This document shows positions 1 to 64,000 of a DNA stretch of 64,000 nt, one piece after another. Position numbers and translations under genes: made by a program. Position 1 is the first letter of the stretch. Each line of letters starts with the position of its first letter. The notes below the pieces were generated by a model. That model worked only from the letters and a program-made list of their open reading frames with translations. It was not told the DNA's origin and did not search any database. This stretch comes from Halanaerobium hydrogeniformans (GTDB taxonomy: Bacteria; Bacillota; Halanaerobiia; Halanaerobiales; Halanaerobiaceae), in assembly GCF_000166415.1 (NCBI RefSeq), contig NC_014654.1:1550001-1614000 (forward strand), in the 5' to 3' direction.

Positions 1-848
1 GCAAGTTCAAGCATTGCTGCTCCTAACTCAAGGCAGAGTTCAGTTAAATCTTCAGGACCTCTCCCCTTTAAAACCTCAATCGCTTCTTTGACCTCCAGAG
101 CATTTCCAACTGCATAACCAAGGGGCTGACTCATATCGCTAATATAGGCTGCTGTATCTCTGCCGATCTCTTTACCGATTGCTACCATCGCTTTCGCCAG
201 TTTTTTGGCCTCGGTTAAATCCTTCATAAAAGCTCCACTACCGGTTTTTACATCAAGTAAAATCGCATCTGCCCCCCCGGCGATCTTTTTTGACATAATA
301 CTGCTGGCAATTAAAGGGATTGACTCTACTGTTGCAGTAACATCTCTGAGAGCATATAATTTTTTATCTGCTGGAGTTAAATTACCGCTCTGACCGACAA
401 CTGCAATTCCGTGCTGATTAACATTATCAAAAAATCTATCTCTGCTTAAAGAGGTATTAAAATTTACGATAGAATGTAATTTATCTATCGTACCTCCAGT
501 ATGCCCTAAGCCTCTGCCCGACATTTTTGCTACCGGAATTCCAGCACTGGCTACCAGAGGTGCTAGAATAAGGGTTGTTGTGTCCCCTACCCCACCAGTA
601 CTGTGTTTATCAACTTTTTTGCCCTTGATTTCACTTAAATCAATCATATCTCCCGATTCAGCCATGATCATCGTCAGATCAGCAGTTTCTTCAGCATCCA
701 TAGACTGAAAATAGACCGCCATTGCCCAGGCAGAAATTTGATAATCAGGAATATCTCCCTCAACATAACCCTTGATTAAAAACTCAATTTCTGCTCTGCT
801 CAATTTCTGACCTTCTCTTTTTTTATATATTATATCATAGGCTCTCAT
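1..848 (-). CDS. pdp: Pyrimidine-nucleoside phosphorylase, C-terminus beyond window edge
   Basis: Salvage enzyme that splits pyrimidine (deoxy)nucleosides with phosphate into base and (deoxy)ribose-1-phosphate in the cytoplasm. The gene reads leftward off the window, so only about 282 N-terminal residues of a family of about 435 are present. The translation begins [17 protein letters not shown] and carries the thymidine/pyrimidine phosphorylase signature [14 protein letters not shown] (around 482-527) and the later [11 protein letters not shown] segment. The start is the ATG at 848, with an AGGTTTT-type upstream sequence. It follows punA by 15 bases, so the two make a nucleoside-salvage pair. 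It is incomplete at position 1 because of the window edge, not because of a visible lesion. Confidence 0.95.
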
Positions 849-863
849 AATTAAAACCTCCAG

Positions 864-1676
864 CTAGATCTTTTTTATAATATCCTTCATCAATTTAATA
901 AAATCAGCTTTAACTCTTTCTGCAGTTTCTACAACTTCACTGTGATCTAGTGGTTGTGCTAATATACCAGCAGCCATGTTAGTTATACAGGAGATTCCTA
1001 AAACTTCAATTCCCATATGACGAGCTACTATTACCTCAGGTACTGTAGACATCCCAACCGCATCTGCTCCAACCGCTGCCAAAAACTTAATTTCAGCAGG
1101 AGTTTCATAAGTAGGACCGGACATTGCAGCATAAACACCCTTACGGATCAACAGTGAATTATCTTTGGCAGCTTCTTCTGCCACCACAATTAAATCTTTA
1201 CTGTATGCTTCCGTCATATCAGGAAATCTGGGTCCATATTCGGCCATATTTTTACCCCGAAGTGGGTTATCACCGATAAAATTGAGATGATCGGAGATAA
1301 GCATAAATTCACCCGGTGAGTAATTTGCATTAACTCCACCAGCTGCATTTGTTAAAAGCAGTTTTTCGATTCCCAATTCTTTCATAACCCTAACCGGTAG
1401 GGTTAATTTTTCCATCGAATATCCTTCATAATAATGGAACCTACCCTGCATAGCGATTACCTTTTTGCCCGATAATTCTCCGATTACAAATCTTCCTGTA
1501 TGCCCTTTTACGGTAGAAGTCGGGAAATTATCTAAGTCACTATAATCGATCAGGGTTGGAGCTTCTATTTCTTCAGCCAAAACTCCCAGCCCTGAACCTA
1601 GGATCAAGCCAATTTCTACCTGATAATCGATCTTTTCTAAAATTTGAGCAGCATTGTTTTTAATAGCTTCGATCAT
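864..1676 (-). CDS. punA: Purine-nucleoside phosphorylase (trimeric, type I)
   Basis: Phosphorolysis of purine nucleosides (inosine, guanosine and deoxy forms) to base and ribose-1-phosphate. The 270 residues match the trimeric family length. Visible motifs are the phosphate-binding GSGLG near residue 28, GRFHYYEGY, the TNAAGGVN loop, GPTYETPAE with the purine-contacting Glu, MSTVPE, and ITNMAAG with the base-recognising Asn. It lies between the M29 peptidase gene (16 bases upstream) and pdp (15 bases downstream), so it is probably co-transcribed with both. In many Firmicutes punA sits near spo0A with deoB and pdp; deoB is not present here. Confidence 0.95.
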   Translation of the reverse strand: MIEAIKNNAAQILEKIDYQVEIGLILGSGLGVLAEEIEAPTLIDYSDLDNFPTSTVKGHTGRFVIGELSGKKVIAMQGRFHYYEGYSMEKLTLPVRVMKELGIEKLLLTNAAGGVNANYSPGEFMLISDHLNFIGDNPLRGKNMAEYGPRFPDMTEAYSKDLIVVAEEAAKDNSLLIRKGVYAAMSGPTYETPAEIKFLAAVGADAVGMSTVPEVIVARHMGIEVLGISCITNMAAGILAQPLDHSEVVETAERVKADFIKLMKDIIKKI

Positions 1677-1692
1677 TTTTTGCCTCCTAAAT

Positions 1693-2796
1693 TTAGATTA
1701 TAAAATTGCCATCATGATAAATAAGTTCATCATCTGCATATATTTCGCCACCATTTTTCGTATCACAGAGCATATCCCAGTGGATTGTAGAAATGTTTTC
1801 TCCCCCGGTTTCTGGATAACTGCGGCCTAAAGCCAGGTGGATGGTACCACCGATTTTTTCATCAAATAACATGTTTCTGGTAAATCTATCGATCCCCTGA
1901 TTACAGCCAACCGCTATCTCTCCAACATAACGAGAACCCTCATCTGTATCAAGCAGAGAATGAAGTAGTTCTTCACCCTTGGCTGCAGAAGCATCGACAA
2001 CTCGACCTGCTTCAAATTCTAATCTAATATCTTCAATTTCTTTACCACTGTAGATACCGGGAAAAGAAAATCTTATTTTACCTTCAACACTATCTTCGAT
2101 TGGTCCTGTAAAGACCTCACCACCGGGATAATTTTCCTTACCCTTATCTGCTATCCACTTTCTTCCTTTAACCTTGAGTTTTAAATCTGTATTTTCAGCT
2201 AAAAAATGAAGTTCGGATTTTTCTTCTAAAATTTTTGCTATTCTCTCCAGCTCCTGACCGAACTGGGTCCAGTAGGCAACCGGATCCTGTCTATTTAAAT
2301 GGCAGGACTGATAAACAAATTCCCTGTAATCAAGCAGTGACATCCCTGCTTCCTGGGCATCAGCCTGGGTAGGATACTGACAGACATTCCAGTTTAAACT
2401 ACCCTCTGCAGCCCTTTTAAGCATGATCTCTGTAATTTCTCTTTTGGCCAGTGTGCGCTTTTTAATTTTTTCTGGATCTACCGAGGCTAAATTCTTGGTA
2501 TTATTATGCCCTAATATTTTAAGTGTAGCATCAACATTTTCAAGCAAATATTTTAAATAGGGAGAAGTATAATTAAGCTGTGATTCCCCGGCAAATTTAT
2601 AAAATAATTCTTCCTGTTCCGGTATAGTGGTGATTATGAAGGGGTGAGCACCAATTTTTAATGCATTTTTATAAACTTCTTTAATCAATTCATTACTGAC
2701 ATTTTCACCCTGAATTAAAATTTCATCACCTTTTTTTAATTCTAGAGAATAATTAAGCAGTACATCTGCGTATTTAACAAGTTTTTGATCTGACAT
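1693..2796 (-). CDS. Aminopeptidase, peptidase family M29
   Basis: A 367-residue cytoplasmic metallo-aminopeptidase of the AmpS/aminopeptidase T type, which removes N-terminal residues from peptides using two metal ions. Recognisable M29 segments are the N-terminal LELKKGDEILIQGE, the central EVFTGPIEDSVEG, VGCNQGIDRFTRNMLFDEKIGGTIH in two parts, and the C-terminal TIHWDMLCD, which supplies the His and Asp metal ligands. The length is slightly below the 400-410 usual for the family but both ends look intact. It sits in the same transcription run as the EndoQ-like gene and punA. Substrate preference cannot be read from sequence. Confidence 0.9.
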   Translation of the reverse strand: MSDQKLVKYADVLLNYSLELKKGDEILIQGENVSNELIKEVYKNALKIGAHPFIITTIPEQEELFYKFAGESQLNYTSPYLKYLLENVDATLKILGHNNTKNLASVDPEKIKKRTLAKREITEIMLKRAAEGSLNWNVCQYPTQADAQEAGMSLLDYREFVYQSCHLNRQDPVAYWTQFGQELERIAKILEEKSELHFLAENTDLKLKVKGRKWIADKGKENYPGGEVFTGPIEDSVEGKIRFSFPGIYSGKEIEDIRLEFEAGRVVDASAAKGEELLHSLLDTDEGSRYVGEIAVGCNQGIDRFTRNMLFDEKIGGTIHLALGRSYPETGGENISTIHWDMLCDTKNGGEIYADDELIYHDGNFII

Positions 2797-2815
2797 AATA
2801 ACCTCCTTATTGAGA

Positions 2816-4000
2816 TTAGAAAATCACCTTACCGTATTTTCCTCCACCACCAGATTGAAAACTAAATTCTTTATCTCTGGCCCTGGCAATTTTTTTGTAT
2901 ATCCTGCTGCTGAGACATTTTTTTAATTGCTCAGCTCTAAGTTTATGAAGAACATCCATTTCAGTTCCACACTCAGCCAATACTTTCTGGATGGTTTTTT
3001 TACCTATTCCAGGAATATCTAAGAGAGGAACCTGATATATATATTGAGGTCTGTGAGTTGGACTTTGTGCTTTTTTTCGAGGAGCTATCTGCAGTATCCT
3101 ATCCTTAACCCCAACAATCAGCTTGTCTTTACCACAGCTGGGACAGCTTAATACTGCCTCAGGCTGAGCAAAAATCCTGCTGCATTTTTCACAATAAGAG
3201 CGATGGTATTTACCAAGCTCAGGGTTTAAAGCAAAATTTTTAATTATTTTTCTACCTTCTTCTCTTTTTAAGACTTTAATGAACTCATTATAATTTAGTT
3301 CTTCCATTTTAAAAATATTATATTCTCTGGCAATTTTGGGTAATGAATGAGCATCCGAATTACTTAAAAAACTTTTATCTTTAAGCTCAGGCAGCAGATC
3401 AGCCATCTCTGTATCAGCACTCAGTCCAAGCTCTACTGCGGGTATCTGATCCCACTCGGAACCGGAAAATAGTTCAGTATAATTATTAAAAGCTCTCCCA
3501 TAAAAACTTTTATGGGGTGTAAAAATATGGGCCGGAATTAATATCCCACCGTGAAAACTAACAATTTTTAAAATTTCTTTGCCTGTCAAAGCTGCAGCCT
3601 GTGAACTTAAAGTTATATTAGAGATATAATTATCCATCGTGCTGCTAAATTCTTTAATGGTTTTTAATCTAGGAAAAAAAGCCATATAATGGACCTGACC
3701 ACCATTTTCCTCCCTGCTTTCTATTTCTGCTCCCAGCAGGACAAGTAGAGTATCTTTATATAATATGCCACCTGATTTAAGTTCTTTCATTTCTCCTTTA
3801 GCAAGCATTTTTTCAATATCTTTTAATACAACTGGAGAAGCACAGTCGATAATCCCGATTAAATCAAGCCCTTTTTTAAAAGCAGCTTCTTCTAAAATAT
3901 TGGGAAAATTGAGTTTTCTGGAAGCTGTTATTTTAACTGGACTGCCATCACTACCTCCCCCGATATGAATATGAAGATCAGCAAAAAAATCTTTTAACAT
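2816..4000 (-). CDS. EndoQ-like PHP-domain nuclease (TIGR00375-type family)
   Basis: A 394-residue protein with an N-terminal PHP domain (DLHIHIGGGSDGSP at residues 8-21, then FHGG, HIFTPH and NSDAH metal-site segments). A zinc-finger-like Cys4 follows (CEKCSRIF, then CPSCGKDKL), and a C-terminal helix-hairpin-helix (LLDIPGIGKKTIQKV). This domain order is that of endonuclease Q, which nicks DNA 5' of deaminated bases or abasic sites, and of long-standing conserved hypothetical proteins in Firmicutes. The function is inferred from family architecture. The start overlaps the nudF stop by one base (TAATG), so the two are translationally coupled. A pairing of damaged-base nuclease with a nucleotide-cleaning Nudix enzyme is plausible but not proven. 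Confidence 0.82.
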   Translation of the reverse strand: MLKDFFADLHIHIGGGSDGSPVKITASRKLNFPNILEEAAFKKGLDLIGIIDCASPVVLKDIEKMLAKGEMKELKSGGILYKDTLLVLLGAEIESREENGGQVHYMAFFPRLKTIKEFSSTMDNYISNITLSSQAAALTGKEILKIVSFHGGILIPAHIFTPHKSFYGRAFNNYTELFSGSEWDQIPAVELGLSADTEMADLLPELKDKSFLSNSDAHSLPKIAREYNIFKMEELNYNEFIKVLKREEGRKIIKNFALNPELGKYHRSYCEKCSRIFAQPEAVLSCPSCGKDKLIVGVKDRILQIAPRKKAQSPTHRPQYIYQVPLLDIPGIGKKTIQKVLAECGTEMDVLHKLRAEQLKKCLSSRIYKKIARARDKEFSFQSGGGGKYGKVIF

Positions 4001-4533
4001 TAATATTCACCAAGGTAATGTAAAACGGCGATTAAAGTTTTGCTGTCCTTAAGCTCACCGTTTTTTAGCAGTTCTTGCAACTCTTTTCTGCTTTTTGGAA
4101 CAACTTCAATGTATTCTCCCTCTTCCAGTTCTGTACCCACATAGGAGAGTCCTTTGGCTTTATAGATATAAATAACTTCTGTGCTGTAACCTGGAGTTGG
4201 GTAAAATCTATAGAGTTCACTGAATTCTTCTGCCTGATAACCTGTTTCTTCCCTCAACTCCCGGGAAGCACACTCAACAATTTCTTCATCTATTTCTAAT
4301 TTACCGGCAGGAATTTCATAAATTACTTCATCAACCGGATATCTATACTGTTTGATTAAAAGCACTTTACCTTCATCATTTTCAGCCAGTACAGAAACCC
4401 CTCCACTGTGTTCGACCAGTTCTCTGACTGATTGAATATTATTGCAAAACTCAACTTCATCTCTTTTTAAATTTAAAATATTGCCTGAATAAATAGTTTT
4501 TCCACTTACCCTTTTCTCTTTCTTGATTTCCAT
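4000..4533 (-). CDS. nudF: Nudix hydrolase, ADP-ribose pyrophosphatase type
   Basis: Hydrolyses ADP-ribose (and possibly related nucleoside diphosphates) to AMP and ribose-5-phosphate. The 177 residues carry a complete Nudix box, seen as GKLEIDEEIVECASRELREE followed by TGY, matching G-x5-E-x7-RE-U-x-EE-x-G-U. The conserved upstream KQYRYPVDEVIYEIPAG and downstream YPTPGYSTE segments are typical of NudF/YqkG. In Bacillus the nudF gene also lies near spo0A-linked genes and an EndoQ-like neighbour, as here. It is coupled to the downstream nuclease gene by a one-base overlap. Confidence 0.92.
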   Translation of the reverse strand: MEIKKEKRVSGKTIYSGNILNLKRDEVEFCNNIQSVRELVEHSGGVSVLAENDEGKVLLIKQYRYPVDEVIYEIPAGKLEIDEEIVECASRELREETGYQAEEFSELYRFYPTPGYSTEVIYIYKAKGLSYVGTELEEGEYIEVVPKSRKELQELLKNGELKDSKTLIAVLHYLGEY

Positions 4534-4548
4534 TATTAACCTCCACTA

Positions 4549-5334
4549 TTAAACTTTATTTTCTACCTTTATTTTATCGGCAATTCTGGCGATGAACTGC
4601 GAATTGGTCGGTTTATTATTTTCTTCCTGCATATTGTTAGCAAAATATTTTTCTAAAGCTTTCTGATTCCCTCGATCCCAGACCACCTCTATAGCATGTC
4701 TGATCGAACGTTCAACCCTACTTGAGGTAGAATCAAATTCTTCAGCGACCATCGGATAAAGCTTTTTAGTTACTGCTCCTAGAATGTCCATATCTTCTAT
4801 TACAAGTTCAACTGCATGTCTGATATAGTGATAGCCTTTGATATGGGCAGGAATGGCCATCTCATGTAAAATAGCAGTTATTAAAGCTGTAACATCCTGT
4901 TTTGTAGCCTTCTCTTTTTTGCCCTGATATTTAACACTCTTTTGACTTTCAATTTCTGGCTCCATCAGCTGTCTGATTCGCATCGCCAGCTTATCTAAAT
5001 CAAAAGGTTTCATTATATAATAATCTACTCCCAATTGAATAACCTTTTTCATCATCTGGTCATGACCAAAAGCTGTTAAAGCAATTATTTTCATCTCACT
5101 AACCCGATCATCACCATTTAATTCTTCTAAAACACCCATTCCATCTAGATGGGGCATTATTAAATCTATAATTAAAACATCTGGAATTTCATTTTCTTCA
5201 AGCAGCTCTAGTGCTTCTTCTCCATTATGGGCAATTCCACCAACATTGAAATCTTCATTCATCTCTAGAAATTCTGCAAGCAGCTGACAGAATTCCTTGT
5301 TGTCATCAACAATAAACACACCTATTTTTTCCAT
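4549..5334 (-). CDS. spo0A: Sporulation initiation/stationary-phase response regulator Spo0A
   Basis: Master response regulator of the sporulation phosphorelay. The N-terminal receiver has the acidic pocket D10/D11, phosphoacceptor D57 (LIIDLIMPHLDG), T87 and K109 (IMKPFD). The C-terminal Spo0A DNA-binding domain includes the recognition-helix region TSSRVERSIRHAIEVVWDRG. Length (261) is normal and no lesion is seen, so 0A-box binding is probably retained. In sporulating Bacillus and clostridia spoIVB normally separates recN and spo0A. Here recN follows directly upstream (35-base gap) and spoIVB is missing from this place. Spo0A may therefore serve stationary-phase control rather than, or as well as, sporulation. 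Confidence 0.96.
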   Translation of the reverse strand: MEKIGVFIVDDNKEFCQLLAEFLEMNEDFNVGGIAHNGEEALELLEENEIPDVLIIDLIMPHLDGMGVLEELNGDDRVSEMKIIALTAFGHDQMMKKVIQLGVDYYIMKPFDLDKLAMRIRQLMEPEIESQKSVKYQGKKEKATKQDVTALITAILHEMAIPAHIKGYHYIRHAVELVIEDMDILGAVTKKLYPMVAEEFDSTSSRVERSIRHAIEVVWDRGNQKALEKYFANNMQEENNKPTNSQFIARIADKIKVENKV

Positions 5335-5369
5335 TATATTTCCCCCTTAATTTGGTGTTCTAATCATTT

Positions 5370-7064
5370 TCAGCTGTATAACTCTTCGGCAGCCATATCC
5401 AACATCTCTTTAGCATGGGCAATAGTCTTATCGGTCATTTTAGTACCACCGATCATTCTGGCTATCTCTTCTATTCGCTGCTGTTCATCTAATGCATAGA
5501 TATGGGTGTAGGTTCTGTTTTTACCCTTTTCTTTTTTAATCAAATAATGATGACTGCCTGCAGTTGCAATCTGGGGTAAATGAGTTATACAAATAATCTG
5601 TCTGTCTTTTGAGATATAGGCCAGTTTTTCTGCCATCCTAGCAGCGGTTTCTCCACCAACTCCACTGTCAACCTCATCAAAAATCAGGGTATCAACCTGA
5701 TCAAGACCGGCTGTAATAGTTTTTAAAGCCAGCATAATTCTAGAGATCTCTCCTCCTGAAGCAATTTTAGTCAGAGGACGAAGTTCTTCTCCTTTATTCG
5801 GAGATATCAAAAATTCCACCCTGTCAATTCCACTTTCTCCTAAGTCTTTTTTCTGAAAAGAAAGTTCAAACTTTACATCTTCCATTGCCAGATCCTGCAG
5901 TTCAGCTTTTAGTTTGGCTTCAAATTCTCCAGCCTGTTTTTTTCTCAATTCAGACAACTTTTCTGCCTTTTTAAGTAATATATTTTTAAGCTCATTTTTT
6001 TCTTGCTTGATTTGAGCAATTTTTTCTTCAATATTTTCTAATTTTTTCCTTTTTTCTTGTAGTTCTGCCAAATATTCCAGGATTTCTTCAACACCGTCAC
6101 CATATTTTCTAAATAATGAATTTAATAAATCGAGCCGATCAGCAGTTAAAGCCAGCTCTTCTTCATCATAATTAAAGCTGCTGCAGTAATCTCCCAGTTC
6201 AAAGATAAATTCTTCTAAATTGTAATAGATATCGGCAAAATTTTGATTTAATTCAGCCAGCTTCTTATTATATTCTTTAAGAGATTCCAGCTTGCTTTTC
6301 AAGATTGCCATTCTATCGAGCAGTCCCTGTTCACTGTAGTCATCACCACTTAAAGCATTTAAGACTTCTGAAGTGTTCTGATAGATTTCTTCACCATGAG
6401 AAAGTGACTGATATTTTTCCTTTAAGCTTTGATATTCTCCGATCTGCAGATTCGCCTTTTCTATCTCATCGATCTGAAAATTTAAAATATCAAGTTCTCT
6501 AACCCGTTCTGAGTCATCAATATCAATTTCAGCTAATTCTCTTTTTAACACCTGATATTTTGCATAATTGTCTTTAATATCATTTTTCAATTCTTTGATT
6601 TCTGAACCTATAAAAGCATCTAAAATCATTAAATGAGAACTCTGGTCTAAAAGCAGTTGGTGTTCATGTTGACCGTGAATATCGATTAAATAACGGCTTA
6701 TCTTTTTGACCATCCTTAAAGTTGCCAGCTGACCGTTGATCAATGTTCTATTGCGGCCATTTTCTTTAATTTCCCTGGCGATTAAAATACCGTTTTGCTC
6801 TTTTTCTACCCCTGCCTCATCCAAAATATTGTTGATTATCTCCAGTTCAGAGGGTTGAAAAAAAGCAGAAATATAGGCTGCATCTTTAGCGGTTCTAATA
6901 ACATCTGTATTGGCTCTAGCACCAAGCAAAAGATCCAGAGCCCCTATAATTATAGATTTACCTGCACCTGTTTCTCCACTTAAAATATTAAGGCCCTTTT
7001 TAAAATTAATATTTACCTGATCAATTAAAGCAAAGTTTTTTACCTGTAGGTCACTGAGCATCAT
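5370..7064 (-). CDS. recN: DNA repair protein RecN
   Basis: SMC-like ATPase that acts early in double-strand break repair and DNA-end tethering. The N-terminal Walker A is GETGAGKS (residues 30-37). Two long charged coiled-coil stretches flank the middle of the protein. The C-terminal part has the ABC signature IASGGEISR and Walker B TLIFDEVDSGVGG, then the D-loop region QIICITHLPQIA. The length of 564 residues is normal. The start could be the first or second Met. In most Firmicutes argR/ahrC separates nadK-tlyA from recN; here nadK is directly upstream with a 14-base gap. Confidence 0.96.
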   Translation of the reverse strand: MMLSDLQVKNFALIDQVNINFKKGLNILSGETGAGKSIIIGALDLLLGARANTDVIRTAKDAAYISAFFQPSELEIINNILDEAGVEKEQNGILIAREIKENGRNRTLINGQLATLRMVKKISRYLIDIHGQHEHQLLLDQSSHLMILDAFIGSEIKELKNDIKDNYAKYQVLKRELAEIDIDDSERVRELDILNFQIDEIEKANLQIGEYQSLKEKYQSLSHGEEIYQNTSEVLNALSGDDYSEQGLLDRMAILKSKLESLKEYNKKLAELNQNFADIYYNLEEFIFELGDYCSSFNYDEEELALTADRLDLLNSLFRKYGDGVEEILEYLAELQEKRKKLENIEEKIAQIKQEKNELKNILLKKAEKLSELRKKQAGEFEAKLKAELQDLAMEDVKFELSFQKKDLGESGIDRVEFLISPNKGEELRPLTKIASGGEISRIMLALKTITAGLDQVDTLIFDEVDSGVGGETAARMAEKLAYISKDRQIICITHLPQIATAGSHHYLIKKEKGKNRTYTHIYALDEQQRIEEIARMIGGTKMTDKTIAHAKEMLDMAAEELYS

Positions 7065-7078
7065 TTACCTCCTGTCAG

Positions 7079-7933
7079 CTAAGCTAAATCCATCTTCTCT
7101 TTAATGGTCGTATAAAATGTCCTGTCTGGTAATTTTAAGATACAAAGTTCTTTGTCTGCAGCACTGATAAATATTTCATCTCCAGGAATAATCTCATCAT
7201 TATATCTTCCATCAGCACAGCCTTTGATGTTTTTACCATCACTATCTATTCTAATTCTGATTTCTTCAAGATCAGAAATTACCATAGGTCTTAAATGTAG
7301 ATTGTGGGGGCAAATTGGGGTGATTAAAATCGCTCTTACCTGTCTGGGATTAATAATAGGACCACCGGCAGAAAGAGAATAGGCGGTAGAACCGGTTGGA
7401 GTTGCTATGATTAGGCCATCACCTCTGTATTTATTGACTAACTCATTGTTAATATATAGTTTGATCTGCAGCATATGTGAATCGGGAGATCTATTGATTA
7501 CATAATCATTGAGAGCATAGCTGCTGGATAGTATTTTACCTGATCTGATTAGTTTAGATTTGATCATCATTCTTTTTTCAATTTGAAAATTGCCATTTGA
7601 AATCATCTCAAGGGCTTTTTCAACCTCATCTGTTTCAACATCAGTTAAAAAACCTAAATGACCTACATTAATTCCCAAAAGAGGTAAGTCACTACCAATA
7701 AAATGGTGAGAACTGTGTAAAAAAGTTCCATCCCCTCCGATTATAATGACATAATCAGCCTCATTTATTATTTTTTCGTAATCAGCCTTTTTAGCTTCTC
7801 TATCTAACTGTAGGGATACACTTTCTTCTACTAGATAATCTTTATCCCTTTTTTCAAACCATTTGATAGCTCTTTTTGCAATAGCAAATGCCTCTTTTTT
7901 ATCCTGATTTAAGATCAAGGCCGCCTTTTCCAT
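7079..7933 (-). CDS. nadK: NAD kinase
   Basis: Phosphorylates NAD to NADP in the cytoplasm with ATP (or polyphosphate in some members). The catalytic GGDGT motif is at residues 66-70 (IIGGDGTFLHSSHHF). The NAD-binding region with NDYVINR, YRGDGLIIATPTGSTAYS and GGPI follows. The 284 residues fit the family. The start lies two bases from the tlyA stop, as in the common xseAB-ispA-dxs-tlyA-nadK-recN arrangement. It supplies the NADP pool used by the NfnAB complex encoded further upstream in the same run. Confidence 0.96.
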   Translation of the reverse strand: MEKAALILNQDKKEAFAIAKRAIKWFEKRDKDYLVEESVSLQLDREAKKADYEKIINEADYVIIIGGDGTFLHSSHHFIGSDLPLLGINVGHLGFLTDVETDEVEKALEMISNGNFQIEKRMMIKSKLIRSGKILSSSYALNDYVINRSPDSHMLQIKLYINNELVNKYRGDGLIIATPTGSTAYSLSAGGPIINPRQVRAILITPICPHNLHLRPMVISDLEEIRIRIDSDGKNIKGCADGRYNDEIIPGDEIFISAADKELCILKLPDRTFYTTIKEKMDLA

Positions 7934-7935
7934 AC

Positions 7936-8769
7936 CTACTTACCTCCCAATTTATTATGAGCAGTGCTGACAGTTCTTTTGATTTTTTTCTGCCATTTTT
8001 CTAAATCAAATTCTTCTGTTTTTTTGCAATCAAGGTATTTTAAATGAATTAAATACTCAATATTTTTACTGCTGGCACCTGTGATAGGAGAATAGTCTAA
8101 ATTTAATGGTAAAAAAGAATTAGCGAGAAAAAATTCACTTAAAGAATTTATTACATCCAGATGAACAGCTGGATCTTTAACCACTCCATTTTTACCAACC
8201 CTTTGCCTACCTGCTTCAAACTGAGGTTTGATTAAAGCGATAAAGTCACCTTCTGCCTGCAAAAATTTCTTTACTCCCGGTAATATTAAACGCAATGAAA
8301 TAAAAGAAACATCTGTCACGATTAAGGGAACTTCGGTTTTTAACTGATCTTTTTCCAGGTGGCGAAAGTTGCATCTTTCCATAACAACCACCCGCTCATC
8401 CTGCCTTAACTTCCAGGCCAGCTGACCATAGCCAACATCTATGGCATAAACTTTTTTAGCACCATGCTGTAAAAGACAGTCGGTAAAACCTCCGGTAGAA
8501 GCACCTATATCAAGAGCAGCCTTAGCTTCAACTGAAAAATCAAAGTTTTTAATAGCCTTTTCTAATTTAAGTCCACCTCTACTGACATAGGGATTTTTAT
8601 CTCCTCTAATTTCTATTTCAGCATCTTTGGCAATCTGGGTACCTGCTTTGTCTTCTCTCTGACCATCAACAAAGATCAGCCCAGCCATTATCGCTCGTTT
8701 AGCCCGAGAACGGCTTCTAAACAGCCCCCGTTCAGTCAAGACAATATCTAGTCGTTCTTTTTGGGCCAT
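7936..8769 (-). CDS. tlyA: rRNA 2'-O-methyltransferase/hemolysin-family TlyA
   Basis: A 277-residue S4-domain plus FtsJ/RrmJ-type methyltransferase. The S4 RNA-binding domain occupies about residues 1-60 (RLDIVLTERGLFRSRSRAKR). The SAM-binding motif is DIGASTGGFTDCLLQHGA (around 86-103), and the catalytic Lys is in IKPQFEAGR. Characterised mycobacterial members 2'-O-methylate 16S and 23S rRNA and set capreomycin sensitivity; the role here is inferred by homology. Its 5' end overlaps the 3' end of dxs by 22 bases, which indicates translational coupling. Confidence 0.93.
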   Translation of the reverse strand: MAQKERLDIVLTERGLFRSRSRAKRAIMAGLIFVDGQREDKAGTQIAKDAEIEIRGDKNPYVSRGGLKLEKAIKNFDFSVEAKAALDIGASTGGFTDCLLQHGAKKVYAIDVGYGQLAWKLRQDERVVVMERCNFRHLEKDQLKTEVPLIVTDVSFISLRLILPGVKKFLQAEGDFIALIKPQFEAGRQRVGKNGVVKDPAVHLDVINSLSEFFLANSFLPLNLDYSPITGASSKNIEYLIHLKYLDCKKTEEFDLEKWQKKIKRTVSTAHNKLGGK

Positions 8770-10670
8770 AAAGACTTAGCCTCCCTGTTTTGATCAAGCA
8801 TCTGCAGCGCATTTTTAAGTATTCCTCTACCATCTAAATCATATTTGCTTCTCATCTCTGCCATTTCTCCCTGGGTTACGAATTCATCACTTATCCCAAG
8901 CCGTTTAATATAGGGCAGCTTAAGCTTACTATCATTGAGAAGTTCTAAGATAGCGGAAGAAAATCCACCAGCTAAAACCTGTTCTTCAACGATCAAAATA
9001 TTTTCCGATTTTTCTGCAGCCTTTAAAATCATTTTTTCATCCAGTGGTTTAACAAATCTTGCATCAATTAAAGCGGTTTTATAGCCATTATTATTTAAAA
9101 TTTCTGCTGCCTTTTGGGAAGGATAAACAGTTGAACCTATAGCAATTATCGTCAGCTGAGTATCAGCTTTAATTTCGATTAATTCTTCAGCTTTTGCAAT
9201 TTCTAACTGACTAAATTCTTTTGGCTGATAATCTCCAGCTACACTACCCCTTGGATACCTTAAAATTGCTGGACCCTGATAATTTACAGCAGTATAAAGC
9301 ATATCCTGCAGCTGAGCTGCATCTTTAGGTGCCATGAGCAAAAGATTTGGAATGGCTCTCAGAAATGAAAAGTCAAAAACACCCTGATGGGTTTCACCAT
9401 CATTTCCAACTATCCCAGCTCTGTCAAGAGCAAGGGTAAGATCAACATTCTGAATTGCCACATCATGGATCACCTGATCATAGGCTCTCTGTAAAAATGT
9501 AGAATAGATCGCACAAACGGGTTTTAGACCACCCTTTGCCAGTCCCGTACTCATCGTTACTGCATGCTGTTCAGCTATTCCCACATCATAGAGTCGATCT
9601 GCATAGTTTTCAGCAAAAATGTTCATCCCTGTTCCTGCAGGCATTGCTGCCGTAACCCCTACAATTTTATTGTCTTCAGCAGCTAATCTACTTAAGCTTT
9701 CTCCAAAGACCTGACTGTAACTTGCTCTGGTTTTTTTACTTTTGCTGCTGCCATCTGCAATATTAAAGGGACCTACTCCATGAAATTGATCCGGGTTTTC
9801 TTCTGCAGGTGGATAACCCCTGCCTTTTTTGGTTAATACATGCAGCATTACCGGTCCGGAAAAGGCTTCTGCTTCTTTAAAGTATTTGATCAATTCTTCG
9901 ATATTATGACCATCGATTGGACCTAAATATTTAAAACCAAATTCTTCAAATAGGACTCCCTGAATAAAACTGTATTTAAGAGCATTTTTTACCCTCTCAA
10001 CTGTACCGGAGATTGTACTGCCTATCCGGGGGATCTTATTGATTAAAAATTCTATATCTTCTTTTACCCTTTTTATTTTAGGGTCACTACGCAGCTTAGA
10101 TAAATAATTAGATAGGGCACCAACATTTCCGGCGATAGACATCTCATTATCATTTAAAATTACATTAATATCTGCCTGAATATCACCAGCATGATTTAAG
10201 GCTTCAAAAGCCATCCCACCTGTTAAAGAGCCATCTCCGATTACCGCATAAATATCTCCCTTATCTTTAAGCTGTTTTTTAGCTAAGGCCAGTCCACAGG
10301 CAGCAGATATAGAGGTACTGCTGTGTCCTACTCCCAGAATATCATGCGGACTTTCTCCACATTTAGGATAGCCACTAATACCATCTTTCTGTCTTAAACT
10401 GTTAAAACAATCTCTGCGTCCTGTTAAAATTTTGTGGGTATAGGCCTGATGACCTACATCCCAGATTATTTTATCCCGGGGGCTGTTCAAATAATAATGA
10501 AGGGCCATTGCTAATTCTACTGTACCTAAATTTGAAGCCAAATGTCCACCGGTCCGGGCGATATTTTCAATTAAAAACTCTCTGATCTCAGCTGCTAATT
10601 CATCTAATTTATTAAATTTAACTTTTTTAAAATCATCTACTCCATTAATATCTGATAAGTAATTACTCAT
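8748..10670 (-). CDS. dxs: 1-deoxy-D-xylulose-5-phosphate synthase
   Basis: Thiamine-diphosphate enzyme that joins pyruvate and glyceraldehyde-3-phosphate in the first step of the MEP isoprenoid pathway. Visible motifs are GHQAYTHKILTGR, the ThDP-binding GDGSLTGGMAFEALNHAG with NDNEMSIAGNVG, and YDVGIAEQHAVT in the pyrimidine-binding domain. The start is set at the ATG at 10670 (MSNYLSDINGV), preceded by AGAGGGGG at good spacing, giving 640 residues. A longer open frame reaches 10742, but its first 24 residues overlap oapA and are not DXS-like. The true start overlaps the oapA stop by 8 bases, so dxs is coupled to it. Confidence 0.95.
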   Translation of the reverse strand: MSNYLSDINGVDDFKKVKFNKLDELAAEIREFLIENIARTGGHLASNLGTVELAMALHYYLNSPRDKIIWDVGHQAYTHKILTGRRDCFNSLRQKDGISGYPKCGESPHDILGVGHSSTSISAACGLALAKKQLKDKGDIYAVIGDGSLTGGMAFEALNHAGDIQADINVILNDNEMSIAGNVGALSNYLSKLRSDPKIKRVKEDIEFLINKIPRIGSTISGTVERVKNALKYSFIQGVLFEEFGFKYLGPIDGHNIEELIKYFKEAEAFSGPVMLHVLTKKGRGYPPAEENPDQFHGVGPFNIADGSSKSKKTRASYSQVFGESLSRLAAEDNKIVGVTAAMPAGTGMNIFAENYADRLYDVGIAEQHAVTMSTGLAKGGLKPVCAIYSTFLQRAYDQVIHDVAIQNVDLTLALDRAGIVGNDGETHQGVFDFSFLRAIPNLLLMAPKDAAQLQDMLYTAVNYQGPAILRYPRGSVAGDYQPKEFSQLEIAKAEELIEIKADTQLTIIAIGSTVYPSQKAAEILNNNGYKTALIDARFVKPLDEKMILKAAEKSENILIVEEQVLAGGFSSAILELLNDSKLKLPYIKRLGISDEFVTQGEMAEMRSKYDLDGRGILKNALQMLDQNREAKSLWPKKND

Positions 10671-11226
10671 TATTTCCCCCTCTTTTAAATAAAGCAAATA
10701 GATAAGAAAATGACCTGATAAATACGGCCAGTATTTTACCACTCAAAAAGATGATTTCATTTGATTTTTTTATTCCATAATGTTTAAAAAATGCCTTGCC
10801 ACCAACCGTAAGTGCTGAAGCTAAACCAATAATCACCAGACTGCTGATAAAAAATGAATGGTCATAAAGCTCAGCTATCTGGAGAGCAATTACAGCTCCA
10901 GTAGCACCACTGATGGTCCCACAGATATCACCAACAATATCACACATTATGCTGGCAACTTTATCGCCATTTTTAGAAAGATAAAGAGCTGTTTTAGCCC
11001 CAAAAACTTTTTTAGCTGCTCTGGCGTTAAAAGGCTCATCTCTTGAAACTGTCGCTGCAACACCTACCATATCCGCTAAAACACCAACTACTATAATAAT
11101 TAACAGTATTATTACTGCCATCGGTAAAGATACAAACTGCACCTGTGTCTGAGAGACAGAGGTAACACTTACCGCGATAAAAAATGTAAATATAGCAATA
11201 ATAATACTGCTTCTAAGATTATCCAA
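10663..11226 (-). CDS. oapA: OLE RNA-associated membrane protein OapA (CNNM/CorB-like membrane family)
   Basis: A 187-residue integral membrane protein. Hydrophobic stretches lie at about 7-24, 34-57, 100-117 and 124-142. A conserved-looking cytosolic segment between them contains DEPFNARAAKKVFGAK (residues 63-78). It lies immediately downstream of the structured RNA at 11256-11829 and upstream of dxs, exactly the place of OapA (BH2780-type) in the OLE RNA loci known from extremophilic Firmicutes. OapA binds OLE RNA and brings it to the membrane. In Bacillus halodurans the complex matters for growth in short-chain alcohols, in cold and with altered magnesium. The start is TTG at 11226, with AGAGGTG upstream. 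The assignment rests on position, size, topology and remembered family resemblance, not on an alignment run here. Confidence 0.88.
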   Translation of the reverse strand: MDNLRSSIIIAIFTFFIAVSVTSVSQTQVQFVSLPMAVIILLIIIVVGVLADMVGVAATVSRDEPFNARAAKKVFGAKTALYLSKNGDKVASIMCDIVGDICGTISGATGAVIALQIAELYDHSFFISSLVIIGLASALTVGGKAFFKHYGIKKSNEIIFLSGKILAVFIRSFSYLFALFKRGGNNE

Positions 11227-11255
11227 AAAAAATACACCTCTATTTATTTAAATAA

Positions 11256-11829
11256 CAGATGGTAGTATGACAGGTAAATGCTGTACCATAGGTCCAGTAG
11301 GTTTTCCCCCGGAATACCTGAATGTCACCATTCAGATGATTTCTCTTTAAATCCCGGCTGCAGGGTCTCCCTCTACAGAACTGGATTGCCACTAAGAGCA
11401 CACTTTAATCCCCGTCATACCCTGAACAAACAGACAGTCTAGAAGTTTTCCTTAACAGCACTTAACTATTCCCTAGCTTCTTTTGCAGTAAAAGTTTCCA
11501 GCAGGTTCCACAAAGAGCTGGATCCAGGCTCATTTGTTTTGCTACTGTCTCCAGTACCACTTCAAAGCAGGCTACACTACCAAACCTTGCGGTTTAGGCA
11601 GGTGAACCCGATTTCGCTCTATAATATATAACAAAACCAGACCTCCACGGGAAAGGGGTCAACGCCCACATGCCATTGTGGATCGCCCCAAGCCCTTAAC
11701 TTCCCCTAACAGCCCCCAACTGGGCGTCAGCAGCTGTCAAAAGAAACTTCATCGATATGCCTTTTGACGGATTTTTAGGCCCGCCTTCAAAAATAGTGTG
11801 CTGACTAGAATACTGCACCATCTGCATTT
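11256..11829 (-). ncRNA. ole: OLE RNA (ornate, large, extremophilic RNA)
   Basis: No credible ORF lies in this 640-base interval, yet it is GC-richer than its neighbours and full of pairing. A terminal stem closes the RNA: 5' CAGATGGT (11824-11817) and AGTAT (11814-11810) pair with ATACT (11268-11264) and ACCATCTG (11263-11256). Internal hairpins on the minus strand include CTGAATG-GTGA-CATTCAG (11335-11318), TACTG-GAGA-CAGTA (11556-11543) and CTAAACC-GCAA-GGTTTGG (11597-11580). All three have GNRA tetraloops. Further stems are GTCAAAAG/CTTTTGAC (11768-11736) and CCACA/TGTGG (11682-11667). Length (about 570 nt), position between ispA and the oapA-dxs pair, and the xseAB/tlyA/nadK/recN neighbourhood fit the OLE class. 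Exact ends are inferred from the promoter and terminal stem. Confidence 0.9.
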
Positions 11830-11835
11830 TCATTA

Positions 11836-11864
11836 ATTATAACATATTATCATATACCCTTCAA
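11836..11864 (-). promoter_or_regulatory. Sigma-A-type promoter for the OLE RNA
   Basis: TTGAAG (11864-11859), a 17-base spacer, then TATAAT (11841-11836) on the minus strand. The -35 box begins at the first base after the ispA stop codon. The predicted start of transcription is about 11829, a few bases before the 5' arm of the terminal stem. This lets the RNA (and oapA-dxs) be made independently of the upstream xseAB-ispA genes. Confidence 0.8.
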
Positions 11865-12749
11865 TTAATGCTGTCTGCTCAAAACATAATCGACTAGCTT
11901 AATTAAAGGTTCTGCCTCTTCCTCAAATATGGCAAGTGAGTTTTTAGCCTTTTTGGCATATTCTACCGCTGCCTCCCTGGCTCCATCAACCCCGAGTAGT
12001 TTGGGATAAGTAGACTTGTCAAGCTTTTGATCACTACCGACCTTTTTACCCAGTTTTTCGGTATCACCGGTGACATCGAGCAGATCATCAACCACCTGAA
12101 ATAAAACACCCAAATTTTCTGCATACTTTTGCAGGGCTTCTTTTTCTGTTCGAGAATAAACCGAGCAGTAGACTCCGCTCAGTACAGATGCCTTGATCAA
12201 GGCACCGGTTTTAGCTGCATGTATTTTCTGCATCTCAGCTAAACTTAACTCTTTTTTTTCTGCATCTATATCAAGGGTCTGTCCACCTACCATTCCCAGC
12301 ATCCCAGAATTAGAAGCGATTAATTTAATAATTTTAATTTTTTTAGCTGGCTCAAGCTCAAGTTCAGACAGTATTTCAAAGGCATAAGTTAAAAGAGCAT
12401 CACCGGCTAAAATTGCTTTGGCTTCACCGAAAACAAGGTGATTTGTTTTCTTACCCCTTCTCAACTGATCATCATCCATTGCCGGAAGATCATCATGGAT
12501 CAAAGAATAACTGTGGATCATTTCTAAGGCAGAACCGCTTTTTAAAGCTGCCTGATAGTCACCTTTTAAAAGTTCTGTCGTTAATAATGTTAAAATCGGT
12601 CTAATTCTTTTACCACCTGAGAGCAGTGTATAGCGCATGGCCTCACTTAATTCAGGAGCCAGTTCGTCTTCTTTAAGCTCCATTAATTCTTCCAAGCTAT
12701 TTTCTAATTCAGCAGCCTTGCTCTTTAAGATTGCTTTAAAACCATCCAT
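11865..12749 (-). CDS. ispA: Polyprenyl (geranyl/farnesyl) diphosphate synthase
   Basis: Condenses DMAPP/GPP with IPP to geranyl and farnesyl diphosphate. The first aspartate-rich motif is LIHDDLPAMDDDQLRRGK (near residue 80) and the second is VVDDLLDVTGD with the KLGKKVGSD segment. The GGKRIRP substrate loop is present. The length of 294 residues is normal for short-chain trans-prenyl synthases. It follows xseB by three bases and is followed at once by the OLE promoter. With dxs two elements downstream it gives the locus its isoprenoid theme. Confidence 0.95.
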   Translation of the reverse strand: MDGFKAILKSKAAELENSLEELMELKEDELAPELSEAMRYTLLSGGKRIRPILTLLTTELLKGDYQAALKSGSALEMIHSYSLIHDDLPAMDDDQLRRGKKTNHLVFGEAKAILAGDALLTYAFEILSELELEPAKKIKIIKLIASNSGMLGMVGGQTLDIDAEKKELSLAEMQKIHAAKTGALIKASVLSGVYCSVYSRTEKEALQKYAENLGVLFQVVDDLLDVTGDTEKLGKKVGSDQKLDKSTYPKLLGVDGAREAAVEYAKKAKNSLAIFEEEAEPLIKLVDYVLSRQH

Positions 12750-12752
12750 TTT

Positions 12753-13019
12753 CTAATCCACCTCAATCTCATCACTAAAAGCCTTTTCCTCAGTAAACTC
12801 ATCGCCTTCTTTTAACATGATCTCGACTTTTTTCTCTGCCTTATCAAGTTTATCATGACAGAATTTAAGCAGTTTCATCCCTCTGCTGAATTCTTCTAAG
12901 GTCTGATCTAAAGAAAGACCTCCCTTTTCCAGTTTATCTACTATTTTTTCTAAATCTTCTAAGGCAGTTTCAAAATTTAAATCTTCAGCTACTTTCTCAT
13001 TTTCTTTCTCTTTACTCAT
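12753..13019 (-). CDS. xseB: Exodeoxyribonuclease VII small subunit
   Basis: An 88-residue acidic, helical protein with the conserved core FETALEDLEKIVDKLEKGGLSLDQTL, which binds and regulates XseA. Its start overlaps the end of xseA by 8 bases and it ends three bases before ispA. The C-terminal acidic tail is longer than in Escherichia coli, as is common in this phylum. Confidence 0.93.
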   Translation of the reverse strand: MSKEKENEKVAEDLNFETALEDLEKIVDKLEKGGLSLDQTLEEFSRGMKLLKFCHDKLDKAEKKVEIMLKEGDEFTEEKAFSDEIEVD

Positions 13020-14268
13020 TCAATTCACCTGCTTTTTCTGTGGAATTAACCTTCAACTTAGCTTTGCCATCGATCAATCTTGCGGTTAAAAGATCTCCAC
13101 TTTTTATATTATCAACCGAATTAACAGTTTTTTCTGTTTGGTCCTGTAAGATACTGTAACCCCTCTCAAGAGTTTTAAGGGGACTTAAACTACTTAATTT
13201 CTGCTGCAGTAAATTATATTTGTTTTCCCAGCTCTTTAACTGTTTTTCTATTTGATAGTTTAAAGTTGTTTCCAGGTTATCAAGTTTTAATTCATAATCT
13301 CTAAATATTTCTTCTGGGCGCATAAATATTCTGCGCTCGGCAATGCTCTTTATTTTCTGCTGCTTTTGTTTGAGCTCATTGCTAGTTGTATTGATCAACC
13401 TCTGGCTTAAACTTTTAAGTTTATCGAGCATCTCTTCTCTATTGGCTGTGGCAAGTTCTGCTGCTGCAGAGGGTGTGGGAGCCCGTAAATCTGCCACAAA
13501 ATCAGAAATACAGAAATCACTTTCATGGCCAACCCCACTGATTACCGGCAGCCTGGAATTATAGATGGCCCTGACAACCTCTTCTTCATTAAAAGCCCAG
13601 AGATCTTCGATTGAGCCACCACCCCGGCTGACAATTATGAGATCTATGTCATCTCTGCTGTTTAAATATTCGATCGCCTGTTTTATTTCACCGGCAGCCT
13701 GTTTACCCTGTACATGGGTGGGAACTATTAAAACCGAAAAGTCTCCACTTCTTCTTTTCATAACAGATAATATATCCCTGATTGCTGCCCCGGTCGGAGA
13801 GGTTACTATCCCGATTTTACTGGCCAGTTTTGGGATTTCTTTCTTTTTATCAGCTTCAAAAAGTCCTTCTTCTTTTAAAGCCTTTTTTAATTTTTCATAA
13901 GCAGCATAGAGATCTCCCTTACCTGCTTCTTCCATTTCCCGGGCATAAAACTGATATTCTCCCCGCTGAGGGTAGATATCAAGATTACCCCTTGCTGTGA
14001 CCTGCATTCCATCTTCAGGTTCAAAATCAAGGCTGGAATTATAGCCTTTAAACATCACGGTTTTTAGCTGGGTATTTTCATCTTTGAGGGTAAAATACAT
14101 ATGGCCTGAGCCGTGATGATAAAAATTAGATATTTCCCCGGTTATATAAAAGTCAGAAAGAAGAGTATCTTCTTTAATTAAGCTCTGAAGATACTCGGTA
14201 ATTTCCTGAACTGTATAAATCTTTTTTTCATCTTTGCTAAAAAGATTTTCTCCATATAAATTAGACAT
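13012..14268 (-). CDS. xseA: Exodeoxyribonuclease VII large subunit
   Basis: Catalytic subunit of the bidirectional single-strand exonuclease. The N-terminal OB fold covers about residues 15-110 (FYITGEISNFYHHGSGHMYF). The catalytic domain has KIGIVTSPTGAAIRD, IIVSRGGGSIEDLWAFN, ISGVGHESDFCISDFVADLR and PTPSAAAELA. A coiled-coil C-terminal region ends in LERGYSIL. Length (418) is typical. It is 15 bases after nfnB and overlaps xseB, so all three are probably on one message. Confidence 0.95.
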   Translation of the reverse strand: MSNLYGENLFSKDEKKIYTVQEITEYLQSLIKEDTLLSDFYITGEISNFYHHGSGHMYFTLKDENTQLKTVMFKGYNSSLDFEPEDGMQVTARGNLDIYPQRGEYQFYAREMEEAGKGDLYAAYEKLKKALKEEGLFEADKKKEIPKLASKIGIVTSPTGAAIRDILSVMKRRSGDFSVLIVPTHVQGKQAAGEIKQAIEYLNSRDDIDLIIVSRGGGSIEDLWAFNEEEVVRAIYNSRLPVISGVGHESDFCISDFVADLRAPTPSAAAELATANREEMLDKLKSLSQRLINTTSNELKQKQQKIKSIAERRIFMRPEEIFRDYELKLDNLETTLNYQIEKQLKSWENKYNLLQQKLSSLSPLKTLERGYSILQDQTEKTVNSVDNIKSGDLLTARLIDGKAKLKVNSTEKAGELNE

Positions 14269-14283
14269 ATATATCAGCCATTT

Positions 14284-15699
14284 CTATTTATCAGATTTAT
14301 TTAACAAATATTCTTTGATGCTTTTTGCTGCAGTTTTTCCTGCACCCATAGCCTGAATAACCGTTGCAGCACCGGTTACTACATCTCCACCAGCATAGAC
14401 CCCTTCTCTACTGGTCTGCTGATTATCATTAACCTTAATTCCACCCCAGCTTTTTGTTTCTAGATCTTTGGTGTTTTTAGTTAAGAGAGGGTTAGGGTTG
14501 GTTCCAATTGCAATTATCACGGTATCTACATCCAGTTTCCAGTTTGAACCCTCAATGGGAACAGGTCTTCTTCTACCTGAATCATCTTTTTCTCCCAGTT
14601 CCATCTGAATACATTCCATCTGGTCTACCCTTCCCTGGTCACCATGGATTTCAACCGGGTTATTTAAGAGCTTGAATATTATCCCTTCTTCTCTGGCATG
14701 TTCTATTTCTTCACTCCGGGCTGGCATCTGCTCAGCTGCCCTTCTGTAAACTATATAAACATTTTCAGAGCCCAGTCTTTTGGCAGTTCTAGCAGCATCC
14801 ATAGCTACATTACCTCCACCAACAACAGCAACTTTATTACCAACTTTGACCGGGGTCTTATATTCAGGATATTTAAATGCTTTCATCAAATTAACCCTTG
14901 TTAAAAATTCATTCGCAGAATAAACACCATTTAAGTTTTCACCTGGAATACCTAAAAATCTTGGCAGCCCGGCTCCAACCCCGATAAAAACGGCTTCATA
15001 GCCTTCTGCAAAAAGTTCATCTATTGTAATGGTTTTACCGACCAGTACATTTAATCTTATTTCTACTCCCAGGTCTTTAATTGCTTCTACTTCTTTATCG
15101 ACTATTTCTTTGGGCATTCTAAATTCGGGAATCCCATAACTTAATACACCACCAGTATCATGGAGAGCCTCAAAAATTGTCACTTCAAGGCCAAATCTAA
15201 CCAAATCAGCTGCTGCGGTTAAACCGGCTGGACCGGCTCCAATTACCGCAACTTTTCTACCTTCAAGCTCTGGTATTTTATTTTTTTCTATTTCTTCTTT
15301 TGAGGCCTTATCTGTTCCTCTTTCCATATTATAGTCGGCCACATATCTTTCCAGTCTACCAATAGCAACCGGCTCAAATTTATTCCCCATTACACAAACA
15401 AGTTCACACTGTTCTTCCTGGGGACAGACCCTACCACAAACGGCAGGTAAATTATTTTTAGATTTAATTATCTGATTTGCTTTTTCTACATCCCCATCTT
15501 TGATAGCCTGAATAAAATCCGGGATCGGAACTTCAACAGGACAGCCATCTACACAGGGTTCATGTTTACACTGCAGACACCTTTCTGCCTCCTGAAGTGC
15601 TTCCTCATCTGTATATCCATAGGGGACTTCATCGAAGTTCTTTATTCTTTCTTCTGCTTTCTGTTCTTGCATTGGAGTCTTTTTTTTCTGCATAGCCAT
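14284..15699 (-). CDS. nfnB: NfnB large subunit of electron-bifurcating ferredoxin-NADP oxidoreductase
   Basis: A 471-residue flavoprotein homologous to the glutamate synthase small subunit. N-terminal cysteines form the [4Fe-4S] cluster region (CLQCKHEPCVDGCP, then CGRVCPQEEQCELVC). FAD-binding GAGPAGLTAA and NADPH-binding GGGNVAMDAARTA follow. Paired with NfnA, the complex couples NADH and reduced ferredoxin oxidation to NADP reduction by electron bifurcation in fermentative anaerobes. The immediate partner gene, overlapping by one base (TAATG), makes NfnB more likely than GltD; no gltB is present here. Confidence 0.9.
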   Translation of the reverse strand: MAMQKKKTPMQEQKAEERIKNFDEVPYGYTDEEALQEAERCLQCKHEPCVDGCPVEVPIPDFIQAIKDGDVEKANQIIKSKNNLPAVCGRVCPQEEQCELVCVMGNKFEPVAIGRLERYVADYNMERGTDKASKEEIEKNKIPELEGRKVAVIGAGPAGLTAAADLVRFGLEVTIFEALHDTGGVLSYGIPEFRMPKEIVDKEVEAIKDLGVEIRLNVLVGKTITIDELFAEGYEAVFIGVGAGLPRFLGIPGENLNGVYSANEFLTRVNLMKAFKYPEYKTPVKVGNKVAVVGGGNVAMDAARTAKRLGSENVYIVYRRAAEQMPARSEEIEHAREEGIIFKLLNNPVEIHGDQGRVDQMECIQMELGEKDDSGRRRPVPIEGSNWKLDVDTVIIAIGTNPNPLLTKNTKDLETKSWGGIKVNDNQQTSREGVYAGGDVVTGAATVIQAMGAGKTAAKSIKEYLLNKSDK

Positions 15700-16529
15700 T
15701 AAATTTCCTCCTTAACAGCGTTGTCTTTTATCTTTTCTTCTTCATTGGTATAGAAATTTAATCTGTTCATTAGCTCAGCAAAATCCACCTTGTGGGCATC
15801 AAAAGCTGGCCCATCAACACAGGTAAATTTTGTTTCTCCACCAACTGTAATCCTGCAGGCTCCACACATTCCTGTTCCATCGACCATTATCGCATTTAAA
15901 CTAACTATGGTTTCAATCCCATATTCTTTAGTCATATCTGCAACTGCTTTCATCATTGGCACAGGTCCGATTGCAACTACCAGATCAATATCCTCTTCTT
16001 CCTCTAAAACATCTTTAAGTATTTCAGTTACAAAACCATGATGACCATAACTGCCGTCATCTGTAGCAATATATAATTTATCACTGAATTTTCTTAAATC
16101 ATCTTCCAGTATAATTAATTTCTTAGTTCTGGCACCGGTAATACTGATCACCTCAGCACCCATTTCGTAAAAGCCTTTTACCTTGGGATAAAGTAGGGCT
16201 GTTCCGGTACCTCCCCCGAGTAAAACAACCTTATCATAACCTTCCATATCAATATGATGGCCCAGAGGTCCAACAATATCCCTTATCTGATCACCTTTTT
16301 CCATTTTACCGAGTAGTTTGGTAGAATAACCTACTTCCTGAAAAATAATCGTGATACTGCCCTTTTCACGATCATAATCAGCCACAGTAAGTGGAATCCT
16401 CTCCCCTTTTTCATCAACCCTTAAAATAATGAAATTACCTGGTTGAGTTTTTTCGGCAATCAAAGGAGCTTTAACCGTCAACTTTTTTATTGTTGGTGCT
16501 AATTTTTCTTTTGCCAATACTTCGTACAT
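15699..16529 (-). CDS. nfnA: NfnA small subunit (ferredoxin-NADP reductase-like)
   Basis: A 276-residue FAD/NAD-binding protein of the dihydroorotate dehydrogenase electron-transfer (PyrK/SudB) type. It binds FAD (RIPLTVADYD), has a nucleotide-binding GGGTGTALLYP, and has a C-terminal [2Fe-2S] site with MCGACRITVGG and KFTCVDGP. With NfnB it forms the soluble bifurcating transhydrogenase. The start is at 16529 behind GGAGGGTAATT. Two palindromes upstream (16615-16634 and 16646-16670) are candidate operators. Confidence 0.9.
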   Translation of the reverse strand: MYEVLAKEKLAPTIKKLTVKAPLIAEKTQPGNFIILRVDEKGERIPLTVADYDREKGSITIIFQEVGYSTKLLGKMEKGDQIRDIVGPLGHHIDMEGYDKVVLLGGGTGTALLYPKVKGFYEMGAEVISITGARTKKLIILEDDLRKFSDKLYIATDDGSYGHHGFVTEILKDVLEEEEDIDLVVAIGPVPMMKAVADMTKEYGIETIVSLNAIMVDGTGMCGACRITVGGETKFTCVDGPAFDAHKVDFAELMNRLNFYTNEEEKIKDNAVKEEI

Positions 16530-16614
16530 AATTACCCTCCTGTGCTTTAATTTTTTATATACTATCCTATTGTATAGTTCTTTGTATTCCGGTTTAAATC
16601 CTTTAATAAATACC

Positions 16615-16634
16615 CGAATATTTATATATATTCG
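16615..16634. promoter_or_regulatory. Palindrome upstream of nfnA
   Basis: Arms CGAATAT and ATATTCG flank a six-base AT centre. It is about 86 bases before the nfnA start codon and has no U-tract, so it looks like an operator rather than a terminator. The regulator is unknown. Confidence 0.4.
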
Positions 16635-16645
16635 AAAAATAAAAT

Positions 16646-16670
16646 ATATTGCTTAAAATTTAAGCAATAT
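16646..16670. promoter_or_regulatory. 25-base perfect palindrome between nfnA and tRNA-Leu
   Basis: Arms ATATTGCTTAAA and TTTAAGCAATAT are perfect complements around one central base. The core TTGCTTAAA/TTTAAGCAA loosely resembles redox-sensor Rex half-sites (TTGTTAA/TTAACAA) but has one extra base per arm. It is 25 bases upstream of the tRNA -35 box and 117 upstream of nfnA. Rex control of nfnAB would make sense but is an inference. Confidence 0.45.
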
Positions 16671-16694
16671 AAAAGCTCAAAAAGCCATTTAAGC

Positions 16695-16723
16695 TTGACA
16701 AATAAGCATATTTAAGTTAGAAT
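16695..16723 (+). promoter_or_regulatory. Consensus promoter of tRNA-Leu
   Basis: TTGACA (16695-16700), 17-base spacer, TAGAAT (16718-16723). The tRNA starts 13 bases after the -10 box. Confidence 0.85.
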
Positions 16724-16736
16724 ATTCTTTGTCAGA

Positions 16737-16823
16737 GCGAAAGTGGCGGAACTGGCAGACGCGCTAGGTTCAGGGTCTAGTGGTCTTACGACCGTGAGGG
16801 TTCGAATCCCTCCTTTCGCACCA
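16737..16823 (+). tRNA. trnL: tRNA-Leu (anticodon CAG)
   Basis: The 87-base cloverleaf has acceptor arms GCGAAAG and CTTTCGC, an anticodon stem CTAGG/TCTAG with loop TTCAGGG (anticodon CAG), and a long variable arm as expected for leucine. The T arm is GAGGG-TTCGAAT-CCCTC and the 3' CCA is encoded. It is the only clear plus-strand gene in the first 47 kb. It has its own promoter and terminator. Confidence 0.97.
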
Positions 16824-16844
16824 TTTTTACTTAAATGTATTTAA

Positions 16845-16871
16845 AGAGCAGTTAATACTGCTCTTTTTTTC
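16845..16871 (+). terminator. Terminator after tRNA-Leu
   Basis: Stem AGAGCAG/CTGCTCT with loop TTAATA is followed by seven T on the plus strand. Confidence 0.85.
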
Positions 16872-16888
16872 TTTTTAAACTAATCTTT

Positions 16889-18088
16889 TTATTTTAAAGC
16901 ATTTACAAATTTTTTGATCCTCAAAAGACCTTCTTCTATTTTTTCTTCACTTAAGGCAAAAGATAATCTGATAAAATTGTCCATACCAAAAGCAATACCC
17001 GGTACTACTGCAACATTTCCATTTTTGAGCAGCAGATCAGAAAAGCTTAAGGAATCATTTATCTTTTCTCCCTTTATTTCTTTATTAAGCAGCTCTGAAA
17101 TATCGATAAAAAAGTAGAAGGCACCAGCCGGTTTGATAGCTTTTATAAAGGGGATCTCATCTAATAATTCAGCCAGCATATCTCTTCTTTTTTCATAAAT
17201 CTTTCTCCGCTCATTTACTATCTTATCTAAGTCCTTATTGGTTAGAGCTTCAGCACTTGCATACTGAGCAATGGTATTAACATTAGATGTTGTATGACTT
17301 TGAATCTTTGCCATATTATTTATCCATTTTTTATTTGCATAACCAAATCCAACCCTCCAGCCGGTCATAGAATAAGTTTTTGACATCCCATTGACTATTA
17401 AAATCCGTTCTTTTAGCTCGGGACAGAGCTCGATAATTGAGGTAAATTTTTCTCTGTCATAAAGCAATTTATCATAAATTTCATCACTGATAATAAAAAT
17501 ATCTTCATCTCTTAAGATATCTATTAAAACTTCAAGTTCTTTTTGTGAATAAAAATGCCCATCAGGATTTGAAGGAGAATTTAAAATAATAGCTTTGGTA
17601 TTTTCAGTTATACTGTTTTTTAATTCTTCAGCAGTAAGCTTATATTTGTTTTCAAATTTGGTCTCAACAAATACTGCCCTACCCCCGGCTAATTTAATCA
17701 TCTCTGGATATGAAACCCAGTAAGGTTTAGGGATTAAAACCTCGTCACCTTCGTTTAAAATAGCTTTTAAACCGTTAAATAAAACCTGTTTACCACCATT
17801 GCAGATAATAACTTCTTCAGTAGAATACTGAAAATCATAGTCACTGGCAAATTTATCTACAACTGCCTTTTTTAATTTTGGCAAACCAGAAGCTGAAGTA
17901 TAACCTGTATAGCCTTCATCCATTGCCTTAACTGCAGCAGATTTTATAAAGTCTGGAGTTGGAAAATCCGGTTCACCTGCCCCAAAACTTATGATATCTT
18001 CACCCTTTTCGATCAGTTTGTTTGCTTTACTGCTCACTGCAATAGTTTTTGACTCTTCTACTTCTGCTATACTAGCTGAATAATCCAT
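16889..18088 (-). CDS. aspB: Pyridoxal-phosphate aspartate/aromatic aminotransferase, class I
   Basis: Transfers the amino group between aspartate (or aromatic amino acids) and 2-oxoglutarate. The class I fold is shown by FGAGEPDFPTP near the start, NSPSNPDGHFYS, DEIYDKL and the PLP-lysine motif SKTYSMTGWRVGF. The start at ATG 18088 (MDYSASIAEVEES) is preferred because GGGGTG lies six bases upstream. A GTG at 18097 would add three residues and lies inside that ribosome-binding sequence. Length is 399 residues. Specificity among aspartate, tyrosine and alanine cannot be decided here. Confidence 0.9.
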   Translation of the reverse strand: MDYSASIAEVEESKTIAVSSKANKLIEKGEDIISFGAGEPDFPTPDFIKSAAVKAMDEGYTGYTSASGLPKLKKAVVDKFASDYDFQYSTEEVIICNGGKQVLFNGLKAILNEGDEVLIPKPYWVSYPEMIKLAGGRAVFVETKFENKYKLTAEELKNSITENTKAIILNSPSNPDGHFYSQKELEVLIDILRDEDIFIISDEIYDKLLYDREKFTSIIELCPELKERILIVNGMSKTYSMTGWRVGFGYANKKWINNMAKIQSHTTSNVNTIAQYASAEALTNKDLDKIVNERRKIYEKRRDMLAELLDEIPFIKAIKPAGAFYFFIDISELLNKEIKGEKINDSLSFSDLLLKNGNVAVVPGIAFGMDNFIRLSFALSEEKIEEGLLRIKKFVNALK

Positions 18089-18183
18089 TGACTGCACCCC
18101 ATTTATTAAAATATTAATATGAAAATGGCTAAAAATTTTTTCCTAAATAAAATATAACATAAAACGGGCAATAAATAAAGAAA

Positions 18184-18206
18184 AATGAGGGCCTAGGCCC
18201 TCATTA
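18184..18206 (-). terminator. Terminator of the nusB transcription unit
   Basis: Perfect 22-base palindrome with arms AATGAGGGCCT/AGGCCCTCATT, ending three bases after the nusB stop codon and followed on the minus strand by TTTCTTTATTT. It separates nusB from aspB. Confidence 0.85.
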
Positions 18207-18207
18207 A

Positions 18208-18609
18208 TTAAGCAAATTTTGCAAGTATCCCATTAATAAATGATGGTGAGCGATCATCTGCAAACTTTTTAGCTATTTTAACCGCTTCATTGATAGCAAC
18301 TCCAGCCGGCATCTCATGCTGAATTTCATAAATTGCTATTCTGAGGATATTTCTATCAACAGGAGGCATTCTCTCTATGGTCCAATCTATTGCCTGCTCA
18401 TTTATCTGGGCATCTAAGATCTCTCTTTCAGTGATCACCCCTAATAAAAGCTCTTTAGCATAAATATCTTCTTTTTTAATCTCTTTTTCTTTTAAAAACT
18501 CTTTAAAGCTTTTTAGGGCACTTTCTAAATCAAGCTTATTTCTGATATCAAGCCCGTAAAGAATTTGCAAAACCCAGATCCTCTGTTTATGTCTTGAAAC
18601 CTTTTCCAT
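18208..18609 (-). CDS. nusB: Transcription antitermination factor NusB
   Basis: A 133-residue helical protein that joins NusE/S10 at boxA for rRNA antitermination. Typical segments are SRHKQRIWVLQILYGLD, WTIERMPPVDRNILRIAIYEI, GVAINEAVKIAKKFA and the ending SFINGILAKF. It is the last gene before a strong terminator and follows the asp23-amaP-DUF2273 cluster, a frequent Firmicute arrangement. Confidence 0.95.
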   Translation of the reverse strand: MEKVSRHKQRIWVLQILYGLDIRNKLDLESALKSFKEFLKEKEIKKEDIYAKELLLGVITEREILDAQINEQAIDWTIERMPPVDRNILRIAIYEIQHEMPAGVAINEAVKIAKKFADDRSPSFINGILAKFA

Positions 18610-18630
18610 TCACAATTACCTCATTTCCAA

Positions 18631-18867
18631 CTATTTAAATCTATCTGGTATTACCTTCATAATTATTTTTTTGATATCTTCTTCAAAATTAATTCTTGAA
18701 CCCAAATAATAACCGAGCAAAGTAGTTATACAGAGCAGCAGTGTTTTAAAAAATCCAATTGTTAAAATTAAAATACCAACAATTAAACCGATTATCGCTC
18801 CTGTGATTTTTTTAGGGTTATTAGCTATATAGTTAGATAACCATTCTTTAAATTTCTGAATATCCAT
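18631..18867 (-). CDS. Small DUF2273-like membrane protein
   Basis: A 78-residue protein with two hydrophobic segments (about 21-40 and 43-57), including GAIIGLIVGILILTIGFFKT, and basic ends. It matches small DUF2273 proteins commonly found between amaP and nusB or beside asp23. It is probably a membrane component of the alkaline-shock/envelope-stress assembly. Direct function is unknown. Confidence 0.75.
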   Translation of the reverse strand: MDIQKFKEWLSNYIANNPKKITGAIIGLIVGILILTIGFFKTLLLCITTLLGYYLGSRINFEEDIKKIIMKVIPDRFK

Positions 18868-18879
18868 TTATATACCACC

Positions 18880-19419
18880 TCATCCGGATTTATTGGCCAG
18901 GTTTTTATCTTTTTTTACATCATTGATACTTATCTGTACCTTTGCTACCTTAATACCTGTTGTCTGCTCAATATATTCTTTTAAATCCCTCTGGATGTTT
19001 TCGCTAATTGAAGGTAGATCACCAGGTACTGTAAGTCTACCGCTGAGGATTATTGTTAAACCAGCATCACTTTCATCAAGCTTTATAGAAATATCTTCCA
19101 GCTTTTTGCGCTCATTTACTCTATCTTTAATCAAGTTAGAAAGGGCAGCAATCGTAATCGATATATCTCCAGACTCGGAACTTAAAAGTTTGGTCTGCTT
19201 GATTTTTTTGTCTGTAAAAAACGGATAGATAATAAAGAGAGCCATCACAAATATCACCAAAAATGATATTGCTGCCTGCAGATTATTATGACTGGCCCGG
19301 ATAAGATCTGGTAATAAATCAACTGAAATCAGGCCAAAACTATATACTGAAAGAGTCAGTGTTAAAATTATAACCAGTAGAGCTATTATAAATGAAAAAA
19401 TATTTTTAATTATTTTCAT
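18880..19419 (-). CDS. amaP: Alkaline shock response membrane anchor AmaP-like protein
   Basis: A 179-residue protein with two N-terminal transmembrane helices (about 8-30 and 49-67), then a soluble domain resembling Asp23 (GDISITIAALSNLIKDRV, ISIKLDESDAGLTIILSGRL). In staphylococci AmaP anchors Asp23 at the membrane. Here it sits 42 bases downstream of the asp23 gene, which supports the same role. Confidence 0.82.
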   Translation of the reverse strand: MKIIKNIFSFIIALLVIILTLTLSVYSFGLISVDLLPDLIRASHNNLQAAISFLVIFVMALFIIYPFFTDKKIKQTKLLSSESGDISITIAALSNLIKDRVNERKKLEDISIKLDESDAGLTIILSGRLTVPGDLPSISENIQRDLKEYIEQTTGIKVAKVQISINDVKKDKNLANKSG

Positions 19420-19461
19420 GGCATTACCCCCACTTCTTCTTTATTTAAGCTATAATCTTCT

Positions 19462-19890
19462 TTAGTCTTCTTCAACTTCTTCTATAGTTTCTGCCTCTAC
19501 TTCCTCATCTTCAGGTAGATTAACACCCTGTACATGAACATTGATAGTTTTAACATTGAGACCGGTCATACCTTCTACAGCTTCTTTTACATTATCCTGA
19601 ATCTGCCAGGCTACATCCGGGATAGATTTACCATAATCGATAACAACATAAACATCGATCAAGGCATCTTTTCCATCAACTTCTACTTTAACACCTTTGC
19701 TGAGATTTTTTCTCCCCAGCATATCTGCAATACCACCGACCAGGCCACCACTCATTCCGGCCACCCCTTCGATCTCAGTTGCAGCAAGTCCTGTAATGAT
19801 GCTAACTACTTCATCAGCAATTTTAATAGTGCCTTCATCAACTTCTTCTACTTCTTTATTTTCACCAGTATCTTTTTTTTCTTCACTCAT
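19462..19890 (-). CDS. asp23: Asp23/Gls24 family envelope stress protein
   Basis: A 142-residue acidic protein with the Asp23 core: IKIADEVVSIITGLAATEIEGV, GGLVGGIADMLGRKNLSKGVKVEV, DVYVVIDYGKSIPDVAWQIQ and GLNVKTINVHVQGV. Family members form membrane-associated layers through AmaP and respond to cell-wall or alkaline stress. Glu-rich tails at both ends fit a halophile-type acidic proteome. Neighbours amaP and DUF2273 complete the module. Confidence 0.92.
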   Translation of the reverse strand: MSEEKKDTGENKEVEEVDEGTIKIADEVVSIITGLAATEIEGVAGMSGGLVGGIADMLGRKNLSKGVKVEVDGKDALIDVYVVIDYGKSIPDVAWQIQDNVKEAVEGMTGLNVKTINVHVQGVNLPEDEEVEAETIEEVEED

Positions 19891-19932
19891 AAATATTCCC
19901 TCCCTGAAATACTATTTTAAATCTCCAAAAAA

Positions 19933-21060
19933 CTATCTTTTTATCTCTGCTAACAGTTCATTTTCCGCTTCATAGTGACCAACAATAATGGCACCAATCT
20001 TACTGTCACCATCTTTAATAACTTTTACATAGCTGTCATCATCAAGCAGAACTTCTGACTGATAATCACCTTCTTTGTTGAGCTCACCGATAGAAACAAC
20101 ATTTATTCCAGCCACCTTTAATTTATGAGTAGGTATATAACCTTCAAAACTGGTTTCCTGTCCACTCATAACTGCACCAGCAACCTGTCCCTGTTGGATT
20201 GAAGGAGGCCAGATTCCATAAATTTTATCATTATGTTCAGCAATATCACCAGCTGCAAAAATATCCTTCTCACAGCTTTGCATCTGCTTATCTACTTTGA
20301 TCCCCCTATTTATCTCAAGATCACTATCTTCAGCCAGTGAGATATTAGATCTAATCCCTGTAGAAATTAATGCAATATCACAGCTTAACTGATCATTTTC
20401 TAAGATAAGCTTATTAACTTTATTGAGGCCTGCAAAACCAACTGTTTTAGCACTGCAGATAACATCTAAGTTTTCATTTTCTATTTTTTGCTTTAAGAGT
20501 TTGCCTGCTTTTTTATCTAGCTGCATCGGTAAAAGATAAGGTGCTACTTCAAGCACGGTTGTTTTCAAACCTGCTTTAGCAAGATTATAGGCTATTTCCA
20601 GGCCTAAAAGACCTCCTCCAACCACAACTGCAGTTTTAGCTTTTTTTGCAGCTTGATTGATATTTTTTAAGTCCTCTGCATTTTTTAAGGTAAATATGTT
20701 ATCAAGCTCTACTCCAGAGAATGGAGGAACAAAAGGATGAGAACCATTGGCCAGCAGTAGTTTATCATATTTATAACTTGCTTTTTCACTTTTTATCACT
20801 TTATTACTGCTGTCAATCTCAACAATTTTCTCTTCTAGATGAAGAGATATTCCCCTGTCTCGAAACCATTTCTGATCATGAATAATAATATCTTCTACCT
20901 CAACTTCCCCGGAAAGACACTCGATTAACCGGGGGCGATAATAAAAGGGGTATGCTTCATCAGTAAAAATAGAGATCTGATCATCATCATTTTTATTTTT
21001 AAGAATCTCTTTAGCTGCAGAAACACCAGCGGCTCCAGCACCAACAATTAAATAATCCAT
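19933..21060 (-). CDS. FAD-dependent NAD(P)H oxidoreductase, rubredoxin reductase-like
   Basis: A 375-residue two-dinucleotide-fold flavoprotein. FAD binds at the N-terminal GAGAAGVSAAKEIL, NAD(P)H at VVVGGGLLGLEIAYNLA, and the second FAD motif is IFAAGDIAEH. Length and domain order resemble NADH:rubredoxin oxidoreductase of Clostridium, which feeds electrons to rubredoxin-dependent oxygen or peroxide reductases. The active-site disulfide of NADH oxidase or disulfide reductases is not obvious. No rubredoxin gene is adjacent, so the electron acceptor is unknown. Confidence 0.78.
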   Translation of the reverse strand: MDYLIVGAGAAGVSAAKEILKNKNDDDQISIFTDEAYPFYYRPRLIECLSGEVEVEDIIIHDQKWFRDRGISLHLEEKIVEIDSSNKVIKSEKASYKYDKLLLANGSHPFVPPFSGVELDNIFTLKNAEDLKNINQAAKKAKTAVVVGGGLLGLEIAYNLAKAGLKTTVLEVAPYLLPMQLDKKAGKLLKQKIENENLDVICSAKTVGFAGLNKVNKLILENDQLSCDIALISTGIRSNISLAEDSDLEINRGIKVDKQMQSCEKDIFAAGDIAEHNDKIYGIWPPSIQQGQVAGAVMSGQETSFEGYIPTHKLKVAGINVVSIGELNKEGDYQSEVLLDDDSYVKVIKDGDSKIGAIIVGHYEAENELLAEIKR

Positions 21061-21083
21061 TTAAATCCCCCTTAGACAATTCT

Positions 21084-21647
21084 TTATTTGCTAACCCTCT
21101 CTACATAATCACCACTTCTGCTATCGATCTTTATAATATCTCCTTCATTGATAAATAAAGGAACCTGGATTTCAAGTCCGGTTTCCAGGGTTGCTCTTTT
21201 TGTACCACCAGAAACAGTATTTCCTTTAACTCCCGGGGGAGTGTTTTCAACTTCTAATTCTACAAAAGTTGGTAGATCAATATCAATAGGACGCTTTTTA
21301 TAGAGAGAGATTTCTAGCTCCATGTTTTCTTTTAAATAATTAATCTTATCTCGCAGCTGCTCTTCATTTAAAGAGAATTGTTCATAATTTTCATTATCCA
21401 TGAAAATATAGTCACTGCCATCCCAGTATAAAAACTGCATTTTCTTTTTCTCAACATGGGCAGTTTCTACCTTTTCACCTGCTTTAAATGTCTTATTAAT
21501 TACATAACCTTCTTCAACATTCCTTAATTTGCTGCGGACAAAAGCACTACCGCGGCCTGATTTAGAGTGCTGAAATTCCAGCACCTGATATACTTCTCCA
21601 TCCAGTTCTATGGTTAAACCCGTATTGAAATCATTAGTTGATATCAA
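21084..21647 (-). CDS. efp: Translation elongation factor P
   Basis: Relieves ribosome stalling at polyproline stretches. It is 187 residues long with the three beta-barrel domains of EF-P. The start is set at TTG 21647 ([10 protein letters not shown]), because GGAGGTGG lies five bases upstream; a longer frame to 21662 would include that site. The domain I loop reads [17 protein letters not shown], so the tip residue that enters the peptidyl-transferase centre is Arg32, where Bacillus has Lys32 and where R32 is rhamnosylated in some proteobacteria. No modification enzyme gene is seen nearby. Confidence 0.95.
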
Positions 21648-21714
21648 AACAACCACCTCCACTACTTTATTCTGAATTTAATTATAGCAGAAATAGGCTT
21701 TTTAAACAAATTAA

Positions 21715-22782
21715 TTAGAGTACTATTAATTCTTTGGGAGCAGAATTTAAAACCTCACAGCCAGCTTCTGTTATCAGGAGGTCATCTTCAATTCTAACTC
21801 CTCCAAATTCTGAGATATAGATACCGGGCTCATCAGTAACAACCATACCTGCTTTTAAAACTCCATCAGAGGTAGGAGATAATCTTGGGTCTTCATGAAT
21901 TTCAAGTCCTATCCCATGGCCGAGACCATGACCAAAATTATCTTTATAACCGGCCTGTTCTATATAGTCTCTGGCAATTTTATCTGCTTCAACACAGCTT
22001 AAACCGGCTTTAATTTCTGAGATTACTTTCTGCTGTGCTGCTAAAACTATCTTATAGATTTCTTTATGTTTGTCTGAAACCTCACCTAAAGCGATCGTTC
22101 TGGTAATATCAGAATGATAACCCTGATATACACAACCAAAATCGATTGTTATAAAAGCTCCCTTTTCTACCACCTTATTTGAGGCAACTCCATGGGGAAG
22201 AGCTCCCCTTTTATCTGATGCAACAATAAAATCAAAAGCTTTAGCTTCTCCCCCCTGACTTTTCATAAAAAATTCCAATTCAAGCGCTATTTCTCTTTCA
22301 GTTTTTCCAGCCTCGATAAAATTGAGCAGGAATTCAAAACCCTGATCAGCTATTGCAACTGCCTTTTTTATTTTTTTTATTTCACTTTTTTCTTTTATCA
22401 TCCTCAGCTCTTCTATTAAAGATTCCTGGGGCAGCAGTTCCTCTAACTTTAATTTATCTTTAAAATCCTGATACATTTTATAATTGATATCCTTGCTTTC
22501 AAAAGCCATTTTTTTAATATTTAAAGACCGAAGAAATTCAGCAAATTTATCGATAAAATTACTGCTTATCTCCTTGATAGTAAAGTTTTCGCACTGTTCG
22601 GAAACCTGCTCAAGATAGCGAAAATCAGTAATAAAAAAATTATCTTTTTCGGTAATCAGGATTCTGCCGGCTGTACCGGTAAAATTACTTAAATAGCGGA
22701 CATTCTCTTTTTTAGTTATTAAAAAGCAGCTTATATTATTTTCTTTCATTTTTTTTCTAAGTTTCTTTATTCTCTTCTCCAC
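21715..22782 (-). CDS. pepQ: Xaa-Pro peptidase, family M24
   Basis: A 355-residue creatinase/prolidase-type metallopeptidase that hydrolyses peptide bonds next to proline. The N-terminal creatinase-like domain is followed by the pita-bread domain with metal ligands in TIDFGCVYQGYHSDITRT, HGLGHGIGLEIHE, DEPGIYI and GGVRIEDD. In Firmicutes this gene commonly lies between aroQ and efp, as here. Its start codon overlaps the aroQ stop by one base. Confidence 0.92.
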   Translation of the reverse strand: MEKRIKKLRKKMKENNISCFLITKKENVRYLSNFTGTAGRILITEKDNFFITDFRYLEQVSEQCENFTIKEISSNFIDKFAEFLRSLNIKKMAFESKDINYKMYQDFKDKLKLEELLPQESLIEELRMIKEKSEIKKIKKAVAIADQGFEFLLNFIEAGKTEREIALELEFFMKSQGGEAKAFDFIVASDKRGALPHGVASNKVVEKGAFITIDFGCVYQGYHSDITRTIALGEVSDKHKEIYKIVLAAQQKVISEIKAGLSCVEADKIARDYIEQAGYKDNFGHGLGHGIGLEIHEDPRLSPTSDGVLKAGMVVTDEPGIYISEFGGVRIEDDLLITEAGCEVLNSAPKELIVL

Positions 22783-23228
22783 TAATATTTCTCCCTTCCC
22801 AGAATACTTTTTAAACCCTCTAAAGCCAGAGTATATCCTTTTACACCTAAACCGGTTATCTGGCCCACTGCTACAGCTGCGGTGAGGGATTTATGCCTGA
22901 ACTCTTCTCTTTTATGAATATTACTGATATGAACTTCTATAACTGGCAGCCTGACTGCAGCCAGAGCATCTCTTAAAATTACGCTCGTATGGGTTAGACC
23001 ACCTGGATTAATTATTACTCCATCCAGCTGCTCAAAGTTTTGATGCAGATAATCTACAATCTCACCTTCGTGATTGCTCTGCATTATTTCGATTTCAAAA
23101 TCAAGCTCTTTGGCCTTTCTTTTTAAATTTTTATTAACCATTTCCAGGTTGTTTTTTCCGTAAATTTCCGGTTCTCTTAAACCAAGCATATTTAAATTAG
23201 GTCCATGAATTACAGCCACTTTTTGCAT
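22782..23228 (-). CDS. aroQ: 3-dehydroquinate dehydratase, type II
   Basis: Third step of the shikimate pathway: 3-dehydroquinate to 3-dehydroshikimate. The 148-residue flavodoxin-like fold shows VIHGPNLNMLGLREPEIYG with the catalytic Tyr, QSNHEGEIVDYL, INPGGLTHTSVILRDAL and EVHISNIHKREEFRHKS. It overlaps aroKB by 19 bases, forming a shikimate sub-operon. Confidence 0.95.
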   Translation of the reverse strand: MQKVAVIHGPNLNMLGLREPEIYGKNNLEMVNKNLKRKAKELDFEIEIMQSNHEGEIVDYLHQNFEQLDGVIINPGGLTHTSVILRDALAAVRLPVIEVHISNIHKREEFRHKSLTAAVAVGQITGLGVKGYTLALEGLKSILGREKY

Positions 23229-24811
23229 AAGTATTCCTCCAGATATTTTTTAATATTTTTATGATCAAATTTATCACTTAAATAAGTATCACCAATATCA
23301 TTAATTAAAACCCACCACATTTTATTATCACTAATTTTTTTATCGTGAGCAATATATTGCGCTAAATCATCAGGCCCAATATTTTTTGAAGGAAATAGTT
23401 GATAATTAAAATTCTGCAGTAGATTTATTATATCTCTAAAACTCTGATCATTTAAAACCCCAATTTTATTTGATAAAAAGGCTGTAAAAGAAATTCCCAT
23501 TACTACTGCCTCTCCATGTTTGTATTTAAACTTTTCTGCCCCTTCGACCGCATGACCAAAACTGTGGCCTAAATTTAACTTTTTACGCAGACCCTTATCC
23601 TTTACATCTTCTGCAACATAATAGTTTTTCATCTCCAGGGAAATCTTAGAAATTCTCTGCATTATTTTTTCCTCAAGCTTTAAGATCTCCCCCTGATTAC
23701 TTTTTAATAAGGAAAAGAGGGGATCACCATCTAAAATCGCATATTTAATTACCTCACCTAAACCAGATTTTATTTCTGCTTTAGGCAGGGTTTTTAACCA
23801 GTCTAAATGATAATATACCATTTCTGCCTGATAAAAACTACCGATCAGGTTTTTAGTATCTTTAAAATTAACAGCTGTTTTGCCACCAACACTGCTGTCA
23901 AGCTGTGAAATTAAAGTTGTGGGCATCTGAATCAATTTAAGACCCCTCAAGTAGGTAGAAGCGATAAAACCAGCTAAATCGCCGATTGTACCTCCACCGA
24001 AGGCTATTACATAATCTGAACGGGTAAAATTATTATCATATAAGATATCATAAGCCTGATTAAGATATTTAAGATCTTTTATCTTTTCTCCTGCTTCTAG
24101 TTTAAACTCAACGATCTCTGCCTGCTCTTCTAAGAGCTCAATAAAGCCTTTTCCATGTAATGTAATAACTTCTTTATCAGCAACTAAAAGCACCTTGCGT
24201 CCTGCAATTTTGTTCAGGATTTTCTTGAAGGAGTTCTTTTTATAAGTATTATTAATTATTACAGGATATTCTATATCATTATTTTCAATTTTGATTTCTA
24301 TTTTCTGGTCTGGAATTCTCTTTAAAATCTCTTCAGCAATTTCTTCAGGACCATGCTGGTTGCTGTCTATGTGTTCGGGAATATCCTGATAAACCTCTCT
24401 TCTTTCTTCGAGAAGCTTTCTCACTTTTTTCAAGGGATCATCAACCTCTAAAAGTGGTCTTACTATCTCAGAGTCAGCACATCTTTTGATAACTTCTTCT
24501 GCACTAACATCTATACAGAATATTTCACTTTCTTCGATTAGTTTTTCCCTTAATTCATCATCAAGCACTGCTCCTCCACCTAAAGCAATCACTGCATCTT
24601 CTTTGCTTTCTAAAAGGTGGTTAACGGTTTCTTTTTCTACCTTGCGGAAATATGCCTCACCATGCTGAGCAAATATCTCCGGAATAGATTTCCCTTCTCG
24701 CTTAACAATCTCTTCATCATTATCATAAAATTTTAGATCTTGTTTTTCTGCTAAAATCTTTGCTACTGTACTTTTTCCAGCAGCCATAAAACCTGCTAAA
24801 AATATTTTCAT
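23210..24811 (-). CDS. aroKB: Fused shikimate kinase/3-dehydroquinate synthase
   Basis: A 533-residue bifunctional protein. Residues 1 to about 165 form shikimate kinase, with Walker A GFMAAGKS (7-14), DNDEEIV and LGGGAVLDD. Residues about 185-533 form dehydroquinate synthase, with NAD-binding AFGGGTIGDLAGFIASTYLRG, LDSSVGGKTAVNF, SGLGEVIKYAI, and metal ligands in LNLGHSFGHAVE and YKHGEAV. Both active sites look intact. AroK-AroB fusions are known in Thermotoga. The start overlaps the end of the O-antigen-ligase-like gene by four bases (ATGA), which is an unusual coupling partner. Confidence 0.94.
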   Translation of the reverse strand: MKIFLAGFMAAGKSTVAKILAEKQDLKFYDNDEEIVKREGKSIPEIFAQHGEAYFRKVEKETVNHLLESKEDAVIALGGGAVLDDELREKLIEESEIFCIDVSAEEVIKRCADSEIVRPLLEVDDPLKKVRKLLEERREVYQDIPEHIDSNQHGPEEIAEEILKRIPDQKIEIKIENNDIEYPVIINNTYKKNSFKKILNKIAGRKVLLVADKEVITLHGKGFIELLEEQAEIVEFKLEAGEKIKDLKYLNQAYDILYDNNFTRSDYVIAFGGGTIGDLAGFIASTYLRGLKLIQMPTTLISQLDSSVGGKTAVNFKDTKNLIGSFYQAEMVYYHLDWLKTLPKAEIKSGLGEVIKYAILDGDPLFSLLKSNQGEILKLEEKIMQRISKISLEMKNYYVAEDVKDKGLRKKLNLGHSFGHAVEGAEKFKYKHGEAVVMGISFTAFLSNKIGVLNDQSFRDIINLLQNFNYQLFPSKNIGPDDLAQYIAHDKKISDNKMWWVLINDIGDTYLSDKFDHKNIKKYLEEYLCKKWL

Positions 24812-26217
24812 CCTGCTTCCTCCTCAGAATTCTCATTTTCAAATCTTATTATATATGCTCCTGCAAATCCTAAAACGGTCCAGTAAATTGGAGCAACTGT
24901 AATTACACTGATATTTAATACAGCCTGAAGCACATAGCCAATTATGGCAAAAAAGAGACAGCTTTTAACAAATCTATTTTGATCCTCTTCCCTGCTCAAA
25001 TCAATATTTTTAAAACTTTCTGGTTTAAGTTTAAATAAAATATAGCTAATTAAAAATAAGTAGATAAACAAAGCCGGTAAACCTGTGGTTACACCAAGCT
25101 GTATGTACTCTGAATGGGCTTTATCTACTATCTGCCTTTGATTTCCCTTAAATTCCTGAAAATCTTCCTGGGGGAAAACCTCAGCAAAATTGTCAGGACC
25201 TACCCCTAAAAGTGGTCTCTCAAACATTAAAGGCAGTGAATTCCTATATATAAACATCCTTGAACTTCCCACATGATCTATAATTTCTTCCTCCCCAGAA
25301 GAAAGATCATGAAAATCCCCAAAAATACTTAAAAATCTACTGCTAACCACCCCTCCATGAAAAAAGTTGATAAATATAGTGATCAGTAAAAATAATACTA
25401 AGATTTTAATTAACTCTCTTTTTTTCTTTTTAAGATAATCAAAGAGAACAGCTAAAGCAATCAATGCTGTGATAAAAAAGGCCAGCCAGCTTCCGCGGGT
25501 TGCTGTAGCAAGCATAAAAGCATAAATTAAGCCACTGCTTAAGAAAGCAAAAAGTTTATATTTTTCTTTTTTTAAAACGAAATATGAAAATATAACAGCA
25601 GGTAAAACAAGAACCGCAAAACTGGCAGCAAAATTGGGATTACCAAAAGTTGCAAAAGCCCTGTACCAGTTCTCCCTTATCGGATCTCTTGTTATAAAAT
25701 CAAAGCCAAAAAATTGCATTAATCCATAAAGTGCTAAGATCACTGCTGAACCCCAGATAAGAAAAGCATAATTTTTAAAATCTTTTAATTCTTCCACAAA
25801 ATTAGCAGTCAAAAATGCTAAAAACAAATAGCTGCCTAAACTGATAAATCCCTCCCAGCGGTAAACCCTGCCATTTAATGCTGTATATCTATCGATAGCA
25901 AAAAAAGTTGAAAGGGAAAAAAGCAGAAAAAGACTTAAAATCAAATAATTAAACAAATTACCTTTGATGATTTTATCGCTTTTGATAATTAAATAGAGAA
26001 AGATTAAAAGTAAGACAAAAATACTAATAGATAATATATTTAAACGGGGTAGATATATATTATCAAAACGAGATAATTGATAATTACCACCATCTATTTT
26101 ATATAAATCAAATTCCCTGTAAAAAGGTAAGTAGGCAAAAAGGATAAAGAAATTACAGAGAAAAATTATATAAATAATAGCTTTTTTTAGTTTTTTTCTT
26201 AACTCAATTTCATCCAT
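24808..26217 (-). CDS. O-antigen ligase/polymerase-like polytopic membrane protein
   Basis: A 469-residue membrane protein with about ten to twelve hydrophobic helices and one large hydrophilic loop before the last helices. The loop contains LLGVGPDNFAEVF and KAHSEYIQLGVTTGLPALFIYL, the O-antigen ligase (Wzy/WaaL/PglL) signature region. Such enzymes transfer lipid-linked glycans to lipid A or, as PglL/PilO, to pilins. It lies directly after the secretin operon but is separated by a terminator, and it is translationally coupled to aroKB. Its acceptor cannot be deduced; surface glycan or pilin glycosylation are the main options. Confidence 0.82.
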   Translation of the reverse strand: MDEIELRKKLKKAIIYIIFLCNFFILFAYLPFYREFDLYKIDGGNYQLSRFDNIYLPRLNILSISIFVLLLIFLYLIIKSDKIIKGNLFNYLILSLFLLFSLSTFFAIDRYTALNGRVYRWEGFISLGSYLFLAFLTANFVEELKDFKNYAFLIWGSAVILALYGLMQFFGFDFITRDPIRENWYRAFATFGNPNFAASFAVLVLPAVIFSYFVLKKEKYKLFAFLSSGLIYAFMLATATRGSWLAFFITALIALAVLFDYLKKKKRELIKILVLFLLITIFINFFHGGVVSSRFLSIFGDFHDLSSGEEEIIDHVGSSRMFIYRNSLPLMFERPLLGVGPDNFAEVFPQEDFQEFKGNQRQIVDKAHSEYIQLGVTTGLPALFIYLFLISYILFKLKPESFKNIDLSREEDQNRFVKSCLFFAIIGYVLQAVLNISVITVAPIYWTVLGFAGAYIIRFENENSEEEAG

Positions 26218-26257
26218 AAAATCAACTGCTTTCTATTAATACTTTTTATTAAGAAAA

Positions 26258-26279
26258 AATTCAGGGTTTCCCCTGAATT
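26258..26279 (-). terminator. Terminator of the T2SS-like operon
   Basis: On the minus strand the stem is AATTCAGGG/CCCTGAATT around GAAA, followed by TTTTC. It lies between the secretin gene and the O-antigen-ligase-like gene. Confidence 0.85.
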
Positions 26280-26310
26280 AAATTTCGATAAAAGAAGAAA
26301 ATCTCCTTTT

Positions 26311-27606
26311 TTAGTTATCTAAAATCTCTTTTATTTCTTCACTTGTTAATGGGATAAAACTACTACTTTTATAATTCTCTTTCTCTGTACTTAATTCCTG
26401 CATATTTTTGCCTAATTCTTTACTTTCCTCCTTATTAACCGTATTTTCACTATAAATAATTTCTGGACTGATGAAGATCATTAGTTCTGAATTCATTACC
26501 GTGCTTTTTTCTGATTTAAATAAATTACCGAAAAGAGGTAGCTCAGAAAAGAAGGGTATTTTACTTAAAGATTTAATTTCATCTTCTTTAATTAAACCTC
26601 CGATCGCTAAAACCTGCTCGTTTTCTAAAATAACGGTTGTTTCAGCACTGCGAGAGTTAACCGCTGGCAGTCCATCAGAAACTACCTGGCCGATACTGTT
26701 GACAGAGGGTTTAATTTCTAAGAGGATCTGATTATCATTGATTATTTTAGGTAGAAACTCTAAAACTATCCCTGCCTCAATATAGCTTAAGCTGGAAACG
26801 ATATTATCGCCTTCTACCCTTTCTAATTTAACTGGTATCTGATCACCGATTACAAGTTTTGCTTTTTGTCTGTCTAAGGTCATCAAACTGGGATTCGCCA
26901 GAATATTAGAAGCTCCCTCTTCTTCTAATATTTTTAAAGTATCAGGCCAGTTAACCCGTATTTTTTCTATACTGCCTGAATCATCTTTAATAAAACTAAG
27001 TTCAGAGAGTTGATCTGGATTGATACCCAGTTCTTTAACCTTATTGCGGCTAATTTCTTCAATTCTGGCCTTTATTAAAACCTGTTTTTGAGGACGATCA
27101 AGCCCAGCAATTAATTTTTCAATCTGTTGATGTTCTTTTTCTGAGGCTTCAAGTAATATCCCATCACTTTCTAAATTGATAAAATTAAGGTCACTGAATA
27201 TTTTTTGTAAATGCTCAATTGCTCTTTCTGAATTTATATTTTCTAAAAGATAGTTTTTCTTGATCAGCTTTTTGTCTTGAGCCTCTATATTTTCTCTACT
27301 GCTTACATAGATCGTGTTTTCTGTTTTTCGATAGCTCAGATCAAAACTTTGCGTAATCAGATTTAGAGCATCAACAAATTTAATCTCATCAAAAATCGCG
27401 GTAACATTTCCGCTAACATAGCTATCACAGATTAAGTTTACTCCACCTAAATCTGCTAGAATAATTAAGGCTCTCTCTAATTCTACATTATTTAAGTTAA
27501 CACTAACCCTTTTCTGGCTTAACTCAGCTGCAAAAACCAGCGAAAGATCTAAGAGTAGAATTAATAACACTAAAAAAAGGATTAAAATTATTCTTTTTTT
27601 ATTCAA
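26311..27606 (-). CDS. gspD: Secretin, GspD/PilQ-like (short)
   Basis: Outer-membrane channel of the first filament system. It has a signal peptide (residues about 1-27, ending LVFAAE). A secretin/TonB short N-terminal domain includes VNLNNVELERALIILADLGGVNLICD, and one N1-like domain follows. The secretin core contains EEISRNKVKELGINPDQ, ANPSLMTLDRQKAKL, the EAGIVLEFLPKI strand pair, SRSAETTVILENEQVLAIGGLI and KIPFFSELPLFGNLF. At 431 residues it is much shorter than PilQ at 50891-52780 (629), having fewer periplasmic repeats. A secretin implies an outer membrane. It is the last gene of the operon and overlaps the upstream gene by 8 bases. Confidence 0.9.
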   Translation of the reverse strand: MNKKRIILILFLVLLILLLDLSLVFAAELSQKRVSVNLNNVELERALIILADLGGVNLICDSYVSGNVTAIFDEIKFVDALNLITQSFDLSYRKTENTIYVSSRENIEAQDKKLIKKNYLLENINSERAIEHLQKIFSDLNFINLESDGILLEASEKEHQQIEKLIAGLDRPQKQVLIKARIEEISRNKVKELGINPDQLSELSFIKDDSGSIEKIRVNWPDTLKILEEEGASNILANPSLMTLDRQKAKLVIGDQIPVKLERVEGDNIVSSLSYIEAGIVLEFLPKIINDNQILLEIKPSVNSIGQVVSDGLPAVNSRSAETTVILENEQVLAIGGLIKEDEIKSLSKIPFFSELPLFGNLFKSEKSTVMNSELMIFISPEIIYSENTVNKEESKELGKNMQELSTEKENYKSSSFIPLTSEEIKEILDN

Positions 27607-28219
27607 CTTTATTATCCCCCCAGACTGATAATTTTACTTTAAAATTCTCTAAAGTTATCATTACTTCTTTAGCCTCAATATTTTTAATTAGAAAACCTGC
27701 TAATTTTTCTCCTTCTCTTTTTTCAATAAACTGATTTTGAAATTGAAAAATAGCCAGACTGTGATTTTTATCTTTAATAATTCCCTGCAGTTTGAAGGGA
27801 ATATCTATTTTTTCTGCCCTATTATATATTAAATCTTCTACCTCTTTTTCTTCAGAAAAAATTTGCTGATCTGCATTTTCTGGATACCAGAAATCTTCTC
27901 CACCGGCAAAAACTAATAGTTCCTCTTCTTTGACTGCAGTTTTTTGATCATTATCTGACTCGATTTGCTGATTAAAAAATGGGTCCTGCAGCTCATCTAT
28001 GGAAGCTATCATCTTCGTGCTGTCTTCTTCAGCTGAGCTTTGTTCATCAGTCTCAATATCAGTCTCAATAACTTCAGTCTCATTTTCAACTACAGTCAAT
28101 TCTTCGGCCGACTCTCCTTTGAAATTATTAAATAAAACTGCTGCAATTAATATGATTAAGATCGTGATTAAGACAAGGAGCAATTCTTTTTTCTTGATCT
28201 TTGCTGCCATATTTATCAA
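27599..28219 (-). CDS. Inner-membrane anchored PilP/GspC-like assembly protein
   Basis: A 206-residue protein: short cytoplasmic N-terminus (AAKIKKKELL), one transmembrane helix (about 13-29), an acidic linker rich in Glu and Thr, then a small beta domain (KIDIPFKLQGIIKDKNHSLAIF). The domain resembles the HR/PilP fold that contacts the secretin. The place before the secretin gene matches GspC or PilP. The start is TTG at 28219, with AGGGG eight bases upstream; the next ATG is too far from this site. The name is by position and shape only. Confidence 0.65.
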   Translation of the reverse strand: MINMAAKIKKKELLLVLITILIILIAAVLFNNFKGESAEELTVVENETEVIETDIETDEQSSAEEDSTKMIASIDELQDPFFNQQIESDNDQKTAVKEEELLVFAGGEDFWYPENADQQIFSEEKEVEDLIYNRAEKIDIPFKLQGIIKDKNHSLAIFQFQNQFIEKREGEKLAGFLIKNIEAKEVMITLENFKVKLSVWGDNKVE

Positions 28220-28220
28220 C

Positions 28221-28676
28221 TCATTTTCCCCTTATTATTCTTAAATCAAAGAGGAGATCATTACCTTCTCTGGCCAGCTTAATCCGGGCCGGCATTATAC
28301 CCTGCTGCTCAGTTTCCAGATATTTTAAAAAGTTAAAAGCAGAGTTAAAATCTCCTCTAAAATTTAAGTTTATTTGCTCACTGCTGCTGTTAAAACGCAG
28401 CAGCTTCAAACCAAAGCTGCCACCTGTTTGAATTAACTGAGCAGCTCTTTTTTCTAAATTAATATTTAAATTTTGAAGGTTTTTATTGTTTTGAAATTTT
28501 TTTTCTTGATAGAGTTTTTCTGCTTTTAATAAATTGTTTTCTGTACTGACAGCTTCTAGCTTTAAATTATTGAAAGCTTTAAAATTCCTATCTACATTAA
28601 AAGCTGTATAACAAAGCATTAATATAATCAAAATTAAGAGTATTATTTTAAACTGTGTATCGGTGATTAGCTTCAT
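28221..28676 (-). CDS. PilO/GspM-like inner-membrane protein
   Basis: A 151-residue bitopic protein: transmembrane helix at about 10-27 (KIILLILIILMLCYTAFNV), a coiled-coil stretch, then a ferredoxin-like beta-alpha domain with LNFRGDFNSAFNFLKYLETE. That segment matches the PilO pattern, in which a strand precedes the helix ending in L-x-x-L-E. It lies between the PilN-like and PilP-like genes, as in pilMNOP clusters. Confidence 0.68.
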   Translation of the reverse strand: MKLITDTQFKIILLILIILMLCYTAFNVDRNFKAFNNLKLEAVSTENNLLKAEKLYQEKKFQNNKNLQNLNINLEKRAAQLIQTGGSFGLKLLRFNSSSEQINLNFRGDFNSAFNFLKYLETEQQGIMPARIKLAREGNDLLFDLRIIRGK

Positions 28677-28700
28677 TCTAACCCCTCCAAAACTATGACC

Positions 28701-29159
28701 TTATTCTCTAAGCCTGGTTTCTATTTGAAAATTATAGTTTTCAGCAGCATTGATTGTTTTAAGTTCTGGTTCCATAAAATAATTATCGCTTTCTAAAATT
28801 TCAAGCAGCTTAATAATATTTTCTTTTTCTTTTGTACTGCCATTAATTATTACTTTTTCCTGGTTGATTATTAAACTCTCATAACTTAAGTTCTGAGAAT
28901 AACTGCTTAATAAGCTGAGCAAGTCAGAAAAAGCAGGTTTGATTTCATCTGTTTTAATTTCTAAGCTCTGACTGAGACTGTTATATTTATCTATCATATT
29001 TATGTTTTCCATTACCTCTGCCTTAATGTTTCTCTGCCTTATGACCAGATAATAATTTAGAACAGAGAGCAAGAAAAGAGTAAATAGCAGGATAATTATG
29101 CTGTATTTAATTACTTTATCTTTTAATTCAAAGTTTTTTTCTTTAAAGATGATCAGCAT
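28701..29159 (-). CDS. PilN/GspL C-terminal-like inner-membrane protein
   Basis: A 152-residue bitopic protein with one transmembrane helix (YSIIILLFTLFLLSVLNYYLV), a coiled coil, and a terminal alpha/beta domain (IIKLLEILESDNYFMEPEL). This is the PilN-like architecture. The start at ATG 29159 is chosen because it overlaps the upstream stop in an ATGCTGA arrangement; the GTG at 29171 would lie inside the upstream gene without better support. Identity rests on order: PilM-like, this, PilO-like, PilP-like. Confidence 0.65.
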   Translation of the reverse strand: MLIIFKEKNFELKDKVIKYSIIILLFTLFLLSVLNYYLVIRQRNIKAEVMENINMIDKYNSLSQSLEIKTDEIKPAFSDLLSLLSSYSQNLSYESLIINQEKVIINGSTKEKENIIKLLEILESDNYFMEPELKTINAAENYNFQIETRLRE

Positions 29160-29896
29160 TTGCTTACACACCAGAGCAGAGAACTGAGAAAGACAAAATC
29201 ATCTTCTTTAAGATTTACAAAATTATCTAAATCCAGTAAATCACTGCTGCCTTCAAAAACTGGCAGCTTCGATTTTTTAACATTAAGATAATATTTTTTT
29301 ATTTTTTCTAACTCTGCTTTTATTTCTGATTCTCTTATTGAGGCTCTTACCAGTTCCAGTCTGTTTTTTTCGATTAACAAAACTGTATAATTATCGCCAA
29401 ACTTATAGTATAGAAGATAATTATCCTCCCTTTTCAGCTCATTAATCACCGAGTATACTGCCACTGGTAGAGCAGAAACCAAATAATTGTTACGGTATTT
29501 ATCAAGCACTTCTGTTAAAGGATCAAGCTGTTCTTTTTCTGCAGCAAATAACTTGATTTCTTTGAGCTTTTGATCAGCCTGAGGATTGTTTTCCAGATAG
29601 TCATAATAATATTCATTTTCGAATTCTATTCCATTTTGGTTTAGTTGAGAAAAAATCTGGTTTTCACTGATTTTAAATTCATCTTTAGGCTGAATGGCTA
29701 AGGACCTATAGAGAAGATCTTCAGCAGGTATTAAAACCACATAGCGGCAGTTAAAATTGAACTTTTTAATTTTCCCTATGTAATCAACCTCATTGATCCC
29801 TTCTAATAAATCAATCTCACTTTGATTATATTTAGCAACAATATTCTTAAAAGATTCATTACAGGGAATAGAAAGCGAAACATATTTGTCAAACAT
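29153..29896 (-). CDS. Divergent PilM/GspL cytoplasmic-domain-like protein
   Basis: A 247-residue soluble protein with an actin-like flavour: VVLIPAEDLLYRSLAIQP resembles the PilM/GspL segment before the first subdomain, and YLVSALPVAVYSVINEL and NYTVLLIEKNRLELVRAS resemble the following strands. The nucleotide-binding motifs that are clear in PilM at 54228-55292 are absent, so it may be a scaffold without ATP binding, as GspL is. There is no transmembrane helix; the membrane part appears to be supplied by the next gene. Confidence 0.6.
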   Translation of the reverse strand: MFDKYVSLSIPCNESFKNIVAKYNQSEIDLLEGINEVDYIGKIKKFNFNCRYVVLIPAEDLLYRSLAIQPKDEFKISENQIFSQLNQNGIEFENEYYYDYLENNPQADQKLKEIKLFAAEKEQLDPLTEVLDKYRNNYLVSALPVAVYSVINELKREDNYLLYYKFGDNYTVLLIEKNRLELVRASIRESEIKAELEKIKKYYLNVKKSKLPVFEGSSDLLDLDNFVNLKEDDFVFLSSLLWCVSKC

Positions 29897-30316
29897 CTAA
29901 TCACCCCTACTAATTTTTTTGTTGATAATGCTTAAATTATCTTTATCCACCGTTATCTCAACGAGGTATTTATTATTTTTATTAGCAGCTTCTGAATAAA
30001 AATAATAATATTCTTCACCTTCTTCCCCTCTTATATTTATTTTTAAATCTTCATCTAAATATAATTCTTCTGCTAATGGAAGTTCCACACCAGCAGCTAG
30101 TTGATATGATATATATTCCACACCGGCTTCTACTGCAGCCCTGTTTTGACTGCTGTAAACCCGCTGACTGCTAATCTGGTGATTAAGATACTGCTGCTGC
30201 ATAAGCAGGGGTATAAAGAGGGCGATTAGAGAAATTAGAACTAAGTTTAAATAGATTATATACCCCTTATTATCAAGTCTAAAGCTAGTCAGTTTAGCCA
30301 TAATATATTTTTTCAT
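29897..30316 (-). CDS. GspK/PilX-like minor pseudopilin, minimal
   Basis: A 139-residue protein with a prepilin-like start: charged leader, NKG, then the hydrophobic YIIYLNLVLISLIALFIPLL. There is no Glu at mature position 5, a known hallmark of GspK. The helix continues into AAVEAGVEYISYQLAAG, the A-x-E-A-G pattern of GspK/PilX. The large inserted domain of GspK is missing. It follows the I- and J-like genes, as K does in type II secretion operons. It ends one base before the next gene. Confidence 0.68.
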   Translation of the reverse strand: MKKYIMAKLTSFRLDNKGYIIYLNLVLISLIALFIPLLMQQQYLNHQISSQRVYSSQNRAAVEAGVEYISYQLAAGVELPLAEELYLDEDLKINIRGEEGEEYYYFYSEAANKNNKYLVEITVDKDNLSIINKKISRGD

Positions 30317-30335
30317 CTGCCAGTCCTTTCGGAAT

Positions 30336-30845
30336 TTAAATATAGACCAGTCTGGAAATCAATAATTCCTCATTATTGTCTTTAATAATCAATTTAAGCT
30401 CCAATAAATTTTCTTCGAGATAATTAAATTTTAAGCTTTCTACATTTTCGAGTACTGAGAGATTTCTCCCAAAATCTTTGTTAAGATAATCTTCTCCACC
30501 CAGCCTTCTTGCCAAAACCTGACTGTTTTCTCGTTGATAAAGATTATAGCTCAGCCACTGCTGACCCTCATTATAATAAGAGAAAAAATGTATTTCTGTT
30601 TGAGAGATCAGATCTATCTGCTGAGAATATTTAAGCTGTTCTGCAATAATATCTACAAGCAGATAGGCATCTAAATAAAGATTAGAATAGGCTGTAAAAT
30701 AATTTTGATCTGCATAAAGGCCGAGCAAAAGCTCTAAAAATAATCCAGCTAAAACTGTGGAGATGGTAATAACCAGGATAACTTCCAGCAGAGTGAAGCC
30801 TCTATTATCTTTAAATCTATTCTTTAAGCAGAGTAATAAGTTCAT
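30336..30845 (-). CDS. gspJ: GspJ-like minor pseudopilin
   Basis: A 169-residue class III prepilin: leader ending KDNRG, then FTLLEVILVITISTVLAGLF with Glu at mature position 5. The C-terminal beta-rich domain (ESLKFNYLEENLLELKLIIKD) is that of GspJ/PilW proteins. Start ATG 30845 has GGAGAGAAAAC upstream and overlaps the I-like gene by 29 bases. It probably joins I and K in the tip complex. Confidence 0.78.
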   Translation of the reverse strand: MNLLLCLKNRFKDNRGFTLLEVILVITISTVLAGLFLELLLGLYADQNYFTAYSNLYLDAYLLVDIIAEQLKYSQQIDLISQTEIHFFSYYNEGQQWLSYNLYQRENSQVLARRLGGEDYLNKDFGRNLSVLENVESLKFNYLEENLLELKLIIKDNNEELLISRLVYI

Positions 30846-31230
30846 GTTTTCTCTCCTGATCTCTACAGTTATAATTAACTATAATCTTTAATTTATATAA
30901 GCCATCATAAATAACTCCCTTGTTTTTATAAGGGCTTAACTCAATTCTATGCAGATGATAATTTTTCTCTAAACCTTCCTTTTCTAAGATCTGCAGCTGT
31001 TTTAAAAATTCGGCTTCAATATTTTCTTCATTATCACTTAGATCAAAATTTTTTGCACGAAAAGCTTCTAAAATAGATTCAGTCCAGTTAACAGCGGCAT
31101 TTCTATCGGCTAAAAAACTATTTACCTCCAGACCTGTTTTAATGGTTCTACTCATCACAGCAAGTACGATTCCAGCCAGAAAAATAGTTATTATTATTTC
31201 AAGTAATGAAAAACCAGCTTCATTTTTCAA
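30817..31230 (-). CDS. gspI: GspI-like minor pseudopilin
   Basis: A 137-residue prepilin with a very short leader (MKNEAG) followed by FSLLEIIITIFLAGIVLAVM, Glu5 present. After the helix comes NWTESILEAFRAKNFDL, the conserved shape of GspI/PilV. It overlaps both neighbours (11 bases with H, 29 with J), so the pseudopilins are probably translated as a coupled group. Confidence 0.78.
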   Translation of the reverse strand: MKNEAGFSLLEIIITIFLAGIVLAVMSRTIKTGLEVNSFLADRNAAVNWTESILEAFRAKNFDLSDNEENIEAEFLKQLQILEKEGLEKNYHLHRIELSPYKNKGVIYDGLYKLKIIVNYNCRDQERKHELITLLKE

Positions 31231-31726
31231 TTCTAACCCTCCCCAGTTGATTTACGGTTAAAGAATAGATTTCAGCATCTGCTCTTGAAAAAGCGATTGT
31301 TCCACCTCTGGCAGCAGCACTGCTGCTGAACCTAATCCAGTCATAATATTGCTCACTGATTAACTCAAAATCCAGTGATTTATAGAGCAAAAAGTGGGCC
31401 GGATAACTTCCCTTTTTCTTAATGACTTCTCTGCTATCTTCAATTGTATAAAAATAATAGGGGATTTTATGCTGCCCTGGACCAGGGCTGCTGTAAATCC
31501 TAAAGATATAGGTCTGACCATCTATAACAGCCCTATTTCTGGCCCATCTAAAATCTGCTGCCAGGCTTTCAAGCAGCTGCTCAAGCTGATAATCCTGAGT
31601 CATTTGACTTCTGTAAATAAAAGAAGTGCTGAATAAAACCCCTATCATCACTATAACAAGCATTAATTCGAGCAGAGTGTAACCTTTATTAGCTATCAAG
31701 AGAAGGTTCTGAATTTTCTGGACCAT
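31220..31726 (-). CDS. gspH: GspH/FimT-like minor pseudopilin
   Basis: A 168-residue prepilin: leader ending ANKG, then YTLLELMLVIVMIGVLFSTS with Glu5. It is followed by the GspH hallmark LLESLAADFRWARNRAVIDGQTY. The start is placed at ATG 31726 (MVQKIQNL) behind AAGGTAAGG; the open frame extends to 31816, but the extra part overlaps gspG and is not leader-like. It overlaps gspG by 38 bases. Confidence 0.8.
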   Translation of the reverse strand: MVQKIQNLLLIANKGYTLLELMLVIVMIGVLFSTSFIYRSQMTQDYQLEQLLESLAADFRWARNRAVIDGQTYIFRIYSSPGPGQHKIPYYFYTIEDSREVIKKKGSYPAHFLLYKSLDFELISEQYYDWIRFSSSAAARGGTIAFSRADAEIYSLTVNQLGRVRIEK

Positions 31727-32123
31727 CAACCTTACCTTCTTCTGAATGGAAGTAATAATAATTATTTGAATCAAGCTCATAATAGATAATATATTCTTCT
31801 GCGTCATCTGCAGCATCCGCTAAATAACTGTAATCACCAGCATCGTTATTTAAATTTAAACTTGATGAATCAAGAACATCACTTATATCTGAACCATCAT
31901 TAGTCCCTGGATAACTGTGGTGATCCATATAATACATTTCTAAACCATGCATTATATTGTGCAGGTCACTCTTTATTACCGTTATGTTGGCTCGATCTTT
32001 AACCCCACTAAAAGTTGGAACTGCTATACTCATCAAAATACCGATTATCGAAATCACAATTAAAAGTTCTATTAAAGTAAATCCATCTTTTTCTTTAAAA
32101 ATATTATTTAATAATTTACTCAT
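31689..32123 (-). CDS. gspG: Major pseudopilin, GspG-like
   Basis: A 144-residue prepilin: leader MSKLLNNIFKEKDG, then FTLIELLIVISIIGILMSIA and VPTFSGVKDRA, Glu5 present. LHNIMHGLEMYYMDHHSYPGT is the characteristic GspG/pilin helix followed by the Y-P turn. The acidic C-terminus (DAGDYSYLADAADDAEEYI) could hold the GspG calcium site. It is the first pseudopilin after the platform protein, as G follows F in type II secretion operons. Confidence 0.82.
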   Translation of the reverse strand: MSKLLNNIFKEKDGFTLIELLIVISIIGILMSIAVPTFSGVKDRANITVIKSDLHNIMHGLEMYYMDHHSYPGTNDGSDISDVLDSSSLNLNNDAGDYSYLADAADDAEEYIIYYELDSNNYYYFHSEEGKVDGPENSEPSLDS

Positions 32124-32150
32124 TGTAGTCCTCCTTTGATTTTTAAAAGC

Positions 32151-33185
32151 TTAGATAATTAAATAAAGCTGAAACATCGGTGTGAGTACTGCTGCAGCAA
32201 GTAAAGCTACAAAAACTGCAGTTAATGTGATTAAAAAAGGCTCTAAATACTGCAGCAGCCTTTCTGATCCTAATTTTAGTTTTTGATAATAATAATCACC
32301 TGATCTTTCTAACATGGTTTCCATTTGGACGGTTTCTTCACCACTTAAAAGCAGATAATAAAATGTATCGGGTATTAAGTTATTATCTGCAAAACTTTCG
32401 GTTAAAGAACCCCCCTTTGAAACATTTAAAACTGTATTATTAATAAATAATTTATATTGATGGCTTGCTATTATCTTTTCTAACAGCTTTAAAGCAGGAA
32501 GTAGTTTCATACCACTTTTTAAAAATATCGCTAAATAAGAGGCAATTTTGGTTAAAATTAAATACTGATATAATCTGCCCAGCCAGGGAACTTTAAATAT
32601 TATTTTTTCTAAGATACCGTTCTCTTCCTGACTCAAAATTAAATAAATTAAGCTCAGTAATGCTGTTAAAGTTATTAAAACGATTAATAATAAATGGTCT
32701 TCAATTATTAAACTCAATCTTAAAAATAATCTCGTTAAAAGGGGTAATTGCCCCTGAAATTCTGCAAATAATTCTAAAAAGATGGGCATAATTAATTTTA
32801 TTAAAAATACTGCTGAAATTATTAGGGTTGTGATTATTGTGATGGGATAAAAGCAGACCTTGTGCAGTTTATTTTTTAGATCGCTCTGGTTTTGATAATA
32901 TTTTTCTAGATTATCCATAACCTGAACTAAACTGCCGGTTTTTTCTCCTGCACTGATTACTGAAGTAAATAATGGTGGGAATGCTTCTTTTTTGGCTAGT
33001 GATTCTGCTAGAGTATTACCTTTTTCTAAATCTTTTATGATAGCTTGGATTAGTTTTTTGTCTTCTTCTGAACTCATCTGTTTAGAAAGCACTAATAGTG
33101 ATTTTGGTAATGAAAGGCCGGTTTTAAGTAATATATAAAGCTGAGAGCAAAAAAATTTTAAATTAAAATCCTTTTTAAAAATAAT
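32151..33185 (-). CDS. gspF: Platform protein GspF/PilC-like, probable non-ATG start
   Basis: Polytopic inner-membrane platform of the pilus/secretion motor. The first GTG with a downstream frame is at 33092, but the same frame stays open upstream and encodes FFCSQLYILLKTGLSLPKSL, the expected GspF N-terminal domain. No ATG, GTG or TTG precedes it in frame. AAGGAG at 33200-33195 is placed nine bases before an ATT at 33185 (six before an ATA). An ATT start, as in infC, is therefore proposed, giving 344 residues. Both GspF repeats are visible (GNTLAESLAKKEAFPPLFTS and GGSLTESFADNNLIPDTF), with transmembrane helices near 100, 145 and 320. The ribosome-binding site lies in the end of gspE. Confidence 0.82.
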   Translation of the reverse strand: MIFKKDFNLKFFCSQLYILLKTGLSLPKSLLVLSKQMSSEEDKKLIQAIIKDLEKGNTLAESLAKKEAFPPLFTSVISAGEKTGSLVQVMDNLEKYYQNQSDLKNKLHKVCFYPITIITTLIISAVFLIKLIMPIFLELFAEFQGQLPLLTRLFLRLSLIIEDHLLLIVLITLTALLSLIYLILSQEENGILEKIIFKVPWLGRLYQYLILTKIASYLAIFLKSGMKLLPALKLLEKIIASHQYKLFINNTVLNVSKGGSLTESFADNNLIPDTFYYLLLSGEETVQMETMLERSGDYYYQKLKLGSERLLQYLEPFLITLTAVFVALLAAAVLTPMFQLYLII

Positions 33186-33190
33186 TATAT

Positions 33191-34870
33191 TCAGCTCCTT
33201 TCTAGATTAACAACCCTCAGCAGCTCTGCAATTGAACTTTCTCCCTGAGAGATTTTAGAAACAGCATCTGCAAATAGTGTTCTCATTCCCGATTCTTTAG
33301 CTGCTTTTTTAAGTTTTTTTCTAGAATAATTACTGCTGATTAGTTCTCTGATATCTTCATTGACAAATAGTATTTCTGCAACTGCAGTTCTATTTTTATA
33401 TCCAATTTGAGCACATTTTCTACATCCTACTGCCTGATAGATTATTTTTTTCTCAAATTCTCTTTGCAATTTTTTAGGATAGAGTTTAGAGCTTTGCTCC
33501 TCTTTTTTACAGGCCGGACAGAGTTTTCTTAAAAGCCTCTGAGCGACTACAGCGTTTAAGGTGCTGCCGATCAAATAAGGGGGGATCCCCATTTCTATCA
33601 ACCTTAATACTGCAGATACTGCATCAATGGTATGGATGGTAGTTAAGACAAGATGTCCTGTTACCGATGCCCTTACGGCAATTTCGGCAGTTTCTTTATC
33701 CCTTATTTCTCCGATCATTATTATATCTGGATCCTGCCGCAGGATTGACCTTAGAGCTCTGGCATAACTAAGCCCCTGAGCCGGATTGATCTCGATTTGA
33801 TTTAAAGCAGGCAGTTTGTATTCAACCGGATTTTCGATTGTGATAATGTTTAAGTTCTCTGAACTCAGTTCATTTAAAATTGCAAATAGACTGGTTGTTT
33901 TACCACTGCCGGTTGGACCTGCTAAAAGAATAATCCCGGAATTAAACTTTAATATCTCTTTAAATCTTTTTTGATTATGGCTGCTGAAATTTAAATTATT
34001 TACTGTTAATAGCTGACTGTTTCTTAAAAGCAGTCTGAGTACTGCTTTTTCTCCATAAATTGTTGGAATAACTGAAGTTCTAATATCATAGTTTTCTGCC
34101 TTGAATTTAAATTCCATCTTCCCATCCTGAGGGAGATGTTTGTTTGTAATATCCATGCCTGAGATTATTTTTATTCTTGAGATTACAGCTGCTGCACAGG
34201 CTAAGGGGAATTCATAATATTTTTCTATAATACCATCAACCCGATAAAATATCTCAAAGCTATTATATTTGCACTCTAGGTGGATATCACTGGCTGTTAG
34301 AGAAACAGCCTCATTAATTAAATTATTCAATAACTTTACCACCGGTGCATCATCTACTAAGCTTTTTAGACCTTTAATATCACTGCTGTCAACATTTTTA
34401 ACCTGGCTGAATTCTTTTAATATTTCTGCTGGATCAACCCTGTAATAGCTGCTGTATAATTCTTCTTTGATGATCTGAAAATCTTCTTCACCGATCAACA
34501 ATTCTTTTATCTGATGCTTATATTTAAATCTAAGATTTTCTTTAAAAATTGGAGCTAAGGGATAAAGACAGCCCAAATATAGCTGGTCAGCTTCTATTTT
34601 TAAGGGTAAAATATTATACTTTTCTACCTCAGGCAGAGTTAAATAGCGACTTATTCCAGCCTGAAGCTTAAAATTATCTTTCTTAAAAAGATTAATGTTA
34701 AAATATTCTGATATTTTAGCTAGTAGGAGTTTTCTACTACAGCAATTATTTCGTCTTAGATAAGATATTACTGCTTCTACACTGTTTTCCTGATTTATTT
34801 CTAATAGAGAGCGATAAACTTCTTTAGAGATCAACTGCTGATCATAAATAAATTGAGAAAAATCATCCAC
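33191..34870 (-). CDS. gspE: Assembly ATPase GspE/PilB-like
   Basis: Hexameric cytoplasmic ATPase powering assembly of the first filament system. The N-terminal GspE-type domain occupies about residues 1-150. The motor has Walker A GPTGSGKTTS, Asp box ITIENPVEY, Walker B IMIGEIRDKETAEIA and His box TIHTIDA. A tetracysteine zinc site (LCPACKKEE, GCRKCAQIGY) is diagnostic of assembly rather than retraction ATPases. Length is 559. It is the first gene of the operon; no retraction ATPase accompanies this cluster. Confidence 0.93.
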   Translation of the reverse strand: MDDFSQFIYDQQLISKEVYRSLLEINQENSVEAVISYLRRNNCCSRKLLLAKISEYFNINLFKKDNFKLQAGISRYLTLPEVEKYNILPLKIEADQLYLGCLYPLAPIFKENLRFKYKHQIKELLIGEEDFQIIKEELYSSYYRVDPAEILKEFSQVKNVDSSDIKGLKSLVDDAPVVKLLNNLINEAVSLTASDIHLECKYNSFEIFYRVDGIIEKYYEFPLACAAAVISRIKIISGMDITNKHLPQDGKMEFKFKAENYDIRTSVIPTIYGEKAVLRLLLRNSQLLTVNNLNFSSHNQKRFKEILKFNSGIILLAGPTGSGKTTSLFAILNELSSENLNIITIENPVEYKLPALNQIEINPAQGLSYARALRSILRQDPDIIMIGEIRDKETAEIAVRASVTGHLVLTTIHTIDAVSAVLRLIEMGIPPYLIGSTLNAVVAQRLLRKLCPACKKEEQSSKLYPKKLQREFEKKIIYQAVGCRKCAQIGYKNRTAVAEILFVNEDIRELISSNYSRKKLKKAAKESGMRTLFADAVSKISQGESSIAELLRVVNLERS

Positions 34871-35177
34871 AGTTTTTCACTTCCTCTTTATATCTAATAT
34901 TTTCCATATTTATAAATTATGCTTTATAATTGCTAAATTTTACTATTGTAATTCCTTATTCTAGATATATAAGAAAATTCCTGCATTAAATTGGAAATTT
35001 TTATATATTTAGCATATATTTTTATAAAATGAAAATTATTTTAGCGGTTAATATCAGCTAAACATCGCTATTTTAAGGGCTTTAGAACTTTTTTAAAATA
35101 ATTTCTAAAAAAATATATATTTGCATAAAAAAACAGCTGGGATTTAATCCAGCTGTCTTAATTGAAAAATTTAATTT
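34871..35177. other. AT-rich intergenic region between cimA end and gspE start
   Basis: No gene is visible in 307 bases. It contains the cimA terminator at its right end. On the minus strand TATAAA near 34935-34930 with a weak TTACAA 17 bases upstream could be the gspE promoter, but the AT content makes this unreliable. Confidence 0.5.
35125..35156 (-). terminator. Terminator of the leu/cimA operon
   Basis: Stem ACAGCTGG/CCAGCTGT around an eight-base loop, followed on the minus strand by seven T, 22 bases past the cimA stop. Confidence 0.9.
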
Positions 35178-36752
35178 TTAGTTATAGCCTAAGCCATCTT
35201 CTATCAATAGCCAGTATTCTATACTGTCTAATAAAGCATCCCAGGAAGCCTGAATAATATTGGTTGAAACACCAATTGTAGTCCATGACTTTTCTAAGTC
35301 TGCTGTTTCGATTAAGACCCTTACCTTGGCTGCAGTTCCATCATTTCCATTTAAAACCCGAACTTTATAATCGATCAATTTGGTTTCTGTTATCTCAGGA
35401 TAAAAAGAAATAAGTGCTTTACGGAAACAATTATCAAGGGCATTAACAGGTCCATCACCTTCAGCGGCAATATGAACTTTTTCTCCCTTAACCGTCATTT
35501 TTACCACAGCTTCGGAGTGAGTTTGATCACCCCTGTTATTACTGTAGGTTCTAAAATCATCGATTTCATAAAATGATTTATAGCCTTTAAATTCTCTAAA
35601 AGCTAAAAGGATTAGAGAAGCCTCTGCTCCTTCAAACTGATAACCCTGATTTTCAAGTTTCTTAACCCGTTTGATCAGTTTTTTAATCATCTCATTTGAG
35701 AAATCATCTAAGTTAAAACCCAGTTCTTTGAGCTTATATTTTAAATTGCTTTTTCCAGCCAGCTCTGATACAAGTACCCGTCTCTCATTACCAACCAGTT
35801 CTGGTTCGATATGCTCATAGGTATTAGGATTTTTACGAACCGCACTTACATGGATTCCACCTTTATGGGTAAAAGCACTTTTACCTACATAAGGCTTATT
35901 ATTCCTGGGAATCAAATTAGCGGTTTCAGTTACAAAAAAGTAGAGTGGTTTTAACTGCTTAAGCTGTTCATCAGAAACCAATCTTTCTCCATACTTAAGC
36001 TGAAGACTGGGTATGATACTGCAGAGATCTGCATTACCACAGCGTTCACCTAAACCACCAACTGTACCCTGAAAATGAACCGCTCCTTCTTCGTAAGCTG
36101 CCAGTGAATTGGCTGTAGCCAGGTTGCCATCATTATGAGCATGAATTCCTAAGTCAATATTAACATGCTCTTTAACCTCTTTCATGATTTTTGTTACCTG
36201 ACTGGGCAGCATTCCTCCATTTGTATCACATAAGACCAGAACCTCAGCTCCTGCATCTTCAGCAGCCTTTAAGGTTCTTAAGGCATATTCTGGATTGTTT
36301 ACATAACCATCAAAGAAATGTTCAGCATCATAGATAACCTTAAGTCCCTCTGATCTTAAAAAGTTAATCGTATCTGTAATCATATTAACATTTTCTTCTA
36401 GAGGAACCTCCAGGGCTTCAGTAACATGAAAATCCCATGATTTAGCAAAGATGGTAACATACTTAACCCCCGAATTAACCAATTTTAAAATATTGGGGTC
36501 TTCACTTGCCTTCATATTGGCTCTTCTTGTTGAACTGAAAGCTGTAATTTCGGCATGTTCAAATTCCATATTTTGAGCTTCTCTGAAAAAGGCCTCATCT
36601 TTTGGATTTGAGCCAGGCCAGCCACCTTCGATAAAATCAATCCCGAAACGATCCAGCTGTCTTGCAATTCTTAACTTGTCATCTAGGGATAAGGAAACCC
36701 CTTCTCCCTGTGACCCATCTCTTAAAGTTGTATCATAAGTTTTTAATCCCAC
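35178..36752 (-). CDS. cimA: (R)-citramalate synthase
   Basis: Condenses pyruvate and acetyl-CoA to citramalate, the entry to threonine-independent isoleucine synthesis. The 524-residue protein begins TYDTTLRDGSQGEGVSLSLD and continues FIEGGWPGSNPKD, the segment that separates CimA from LeuA. Metal ligands occur in GIHAHNDGNLA, and the C-terminal LeuA dimer/regulatory domain (about 390-520) is present. It ends the operon with leuBCD, whose products convert citramalate to 2-oxobutyrate. The start overlaps leuB by 10 bases. Confidence 0.94.
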   Translation of the reverse strand: MGLKTYDTTLRDGSQGEGVSLSLDDKLRIARQLDRFGIDFIEGGWPGSNPKDEAFFREAQNMEFEHAEITAFSSTRRANMKASEDPNILKLVNSGVKYVTIFAKSWDFHVTEALEVPLEENVNMITDTINFLRSEGLKVIYDAEHFFDGYVNNPEYALRTLKAAEDAGAEVLVLCDTNGGMLPSQVTKIMKEVKEHVNIDLGIHAHNDGNLATANSLAAYEEGAVHFQGTVGGLGERCGNADLCSIIPSLQLKYGERLVSDEQLKQLKPLYFFVTETANLIPRNNKPYVGKSAFTHKGGIHVSAVRKNPNTYEHIEPELVGNERRVLVSELAGKSNLKYKLKELGFNLDDFSNEMIKKLIKRVKKLENQGYQFEGAEASLILLAFREFKGYKSFYEIDDFRTYSNNRGDQTHSEAVVKMTVKGEKVHIAAEGDGPVNALDNCFRKALISFYPEITETKLIDYKVRVLNGNDGTAAKVRVLIETADLEKSWTTIGVSTNIIQASWDALLDSIEYWLLIEDGLGYN

Positions 36753-37828
36753 TCTGCATCATTCTCACCTTCCTCATTTGTTTTGATTGACTGAACTAAA
36801 TAGTCGCCAACTTCATCAGTGCTGAGATCCCCTCCTATATCACCTGTAATCATGTTCTTAGATAGGGCATCTACCACTGCAGCTTCTGTTTTTTGAGCCA
36901 GGTCTGGATAATCTAACTGCTGCAGCATCATTGCAGCAGCTAAAACAGCTGCCAGGGGATTGGCAATATTTTGTCCGGCAATATCCGGTGCACTTCCATG
37001 TACAGGTTCAAACATCGAAATGCTATCTGGATTGATATTACCTGAAACAGCCATTCCCATACCTCCCTGGATTTCAGCTCCCAGGTCGGTAATGATATCG
37101 CCAAAAATATTACAGGTTACGATTACATCAAAGATCTCAGGATTGCGGACCATTTTCATGGTAATCGCATCTACCAGATAATGTTCTTTAGCTACATCTG
37201 GATAATTTTCTCCCATCTCTTTAAAGGCACGCTGCCAGAGATTATGGGCATAGGTTAAAACATTACTCTTATCACAGACTGTTAATTTAGGTTTTCTACC
37301 ATATTTTTGAGCGTAGTCAAAGGCATATTTAATAATTCTATCTACACCTTTGCGGGTAGAGATCATCTCCTGAGTAGCTACCTCATCAGGGGTATCTTTT
37401 TTGAGAAAACCTCCGATACCTGCATAAATACCTTCGGTATTTTCTCTTACAACTGTGAAGTTGATATCTTTGACACCTTTCCCTTTAAGTGGGGAAAATT
37501 CTTCTTTATATAATTTAATAGGACGCAGATTGATATATTGATCAAAATAAAAGCGGAGTTTAAGCAGAATACCCTTTTCTAAAAGACCTGGTTCAACTCT
37601 GGGATCACCCACAGCACCAAGATAAATTGCATCAAAGGTTTCCAGCTTATTTAACACCCCATCAGGCATAATTTCTCCTGTTCTGAGATATCTTTCTGCA
37701 CCTAAATCGAACTTTTCAAATTTCAGACCTAAATCATGTTTATCATTAAAATAGTTCAGTACTTTAAGACCCTGTCTTGTTACTTCTTCTCCGATTCCAT
37801 CACCGGGAATATAGGCAATATTACTCAT
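36743..37828 (-). CDS. leuB: 3-isopropylmalate dehydrogenase
   Basis: NAD-dependent oxidative decarboxylation of 3-isopropylmalate, and probably of 3-methylmalate for the citramalate route. The 361-residue protein has IPGDGIGEEV, VRENTEGIYAGIGG, KSNVL, CNIFGDIITDLGAEIQGGMG and FEPVHGSAPDIAGQ. The acidic C-terminal extension (TNEEGENDAEWD) overlaps cimA. It overlaps leuD by one base. Confidence 0.94.
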   Translation of the reverse strand: MSNIAYIPGDGIGEEVTRQGLKVLNYFNDKHDLGLKFEKFDLGAERYLRTGEIMPDGVLNKLETFDAIYLGAVGDPRVEPGLLEKGILLKLRFYFDQYINLRPIKLYKEEFSPLKGKGVKDINFTVVRENTEGIYAGIGGFLKKDTPDEVATQEMISTRKGVDRIIKYAFDYAQKYGRKPKLTVCDKSNVLTYAHNLWQRAFKEMGENYPDVAKEHYLVDAITMKMVRNPEIFDVIVTCNIFGDIITDLGAEIQGGMGMAVSGNINPDSISMFEPVHGSAPDIAGQNIANPLAAVLAAAMMLQQLDYPDLAQKTEAAVVDALSKNMITGDIGGDLSTDEVGDYLVQSIKTNEEGENDAEWD

Positions 37829-38319
37829 TATACACCCACCTTCTTGATGTGCTCAATTAAGCCGCCATCTTTAATAATTTCCTGCATAAAAGGTGGAAAT
37901 GCTTCTGCCTGATAACTTTCACCGGTTCTTAAGTTTTTAACTATTCCCTGATCAATGTCGACCTCAAGTGTATCTCCATTTTCGGTTGCCTCAACTGCTT
38001 CCTGGCATTCTAAAATTGGCAGCCCGATATTGATGGAATTACGATAAAAGATCCTGGCAAAACTTTCTGCTACCACACAGGATACCCCGGCATATTTAAT
38101 AGCCAGTGGGGCATGTTCTCTGGAACTACCTGAGCCAAAGTTCTTACCACCAACTATTATATCACCTTCTTCTACCTGTTCAGCAAAATCTGCATCAATA
38201 TCTTCCATACAGTGAGCTGCAAGTACTTCAGGTGAGGAAGAAGTTAAATAACGGGCTGGAATAATTACATCTGTATCTACATTATCACCATATTTAAATA
38301 CTTTTCCTTTTAATTTCAT
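37828..38319 (-). CDS. leuD: 3-isopropylmalate dehydratase small subunit
   Basis: Swivelling domain of the aconitase-type isomerase. The 163-residue length and [38 protein letters not shown] and [15 protein letters not shown] are characteristic of the two-subunit LeuCD enzyme. It overlaps leuC and leuB by one base each. Confidence 0.95.
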
Positions 38320-39584
38320 TATTTGATTACCTCCTCTGGAGCAGCAATAGATCCCTTAACTGCTGATGCAGCTGCAACTGCTGGACTTGCTAGATATACT
38401 TCACTTTGGGGTGAGCCCATTCTACCAACAAAATTACGGTTGGTTGTAGAGATGGCTCTTTCTCCTTCAGCCAAAATACCCATGTGTCCACCAAGACATG
38501 GTCCACAGGTTGGAGTACTGAAGGCAGCACCCGCATCAATAAAGATTTCTACTAAACCTTCATTAACAGCCTGTTTGTAGATATCCTGGGTTCCAGGGAA
38601 GATCAAACAGCGTACATCTGGATGTATTTTATTACCTTCCAGAATCTTAGCTGCTGCTCTCAGGTCTTCAATCCTACCATTTGTACAGGAACCGATTACT
38701 GACTGATGGATCTTAACCTCGCCAGCTTCACTAACTCCCCTTGTATTATCCGGCAGACTTGGGAAAGCAACCTGAGGTTCTATTTTACTTACATCAATCT
38801 CTATTACCTCTTCATATTCTGCATCTTCATCACTCTTATAGATAGTATAATCTCTAACCGCTCTATCTTTTAGATACTCGATAGTTTTATCATCAGCTTC
38901 GATTAGACCAGCTTTTCCACCGGCTTCAATGGCCATATTGGACATGGTCATTCTACCATCCATGGAGAGATTAGAAATAGCTTCTCCAGTAAATTCCATA
39001 GCTTTATATAAAGCACCATCTACACCGATCTTACCGATAGTATAGAGGATTAAGTCTTTACCACTTACCCAGGGCTGTAGTTCCCCTGTGTAAACAAATT
39101 TAATTGTCGGTGGAACCTTAAACCAGGTTTTACCTGTTGCCATTGCGGCAGCCATATCAGTACTACCTACTCCTGTTCCTAGAGCACCTAAAGCACCATA
39201 GGTACAGGTGTGGGAGTCAGCACCAACAATTATTTCTCCAGGTAAGGCAAGGCCTTTTTCCGGCAGTAGTACATGCTCTATTCCCATCTGACCGATTTCG
39301 AAGAAATTTGTCAGCTCATGTTTGCGGGCAAACTCACGCAGCATTTTTACCTGCTCAGCAGCCTGAATATCTTTACTTGGAGCAAAATGGTCAGGTACAA
39401 TAACTACTCTATCTTTATCAAAAACAGTCTCAACACCAATTTTATTAAATTCCTCAATTGCAACCGGGGTGGTGATATCATTACCTAAAACAATATCTAC
39501 CTCAGCATTAACTATTTGGCCCGGTTTAAGCTCATCATGTTCTGTATGAGCTGCAATGATTTTTTCTATCATCGTCATTCCCAT
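38319..39584 (-). CDS. leuC: 3-isopropylmalate dehydratase large subunit
   Basis: Iron-sulfur hydro-lyase that isomerises 2- to 3-isopropylmalate and citramalate-derived intermediates. The 421-residue protein shows [20 protein letters not shown], the cluster cysteines in [15 protein letters not shown] and [12 protein letters not shown], and [10 protein letters not shown]. The length is that of the short anaerobe/archaeal-type LeuC. Start alternatives within MGMTMIEK cannot be separated. Confidence 0.95.
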
Positions 39585-39625
39585 CTAAATATCCACTCCT
39601 CTTATTGATTTATATAATTTTAATA

Positions 39626-41149
39626 TTACTTATTATTCTTATTATAGACAAGATATTTATTTATTGCATCAAGATAAGCAATTGCACTTGCCTCAGTAAT
39701 ATCAGTTTGAGATGAGCGGCCTGTATAGATCTTGCCGTCTATCTCAACAGCTACAAATGATTCACCTAAGGCATCTTTACCTTCTGTTACAGCATCAATT
39801 TTATAGGACATTAATTTAATATCTTCCATTCCTGTTAATTCATTGATCGTCTGGAATATCGCATCTACAGGTCCATCACCATTACAGGCTGCTGTCTGAA
39901 TTACCTCATCATCTTTGAGAAGCCTTATAGTAGCGGTTGGCAATAGTCCTTTACCTGTCATTACAGAAATATATTCTAATTCATAGACTTTTTCATAATC
40001 ATAAAGTTCATTATCAAGTAAGGCAAAAATATCTGCATTACTGACATTTTTCTTTTTGTCTGCTAGATCTTTAAACCTTTTAAAGAAATTATTAAAGGTT
40101 TTATCATCAAGTTCATAATCATACTTTTCTAAGAAGTCCTTAAGAGCATGACGACCTGAGTGTTTACCTAAGACAAGCTTGTTCTGTTCTAAACCGATTG
40201 TTTTAGCATCCATGATTTCATAGGTCGTTCTTTCTTTAATTACTCCATCCTGGTGGATACCTGATTCATGGGCAAAAGCATTTGCCCCAACAATAGCCTT
40301 ATTAGGCTGGATGGACATCCCGGTAGAATTGGAAACAAGTTTGCTTAATCTGGCAATTTGAGTTGTATCCTGGGTGATCTCCATATCATAATAATCCTGT
40401 CTGGTATAGAGAGCCATTACGATCTCTTCAAGAGCTGCATTACCCGCTCTTTCGCCGATCCCGTTAACTGAAACCTCTACCTGAGTGGCTCCATTTTCTA
40501 TTGCTGCCAGAGAGTTAGCAACTGCCAGTCCTAGATCATTATGGCAGTGAACACTGATCTCTGCCTGATCAATTAAAGGAGTATTTTCTTTAATTGTTTT
40601 AATTAAATTACCGAATTCACTTGGGACTATATAACCTACTGTATCAGGTATATTTACCACCTTTGCTCCAGCTTCAATAACCGCATTTAATAATCTGCAT
40701 AAAAAGTCAACATCACTGCGGGCTGCATCTTCAGCTGAAAACTCGATGTTATCGGTATACTGTTTGGCATATTTGATAGCTTCAACAGCACTGTTTAAGA
40801 CCTCATCTTCGGTCATTTTAAGCTTGTATTTTAAATGAATGGGAGAAGAAGCGATAAAGATATGAAGTCTTGGGTTGACGGCACCTTTAAGTGCATCCCA
40901 GGCTCTATCAATATCTTTTTTGCGGCATCTACAGAGGGCAGCAACCTCTATTTCTTTAATATTATCTGCCACCATTTTAACCGCGTTAAAATCTCCATCA
41001 GAGGCGATTGGAAAACCCGCTTCTATCACATTAACCCTCATTTTTTCTAATTGTTTGGCAATGGCAAGTTTTTCTTCAGGAATCAAAGTCACACCTGGAG
41101 ATTGTTCACCATCCCTTAATGTTGTATCAAAAAACTTAACTGTTTTCAT
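39626..41149 (-). CDS. leuA: 2-isopropylmalate synthase
   Basis: First committed step of leucine synthesis from 2-ketoisovalerate and acetyl-CoA. The 507 residues begin KFFDTTLRDGEQSPGVTL, with EAGFPIASDGDF, SVHCHNDLGLAVANSLAA and NGIGERAGNAALEEI. The C-terminal regulatory domain (about 385-500) should confer leucine feedback. It differs from CimA in the GEQSPGV entry motif, so both enzymes are present. Confidence 0.95.
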   Translation of the reverse strand: MKTVKFFDTTLRDGEQSPGVTLIPEEKLAIAKQLEKMRVNVIEAGFPIASDGDFNAVKMVADNIKEIEVAALCRCRKKDIDRAWDALKGAVNPRLHIFIASSPIHLKYKLKMTEDEVLNSAVEAIKYAKQYTDNIEFSAEDAARSDVDFLCRLLNAVIEAGAKVVNIPDTVGYIVPSEFGNLIKTIKENTPLIDQAEISVHCHNDLGLAVANSLAAIENGATQVEVSVNGIGERAGNAALEEIVMALYTRQDYYDMEITQDTTQIARLSKLVSNSTGMSIQPNKAIVGANAFAHESGIHQDGVIKERTTYEIMDAKTIGLEQNKLVLGKHSGRHALKDFLEKYDYELDDKTFNNFFKRFKDLADKKKNVSNADIFALLDNELYDYEKVYELEYISVMTGKGLLPTATIRLLKDDEVIQTAACNGDGPVDAIFQTINELTGMEDIKLMSYKIDAVTEGKDALGESFVAVEIDGKIYTGRSSQTDITEASAIAYLDAINKYLVYNKNNK

Positions 41150-41167
41150 ATTTCTTCACCACCTTAT

Positions 41168-42154
41168 TTAGTCAATCCATGACATCATCTTTCTTAATCT
41201 ATCTCCTACTTCTTCGATTAATGATTCTTCATCTTTTTTGGTTAGAGAGTTAAATACAGGTCTGTTGGCCTGATTTTCTAAGATCCAGCTGCGGGCAAAT
41301 TCTCCATTCTGAATATCTGCCAGCACCTCTTTCATGTTTTCTCTAACATGATCATCTATTATTTTTGGTCCAACTGTTAAATCACCATATTGAGCTGTAT
41401 CACTGATAGAATCACGCATGGTTGAAATTCCACCTTCAAACATTAAATCAACGATTAACTTGAGTTCATTTAAACATTCAAAATAGGCGATTTCTGGCTG
41501 ATAGCCTGCTTCAACGAGAGTTTCAAAGCCAGCTTTTACCAGAGCAGTTGCTCCACCACATAAAACAGCCTGTTCTCCAAAAAGATCGGTTTCTGTTTCT
41601 TCTTTAAAGCTGGTTTCGATTACACCTGCATGAGTACAGCCAATAGCTTTAGCATAGGCTAAACCAATATTATAGGCATTGGAGGTATAATCCTGATAAA
41701 CTGCCAGTAAACCGGGAACACCTTTACCATCTACATAAAGTCTTCTCACCAGGTGACCCGGACTTTTAGGCGCTACCATAAGTACATCTACATTTTTTGG
41801 TGGAACTATCTGATCATAATGGATATTAAAACCATGAGAGAAAACCAGAGTATTTCCATCTTCTAGATTTCCTTCAATATCATTTTTAAATACAGAAGCC
41901 TGTTTGATATCAGGAATTAAGATCTGAATAACATCTGCTTTTGCACTTGCTTCTGCAGTTGTATAAACATCAAAGCCATCTTCTTCTGCAACTTCCCAGC
42001 TGCTGCTTTCTTTTCTTAAGCCAATAATTGTGTTTACTCCACTATCTTTAAGGTTTTGTGCCTGGGCATGGCCCTGACTTCCATAACCGATAACTGCTAC
42101 TACCTTATCTTCTAAATACTTTAGATCTGCATCTTTATCATAATAAATTTCCAT
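41168..42154 (-). CDS. ilvC: Ketol-acid reductoisomerase
   Basis: Isomerises and reduces acetolactate or acetohydroxybutyrate. The 328-residue class I enzyme has the nucleotide motif [19 protein letters not shown] and VMMVAPK-like [15 protein letters not shown]. Metal ligands lie in [12 protein letters not shown] and in [15 protein letters not shown]. The beta2-alphaB loop reads [12 protein letters not shown], typical of NADPH-using forms. It follows ilvN and precedes leuA in the same direction. Confidence 0.95.
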
Positions 42155-42179
42155 TGTATCTATCCCCTTTTATTTATAA

Positions 42180-42668
42180 TTATCTTTCTATTGCCTGTCC
42201 CCTGCTTAAAGCAACGATTCCTGTTCTAACAAATTCAGCGATACCAAAATCACGCAGTAGTTCTGTTAAAGCCTCTAATTTATCCTGAGTACCTGTAGCC
42301 TCGATCATTAAACTGTCAGCAGCTACATCAACGATTTGAGCTCTAAAAGTATCAGCAATCTGGATAATTTCAGAGCGCTGTTTACGGGTACATTTAACCC
42401 TGATTAAGATCAAATCTCTTTCTACAATCTGACTTTGATCAAGTTCTTTGATCTTTAAGACATTGATCAGCTTATGGAGCTGTTTTGTAACCTGTTCTAA
42501 GGTTTTTTCATCACCATGAACTACGATCGTCATCCTTGATATTTCAGGATTTTCTGTTTTACCAACATTAAGACTTTCTATATTAAAATTGCGACGACTA
42601 AAAAGACCAGCAACCCTTGTTAAAACACCTGGTTTATTAAGAACAGAAACTGATAAAATATGTGTCAT
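42180..42668 (-). CDS. ilvN: Acetolactate synthase regulatory subunit
   Basis: A 162-residue ACT-domain protein (HILSVSVLNKPGVLTRVAGLFSRRNFNIESL in two parts) that binds valine and controls the catalytic subunit. The C-terminal domain includes IVDVAADSLMIEATGT. It starts three bases after the ilvB stop. Confidence 0.95.
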   Translation of the reverse strand: MTHILSVSVLNKPGVLTRVAGLFSRRNFNIESLNVGKTENPEISRMTIVVHGDEKTLEQVTKQLHKLINVLKIKELDQSQIVERDLILIRVKCTRKQRSEIIQIADTFRAQIVDVAADSLMIEATGTQDKLEALTELLRDFGIAEFVRTGIVALSRGQAIER

Positions 42669-42671
42669 TTT

Positions 42672-44342
42672 TTATCCCCCTATCATATCTTTTAAGCCAG
42701 CACCAGCCGGTACCATCGGATAAACATTTTCTTCTTCTGGAATTCTAATATCCACTAAGGCAGGACCATCATGTTCCATAGCCCCTTTGATAACAGCATC
42801 TAAATTGCTTTTTTTCTCTACTCTTTTTGCCCAGATTCCGTAAGCATCTGCCATTTTAATGAAATCTGGAGCAGGTATTTTGGTAGAAGCATATCTTTTA
42901 TCAAAGAAGAACTCCTGCCACTGCCTGACCATTCCTAAAAAGTTATTGTTAAAGATAAAAATCTTAATAGGAATATTATATGTCTGAGCAGTCCCCAATT
43001 CCTGTAGATTCATCTGAATACTGCCATCACCTGCAATTAAAATTACTTTTTCATCGGGCTGTCCTATCTGTGCCCCGATTGCTGCTGGAAGACCATAACC
43101 CATGGTTCCTAAACCACCAGATGTAATAAACTGGCGCGGTTTTTGATATTTATGGAACTGAGCAGCCCACATCTGATGCTGACCAACCTCTGTAACTATG
43201 GTCGCATCACCTTTAGTAAATTTATCTATTTCTTCCATCACATACTGTGGTTTAATTACCTCACTACCATCATCTTCATATTTAAGTGGGTATTTTTCTT
43301 TGAGTTCTTTGATCCTCTGCTGCCATTCTCCCATTTCTTTTTCTTCTATATGTGGTAATAGCTCATTTAAAACAGCTTTAATATCTCCTACAATCGGAAC
43401 TTCTACATCTAAATTTTTACCTATTTCTGCAGGATCTATATCGATCTGTACTATATCTGCATCTGCTGCAAATTCATCCAGTTTACCTGTTACCCGGTCA
43501 TCAAAACGGGCTCCAACCGCAATCAATAAATCTGCTTCGGTTGTGGCCAGATTTGCATATTGAGTACCGTGCATCCCCAACATCTCCAGAGCAAGCTCTT
43601 TATCTTCTGGATAAATACCCAGCCCCATCAGGGTTGTAGTTATCGGTATTTTTGCCTTGTCTACCAGGGCTCTAATCTCCTGATCAGCTCCAGAAATAAC
43701 GGCTCCTCCACCAACATAAAGCAGTGGTCTTTTAGCATTATTAATCGCCTTAGCAGCTTTATTAATCTGCAGTTTATGACCTTCAAAATTAGGTCTGTAA
43801 CCAGGTAAGTTAATAGTATCTGGATATTCAAACTCCATTTCAGCCTGGGTTACATCTTTGGCCAGGTCGATTAAAACAGGTCCCGGTCTGCCAGTTCTGG
43901 CAATATGAAATGCTTCTTTAATGGTTCTTGCCAGATCTTTGATATCGGTTATTAAAAAATTATGCTTGGTAATCGGTAAAGAAATACCCGTAATATCAGC
44001 TTCCTGAAATCCATCTGTACCGATTAAAGCACTTGGTACCTGGCCTGTAAAAGCAACGATTGGTACCGAATCCATCTGAGCTGTTGCCAGTCCAGTCACA
44101 AGGTTGGTCCCTCCAGGTCCGGAGGTTGCGATACAGACCCCAACCTTACCTGTACTTCTTGCATAGCCATCAGCTGCATGAATTACTCCCTGTTCATGAC
44201 GTCCTAAATAGTGTTTAAGGGATGAAGAAAATAGAGCATCATAAAGATTAATAACTGCTCCTCCCGGATAGCCAAAGACTACATCAACATTTTCTTTCTT
44301 TAAAGATTCAATAATAATTTGTCCACCATTCATTTTTGGCAT
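42672..44342 (-). CDS. ilvB: Acetolactate synthase catalytic subunit
   Basis: ThDP enzyme making acetolactate and acetohydroxybutyrate. It has VDVVFGYPGGAVINLYDAL, HEQGVIHAADGYAR, SGPGGTNLVTGLATAQMDS, and the ThDP/Mg motif LIAGDGSIQMNLQELGTA with NNNFLGMVRQWQE. The start is ATG 44342 (MPKMNGGQ), behind GGAGGTGAATTT, giving 556 residues. A frame extending to 44396 would lie within the leader and terminator. Expression is probably controlled by the terminator at 44361-44407. Confidence 0.95.
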   Translation of the reverse strand: MPKMNGGQIIIESLKKENVDVVFGYPGGAVINLYDALFSSSLKHYLGRHEQGVIHAADGYARSTGKVGVCIATSGPGGTNLVTGLATAQMDSVPIVAFTGQVPSALIGTDGFQEADITGISLPITKHNFLITDIKDLARTIKEAFHIARTGRPGPVLIDLAKDVTQAEMEFEYPDTINLPGYRPNFEGHKLQINKAAKAINNAKRPLLYVGGGAVISGADQEIRALVDKAKIPITTTLMGLGIYPEDKELALEMLGMHGTQYANLATTEADLLIAVGARFDDRVTGKLDEFAADADIVQIDIDPAEIGKNLDVEVPIVGDIKAVLNELLPHIEEKEMGEWQQRIKELKEKYPLKYEDDGSEVIKPQYVMEEIDKFTKGDATIVTEVGQHQMWAAQFHKYQKPRQFITSGGLGTMGYGLPAAIGAQIGQPDEKVILIAGDGSIQMNLQELGTAQTYNIPIKIFIFNNNFLGMVRQWQEFFFDKRYASTKIPAPDFIKMADAYGIWAKRVEKKSNLDAVIKGAMEHDGPALVDIRIPEEENVYPMVPAGAGLKDMIGG

Positions 44343-44360
44343 AAATTCACCTCCAGGTGA

Positions 44361-44407
44361 TTTTAAAAAAATATATAAAAATAGCCCTGAATACAATTAT
44401 CCAAGGC
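44361..44407 (-). terminator. Intrinsic terminator in the ilvB leader (candidate attenuator)
   Basis: On the minus strand GCCTTGGA (44407-44400) and TTCAGGGC (44391-44384) form an eight-pair stem, with two G-U pairs, around TAATTGTA. It is followed by TATTTTTATATATTTTTTT and lies just before the ilvB ribosome-binding site. An upstream segment TCTAAGGC (44620-44613) could pair with the 5' arm as an antiterminator. Confidence 0.65.
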
Positions 44408-44739
44408 AGAAAATAGGTCTAAGATATTATTAATAATTTTATCTAAAGCAAAAACTAAAAAATGTTAAGCTAAGGAATAATTATAAAAATTCCATAATAT
44501 AATAATTTTAAACTAAAGGATAGAGCTAGGTATTTATTACTTAAATATTATTCTCTAATATGTAAGGAGTTAATATTTAAATTTTAAATAATAGTTTTTC
44601 TTTTAGTTTAAAGCCTTAGATTTAGTAATTATTAAATATCTTAGATGAAGCAAAACTCTACTCTACTACTTGATATTGTTGAAACTCCATCTTGATTTAT
44701 TCTTTTCTATAATACTAGAAATTATCAGTATTTAATCAT

Positions 44740-44768
44740 ACTATACTAAATAATTTAGAAATAATCAA
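44740..44768 (-). promoter_or_regulatory. Candidate promoter of the ilvB-ilvN-ilvC-leu operon
   Basis: TTGATT (44768-44763), 17-base spacer, TATAGT (44745-44740). It would give a leader of about 390 nt before ilvB. The -35 box lies inside the 3' arm of the hairpin that follows ilvD. Confidence 0.6.
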
Positions 44769-44806
44769 TACCTATCAGTAATTAGTCCCGATAAGTATTG
44801 ATTATT
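44760..44806 (-). repeat. 17-base inverted repeat after ilvD
   Basis: Arms 44806-44790 and 44776-44760 (AATAATCAATAC...) pair over 17 positions with one wobble, around a 13-base loop. It begins eight bases past the ilvD stop. It could end or protect the ilvD message, though the following T-run is poor. The stretch from 44408 to 44739 is AT-rich, shows no ORF and no T-box consensus. Confidence 0.6.
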
Positions 44807-44813
44807 TTCATTT

Positions 44814-46469
44814 TTATTCAAAAACTGCTCCTTTTGAAGCAGGTCCTACCAGTTTTGCATAGCGTTTTAAATAACCACTTACCTCAGGCAGATATGGGTT
44901 AACATTTTCCATCCTTGCCGCAAGTTCTTCTTCAGAAAGCTCAACTTCTAGAACAAAGTTATCCATATCGATATGGATAATATCTCCTTCTTCAATGGCA
45001 GCAATCGGTCCTCCTGCTGCAGCTTCTGGAGATACATGTCCTATCGCTGCTCCTTTGGTCGCCCCGGAAAATCTTCCATCGGTGATAAGAGCCACACTAT
45101 CATCAAGCCCCATTCCAGCTAAAGCTGAAGTAGGTGCCAGCATTTCTCTCATACCTGGCCCACCTTTAGGACCTTCATCTTTGATCACAACCACATCACC
45201 GGGAACGATTTCTCCGGCATTGATCGCTTTAATGGCAGCTTCTTCTCCCGAATAAACTCGAGCAGGTCCACGGTGTTCTTTCATCTTATCGGCAACTGCT
45301 GCTCTTTTAACAACAGAACCCTGAGGAGCAATATTACCCTTCAGGATAGCAAGTCCTCCCCTTTCATGATAGGGATTATCCAGGGGACGAATAATTTCAT
45401 GATCTATAAAGTTAATTGCTTTAAGATTTTCTTTTAAAGTTTTTCCACTTACAGTTAAAACATCACCATTAATTAAATCAGCTTCATAAAGTTCATTAAT
45501 TACTGCATGGATTCCACCAGCCTGATTTAAATCTTCCATATGGTTTAAACCTGCCGGGGTTAAACTGCAGATATGTGGTACTTTATCAGAGACCTCATTA
45601 AAGTGTTCTAGTTCTATCTCAACCCCTGCTTCATGGGCAATAGCCGGTAGATGCAGAGCTGTATTTGTAGAACAACCTAAAGCCATATCTACTGCAATTG
45701 CATTTTCAAAAGCATCTCTGGTTAAAATATCTGAAGGTTTAATATCTTCTTTAACTAAATGCATTACCGCTTTTCCAGCAGCTTTAGCCACCCTGATCCT
45801 ATCTGCATTAACAGCAGGAATTGTTCCATTACCCGGTAGGGCAATCCCTAATGCTTCAGCCATCGAGTTCATAGAATTTGCTGTAAACATCCCTGCACAT
45901 GATCCTGCACCTGGACAGGCTCTTTTTGAGATCAACTCAAGTTCTTCTTCATCCATTTTACCTGATACCACTGAACCTACTGCTTCAAAAACATTGTGTA
46001 AATCAATTGCTTCTCCACAGTGATTACCTGCTTTCATCGGTCCACCACTGATCACTATAGCCGGAATATCCAGTCTGGCTGCAGCCATCATCATCCCGGG
46101 AACGATCTTATCACAGTTGGGAACCAGCACAAGTCCATCAAGCTGATGTCCACTTACTACAGCTTCTACAGAATCAGCAATGATCTCCCGACTGGCCAGT
46201 GAAAACTTCATACCTTCATGACCCATCGCTATACCATCACAGACTCCAATAGTTGAAAATGATAGAGCAGTTCCTCCAGCTGCTGTTATACCGTGTTTGG
46301 CAGCTTTAGCAATGTCATCTAAGTGTTTATGCCCCGGTATTATATCATTGGCTGAATTGGCAATCCCGATCAGCGGTTTATCTATATCATCATCTGAGAG
46401 CCCCAATGCATAAAGTAAAGATCTATGGGGAGCTCTTTCTATACCTTTTTTTATCTTATCACTTCTCAT
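44814..46469 (-). CDS. ilvD: Dihydroxy-acid dehydratase
   Basis: Iron-sulfur enzyme that dehydrates dihydroxy acids to 2-keto acids in the third shared branched-chain step. The protein has [47 protein letters not shown], and the C-terminal [20 protein letters not shown]. The start is at ATG 46469 (MRSDKIKKG), behind AAGGAGG; the in-frame ATG at 46484 is upstream of that site. Length is 551 residues. Confidence 0.95.
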
Positions 46470-46509
46470 TTTTTCCTCCTTCATCCTAACAAAAAATATA
46501 AAGAATTAT

Positions 46510-47391
46510 TTAGTCCTGATAAATTTCTTTACCGGTTGTATTGGCAATTTCTCTAAATCTGGCAATCAGTTTGGTAGTTTTACTACCTACTTTACCATCT
46601 CCAATCGCCCTTCCATCAACTTCTACTACAGGAATAACCTCTGCTGCAGTACCACTTAAAAAGCACTCATCAGCAATAAAGATATCATGTCTGGTAAAAA
46701 GCTCTTCTTTTACTTCTAAACCCATCTCTTCTGCTATTTCCAGCACAACCTCTCTTTTGGTTCCTTTTAAAATACCTGCATATTTAGGTGGGGTATAGAG
46801 GGTATTACCTTCGATAATGAAGATATTATCACCTGTACACTCTGCCACATAACCATCACTATTTAAAATAATGGCTTCTGGAGCTTCAGCTAAATTGGCC
46901 TCAATTCTGGCCATAATATTATTTAAATAATTTAAAGATTTTATTCTGGGATTAACCATCTCCGGCCCATTTCTCCGGGTTGGTACAGTTACCAGCTTAA
47001 GTCCTGTTTCATAAAGTTCTTCATCATAAAGCTGAATAGCACTGGCAATAATGACTACCGTAGCTTTAGGACATTTACGGGGATCTAAACCTAGATCTCC
47101 AACACCCCTTGAGACAACAACTCTTATGTAAGCATCTCTTAACTCATTGGCCCTGATAGTTTCTAAAATTGCTTCTTCCATCTCCTCAGGACTTAAAGGT
47201 ATATCTAACATAATAGTTTTAGCTGACTCATATAAGCGCTTTATATGGTCATCCAGCATAAATACTCTACCACTGTAGGCTCTAATCCCTTCAAAAATAC
47301 CATCACCATATAAAAAACCGTGATCAAAAACTGAAATCATTGCCTCATCTTCCGGAACTATTTCGCCGTCTAGATAAATATTTCTACTCAC
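46510..47391 (-). CDS. ilvE: Branched-chain amino acid aminotransferase
   Basis: Class IV PLP aminotransferase for the last step to Val, Leu and Ile. The 293 residues include VFDHGFLYGDGIFEGIRAY, RVVVSRGVGDLGLDP, the PLP lysine in NPRIKSLNYLNNIMARIEA, AIILNSDGYVAECTGDNIF and LSGTAAEVIPV. The start is GTG at 47391, behind AAGGAGGAC. The IS element begins about 50 bases upstream and may have displaced the native promoter. Confidence 0.95.
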   Translation of the reverse strand: MSRNIYLDGEIVPEDEAMISVFDHGFLYGDGIFEGIRAYSGRVFMLDDHIKRLYESAKTIMLDIPLSPEEMEEAILETIRANELRDAYIRVVVSRGVGDLGLDPRKCPKATVVIIASAIQLYDEELYETGLKLVTVPTRRNGPEMVNPRIKSLNYLNNIMARIEANLAEAPEAIILNSDGYVAECTGDNIFIIEGNTLYTPPKYAGILKGTKREVVLEIAEEMGLEVKEELFTRHDIFIADECFLSGTAAEVIPVVEVDGRAIGDGKVGSKTTKLIARFREIANTTGKEIYQD

Positions 47392-47436
47392 TGATCGTCC
47401 TCCTTAATATATAATAAATTGTTAGTCGTTTGTATA

Positions 47437-47444
47437 ATGTCTAA
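47437..47444. repeat. Left copy of candidate target-site duplication
   Basis: ATGTCTAA, repeated directly at 49050-49057 on the other side of the transposase gene. Confidence 0.5.
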
Positions 47445-47503
47445 GGCCCGAAATAACAGGGCTCATGACATAAATTTTTGGTGACTTCCTCCTTAAAATA
47501 TGG

Positions 47504-47509
47504 TATAAT
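47504..47509 (+). promoter_or_regulatory. Extended -10 promoter of the transposase
   Basis: TGGTATAAT has the TGn extension and a perfect TATAAT 49 bases before the start codon. No good -35 is seen at normal spacing. Confidence 0.55.
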
Positions 47510-47557
47510 ATAGTTAGAAATACTAAAAATACCACAAATCAAAAGGAGGAAATCATA

Positions 47558-48994
47558 ATGTCTTTTAATTCTAAAAAGCAATTGTCTTTCGGTGATCTTT
47601 ATGAACAGGCCAAAGATTGGGCTCAAAATGATAAACCTCAATTCCTTGAAATGCTCGACCAATATCTTGATTTATCTGAATTTATTCCTGACGGTTTCTA
47701 CAATGCTTACTACAAATATTTTGGTAGAAATAGAATTTACAGACTGGAATCAATGCTTTCTGCATTTATACTGCAAAAAATACTGGGTATTCCAACTCTT
47801 GTCCTTCTAATTAATATCTTAACTTTAAGCAGTGATTTAAAAGAATTCTGTGGTTTTAACTCTGTACCTGATATCTCTCAGTTTTCTCGTTTTAAGACAA
47901 AATTTGAAGATCATTTAGAAGACTTTTTCTATCACCTTGTTGATGTTACTGAACCTCTCTGCAGAAAAATTGATCCTTTAATGGCTGATCTTTTTATCTA
48001 TGATACAACTGGTTTTGAACCCTATGTGATTGAAAACAATCCTAAATACATAAATAATATTATTCGCAGACTTAAAAATATCTACAAAAATGATAAAAAT
48101 GTTAATATTTATGGTTTTGCGTATCAGTCTATGCCTTCTTCTGCTCAAGTTAATAATGAGATAAAACAACTCTATATTAACGGCCATTTTTGTTATGTCT
48201 ACAAAGCTGGTATTGTCACTAATGGTCTTGGAATTATCCGTCACATTTCTTTTTTTGATGATCAATTTAAAGATAATCACCCTGAAATACCTATTGAGAA
48301 AAAGACTGATTCACCTGATGAAGATAAATCTATTGGTGATTCAACTTCTTTAAAACCAGTTTTAGAAGATTATTTTAAACTTCACAGTAATCATCAATAT
48401 TCAACTTTTATCGCTGATTCAGCCTTTGACAGTTATCAAACTTATCCTTTTTTACTGAAAGATTTTGGTTTTGATAAAGCAGTCATACCACTTAATTTTA
48501 GAAACACTAAATCAAGTTTACCACAGCCAGAATACAATGAAAACGGCTGGCCTTTATGTCCTAAAGACTCTTCCTTACCAATGAAACCTAATGGTTGGTG
48601 TCGCGGTAAAAACCGCAGTCCCAGATTTAAGTTTGTCTGTCCTAAAATTAATCATAAGGGTGGTAAAAGAAACTGCTACTGTGAGAACCCCTGTACTGAC
48701 TCCAGTTACAGTAGAGTTATTTATACCTATCCTGACCAGGATTTAAGAACTTACCCTGGTATCATCAGAGATACAGATGATTGGATAAACCTCTACAGAA
48801 AACGAGGAGTAGTTGAACAGACAATTAACTATTTCAAAGATGCCATGGTTACTGGTAATTTAAAGACTCAGAACCTAAAAAGTGTTAAATCAGATGTTTT
48901 TCTAGCCGGAATCACTCAACTTTTAACATTAATTCTAGCTGATAAAATGGATAAACCAGAAAATATTAGATCTTTAAGATCACTAATTGCTTAG
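47558..48994 (+). CDS. DDE transposase (IS4/IS1182-like)
   Basis: A 478-residue transposase. The N-terminal region has the DUF772-like YFGRNRIYRLESMLSAFILQ. The first catalytic Asp is in LFIYDTTGFEPY, the second in STFIADSAFDSY, and the Glu in RKRGVVEQTINYFKDAM (the Y-x-x-R-x-x-x-E-x-x-x-x-x-x-K-type pattern). A Cys-rich insert (CPKDSS, CRGKN, CPKIN, CYCENPC) separates the second Asp from Glu. The start at ATG 47558 is behind AAAGGAGGAAATC. The closest IS family cannot be fixed without a database. Confidence 0.9.
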   Translation: MSFNSKKQLSFGDLYEQAKDWAQNDKPQFLEMLDQYLDLSEFIPDGFYNAYYKYFGRNRIYRLESMLSAFILQKILGIPTLVLLINILTLSSDLKEFCGFNSVPDISQFSRFKTKFEDHLEDFFYHLVDVTEPLCRKIDPLMADLFIYDTTGFEPYVIENNPKYINNIIRRLKNIYKNDKNVNIYGFAYQSMPSSAQVNNEIKQLYINGHFCYVYKAGIVTNGLGIIRHISFFDDQFKDNHPEIPIEKKTDSPDEDKSIGDSTSLKPVLEDYFKLHSNHQYSTFIADSAFDSYQTYPFLLKDFGFDKAVIPLNFRNTKSSLPQPEYNENGWPLCPKDSSLPMKPNGWCRGKNRSPRFKFVCPKINHKGGKRNCYCENPCTDSSYSRVIYTYPDQDLRTYPGIIRDTDDWINLYRKRGVVEQTINYFKDAMVTGNLKTQNLKSVKSDVFLAGITQLLTLILADKMDKPENIRSLRSLIA

Positions 48995-49021
48995 AATTCA
49001 AATCTTTTAATATCTTTTTTA

Positions 49022-49046
49022 AAACCTGTATTCATAGGTTTATTTT
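49022..49046 (+). terminator. Terminator after the transposase
   Basis: Stem AAACCT/AGGTTT followed by ATTTT at the right end of the IS. Confidence 0.55.
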
Positions 49047-49049
49047 GTC

Positions 49050-49057
49050 ATGTCTAA
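49050..49057. repeat. Right copy of candidate target-site duplication
   Basis: ATGTCTAA, same orientation as at 47437-47444. Confidence 0.5.
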
Positions 49058-49291
49058 TTTTATTAGAACATTTTCTTATTCAATTTTTAAATTCTTAAAA
49101 TTGAATTCAACCTACTATTACAGTTTTTCACTATTTTCTTTGCCTATTTTGCAAATACCTAATATAATAAATTGTAGATAAAAAGCTGCTCAATTTATGG
49201 ATAAATAAGAATAGCTACAGCATCTGCTATTATATATGTATTGCTTATAAATTATATAGTTAATTCGTTTAAATGTCAAGAATTAGCGGCA
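49058..49291. other. Intergenic stretch right of the IS, possible displaced ilvE promoter region
   Basis: No gene is seen. On the minus strand TTGAGC (49193-49188), an 18-base spacer and TATTAT (49169-49164) could be a promoter that originally served ilvE, now cut off by the IS. An AT-rich inverted repeat (TTCAATTTT/AAAATTGAA, about 49078-49105) also lies here. Confidence 0.4.
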
Positions 49292-49320
49292 GAAAAAAGC
49301 TCCCAAAAAACGGGAGCTTA
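49292..49320 (-). terminator. Terminator of the exported-protein gene
   Basis: On the minus strand AAGCTCCC/GGGAGCTT around GTTTTTT, followed by TTTT. It lies about 70 bases past the stop of the 49388-49960 gene. Confidence 0.85.
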
Positions 49321-49387
49321 AATTTTATAGTTATAGTATTTATTTTAAAATAATCTTAAGTAATTTTTTCTGTATTTAAGTAGTTAA

Positions 49388-49960
49388 TTATTCGCTTCCA
49401 CCTGTAAAAGAACCCCTCATCTCATAACCAACAAAATAGTAGTTGACTCTTAATTGATCTTCACTTAAAAGAACTCCATCATCAAATTCATCAATGTTCA
49501 TATTAAAGCGATTATAGCCAAAATATAAACTATTATCACTTTCTGTTTTGTAATCAAAGAAAATATTATATACTTTATGATCTACATCCCAATCATCACG
49601 CGAATCCCAATTAGGTACATAATCCATACTTAAGCGCATATAGAGATTATCCCTGATCCCTGTGTCTAAAGCAACATAGAAATTATTAATACTTTCATCT
49701 ACTAGATCAATTCCATAAATACCATCCTGCCTCATTTTAGGCTCTAGTCTCCCCACATTAGCTGTGAATCTGTAATCACCTTTATTTAGTTCTCCAGGAT
49801 CAAGTGGAACCAAATAATCCATCTGCCAGTCCGCATATATCAAACTTTTAGCTCCCAGCATCTGAGAAAATACCCTGTCTATACTATAAGCTGATATAAC
49901 CCCTGATACAAAAACTAATAGAATTAAAACTGTCCCCACTACAAGCAATCTTTTTCTCAT
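49388..49960 (-). CDS. Exported beta-strand-rich protein, possible small outer-membrane barrel
   Basis: A 190-residue protein I do not recognise. It has a clear signal peptide (MRKRLLVVGTVLILLVFVSG, cleavage probably near residue 24). The mature part alternates polar and aromatic residues in short strands: NNFYVALDTGIRDNLYMRLSMD, VYNIFFDYKT, SLYFGYNRFNMNI and LRVNYYFVGYEMRGSF, split by acidic turns. This pattern suggests a membrane beta-barrel or beta-sandwich at the outer membrane. It is transcribed divergently from the LuxR-type gene, which may regulate it. Confidence 0.72.
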   Translation of the reverse strand: MRKRLLVVGTVLILLVFVSGVISAYSIDRVFSQMLGAKSLIYADWQMDYLVPLDPGELNKGDYRFTANVGRLEPKMRQDGIYGIDLVDESINNFYVALDTGIRDNLYMRLSMDYVPNWDSRDDWDVDHKVYNIFFDYKTESDNSLYFGYNRFNMNIDEFDDGVLLSEDQLRVNYYFVGYEMRGSFTGGSE

Positions 49961-50076
49961 TGAATTTCCCTCCCATGCAGGATTATTTTGTACTTCCTAT
50001 AACTATATAATAATAATATCATTATCTTAGTTTAAAAAATATTACACTTTAGTATAATATTTGGGAGGATTTTAGT

Positions 50077-50844
50077 ATGCAGAGTCTGGAAAAAATAGAA
50101 TGGGAGAAAATATTTTCCTTTATAGTTAAAACAGGTCAAATTATGGATATAAATAAGTACTCCTATTATTTTATTAAAGAATTAAATAAACTGATACCAT
50201 TTTATGCAGCCAACTTCTTTCTTTATGAAAATGGTAATAAGGAATTAAAAGAACCCATCTGTTTTAATATCAGCAGCTCTGCTTTAAAAAATTACTATGA
50301 TTATTATTATAAACTTGATGATATCCGCAAAAGAGCTTTTGACAAACCAGAACCGATCAGAAGTACAGACCTGATGAATTACAAGAAGTGGATCAATACA
50401 GAATACTTCAATGATTTCCTCCAGGAGAATAATTTATTTTATTCCTGTGGTATAGATATTCACTTTAAAGATAGACTCCTGGGAACCATCAGCATCTTCA
50501 GACAAAAAAAAGAAGGAAATTTTGAATTAAAAGATTTAATGTATTTAAAATTAATTAGTCAGCACAGTGCAAATCATCTCTATAAATTATTTGTTATCCA
50601 CAAATTAAAAAGAGAAAATGAAATAAATAAAGAAAAGCTAATTAAAAAGAGCGGTAATCAATATAATTTAACAGATAGAGAAAAACAAGTATTAAAATTA
50701 ATAATCCAGGGTATGAGTAATCAAGAAATTGCCGCAGAACTCTTTATATCTATTAATACTGTCAAAAAACATATCAGCCATTTATTTAATAAATGTAAAG
50801 TAAGCAGCAGGATTGAGTTAATCCCGATGGTCTATAATATTTAA
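50077..50844 (+). CDS. LuxR-family transcriptional regulator with N-terminal sensor-like domain
   Basis: A 255-residue regulator. Residues about 1-185 resemble a GAF/autoinducer-binding alpha-beta fold (IPFYAANFFLYENG, FYSCGIDIHFKDRLLGTISIFRQ). Residues 193-255 are a LuxR/GerE helix-turn-helix: NLTDREKQVLKLIIQGMSNQ, EIAAELFISINTVKKHISHL. No receiver domain is present, so it probably senses a ligand. The start is behind GGGAGGATTTTAGT. It faces the pilQ end of the pilus operon tail to tail and is divergent from the exported protein gene. Confidence 0.88.
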   Translation: MQSLEKIEWEKIFSFIVKTGQIMDINKYSYYFIKELNKLIPFYAANFFLYENGNKELKEPICFNISSSALKNYYDYYYKLDDIRKRAFDKPEPIRSTDLMNYKKWINTEYFNDFLQENNLFYSCGIDIHFKDRLLGTISIFRQKKEGNFELKDLMYLKLISQHSANHLYKLFVIHKLKRENEINKEKLIKKSGNQYNLTDREKQVLKLIIQGMSNQEIAAELFISINTVKKHISHLFNKCKVSSRIELIPMVYNI

Positions 50845-50850
50845 CGTAAA

Positions 50851-50875
50851 AAGGCCGGGAATCCCGGCCTTTTTA
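50851..50875. terminator. Bidirectional terminator between luxR-type gene and pilQ
   Basis: AAAGGCCGGGA/TCCCGGCCTTT is a near-perfect palindrome with T-runs on both strands, serving the convergent regulator and pilus operon. Confidence 0.9.
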
Positions 50876-50890
50876 AAATATTTATATATT

Positions 50891-52780
50891 CTATTTGTTT
50901 TTATTTAATATTTCCTGTAATTCTTCTGGACTTAATTGTTGAAATTCTTTTTCTTCCTGTTTAGCTCTAAACTCTGCTAGAATTTCTTCTCTAGTTCTAG
51001 CTCTTTCAGAGAATACTTCAGCAACAGAATCATCATGAGCATCATTTTCATAATCTATTTCTTCTTCAGTAACAACTTCTGAGTCATCTACTACAGTAGT
51101 TTCTTCCTCAACTGGAACAGCTTCCTCTTCTAAACCAGTTCTTATCAAATGTTCTTCAGGCTCAATTTCTTCCCCATATTCTATAATTCTTGGAGTTACA
51201 AATATTATGAGTTCATTATGAGAACCCTCATTTCTTCTGCTTTTAAAGAGTTCGCCGATTATTGGAATATCACCAAGTAAAGGTATCTTGGTAATTACTC
51301 CATCTTGATCGGTCTGAATAAGTCCACCAATAGCCAGGGTTTCACCATCATTTAAGCGCAACATTGTTTCTACTTCTCTACTTCTTAATGCTGGTGGTGC
51401 TCCTGCAGCTGTAGTTACTTGGGTAAAACTACTAACTCTTGGTTTAATTGATAGCTCTATTTCTTTATTTTCTGTTATCCAGGGAGTAAACTCAATATCA
51501 ACTCCAGCTTCAGCATATTCAAACGTTTCTGTACGACTCCCATCATCATTAATTTCTACAACACGATAGGGAACTTCATCTAAAATAGCCATATTTGCTG
51601 TTTCTCCGTTTAAGGTCATTAATCTTGGATTTGCAAGAGTTTTAGAATCGCTGGTTTCATCTAAAGCTCTAAAGAATTCCGGCCAGGTTAAAGACAACTT
51701 ATCAGGTTGAGGTTCCCTGCTATCAGCTCTTCTATCAGTTATATGATCATCTTTAATAATTCTTAATTGACTTAAATCCCCCTCAATACCTAATTCTCTT
51801 AATCTACCTTCCGAAACTTCTTCTACTCTTGTTTCAATTACTACTTGCTGACGTGGAACATTTAACTGTTTAACAAGCTGTTCAACACTATCCAACCTAT
51901 TTTCAGGTCCATTAATTACAATTCTTTTTGTCTTGTTATTAACATGCAATCTAATATCTGGATAAAAGTTCTCTATAACCTCTTTTATTTGCTCTGTATC
52001 AACATAATCAACTCTAACATGACGAGTTCCTGGCTCTAAACTTTTATCATAGGTTTCTGCCATAGATATCGCTTCTGTAACGTCCTGCTCACTTCCAGTT
52101 AAAGTTAAAGTATCTGTAAGAGGGTTAGATCTAATCTCTAAATTAAAGTTAATTTGTCTTAATTTACCTTCTAAATCACCTAATTCAGCATTAAGAACCC
52201 TATAACTATCTGTATAACGCTCTATTATTTCTACTTCTTCTCCCGGTCTAACTTCTCTATCAGGATCAGCTGAAGAATCTAACCTGTTGATCATTTCTTT
52301 AACTTCTTCAACCCTTGATTCCTCACCTTTTAAAATAAACTGCCTTCTTACAGCATCTAATGTAATCTGAGTTTCCGGGAATATCTCTCTTACTATAACT
52401 GCAATATCATCAATATCCTGAGATCTAACAGATACAAACTCTGTTACAATATTGGCATATATTCTCTCAATTCTATCTGGTTCAGCTACAACTATAGTAT
52501 TATTATCCCATATATATGTTAAATCATTGGTTTGTGTTATTAAATCTAAAGCTTTTTGAAAAGATATATCCCTTAAATGAACAGATGTAGTTCCAGTTAC
52601 CGTGCTATCAGTAATAAGATTTACATCAGCTATATCAGCTATTGCTCTTAATACATCTGCTATCTGGGCATTTTGGAAGTTCATATTTTCTATCATACCT
52701 TCGGGTCCTGCTAAAACCCCAGTGGAAAAAACTAATATAAAAATTAGACTTAAAATTACAATTACTTTTTTATCTCTCAT
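50891..52780 (-). CDS. pilQ: Type IV pilus secretin PilQ
   Basis: Outer-membrane pore for the type IV pilus. The 629 residues include a signal peptide (1-24, ending VLAG). An STN/N0 domain has FQNAQIADVLRAIADIADVN, and two or more N1-like repeats follow (YANIVTEFVSVRSQDIDDIA, RHVRVDYVDTEQIKEVIENF). The secretin core shows EVSEGRLRELGIEGDLSQ, ANPRLMTLNGETANM, EAGVDIEFTPWI, LRSREVETMLRLNDGETLAI and KIPLLGDIPIIGELF. A long acidic tail follows residue 540. It resembles the secretin at 26311-27606 in its core and final residues. It overlaps pilP by 7 bases. Confidence 0.93.
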   Translation of the reverse strand: MRDKKVIVILSLIFILVFSTGVLAGPEGMIENMNFQNAQIADVLRAIADIADVNLITDSTVTGTTSVHLRDISFQKALDLITQTNDLTYIWDNNTIVVAEPDRIERIYANIVTEFVSVRSQDIDDIAVIVREIFPETQITLDAVRRQFILKGEESRVEEVKEMINRLDSSADPDREVRPGEEVEIIERYTDSYRVLNAELGDLEGKLRQINFNLEIRSNPLTDTLTLTGSEQDVTEAISMAETYDKSLEPGTRHVRVDYVDTEQIKEVIENFYPDIRLHVNNKTKRIVINGPENRLDSVEQLVKQLNVPRQQVVIETRVEEVSEGRLRELGIEGDLSQLRIIKDDHITDRRADSREPQPDKLSLTWPEFFRALDETSDSKTLANPRLMTLNGETANMAILDEVPYRVVEINDDGSRTETFEYAEAGVDIEFTPWITENKEIELSIKPRVSSFTQVTTAAGAPPALRSREVETMLRLNDGETLAIGGLIQTDQDGVITKIPLLGDIPIIGELFKSRRNEGSHNELIIFVTPRIIEYGEEIEPEEHLIRTGLEEEAVPVEEETTVVDDSEVVTEEEIDYENDAHDDSVAEVFSERARTREEILAEFRAKQEEKEFQQLSPEELQEILNKNK

Positions 52781-53186
52781 CTACTTCCCCTCCAATCTTT
52801 AACCGGAACCTAAACCCACGGTTTCTAACAATAACACTATCTCTCTCGATTGAAATTAATTCGTAACCATCTTTGCTGTAATAGCCTCGAACTAGCTCTA
52901 CTCGATCTCCAACATCAATCAAGGCTATTCTATCTGTACCACTGCTGATAATTCCATCTAAGTTAAATGGCAGCTCTCTCCTTATATCAGCAAAGGTTAT
53001 AACAGGTTCTGCAGGTCTCTCTTCTGCTTCTCTCTCTACCTGAATAACCGGTGATTCTACAAAAGGATTTCTAAATTCTTTTCCACTATATAGGTCTTTT
53101 TCATTTTCTTCAGCTAAGACAGAAAACGGTAAGCTAAAAATTAGAACAAAAGATAAAATTACTAAGATAATTATTTTTTTATTCAT
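52770..53186 (-). CDS. pilP: PilP-like pilus assembly protein
   Basis: A 138-residue exported or membrane-anchored protein: N-terminal hydrophobic segment (IIILVILSFVLIFSLPFSVLA), a linker with RNPFVESP (the PilP pattern R-x-P-F), then a small beta domain (LPFNLDGIISSGTDRIALIDVG). PilP links the PilNO ring to the secretin. The start at ATG 53186 is chosen because AGGAG lies upstream at good spacing; a TTG at 53195 is possible. It overlaps pilO and pilQ. Confidence 0.82.
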   Translation of the reverse strand: MNKKIIILVILSFVLIFSLPFSVLAEENEKDLYSGKEFRNPFVESPVIQVEREAEERPAEPVITFADIRRELPFNLDGIISSGTDRIALIDVGDRVELVRGYYSKDGYELISIERDSVIVRNRGFRFRLKIGGEVDER

Positions 53187-53730
53187 CTGCCTCAACTCCT
53201 AACCTTAATAGTTCTGGATCAACTAAACGATTATGATAGAGAGTATTCATTGAAAGTTGTACTCCATCATTACTTCGATTAATATTTACATCTCTAAACT
53301 CAAACCAGTAATTCCATTCTTTAAAATCTTCGAGAAGATTAACAGCTTCTCTGAAGCCGCCTCTAATTTGAACATTTATTTGAATAGCATTTTCTTGCAC
53401 CTGAGGTCTATATAAAACCAGATCTAAATTATTATCTCTAGCTGCTTCACGATAATCTATTAATAGATCTATCCTATCTTTTTCTACATAAACTCCTCTT
53501 TCAGCTAATTCATCCAGTATTGCTAAATATTCTTCTTTTATTTCTGGTAAGCGTTCAGCATAACTAATTGCTACATTTAAACGGTTACTCCTTTCATCTC
53601 TGCGCCTTTCTAAAGCGGCAATTTCTTCAGTTAAGGGAGTATAGAAATAAAAGTAATAAATTGCTCCTAAGGCAATTATAAAAACCAAAAGAAGGAGAAC
53701 TTTTTCTCTTCTACTTAAATTATTTAACAT
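53179..53730 (-). CDS. pilO: PilO-like inner-membrane protein
   Basis: A 183-residue bitopic protein: cytoplasmic start LNNLSRREKVLLL, transmembrane helix about 12-29, PLTEEIAALERRRDERSNRL coiled coil, and a periplasmic ferredoxin-like domain with IQINVQIRGGFREAVNLLEDF. The last segment is a close match to PilO. The start is ATG 53730 behind GGGAG; an upstream in-frame TTG-type start would run into pilN. Confidence 0.86.
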   Translation of the reverse strand: MLNNLSRREKVLLLLVFIIALGAIYYFYFYTPLTEEIAALERRRDERSNRLNVAISYAERLPEIKEEYLAILDELAERGVYVEKDRIDLLIDYREAARDNNLDLVLYRPQVQENAIQINVQIRGGFREAVNLLEDFKEWNYWFEFRDVNINRSNDGVQLSMNTLYHNRLVDPELLRLGVEADE

Positions 53731-53731
53731 C

Positions 53732-54238
53732 TTATTCTCCCTCCCCTTCAATATTTGCAATTATTGTAAAAATTACAGCATCTCTTTTTTCAATAGTGTT
53801 CAATACAACATTATAAAAATATGGTGAATCCTCTAAATCATTAATGAATTCTCTTAAATCTTCTGCTGCGGATGTAATTCCTCGAACATTAATTTCATTG
53901 TCATTTATTCTAAAATCATCAATTACTCCTCTAATTGGAACTAAATAACCCAAAGCTTCAATTGGTCTATCCCAATTATATCCAGGAACTGTTGGTGTTG
54001 CTCTCAATTCTTCAACTACTTGCTCATACTCCCTATACTCAGCTTCTAAAGGTAAATATATATCAAGCTGATTTTCTATAGAGGCTATTTCCTGTTCTAA
54101 AGTATTTCTTTCAGCAATTAAAGAATATTGCAAAAATACCACTACAAAGATTGGAATTAAGATTCCTAATACCATGGCTACCTGAAAGTAGTGAAATTGA
54201 AACCTGGTTTTTTCTTCTCGAATTAAATTAACTCTCAT
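53732..54238 (-). CDS. pilN: PilN-like inner-membrane protein
   Basis: A 168-residue bitopic protein whose cytoplasmic N-terminus MRVNLIREEK contains the conserved N-L-x-x-E PilM-binding motif. A transmembrane helix (VAMVLGILIPIFVVVFLQYSL) is followed by a coiled coil (EQEIASIENQLD) and an alpha/beta domain with NVRGITSAAEDLREFINDLE. It overlaps pilM by 11 bases and is followed two bases later by pilO. Confidence 0.87.
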   Translation of the reverse strand: MRVNLIREEKTRFQFHYFQVAMVLGILIPIFVVVFLQYSLIAERNTLEQEIASIENQLDIYLPLEAEYREYEQVVEELRATPTVPGYNWDRPIEALGYLVPIRGVIDDFRINDNEINVRGITSAAEDLREFINDLEDSPYFYNVVLNTIEKRDAVIFTIIANIEGEGE

Positions 54239-55292
54239 CAGCCATCACCTCACTTATCCCAAGCCCAATTGCAACTGCAAAGTCATCTTTTATTTCATCA
54301 TCGATTGGATAAGCAATATTTTTAAAAGTATCAATTCTATAAATGTCTCTTCCCAATTCTTTTTCCATAAATTCTTTTAAGCCTTTTAATCTAGAACCTC
54401 CACCAGTTATAAATATTTTATCAATATCTTCTTTTCGCTTTTTAATGGAAAAATAGTTAAAAGACCTGGTAATTTCACCTGTTAAAGTTCCGGCTAGAGT
54501 CTTTAATCTATCATCTGAACCTAAAGCAGCATCTAACTGCATACTATCAATTGGATCAGAATTAGATTCTATTTTAAGTCCTTCTTTTATTTTTTTCTCC
54601 TCAGCTTCATCATACTCTAAATCTTCAACATCCATAATAGTTTTTGTAAAATGATTACCACCTGTATCTATAGTTCTTGATAAGATAATATTATTTTTAT
54701 TAGCTACAGTAACCTGAGAAGCAGAATAACCAATATCAATTATTGCTATATTGCCTTTTAGCTCTTCCTGATAATCAAGTAAAGATATCAATGCCATTGG
54801 TATAACATTAATTACTTCAACCTTAAGATTATTTCTTTCAAAAGGCGACTTATAATTATCAACTATATTTTTTTTAACAGCAGATATTAAATAGTTTACT
54901 GTATTTTCATCTTCATCTACTTTAATGTAATCTAAAGCAGCATTCTCAACCGGATAGGGTATCTGTTCATCTGCTTCCCATTTAAGAGATTCTTTAATCT
55001 CTTTTTTATCCATCTTAGGCATCTCTATATTTCTCACTAAAAGTTCATTACTCGGCACTGCAGTGATAACATAATCTGGCTTTTTTTTCATAATTGCCAG
55101 AAGACTTTTTATTTCTGCCGCTATTAAAGATTCATCCTTAATAATCCCATCTACAATAGTTTCTTTAGGGATCTTTTGTAAAGCTGTATCTAAAATCTTA
55201 AAATTATCGCCTCCTGTTTTTTTTATTTGTGCTATTTTAATAGAATAGCTGCCAATATCAACACAAGTAAAGATGTTACTTTTAAAGAACAT
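54228..55292 (-). CDS. pilM: Actin-like pilus assembly ATPase PilM
   Basis: Cytoplasmic FtsA/actin-fold protein of the alignment complex. The 354 residues start MFFKSNIFTCVDIGSYSIKIAQI, with phosphate-1 loop DIGSYSIK, phosphate-2 IIDIGYSASQVTVA and the adenosine motif FITGGGSRLKGLKEFM. The typical AVPSNELLVRNIEMPKMDKKE block is present. The start is ATG 55292, behind AGAGGTGG; the longer frame to 55310 includes this site. Unlike the divergent homologue at 29153-29896, nucleotide-binding motifs are intact. Confidence 0.92.
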   Translation of the reverse strand: MFFKSNIFTCVDIGSYSIKIAQIKKTGGDNFKILDTALQKIPKETIVDGIIKDESLIAAEIKSLLAIMKKKPDYVITAVPSNELLVRNIEMPKMDKKEIKESLKWEADEQIPYPVENAALDYIKVDEDENTVNYLISAVKKNIVDNYKSPFERNNLKVEVINVIPMALISLLDYQEELKGNIAIIDIGYSASQVTVANKNNIILSRTIDTGGNHFTKTIMDVEDLEYDEAEEKKIKEGLKIESNSDPIDSMQLDAALGSDDRLKTLAGTLTGEITRSFNYFSIKKRKEDIDKIFITGGGSRLKGLKEFMEKELGRDIYRIDTFKNIAYPIDDEIKDDFAVAIGLGISEVMADES

Positions 55293-55316
55293 CAGACCAC
55301 CTCTTCCCATATCAAA

Positions 55317-56447
55317 TTATTTTTCTTTCCAACTGATAATATTAGAAATTCCTACTAAATTCTCTATATTATTCATATCATCTGTAAACATTAAATTCCA
55401 ACTTTCAAAAACTTCTATAAAACCTGGATCGTAAATAATGTTTTCTTGGAATTGTCCTCCTGCAGCTGAGTTTATCAATTTCAAATCTCCTCCAGAAATA
55501 ATAGCTCCTGTAAGGCCAAACATATTTCCAATATCCGTATTTTGAGAAGAATAAATAAGGCCTTTCATTTGAATTTTATTATCACCATCCATGGTAATTG
55601 CTTCTTCATCATCACTTAAAACAATTATAATAAAATAGTTGTCTACACCATCGGGTTCATTTTGATTGATATCTATATTAGTACCAAGATTCAATTTTCC
55701 ATCTACAACTAAAACACCACTGCCATTTATTTCTTTGTTAGATTTGATATTAAGATCACCATGAACATAGGTGAATTCTTCAGCAAAATCACCTGGTAAA
55801 TCTTCATATTCATAAGAAGCTGGAGTTTCCTTAGAACCTAAAACAGTATCAGCTAAACTTTCTAAATAATCAGCATCAAATGTAGGTATATCTTCTTTGT
55901 TGATATCCTCAATTTCTATATCATTACCTTCAGAATCTTTTATACTTCCATCATAATCAGCTGCCTGAACTCCACCAACATCTGGATCGTCGCTATCAAC
56001 TAGAATATGATTATTTTTAGTTTCTAATAATCCACCAGAAGTAATAACATTGTCTAGAATTGAATTATGCTTAAAATTTAACAGATAGATACTTTCAATT
56101 TCTCTGTCAATATTATTGCTTTTACCTACAGAATTTAAAGTTAATCTATTTCCATTCAATTCCCAATCAATAGAAGACACTTCTGCTCCATTTAGTTCTA
56201 TTTTTGAATTAAAATCTATATTTTCAGGAAAGCTTTCTCCTTCCTCTATACTTAATGAAATTGTTTCATAACCATAAGCAATACCAGCTTCAGCTGCATA
56301 AAAAGCCCTGTTAGAATCTCTATTATTTCTGTAAAATGATAAATCTGTACCAATGATATTTGTCATTGTAAATACTAATATGATTAGTACTGCAATTATG
56401 ATAATCCCCAACACCAAAACATACCCATCTTCATTGTTAAATTTCAT
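55317..56447 (-). CDS. PilX/GspK-like minor pilin with repetitive beta domain (copy 2)
   Basis: A 376-residue prepilin-like protein. The leader NNEDG is followed by YVLVLGIIIIAVLIILVFTM with no Glu5, then NRDSNRAFYAAEAGIAYGYE, the PilX/GspK helix. The long C-terminal part carries polymer-like beta segments (HGDLNIKSNKEINGSGVLVV, IIVLSDDEEAITMDGDNKIQ, LTGAIISGGDLKL) resembling bactofilin or beta-solenoid surfaces. It shares the GSGVLVVDGKLNL...FIIIVL and FIEVFE pattern with the protein at 57473-58882, so the two are paralogues. It probably caps the pilus tip with its I and J partners. Confidence 0.78.
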   Translation of the reverse strand: MKFNNEDGYVLVLGIIIIAVLIILVFTMTNIIGTDLSFYRNNRDSNRAFYAAEAGIAYGYETISLSIEEGESFPENIDFNSKIELNGAEVSSIDWELNGNRLTLNSVGKSNNIDREIESIYLLNFKHNSILDNVITSGGLLETKNNHILVDSDDPDVGGVQAADYDGSIKDSEGNDIEIEDINKEDIPTFDADYLESLADTVLGSKETPASYEYEDLPGDFAEEFTYVHGDLNIKSNKEINGSGVLVVDGKLNLGTNIDINQNEPDGVDNYFIIIVLSDDEEAITMDGDNKIQMKGLIYSSQNTDIGNMFGLTGAIISGGDLKLINSAAGGQFQENIIYDPGFIEVFESWNLMFTDDMNNIENLVGISNIISWKEK

Positions 56448-56476
56448 GGTTATTCATCCTCTCTTTAATAAAAGCA

Positions 56477-56962
56477 TTAATTCTGAACGCGGGGATAAAA
56501 AATATTATTAAACTGATAAGAAACTCTATTTTCATCAATAGTAATTTCTGCATAAAATTCTATTACATTTAGTGATGAATTAGCATTGAAGCTTATATTT
56601 TCAAACTTGCAATCACATATTTGCCTTGCATTACCATCTATACTTATATATAAATTATTATTATCCAAATAAAATCTAATATCATTAGCTGGATCAGATA
56701 CAGTTGAAAATTCCAGCACATTACCATCATTAATAATCATGGAATTGAAATCCGATGGAACATCCGCTATTCTAATATATCTTGAAAGCCAACGATTAGT
56801 AAGGTCTTGAGCTCTTTGTAATTCTATTCTATTTTTATTGAATAATAATGTTCTAGTACTGTCAAAGTATGCATTGTAAAACAGGGCTGATACAATAGCA
56901 AGTAAAACAATAACTATTAATATCTCAATTAAGGTGAATCCTTTTTCATTGCTATTCCTCAT
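56477..56962 (-). CDS. PilW/GspJ-like minor pilin (copy 2)
   Basis: A 161-residue prepilin: leader MRNSNEKG, then FTLIEILIVIVLLAIVSALF with Glu5, and a beta-rich end (NVIEFYAEITIDENRVSYQF) with YPR near the C-terminus. The start is ATG 56962, six bases after the GGGTG of the upstream gene; the GTG at 56971 lies inside the upstream stop region. It forms the J position of the second I-J-K triad. Confidence 0.8.
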   Translation of the reverse strand: MRNSNEKGFTLIEILIVIVLLAIVSALFYNAYFDSTRTLLFNKNRIELQRAQDLTNRWLSRYIRIADVPSDFNSMIINDGNVLEFSTVSDPANDIRFYLDNNNLYISIDGNARQICDCKFENISFNANSSLNVIEFYAEITIDENRVSYQFNNIFYPRVQN

Positions 56963-56967
56963 TATAA

Positions 56968-57390
56968 TCACCCTATCCTAACTACAGAATCAAGCTCAAA
57001 CTCACTATCAGACCAGGTAATTTTTATCGAAACTTTACGGATATTTCCGTAATTATCTCCGTTTTTAGCAATTTCAGATATATCTATGTCGATAAAATAA
57101 TCTGCAAATAAATCATAGCCTTTAACATGATTGTAAATTACACTTGCCAATGGATCTGCTGGTACTGAATCACTCATGTCAATGGTCATTGTTTTGGTAT
57201 CAATATCACCATGTTTTAAGATTTCCATAATATCTACAGAAATATCTGCAGTTTGTGATAATGTTACTGACTGACTAACAACTCCGATACTATTTGTAAA
57301 GTAATTGAGTATAGGAAAAACAGCTACTGTCAAAATAACTAATGCTAGGACAACCTCTATAAGACTGAAACCTTCTTCATGTTTAAACAT
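56968..57390 (-). CDS. PilV/GspI-like minor pilin (copy 2)
   Basis: A 140-residue prepilin: MFKHEEG leader, FSLIEVVLALVILTVAVFPI with Glu5, then a helix (TLSQTADISVDIMEILKHGD) and a short beta domain. The small domain and position before a J-like gene mark it as the I position of the second triad. Confidence 0.8.
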   Translation of the reverse strand: MFKHEEGFSLIEVVLALVILTVAVFPILNYFTNSIGVVSQSVTLSQTADISVDIMEILKHGDIDTKTMTIDMSDSVPADPLASVIYNHVKGYDLFADYFIDIDISEIAKNGDNYGNIRKVSIKITWSDSEFELDSVVRIG

Positions 57391-57472
57391 TTATATCAGC
57401 CTTCTTTCTGATTATGAAAATCATTTGAATCAATTTATTCATCTACTTGTATAACTATAAATATTATTTTAA

Positions 57473-58882
57473 TTAATCTTCCTGCCACTTAACAATTTCT
57501 ATTGAGGTGCTGCTGCTACCACTACTCCCAGAATTGTTACTTCCTAATTGAGGGATGCCATATCCTATATCCTCAAATATTTCAACAAATTTATCATTGT
57601 GAGTTAAATTCAAACCCTGGTTCCTAGAGTCATTTATTGTAATTCCTTCTTCTGCCATAAAACTACCATTTACCTCGAATTTGCCAGGATTCCCCTGACC
57701 TTGAGAACTACCACCTGGAGTATTATCTATATTTATTTTTCCACTGGCATACATAAAAACATTACCTTCAATATGCATACTAGTTGAAATATCACCATCA
57801 ACTAATATAATTAAAAAATCTTCATCATTATCTTTATTAGCTTTAATATTATTTTTTATATCTAAGTCACCGTTTACAACGATTATACCTGAGCCATCTT
57901 TATTAAAATTATTATATTCTTTATTTCCTTCTAACTCAATAACACTTCCATCATAATCAGGATTATTTTCATTGCCTAAGTAAACATTACCATCATTTTC
58001 GAAATATTCACTGAAATCCGGAATAATCTTTCCGAATGAATCAACTTCATTTTCAAGACTTTTTGGTTCAATAAAACTCTGATTTGCATCAATTGAGAAT
58101 GTATGAACTCCTCCAGTTATAAAATCGGAGTCACTCATTTCAAATGTTCCAATTTCATTTGCGTATATATTATTAATTTTTCCTCCAGAAACAGCAAATT
58201 TCTGGCCATGGTGTTTACTAATTTGATCTGCATAAATGTTACCGTTCATTTCCATTCCAGAATTTTCAAAAACACCTATTTCATTTGCATATATATCACC
58301 GAGAAGCTCACCCTTTGCAAACGAAAACTTATCGTCTACTCCTAATTGAGATGCATATATATCACCAGTAATTTTAGTTTCATCATCACCAGACCAATCA
58401 GATAGGTCTATATTTAAATCCCCTTCAGTTGTTAAAGCATTATTGAACATTCCGGCTCCCATTTCTGAATTAATATTAATAGTAGTATAAATTATTTTTG
58501 TAACATCAGAACCAGAACTTCCAATAGATTTAAAATCATATTCATCGTCTCCCGACCCTTCTTTAACCCTCAATTCAAAAGATTCAAAATCATTAAAACT
58601 ATCATTTTTATAATCTTTTATATAATCTTCATCATCTGTGTCATTACTATTATCACTTATATAATTATCAATATTTTCTCTATCTATAAGAAGAACATTT
58701 ATTCCCTGCTCTATACCTGCTTCAGCTGCATAATATGCTTTAATATCATTTTCATGTCTTTTTGTAAAGGAAATATTACTATTAATACTGCCAACTAAAG
58801 CTGTTACTAAAACAGTTAAAACTAATATGATTATAATTGATAAAACTAAGACTGCCCCATCTTCACTTTTAATTTTTAACAT
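57473..58882 (-). CDS. PilX/GspK-like minor pilin with IYANEIG repeats (copy 1)
   Basis: A 469-residue prepilin-like protein. The leader KSEDG precedes AVLVLSIIIILVLTVLVTAL, lacking Glu5, then DIKAYYAAEAGIEQG. The middle contains four repeats spaced 19-23 residues: DIYASQLG (174-181), DIYANEIG (196-203), NIYADQIS (215-222) and NIYANEIG (238-245). They suggest a beta-solenoid. The C-terminal part matches the paralogue at 55317-56447 (GSGIIVVNGDLDI, FLIILVDGDIS, FVEIFEDIG) and ends in a Gly/Ser/Asn-rich stretch. The start is ATG 58882 behind GAGGTG. It is probably a tip-located adhesin-like subunit. Confidence 0.78.
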   Translation of the reverse strand: MLKIKSEDGAVLVLSIIIILVLTVLVTALVGSINSNISFTKRHENDIKAYYAAEAGIEQGINVLLIDRENIDNYISDNSNDTDDEDYIKDYKNDSFNDFESFELRVKEGSGDDEYDFKSIGSSGSDVTKIIYTTININSEMGAGMFNNALTTEGDLNIDLSDWSGDDETKITGDIYASQLGVDDKFSFAKGELLGDIYANEIGVFENSGMEMNGNIYADQISKHHGQKFAVSGGKINNIYANEIGTFEMSDSDFITGGVHTFSIDANQSFIEPKSLENEVDSFGKIIPDFSEYFENDGNVYLGNENNPDYDGSVIELEGNKEYNNFNKDGSGIIVVNGDLDIKNNIKANKDNDEDFLIILVDGDISTSMHIEGNVFMYASGKINIDNTPGGSSQGQGNPGKFEVNGSFMAEEGITINDSRNQGLNLTHNDKFVEIFEDIGYGIPQLGSNNSGSSGSSSTSIEIVKWQED

Positions 58883-58930
58883 CACCAACACCTCTTTAAT
58901 ATCTTTATACGTCTTTATTCAACAAATAGA

Positions 58931-59014
58931 TCACTTATTTTGATAAGGTGCGTTACCACTGTTACCAGGTGCATCATTATCACTTTGCCCATTATTATCA
59001 TTTTCGTCAGTATT
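58931..59014 (-). other. In-frame coding-like tail after the stop of the J-like pilin gene
   Basis: Directly after the TAA at 59017-59015 the same frame continues for 27 sense codons to a TGA at 58933-58931. It encodes the acidic low-complexity peptide NTDENDNNGQSDNDAPGNSG plus NAPYQNK. The composition fits surface-protein tails elsewhere in this operon, so the TAA looks like a recent nonsense change or a read-through site. Confidence 0.55.
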
Positions 59015-59524
59015 TTAATTTCCAGTATCTTCTAGAGACCTGCGAGGAAATATTTTATTTGATATTTCAAATTCTTTATTTTCGTTTTCTAAAACTATTG
59101 TATATCTAACTAAAGCAGTAGCACTGTCAATGCTAAAAGTTACATTTTTGATATTTTCCTCAGCTAAATATCTAGTCCCACCATTGTTTTCTATTGCTAA
59201 ACTATTATTATTATTGTCATGATAATATTTATATTTATTGCCATCATACTCTATAATTAATCTTTGAAATTTTTCTGGATTACTGCTACCTGTAATTTTG
59301 CCTTCTAATTCAATTTGATTTATATCCCTTGCTCTAATTTTGCTGTCTAAATTAGCAGTAATAACCGAAACAAGCTGAGATAACTCAACATTTCTCTGGT
59401 TAATATTAAAAAATCTAAAACCAGCTAAATTAATGTTAAATAAAACTCCTAAGATCAAAGTAATTATTGTAATAGAAATTATTACTTCTAATAAAGTAAA
59501 TCCATCATCCTTTTTTATATCCAT
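59015..59524 (-). CDS. PilW/GspJ-like minor pilin (copy 1), possibly shortened by a nonsense codon
   Basis: A 169-residue prepilin: leader MDIKKDDG, then FTLLEVIISITIITLILGVL with Glu5, and the J-type helix NVELSQLVSVITANLDSKIR followed by a beta domain ending SNKIFPRRSLEDTGN. The start is ATG 59524 behind GAGGTGATTAAA. The J fold appears complete at the FPR segment, as in copy 2 (YPRVQN). The reading frame continues past the stop with an acidic Asn/Gly-rich tail, so loss of the tail should not destroy the pilin domain. Confidence 0.8.
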   Translation of the reverse strand: MDIKKDDGFTLLEVIISITIITLILGVLFNINLAGFRFFNINQRNVELSQLVSVITANLDSKIRARDINQIELEGKITGSSNPEKFQRLIIEYDGNKYKYYHDNNNNSLAIENNGGTRYLAEENIKNVTFSIDSATALVRYTIVLENENKEFEISNKIFPRRSLEDTGN

Positions 59525-59525
59525 T

Positions 59526-59957
59526 TTAATCACCTCGAGAAGAAACATAGCTAATCAACTCTATATTTTTATCTATAGAGTTTTCAGTCCAATCACTAGT
59601 AACAGTTAATTTATAAAGAGAATCTTTTTCTTTCTCTACTAAAATGTTAACCTTATACTCAGGAAAACCATCATTTGAGTTAATACTTTTTTCGTCATAA
59701 AAATATTTATAATTATCATCAAAATAATTCTCGTTATTTATTTCATTATTAATTCCACTAAAACCACCTGCTTTTATACCTTCCATTTCTTGCTGTGCTA
59801 ACATTAAAGCTTTTTCTCTAACATCTACACTTTTAATGACACGAGCACTATTGGCAAAAAAACCAAAAAATGTTACACCAACAATACCAACTACAGCTAT
59901 AGCAAGAATTATTTCTAAAAGTGTAAAACCCTTATCTTCTAATTTAAATTTGTCCAT
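59526..59957 (-). CDS. PilV/GspI-like minor pilin (copy 1)
   Basis: A 143-residue prepilin: leader MDKFKLEDKG, FTLLEIILAIAVVGIVGVTF with Glu5, then a helix ending LMLAQQEMEGIKAGGFSGI, characteristic of PilV/GspI. The gene opens the first I-J-K triad, and a candidate promoter lies 65-93 bases upstream. Confidence 0.82.
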   Translation of the reverse strand: MDKFKLEDKGFTLLEIILAIAVVGIVGVTFFGFFANSARVIKSVDVREKALMLAQQEMEGIKAGGFSGINNEINNENYFDDNYKYFYDEKSINSNDGFPEYKVNILVEKEKDSLYKLTVTSDWTENSIDKNIELISYVSSRGD

Positions 59958-60021
59958 AAAACCTCCTTTAATCCTAAGTTAATATATACATCTATTTTAA
60001 AAATTCTCTTTTTAAAGAACC

Positions 60022-60050
60022 ATTATATTTTATTAAATTGCAATTGATAA
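60022..60050 (-). promoter_or_regulatory. Candidate promoter of the minor-pilin/pilMNOPQ genes
   Basis: TTATCA (60050-60045), 17-base spacer, TATAAT (60027-60022), in the 149-base gap after pilD. Confidence 0.55.
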
Positions 60051-60106
60051 TAGAATAAGATTTTTATTATAATTGTCATAGACTCATAAAATCTCCTCCT
60101 AAATTT

Positions 60107-60859
60107 CTACAAGAAAATTGCAAAATACAAATCAATCAACTGCTCACCAAAAAATATCATAATAACAGCACCAAGACAGATAAACGGTCCGAACGGAATT
60201 CTATCTTTACGATCTATAACACCTAAACCCATTAAGCTAAGTCCAATAACTGAACCAACTAAAGATCCTATAAAAATACTCATCAAACTATATTTATATC
60301 CTAAAAAAGCACCTAACATTGCAACAAGTTTAACATCGCCCATACCCATTCCACCTTTAAAAATTAAAGCAACCGCTAAAAGAATTAAAGCTGGAATAAC
60401 TATGCCTAAAAGAGAATCAAAAATACTAAGATAATCAAATATAATTGCAGAAATAAAGCCGATTAAAATACCGGAATAAGTTATAACATTAGGTATAATC
60501 ATATATTTATAATCTATCACAGAAATAACTATCAAAGCTGATAATAATAAAAGCATTAAAAAGAATTCTGCAGTTAAACCAAAGTTAAGATATGCAGCTA
60601 AAAAGAAAATACCTGTTAATAACTCTACAAATGGATACTGCCAGGATATACTGGCTCCACAATATCTACATTTTGCTCCTGTAATCAAAAAACTTAATAC
60701 TGGAATAAGATCAATAACTTTTAAACGAGTATTACAATGAGGACAGTGAGATGGTGGTTTAATTATTGATTTTTCTTCTGGCAGTCTATAAATTACCACA
60801 TTTAAAAAACTACCCACTATTAAACCTAAAATAAAGAAATATATTGCTAAAAACATCAT
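60107..60859 (-). CDS. pilD: Prepilin leader peptidase/N-methyltransferase PilD
   Basis: Membrane aspartic peptidase (family A24) that cleaves after the Gly of class III leaders and methylates the new N-terminus. The 250 residues include FILGLIVGSFLNVVIYRLPEE, the zinc-binding cysteines CPHCNTRL and CRYCGASIS, and the catalytic Asp pair in VIDYKYMIIPN and GGMGMGDVKLVAML. About seven to eight transmembrane helices follow. It is the only such peptidase in the window, so it should process the prepilins of both clusters. Its start overlaps the upstream pilin stop (ATGA). Confidence 0.95.
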   Translation of the reverse strand: MMFLAIYFFILGLIVGSFLNVVIYRLPEEKSIIKPPSHCPHCNTRLKVIDLIPVLSFLITGAKCRYCGASISWQYPFVELLTGIFFLAAYLNFGLTAEFFLMLLLLSALIVISVIDYKYMIIPNVITYSGILIGFISAIIFDYLSIFDSLLGIVIPALILLAVALIFKGGMGMGDVKLVAMLGAFLGYKYSLMSIFIGSLVGSVIGLSLMGLGVIDRKDRIPFGPFICLGAVIMIFFGEQLIDLYFAIFL

Positions 60860-61266
60860 TCAGAAGTCTCCTCACCAAAACCAGTATTACTGAGCAAATA
60901 TGTTTTTCCAGTTGAATCACTTGTCAATTTTATTTCATAACTATCTGAACCATTTACTGAATAGTCAAATGCACTTATATTGTAATCTGCCTGGGAATTC
61001 AATTCTAATATATCAAGAGCATCATCAAGATTATCCCAGTTATTATTTATATCAGTTTGAGCTGGATAACTCTCATTATTCTGATAATATACTTCCATAG
61101 CAGTCCTTATAGAGCCAGCTATAACAGAAATATTAGTATCTTTTGCCTGATCTGACATCCCACTAATTCTGGGAATAGCAATAGAAGCTAAAATACCAAG
61201 AACAGCTATCACTATAAGCAGTTCAATTAAGGTAAACCCATCAGAATTATTTTTGAAGATATTCAT
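60856..61266 (-). CDS. Type IV pilin/GspG-like prepilin
   Basis: A 136-residue prepilin: leader MNIFKNNSDG, then FTLIELLIVIAVLGILASIA and IPRISGMSDQAKDTN, Glu5 present. The helix IRTAMEVYYQNNESYPAQTD and acidic small beta domain match GspG-type pilins. It resembles the pilin at 61451 but lies after a terminator, so it is probably expressed less and serves as a minor pilin. It overlaps pilD by four bases. Confidence 0.85.
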   Translation of the reverse strand: MNIFKNNSDGFTLIELLIVIAVLGILASIAIPRISGMSDQAKDTNISVIAGSIRTAMEVYYQNNESYPAQTDINNNWDNLDDALDILELNSQADYNISAFDYSVNGSDSYEIKLTSDSTGKTYLLSNTGFGEETSE

Positions 61267-61294
61267 TATTTCTCCTTCCCATAAAACAAATAAA

Positions 61295-61374
61295 AAAGAA
61301 AAAGGCGATAAGTAATTTAATTAATGAATATCTAATTAAAATTCCTATCCATAAAGCCTTGACTTACCGCCTTT
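61295..61374 (-). terminator. Terminator between major pilin and downstream pilin genes
   Basis: On the minus strand AAAGGCGGTAAGT pairs with ACTTATCGCCTTT (one G-U) across a 48-base loop, followed by TTTTCTTTTTT. It probably ends most transcripts of the 61451 pilin while allowing some read-through. Confidence 0.7.
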
Positions 61375-61450
61375 AAATAAACTAAATAAAACTAAATTAA
61401 ATTGATCACTTTAAATATAATAAAAAATCCTATCTCACTATCTTTTTTAT

Positions 61451-61852
61451 TTATGGTGTTGAAGTATCACTAAATCCTTTTTCACTATCTAAAGTTACTA
61501 CTGTCCTTCCAGAATTTGTTGTCATAGATAAACTATAAGTGTCATCAGTATTATCAGGGGTATTATAATCTACATCATCATTTAAATCTACACCCTCTAG
61601 ACTAACAAATTCACCTATATCATCTTCAAGATCACTAGGAAGGTTTCCGTCTTGTGCATAAAATAACTCTACACCTGTTTGAATATTTCTTAAATTAGAT
61701 TGAGTTGATGCAATTTGGGCTTCTTCATTTACCCCTGTTAGTCTTGGTATAGCTATAGCAGCTAAAATACCTAAAACAGCGATAACAACTAACAATTCAA
61801 TTAAAGTAAATCCTCTTTCTCCACCGGATAAAATTTTTCTAATTTTCATCAT
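61451..61852 (-). CDS. pilA: Probable major type IV pilin
   Basis: A 133-residue prepilin: leader MMKIRKILSGGERG, then FTLIELLVVIAVLGILAAIA and IPRLTGVNEEAQIAS with Glu5. The helix LRNIQTGVELFYAQDGNLPS and an acidic beta domain (DLNDDVDYNTPDNTDDTYSL) follow. The start is ATG 61852 (or 61849), eight bases after AAGGAG; the GTG at 61861 overlaps this site. Its own promoter, own terminator and position after pilC support major-pilin status. No cysteine pair is present. Confidence 0.85.
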   Translation of the reverse strand: MMKIRKILSGGERGFTLIELLVVIAVLGILAAIAIPRLTGVNEEAQIASTQSNLRNIQTGVELFYAQDGNLPSDLEDDIGEFVSLEGVDLNDDVDYNTPDNTDDTYSLSMTTNSGRTVVTLDSEKGFSDTSTP

Positions 61853-61879
61853 TATACTCACTCCTTATTTTTTTAGAAA

Positions 61880-61908
61880 ATATTATAATAAAATATATAT
61901 CACGCCAA
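61880..61908 (-). promoter_or_regulatory. Candidate promoter of the major pilin
   Basis: TTGGCG (61908-61903) with TAATAT (61885-61880) at 17 bases, or TATAAT (61887-61882) at 15. No sigma-54 -24/-12 pattern is present. Confidence 0.5.
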
Positions 61909-62007
61909 CACTATACTCTCGATTATTAAGTTTAAGTTCACCCCTTTCTTAAAATAATTAATAATCTCTTTATAGACTTTAACATTAAAAGCTTTTACTT
62001 GATTAAC

Positions 62008-62086
62008 TAGAAAAGAAATATGATATTAGCTGTCATTGGATGATATTTCCATGATTAGCTACTGTTTAACAAATATTTCTTTTCTA
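62008..62086. repeat. 14-base perfect inverted repeat between pilC and pilA
   Basis: TAGAAAAGAAATAT (62008-62021) and its complement (62073-62086) flank 51 bases that contain ATTAGCT twice. It lies upstream of the pilA promoter, in a 291-base gap with no ORF. It may be a regulator site or a small element. Confidence 0.6.
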
Positions 62087-62143
62087 ATAACTTTATTATA
62101 CACCTTTTTTTAAAAAAAGCAATAGTATTTAGACTACAATTGT

Positions 62144-63355
62144 TTAGAAATGTTGGAACATGTCAAACATTGGTGTAACTATGGAAACGGCAACAAAACC
62201 AACCATTACAGCTAAAGCTACAATCATTAACGGTTCTATTAAAGAAATAGCTGCTTCTACATTGGCTTCTACCTGTCTGTCATAAAATCTTGATACCTTA
62301 TTTAACATGGTTCCTATTGCTCCTGTTTCTTCACCAACTCTTAACATATGGACTACCATCGGTGGATATTCTCCACTTTTTTCTAAAGGAACCGATAAAC
62401 TACTACCTTCTCTGACTTCAATTCTCGCATCTGTTATAATATCACTGTAAACCTTGTTTCCCACTACACCTTCAACAATGTTTAAAGAAGTTAAAAGATC
62501 TACACCACTATCTATTAAAATAGCAAGAGTACTGGAAAAACGAGAGATATATACCTTACGCATCATCGGTCCGATTACCGGCACCTTTAAGATCCAGCTG
62601 TCTGTTACCGCCTTACCCTGAGGTGTTTTCCTGTACCTGCTGAATAAAAAGATTAGGGCCAGCACTCCCAGTAATACAGCCCACCAGTAACTTTGAGCAA
62701 ATGAACTAATTGCCAGCAGCATTCTGGTTGGCAGAGGTAGAGCTGTACCGAAATCCTGGAACATCCCCACAAACTGGGGCACAACCTGGGTTACCAAAAA
62801 GATAACAACTATTAGACCAACCGATAAAATAACTGCCGGATAATAAAGGGCTGACTTTACCATGGAGTTGAGCTCATGCTGTCTGTCATAGTGATTGGCC
62901 AGTTTGTTTAAAATAGTATCCAGGACACCACCGGATTCTCCAGCTCTGATCAGCTGAGAATAAAGTTCTGGAAATGAATCAGGGTGCTTAGAAACCGCAT
63001 CTGCTAGAGATACTCCTGTTTCCACATCATCTCTGACCTGCATCAAAACCTTTTTGAGATGTTTGTGATCACTCTGATCTGCTAAAATATTTAAAGCATC
63101 TACCAGAGAGATACCGGCATCGATCATAGCAGCAAACTGCTGACTGAACAGAGAAAGATCTTTAAGCTTAACCTTTTTGTGCAGTTTGAGCACTTCAGCT
63201 ATATCCATCGATTCTCTAACCTGGTTAATCTCTGTAATATAATAGCCCTTATCTCTCAGCTGTCTTGCAATCACAGATTTGTTTTCCGCTTCTATCGTAC
63301 CTTTAACTACATCTCCACTGCTGTTTTTCGCCTTATATTTAAATTGATTAGCCAT
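62144..63355 (-). CDS. pilC: Type IV pilus platform protein PilC
   Basis: A 403-residue inner-membrane platform that couples the motor ATPases to pilin insertion. It has the N-terminal FKYKAKNSSGDVVKGTIEAE, then two GspF domains: SLFSQQFAAMIDAGISLVDAL and VYISRFSSTLAILIDSGVDLL. Transmembrane helices lie near 170-190, 220-240 and 375-398 (LMIVALAVMVGFVAVSIVTP). Unlike gspF at 32151 it has the extra N-terminal domain and an ordinary ATG. It sits between pilT and the pilin gene. Confidence 0.95.
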   Translation of the reverse strand: MANQFKYKAKNSSGDVVKGTIEAENKSVIARQLRDKGYYITEINQVRESMDIAEVLKLHKKVKLKDLSLFSQQFAAMIDAGISLVDALNILADQSDHKHLKKVLMQVRDDVETGVSLADAVSKHPDSFPELYSQLIRAGESGGVLDTILNKLANHYDRQHELNSMVKSALYYPAVILSVGLIVVIFLVTQVVPQFVGMFQDFGTALPLPTRMLLAISSFAQSYWWAVLLGVLALIFLFSRYRKTPQGKAVTDSWILKVPVIGPMMRKVYISRFSSTLAILIDSGVDLLTSLNIVEGVVGNKVYSDIITDARIEVREGSSLSVPLEKSGEYPPMVVHMLRVGEETGAIGTMLNKVSRFYDRQVEANVEAAISLIEPLMIVALAVMVGFVAVSIVTPMFDMFQHF

Positions 63356-63375
63356 TTTTACCTCCCTTCCGGGAT

Positions 63376-64000
63376 TTATCTTTCACCACTAATTTTTTTC
63401 TTAACATATTCTGGATCATCTGATCTTCTTACAGCTTCTTCATAGGCAATTTTACCCTGTTTATAGAGATCAACTAAATAATTATTCATCATTATCATTC
63501 CGTATTTACCACCGGTCTGCATAGCAGAAACTAATTGATGGGTTTTACCCTCTCTGATTATATTTCTGACAGCCGAGGTCGCAATCAAGATTTCTAGAGC
63601 AGCAACCCTCGACTTATTATCTGCACTTGGTAATAGCTGCTGAGAAATTATCCCGCTGATCGAAGAAGCAAGCTGGATTCTAACCTGCTGCTGTTGATGA
63701 GCAGGAAAAACATCGATAATTCTTTCCACTGTACTGGGAGCATCATTGGTGTGTAAAGTTGCCAGCACCAAGTGACCTGTTTCAGATGCTTCTAAAGCAA
63801 TACTGATGGTCTCTAAATCTCTCATCTCACCAACAAGGATTACATCTGGATCCTGCCTTAAAGCAGCTCTTAAACCATTGGCAAAACTTGTTGTATCAAA
63901 ACCGACCTCTCTCTGATGAATAATAGATTTATTATGACTGTGTAAATATTCGATCGGATCTTCTAAGGTAATAATATGAGATGGTTTGTTCTGATTTATG
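63376..64000 (-). CDS. pilT: Pilus retraction ATPase PilT, N-terminus beyond window edge
   Basis: The C-terminal 208 or so residues of PilT. From the right edge the frame reads INQNKPSHIITLEDPIEYLH, REVGFDTTSFANGLRAALRQ, DPDVILVGEMRDLETISIAL, then the His box TLHTNDAPSTVERIIDVFP, and AIREGK-like IIREGKTHQL. ENRVAALEILI-type DNKSRVAALEILIATSAV is also seen. The assembly-ATPase zinc cysteines are absent, which fits a retraction motor. The gene runs off the window at 64000, so the start and Walker A are not visible. Retraction implies twitching or DNA uptake by the second system. Confidence 0.94.
   Translation of the reverse strand, partial: INQNKPSHIITLEDPIEYLHSHNKSIIHQREVGFDTTSFANGLRAALRQDPDVILVGEMRDLETISIALEASETGHLVLATLHTNDAPSTVERIIDVFPAHQQQQVRIQLASSISGIISQQLLPSADNKSRVAALEILIATSAVRNIIREGKTHQLVSAMQTGGKYGMIMMNNYLVDLYKQGKIAYEEAVRRSDDPEYVKKKISGER

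What the first reader, a model, noticed from the sequence alone, without database searches (positions are those of the whole stretch)
26311..34870. Type II secretion-like operon in E-F-G-H-I-J-K-L..D order
ATPase, platform, major pseudopilin, H, I, J, K-like, L/PilM-like, PilN-like, PilO-like, C/PilP-like and secretin follow the proteobacterial gsp order, with no retraction ATPase and no peptidase. This is a hybrid between T2SS and T4P: pseudopilin order of T2SS, alignment proteins of T4P. It suggests a dedicated secretion machine in a diderm Firmicute.
Basis: partly seen in the sequence, partly recalled or inferred. Interest (0 to 1): 0.65.

Follow-up and report, generated by a model that had tools for sequence, protein, structure and literature searches.

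The report
PilT-less second type IV pilus-like machine
A salt-loving two-membraned relative of Gram-positive bacteria carries a second, conserved pilus-type machine that looks like a protein-secretion operon in gene order but descends from type IV pili; it may pull in DNA rather than export proteins.

Summary
The operon is real: twelve genes, 26311-34870 minus strand, in the order E-F-G-H-I-J-K-M-N-O-P-Q. Purifying selection acts on all twelve, and the order is kept in all 10 further Halanaerobium loci and in two related genera. It is not a type II secretion system (T2SS). The secretin is PilQ-type; placing it with GspD is rejected (p=0.006). ATPase plus platform form their own Halanaerobiales lineage; grouping with T2SS is rejected (p=0.006). 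The major pseudopilin fails the GspG cut-off, and there is no fused GspL and no large GspK. The distal half is the pilMNOPQ-aroKB cassette of type IVa pili. True T2SS loci occur in other Halanaerobiales and Halanaerobiia, but none was found in Halanaerobium. Nor is it a recent copy of the neighbouring T4P cluster (50.9 kb to about 66 kb), which supplies the genome's only prepilin peptidase and PilT. The operon is a second, PilT-less, T4aP-derived machine with a comG/gsp-like pseudopilin block and a GspC-like anchor. The most likely role is a competence-type pseudopilus feeding the genome's ComEA-ComEC (about 0.4). Protein secretion (0.2) and a static pilus (0.25) are not excluded. Function is inferred, not tested.

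The parts
33191..34870 (-). E: extension ATPase (T2SSE family), degenerate MshEN N-terminus
   Evidence: PF00437 414 bits, MshEN 19.8 bits; own Halanaerobiales lineage
32151..33175 (-). F: inner-membrane platform, short (about 340 aa), probable non-canonical start near 33175
   Evidence: PF00482 117 bits; start read from DNA; orthologue lengths
31689..32123 (-). G: major pseudopilin; lacks the GspG GTxDDI calcium motif
   Evidence: N_methyl; TIGR01710 59.7 bits, below cut-off 88.85; C-termini
31220..31726 (-). H: minor pseudopilin (GspH/FimT/ComGD-like)
   Evidence: GspH profile and class III signal peptide
30817..31230 (-). I: minor pseudopilin
   Evidence: N_methyl 27 bits, orthologues
30336..30845 (-). 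J: minor pseudopilin (weak ComGF match)
   Evidence: N_methyl 28 bits, ComGF 17 bits
29897..30316 (-). K: small pseudopilin without Glu5, like ComGG/PilX; lacks the bulk of GspK
   Evidence: alignment of orthologues
29153..29896 (-). M: reduced PilM-like actin-fold protein (size of HofM)
   Evidence: predicted fold: PilM Z 10.4, cyto-EpsL Z 9.8; G012 orthologue hits PilM_2 43 bits
28701..29171 (-). N: PilN (separate gene, not fused to M)
   Evidence: PF05137 27.2 bits, cut-off 22.8
28221..28676 (-). O: PilO/GspM-position protein
   Evidence: position, TM and size, orthologues
27599..28219 (-). P: bitopic protein with conserved DPF motif and a C-terminal HR/PilP-fold domain
   Evidence: GspC-HR Z 11.4 rmsd 1.1, PilP Z 9.3-9.4; DPF conserved; TM helix 10-33
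26311..27606 (-). Q: secretin, PilQ/HofQ-type (STN + one Secretin_N + secretin domain)
   Evidence: PF00263 149 bits; PilQ 114 vs GspD 87 bits in PDB; tree and AU test
24808..26217 (-). Wzy_C (O-antigen ligase family) protein between secretin and aroKB; present in 6 of 13 clusters; membership uncertain
   Evidence: PF04932 69.5 bits; gene maps
23210..24811 (-). aroK-aroB fusion: conserved flank, not part of the machine
   Evidence: SKI + DHQ_synthase
60107..60859 (-). PilD, the genome's only prepilin peptidase, in the neighbouring T4P cluster; presumed to process the pseudopilins
   Evidence: single PF01478 hit in genome

Best explanation
This is a second type IV filament machine of T4aP descent: a comG/gsp-like block (ATPase, short platform, one major and four minor pseudopilins) followed by the pilMNOPQ cassette beside aroKB, without PilT. 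Its pseudopilins are presumably cut by the PilD of the neighbouring T4P cluster. ATPase E and platform F would polymerise G on a tip of H-I-J-K. M-N-O-P would couple them across the periplasm to the PilQ-type channel Q. I think the short filament most likely captures DNA and brings it to ComEA-ComEC, as Com pili do beside a retractile T4P in Streptococcus sanguinis. Shown: gene content, order, conservation, T4aP-type secretin, non-T2SS lineage, a single PilD, ComEA-ComEC in the genome. Inferred: filament assembly, coupling and DNA uptake. The identity part I hold at about 0.85; the stated confidence is for identity and DNA-uptake role together.
For: Secretin within PilQ; GspD grouping rejected p=0.006. 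Domain layout STN + one Secretin_N + secretin is that of T4aP secretins (PMC7545093). MNOPQ-aroK-aroB order and sizes near those of E. coli hofMNOPQ, annotated 'DNA utilization' (259/179/146/134/412 vs 247/156/151/206/431 aa); pilMNOPQ is flanked by aroK-aroB in Proteobacteria. Block E-F-G-H-I-J-K parallels comGA-GG, with no PilT and a short platform; K lacks Glu5, as ComGG does (PMC7212644). The f4 sister lineage also has a short ATPase (361-395 aa) and a 345 aa platform in the aroE-aroK slot. comEA-comEC adjacent in this genome; comEC in every Halanaerobium searched. One PilD. dN/dS 0.09-0.32.
Against: ComEC is near-universal in the group, also where this operon is absent, so co-occurrence has no power. 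The neighbouring T4aP with PilT could itself serve DNA uptake. Two f4 genomes with the machine show no ComEC hit (G016, G023; draft assemblies, genus mates have one). ComGA/GB/GC models score below cut-off, and grouping with clostridial comG-like ATPases is rejected (p=0.019). The P domain fits GspC slightly better than PilP. HofMNOPQ and comG order are analogies, not tests of function.
Confidence: 0.42

Rival explanations
1. A T2SS-like secretion machine: T4aP-derived, but convergently used to push folded proteins out through the PilQ-type secretin.
For: gsp-like pseudopilin order; no PilT; best ATPase and platform HMMs are GspE and GspF, though far below cut-off; P has a GspC-HR-like domain (Z 11.4) and a TM anchor; within the order, genomes with this machine type and genomes with true GspG do not overlap (0 of 38 with both), as if one replaced the other. 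Denise et al. 2019 report that T2SS of Bacteroidetes group with T4aP (PMC6668835).
Against: Secretin and E+F phylogenies reject membership of T2SS; G is below the GspG cut-off and lacks GTxDDI; no GspL fusion; K is small; P has the PilP-type DPF motif; the complementarity rests on few clades.
Confidence: 0.2
2. A second, static adhesive or surface pilus.
For: T4aP ancestry; separate PilM and PilN; a Wzy_C (O-antigen ligase family) gene, which could glycosylate pilins, follows in 6 of 13 clusters.
Against: Operonic minor pilins and absence of PilT fit pseudopili and Com pili equally; no adhesin-like large pilin in the operon, whereas cluster B has two PilX_N-like proteins of 376 and 472 aa.
Confidence: 0.25
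3. Recent duplication of the neighbouring T4P cluster.
For: Adjacent in G012; joining the secretin with the local PilQ is not rejected (p=0.44).
Against: E+F lie outside the local PilB/PilC clade (100/98) with a separate sister lineage in family f4 (97/95); ATPases only about 40% identical.
Confidence: 0.05

Closest known systems
T4aP pilMNOPQ-aroKB / E. coli hofMNOPQ / Haemophilus comABCDE (the last from memory)
   Same: Order M-N-O-P-Q before aroKB, separate PilM and PilN, small PilQ-type secretin (PMC7545093)
   Different: ATPase, platform and pseudopilins are in the same operon; no PilT; M reduced; P is bitopic with a GspC-like HR domain
ComG competence pilus of monoderm Firmicutes
   Same: Order ATPase-platform-major-four minor pilins, no PilT, short platform, last pilin lacks Glu5 (PMC7212644)
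   Different: Has M-N-O-P and a secretin; ComGA/GB/GC models below cut-off; ATPase not grouped with comG-like ones
Type II secretion system
   Same: E-F-G-H-I-J-K order, GspC-like HR fold
   Different: PilQ-type secretin, unfused M and N, small K, G below GspG cut-off, E+F outside the T2SS clade
Conserved T4P locus of Halanaerobiales (Antunes et al. 2016, PMC5007114)
   Same: T4P components with PilQ in a diderm Firmicute
   Different: The text of that paper describes one conserved T4P locus; here a second, PilT-less one lies beside it (I could not see the figure)

Membership tests
T2SS | GspD-type secretin | tested here: not met
   Tree and AU p=0.006; one Secretin_N domain
T2SS | ATPase and platform in GspE/GspF clade | tested here: not met
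   Concatenated AU p=0.006; ATPase alone p=0.059
T2SS | GspG major pseudopilin | tested here: not met
   59.7 bits vs cut-off 88.85; positive control L048 164 bits; no GTxDDI
T2SS | Fused GspL | tested here: not met
   M and N are separate genes; fused protein seen in L048
T2SS | Large GspK | tested here: not met
   116-144 aa in orthologues vs 327 in E. coli
T2SS | GspC HR domain | tested here: inconclusive
   Fold fits GspC Z 11.4 and PilP 9.4; DPF motif is PilP-like
T2SS | Secretes proteins | not testable with these tools
   needs a mutant secretome
T4aP | PilQ secretin with pilMNOPQ by aroKB | tested here: met
T4aP | PilT retraction ATPase in the system | tested here: not met
   none in operon; the only PilT in the genome is in cluster B
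T4aP | PilB in a T4aP clade | tested here: inconclusive
   Own lineage with f4; deep order unresolved
ComG (ComM) | ComGA, ComGB, ComGC above model cut-off | tested here: not met
   262/300, 116/240, 36/75 bits
ComG (ComM) | ATPase groups with comG-like ATPases of Clostridia | tested here: not met
   AU p=0.019, long branches; no Bacilli ComGA available
ComG (ComM) | Needed for DNA uptake | not testable with these tools
   needs transformation assay

The most novel reading that the evidence does not exclude
A diderm version of the comG machine: a dedicated PilT-less DNA-uptake pseudopilus with T4aP alignment proteins and a secretin, separate from the retractile T4P of the same cell, conserved in two families of Halanaerobiales.
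Probability: 0.35. Interest if true: 0.6.

Novelty: new variant of a known kind. Interest (0 to 1): 0.4.

Why it matters
It is a lineage of type IV filaments with mixed T2SS, Com and T4P traits that gene order would file as T2SS and phylogeny does not. If it takes up DNA, it shows how a competence pilus works through an outer membrane in Firmicutes, bearing on the diderm-monoderm transition. It also shows that true T2SS in Halanaerobiales lies elsewhere.

Tried and rejected
ComGA above cut-off was found in no genome of the phylum sample, so Bacilli ComGA is missing from the trees. ComEC/ComEA co-occurrence was tried as a functional test and has no power because it is near-universal. The deep placement of the A lineage among T4P is unresolved. 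The AU test of ATPase A with local PilB did not finish. Structure of M cannot tell PilM from cyto-GspL: Z 10.4 and 9.8 are tied. A T2SS identity and a recent local duplication were considered and rejected as argued.

Full report
Identity of the genome. The window is G000:C1:1550001-1614000 of a 2,613,117-base single-contig genome. The size fits Halanaerobium hydrogeniformans from memory; the related single-contig genome of 2,309,262 bases fits H. praevalens, also from memory.

Twelve co-directional genes lie at 26311-34870. E, F, the pilins, N and Q are recognised by profiles. K, M, O and P are not, and rest on orthologues, position and, for M and P, predicted fold. The M model (mean pLDDT 68.8) matches PilM (2ych Z 10.4, rmsd 4.6 over 202) and cyto-EpsL (Z 9.8) equally. 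The P model has an N-terminal TM helix and a confident C-terminal domain that matches GspC-HR (Z 11.4, rmsd 1.1 over 61) above PilP (Z 9.3-9.4). P orthologues conserve a (D)PF motif of the kind in E. coli HofP (RDPF) and cluster B P (RNPF). All twelve genes are under purifying selection (dN/dS 0.09-0.32).

Conservation. The same order, followed by aroKB-aroQ-pepP-efp where the contig extends, is present in ten further Halanaerobium loci and in G013 and G012. In G012 (JADQBT010000002, Halanaerobiales Soudan_29) the operon directly follows cluster B pilQ and precedes aroC. In relatives without it (L071) pilQ of the T4P is followed by a gene of aroC size, aroK and aroB. So the operon sits in the aroE-aroC-aroKB slot that ordinarily holds a T4P cluster. 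In family f4 (G016, G020, G023, G029) the slot between aroE and aroK holds a related machine with a short ATPase (361-395 aa), a 345-348 aa platform, a PilM-like gene, small genes in the N and O positions and, in most, a PilQ.

Phylogeny. ATPase tree: the Halanaerobiaceae operon ATPases are one clade (99/85), outside the T2SS clade and outside Halanaerobiales PilB. ATPase plus platform: A and f4 together 97/95; local PilB/PilC separate 100/98; true T2SS loci of Halanaerobiales join the second proteobacterial GspE group 100/96. Forcing A+f4 with T2SS is rejected, p=0.006; with ATPase alone p=0.059. Secretin: A falls on the PilQ side; forcing it with GspD is rejected, p=0.006, while forcing it with local PilQ is not, p=0.44.

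Not a T2SS. The order's true T2SS loci serve as a positive control: L048 has GspG at 164 bits (cut-off 88.85), GspE 627 (cut-off 630), GspF 365 (cut-off 424) and a fused GspL. GspG above cut-off occurs in 12 of 61 relatives and in no Halanaerobium. The window's G scores 59.7, and the genome has only three T2SS/T4P-type ATPases above cut-off: E, PilB and PilT. E. coli K-12 hofMNOPQ-aroK-aroB matches the distal half in order and nearly in size, and Proteobacteria keep pilMNOPQ beside aroK-aroB (PMC7545093).

Mechanism. The pseudopilins need a peptidase, and the only one is PilD of cluster B, so the two machines probably share it (inferred). E and F would assemble G; H-I-J-K would form the tip, with K lacking Glu5 as ComGG does (PMC7212644) and GspK too. 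M-N-O-P link to Q. The genome encodes adjacent ComEA (SLBB + HHH) and ComEC. S. sanguinis is a precedent for a Com pilus beside a retractile T4aP, the latter dispensable for DNA uptake (PMC7212644). PilT-less DNA uptake also has precedents (PMC6668835). I therefore favour DNA uptake at about 0.4, with secretion and a static pilus left open. The GspC-like HR domain and the non-overlap with true T2SS within the order (0 of 38 genomes with both; about 20 have the A or f4 type, 5 have GspG) are the best points for secretion, but they rest on few clades.

What is known. Antunes et al. 2016 (PMC5007114) describe a conserved T4P locus with PilQ in Halanaerobiales; Denise et al. 2019 (PMC6668835) mention T2SS and T4aP in diderm Clostridia. 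I found no paper in the library that describes this second machine. Absence from an open-access library is weak evidence.

Noticed in passing
L048, L049, L050, L051, L052, L053, L054, L057, L061, L065, L191: A separate true T2SS locus in other Halanaerobiales and Halanaerobiia, with GspG above cut-off (in those searched) and, in L048, a GspL with PilM-like and PilN parts fused; its ATPase groups with the Bradyrhizobium/Thiothrix-type GspE.
   Followed up: partly
window 50891-64000 and G000:C1:1613-1616 kb: Neighbouring full T4P cluster B (secretin, P, O, N, M, two PilX_N-like proteins, pilins, PilD, PilC, PilT, PilB) starting at aroE.
   Followed up: partly
window 33093-33190: Platform gene F appears to start at a non-canonical ATT/ATA codon; the annotated GTG start would cut the domain.
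   Followed up: partly
L046:14883-16553: The G012 ATPase keeps an MshE-type c-di-GMP-binding motif (49.8 bits, cut-off 38); it is degenerate in the window and the f4 ATPases are too short to hold it.
   Followed up: no
window 24808-26217: Wzy_C O-antigen ligase family gene, present in only 6 of 13 clusters between secretin and aroKB; possible pilin glycosylation.
   Followed up: no
window 23210-24811: aroK and aroB are fused in Halanaerobium and G013 but separate in G012 and other families.
   Followed up: no
window 47558-48994 and 50077-50844: A DUF772/DDE transposase and a LuxR-family regulator lie on the plus strand between the leu/ilv genes and cluster B.
   Followed up: no
G000:C1:506481-507570: Further pilin-like ORFs (288-298 aa frames) far from any assembly ATPase.
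   Followed up: no
G020, G026, G029, G034, G036: Short ComEC open frames (356-570 aa instead of about 780) in family f4.
   Followed up: no
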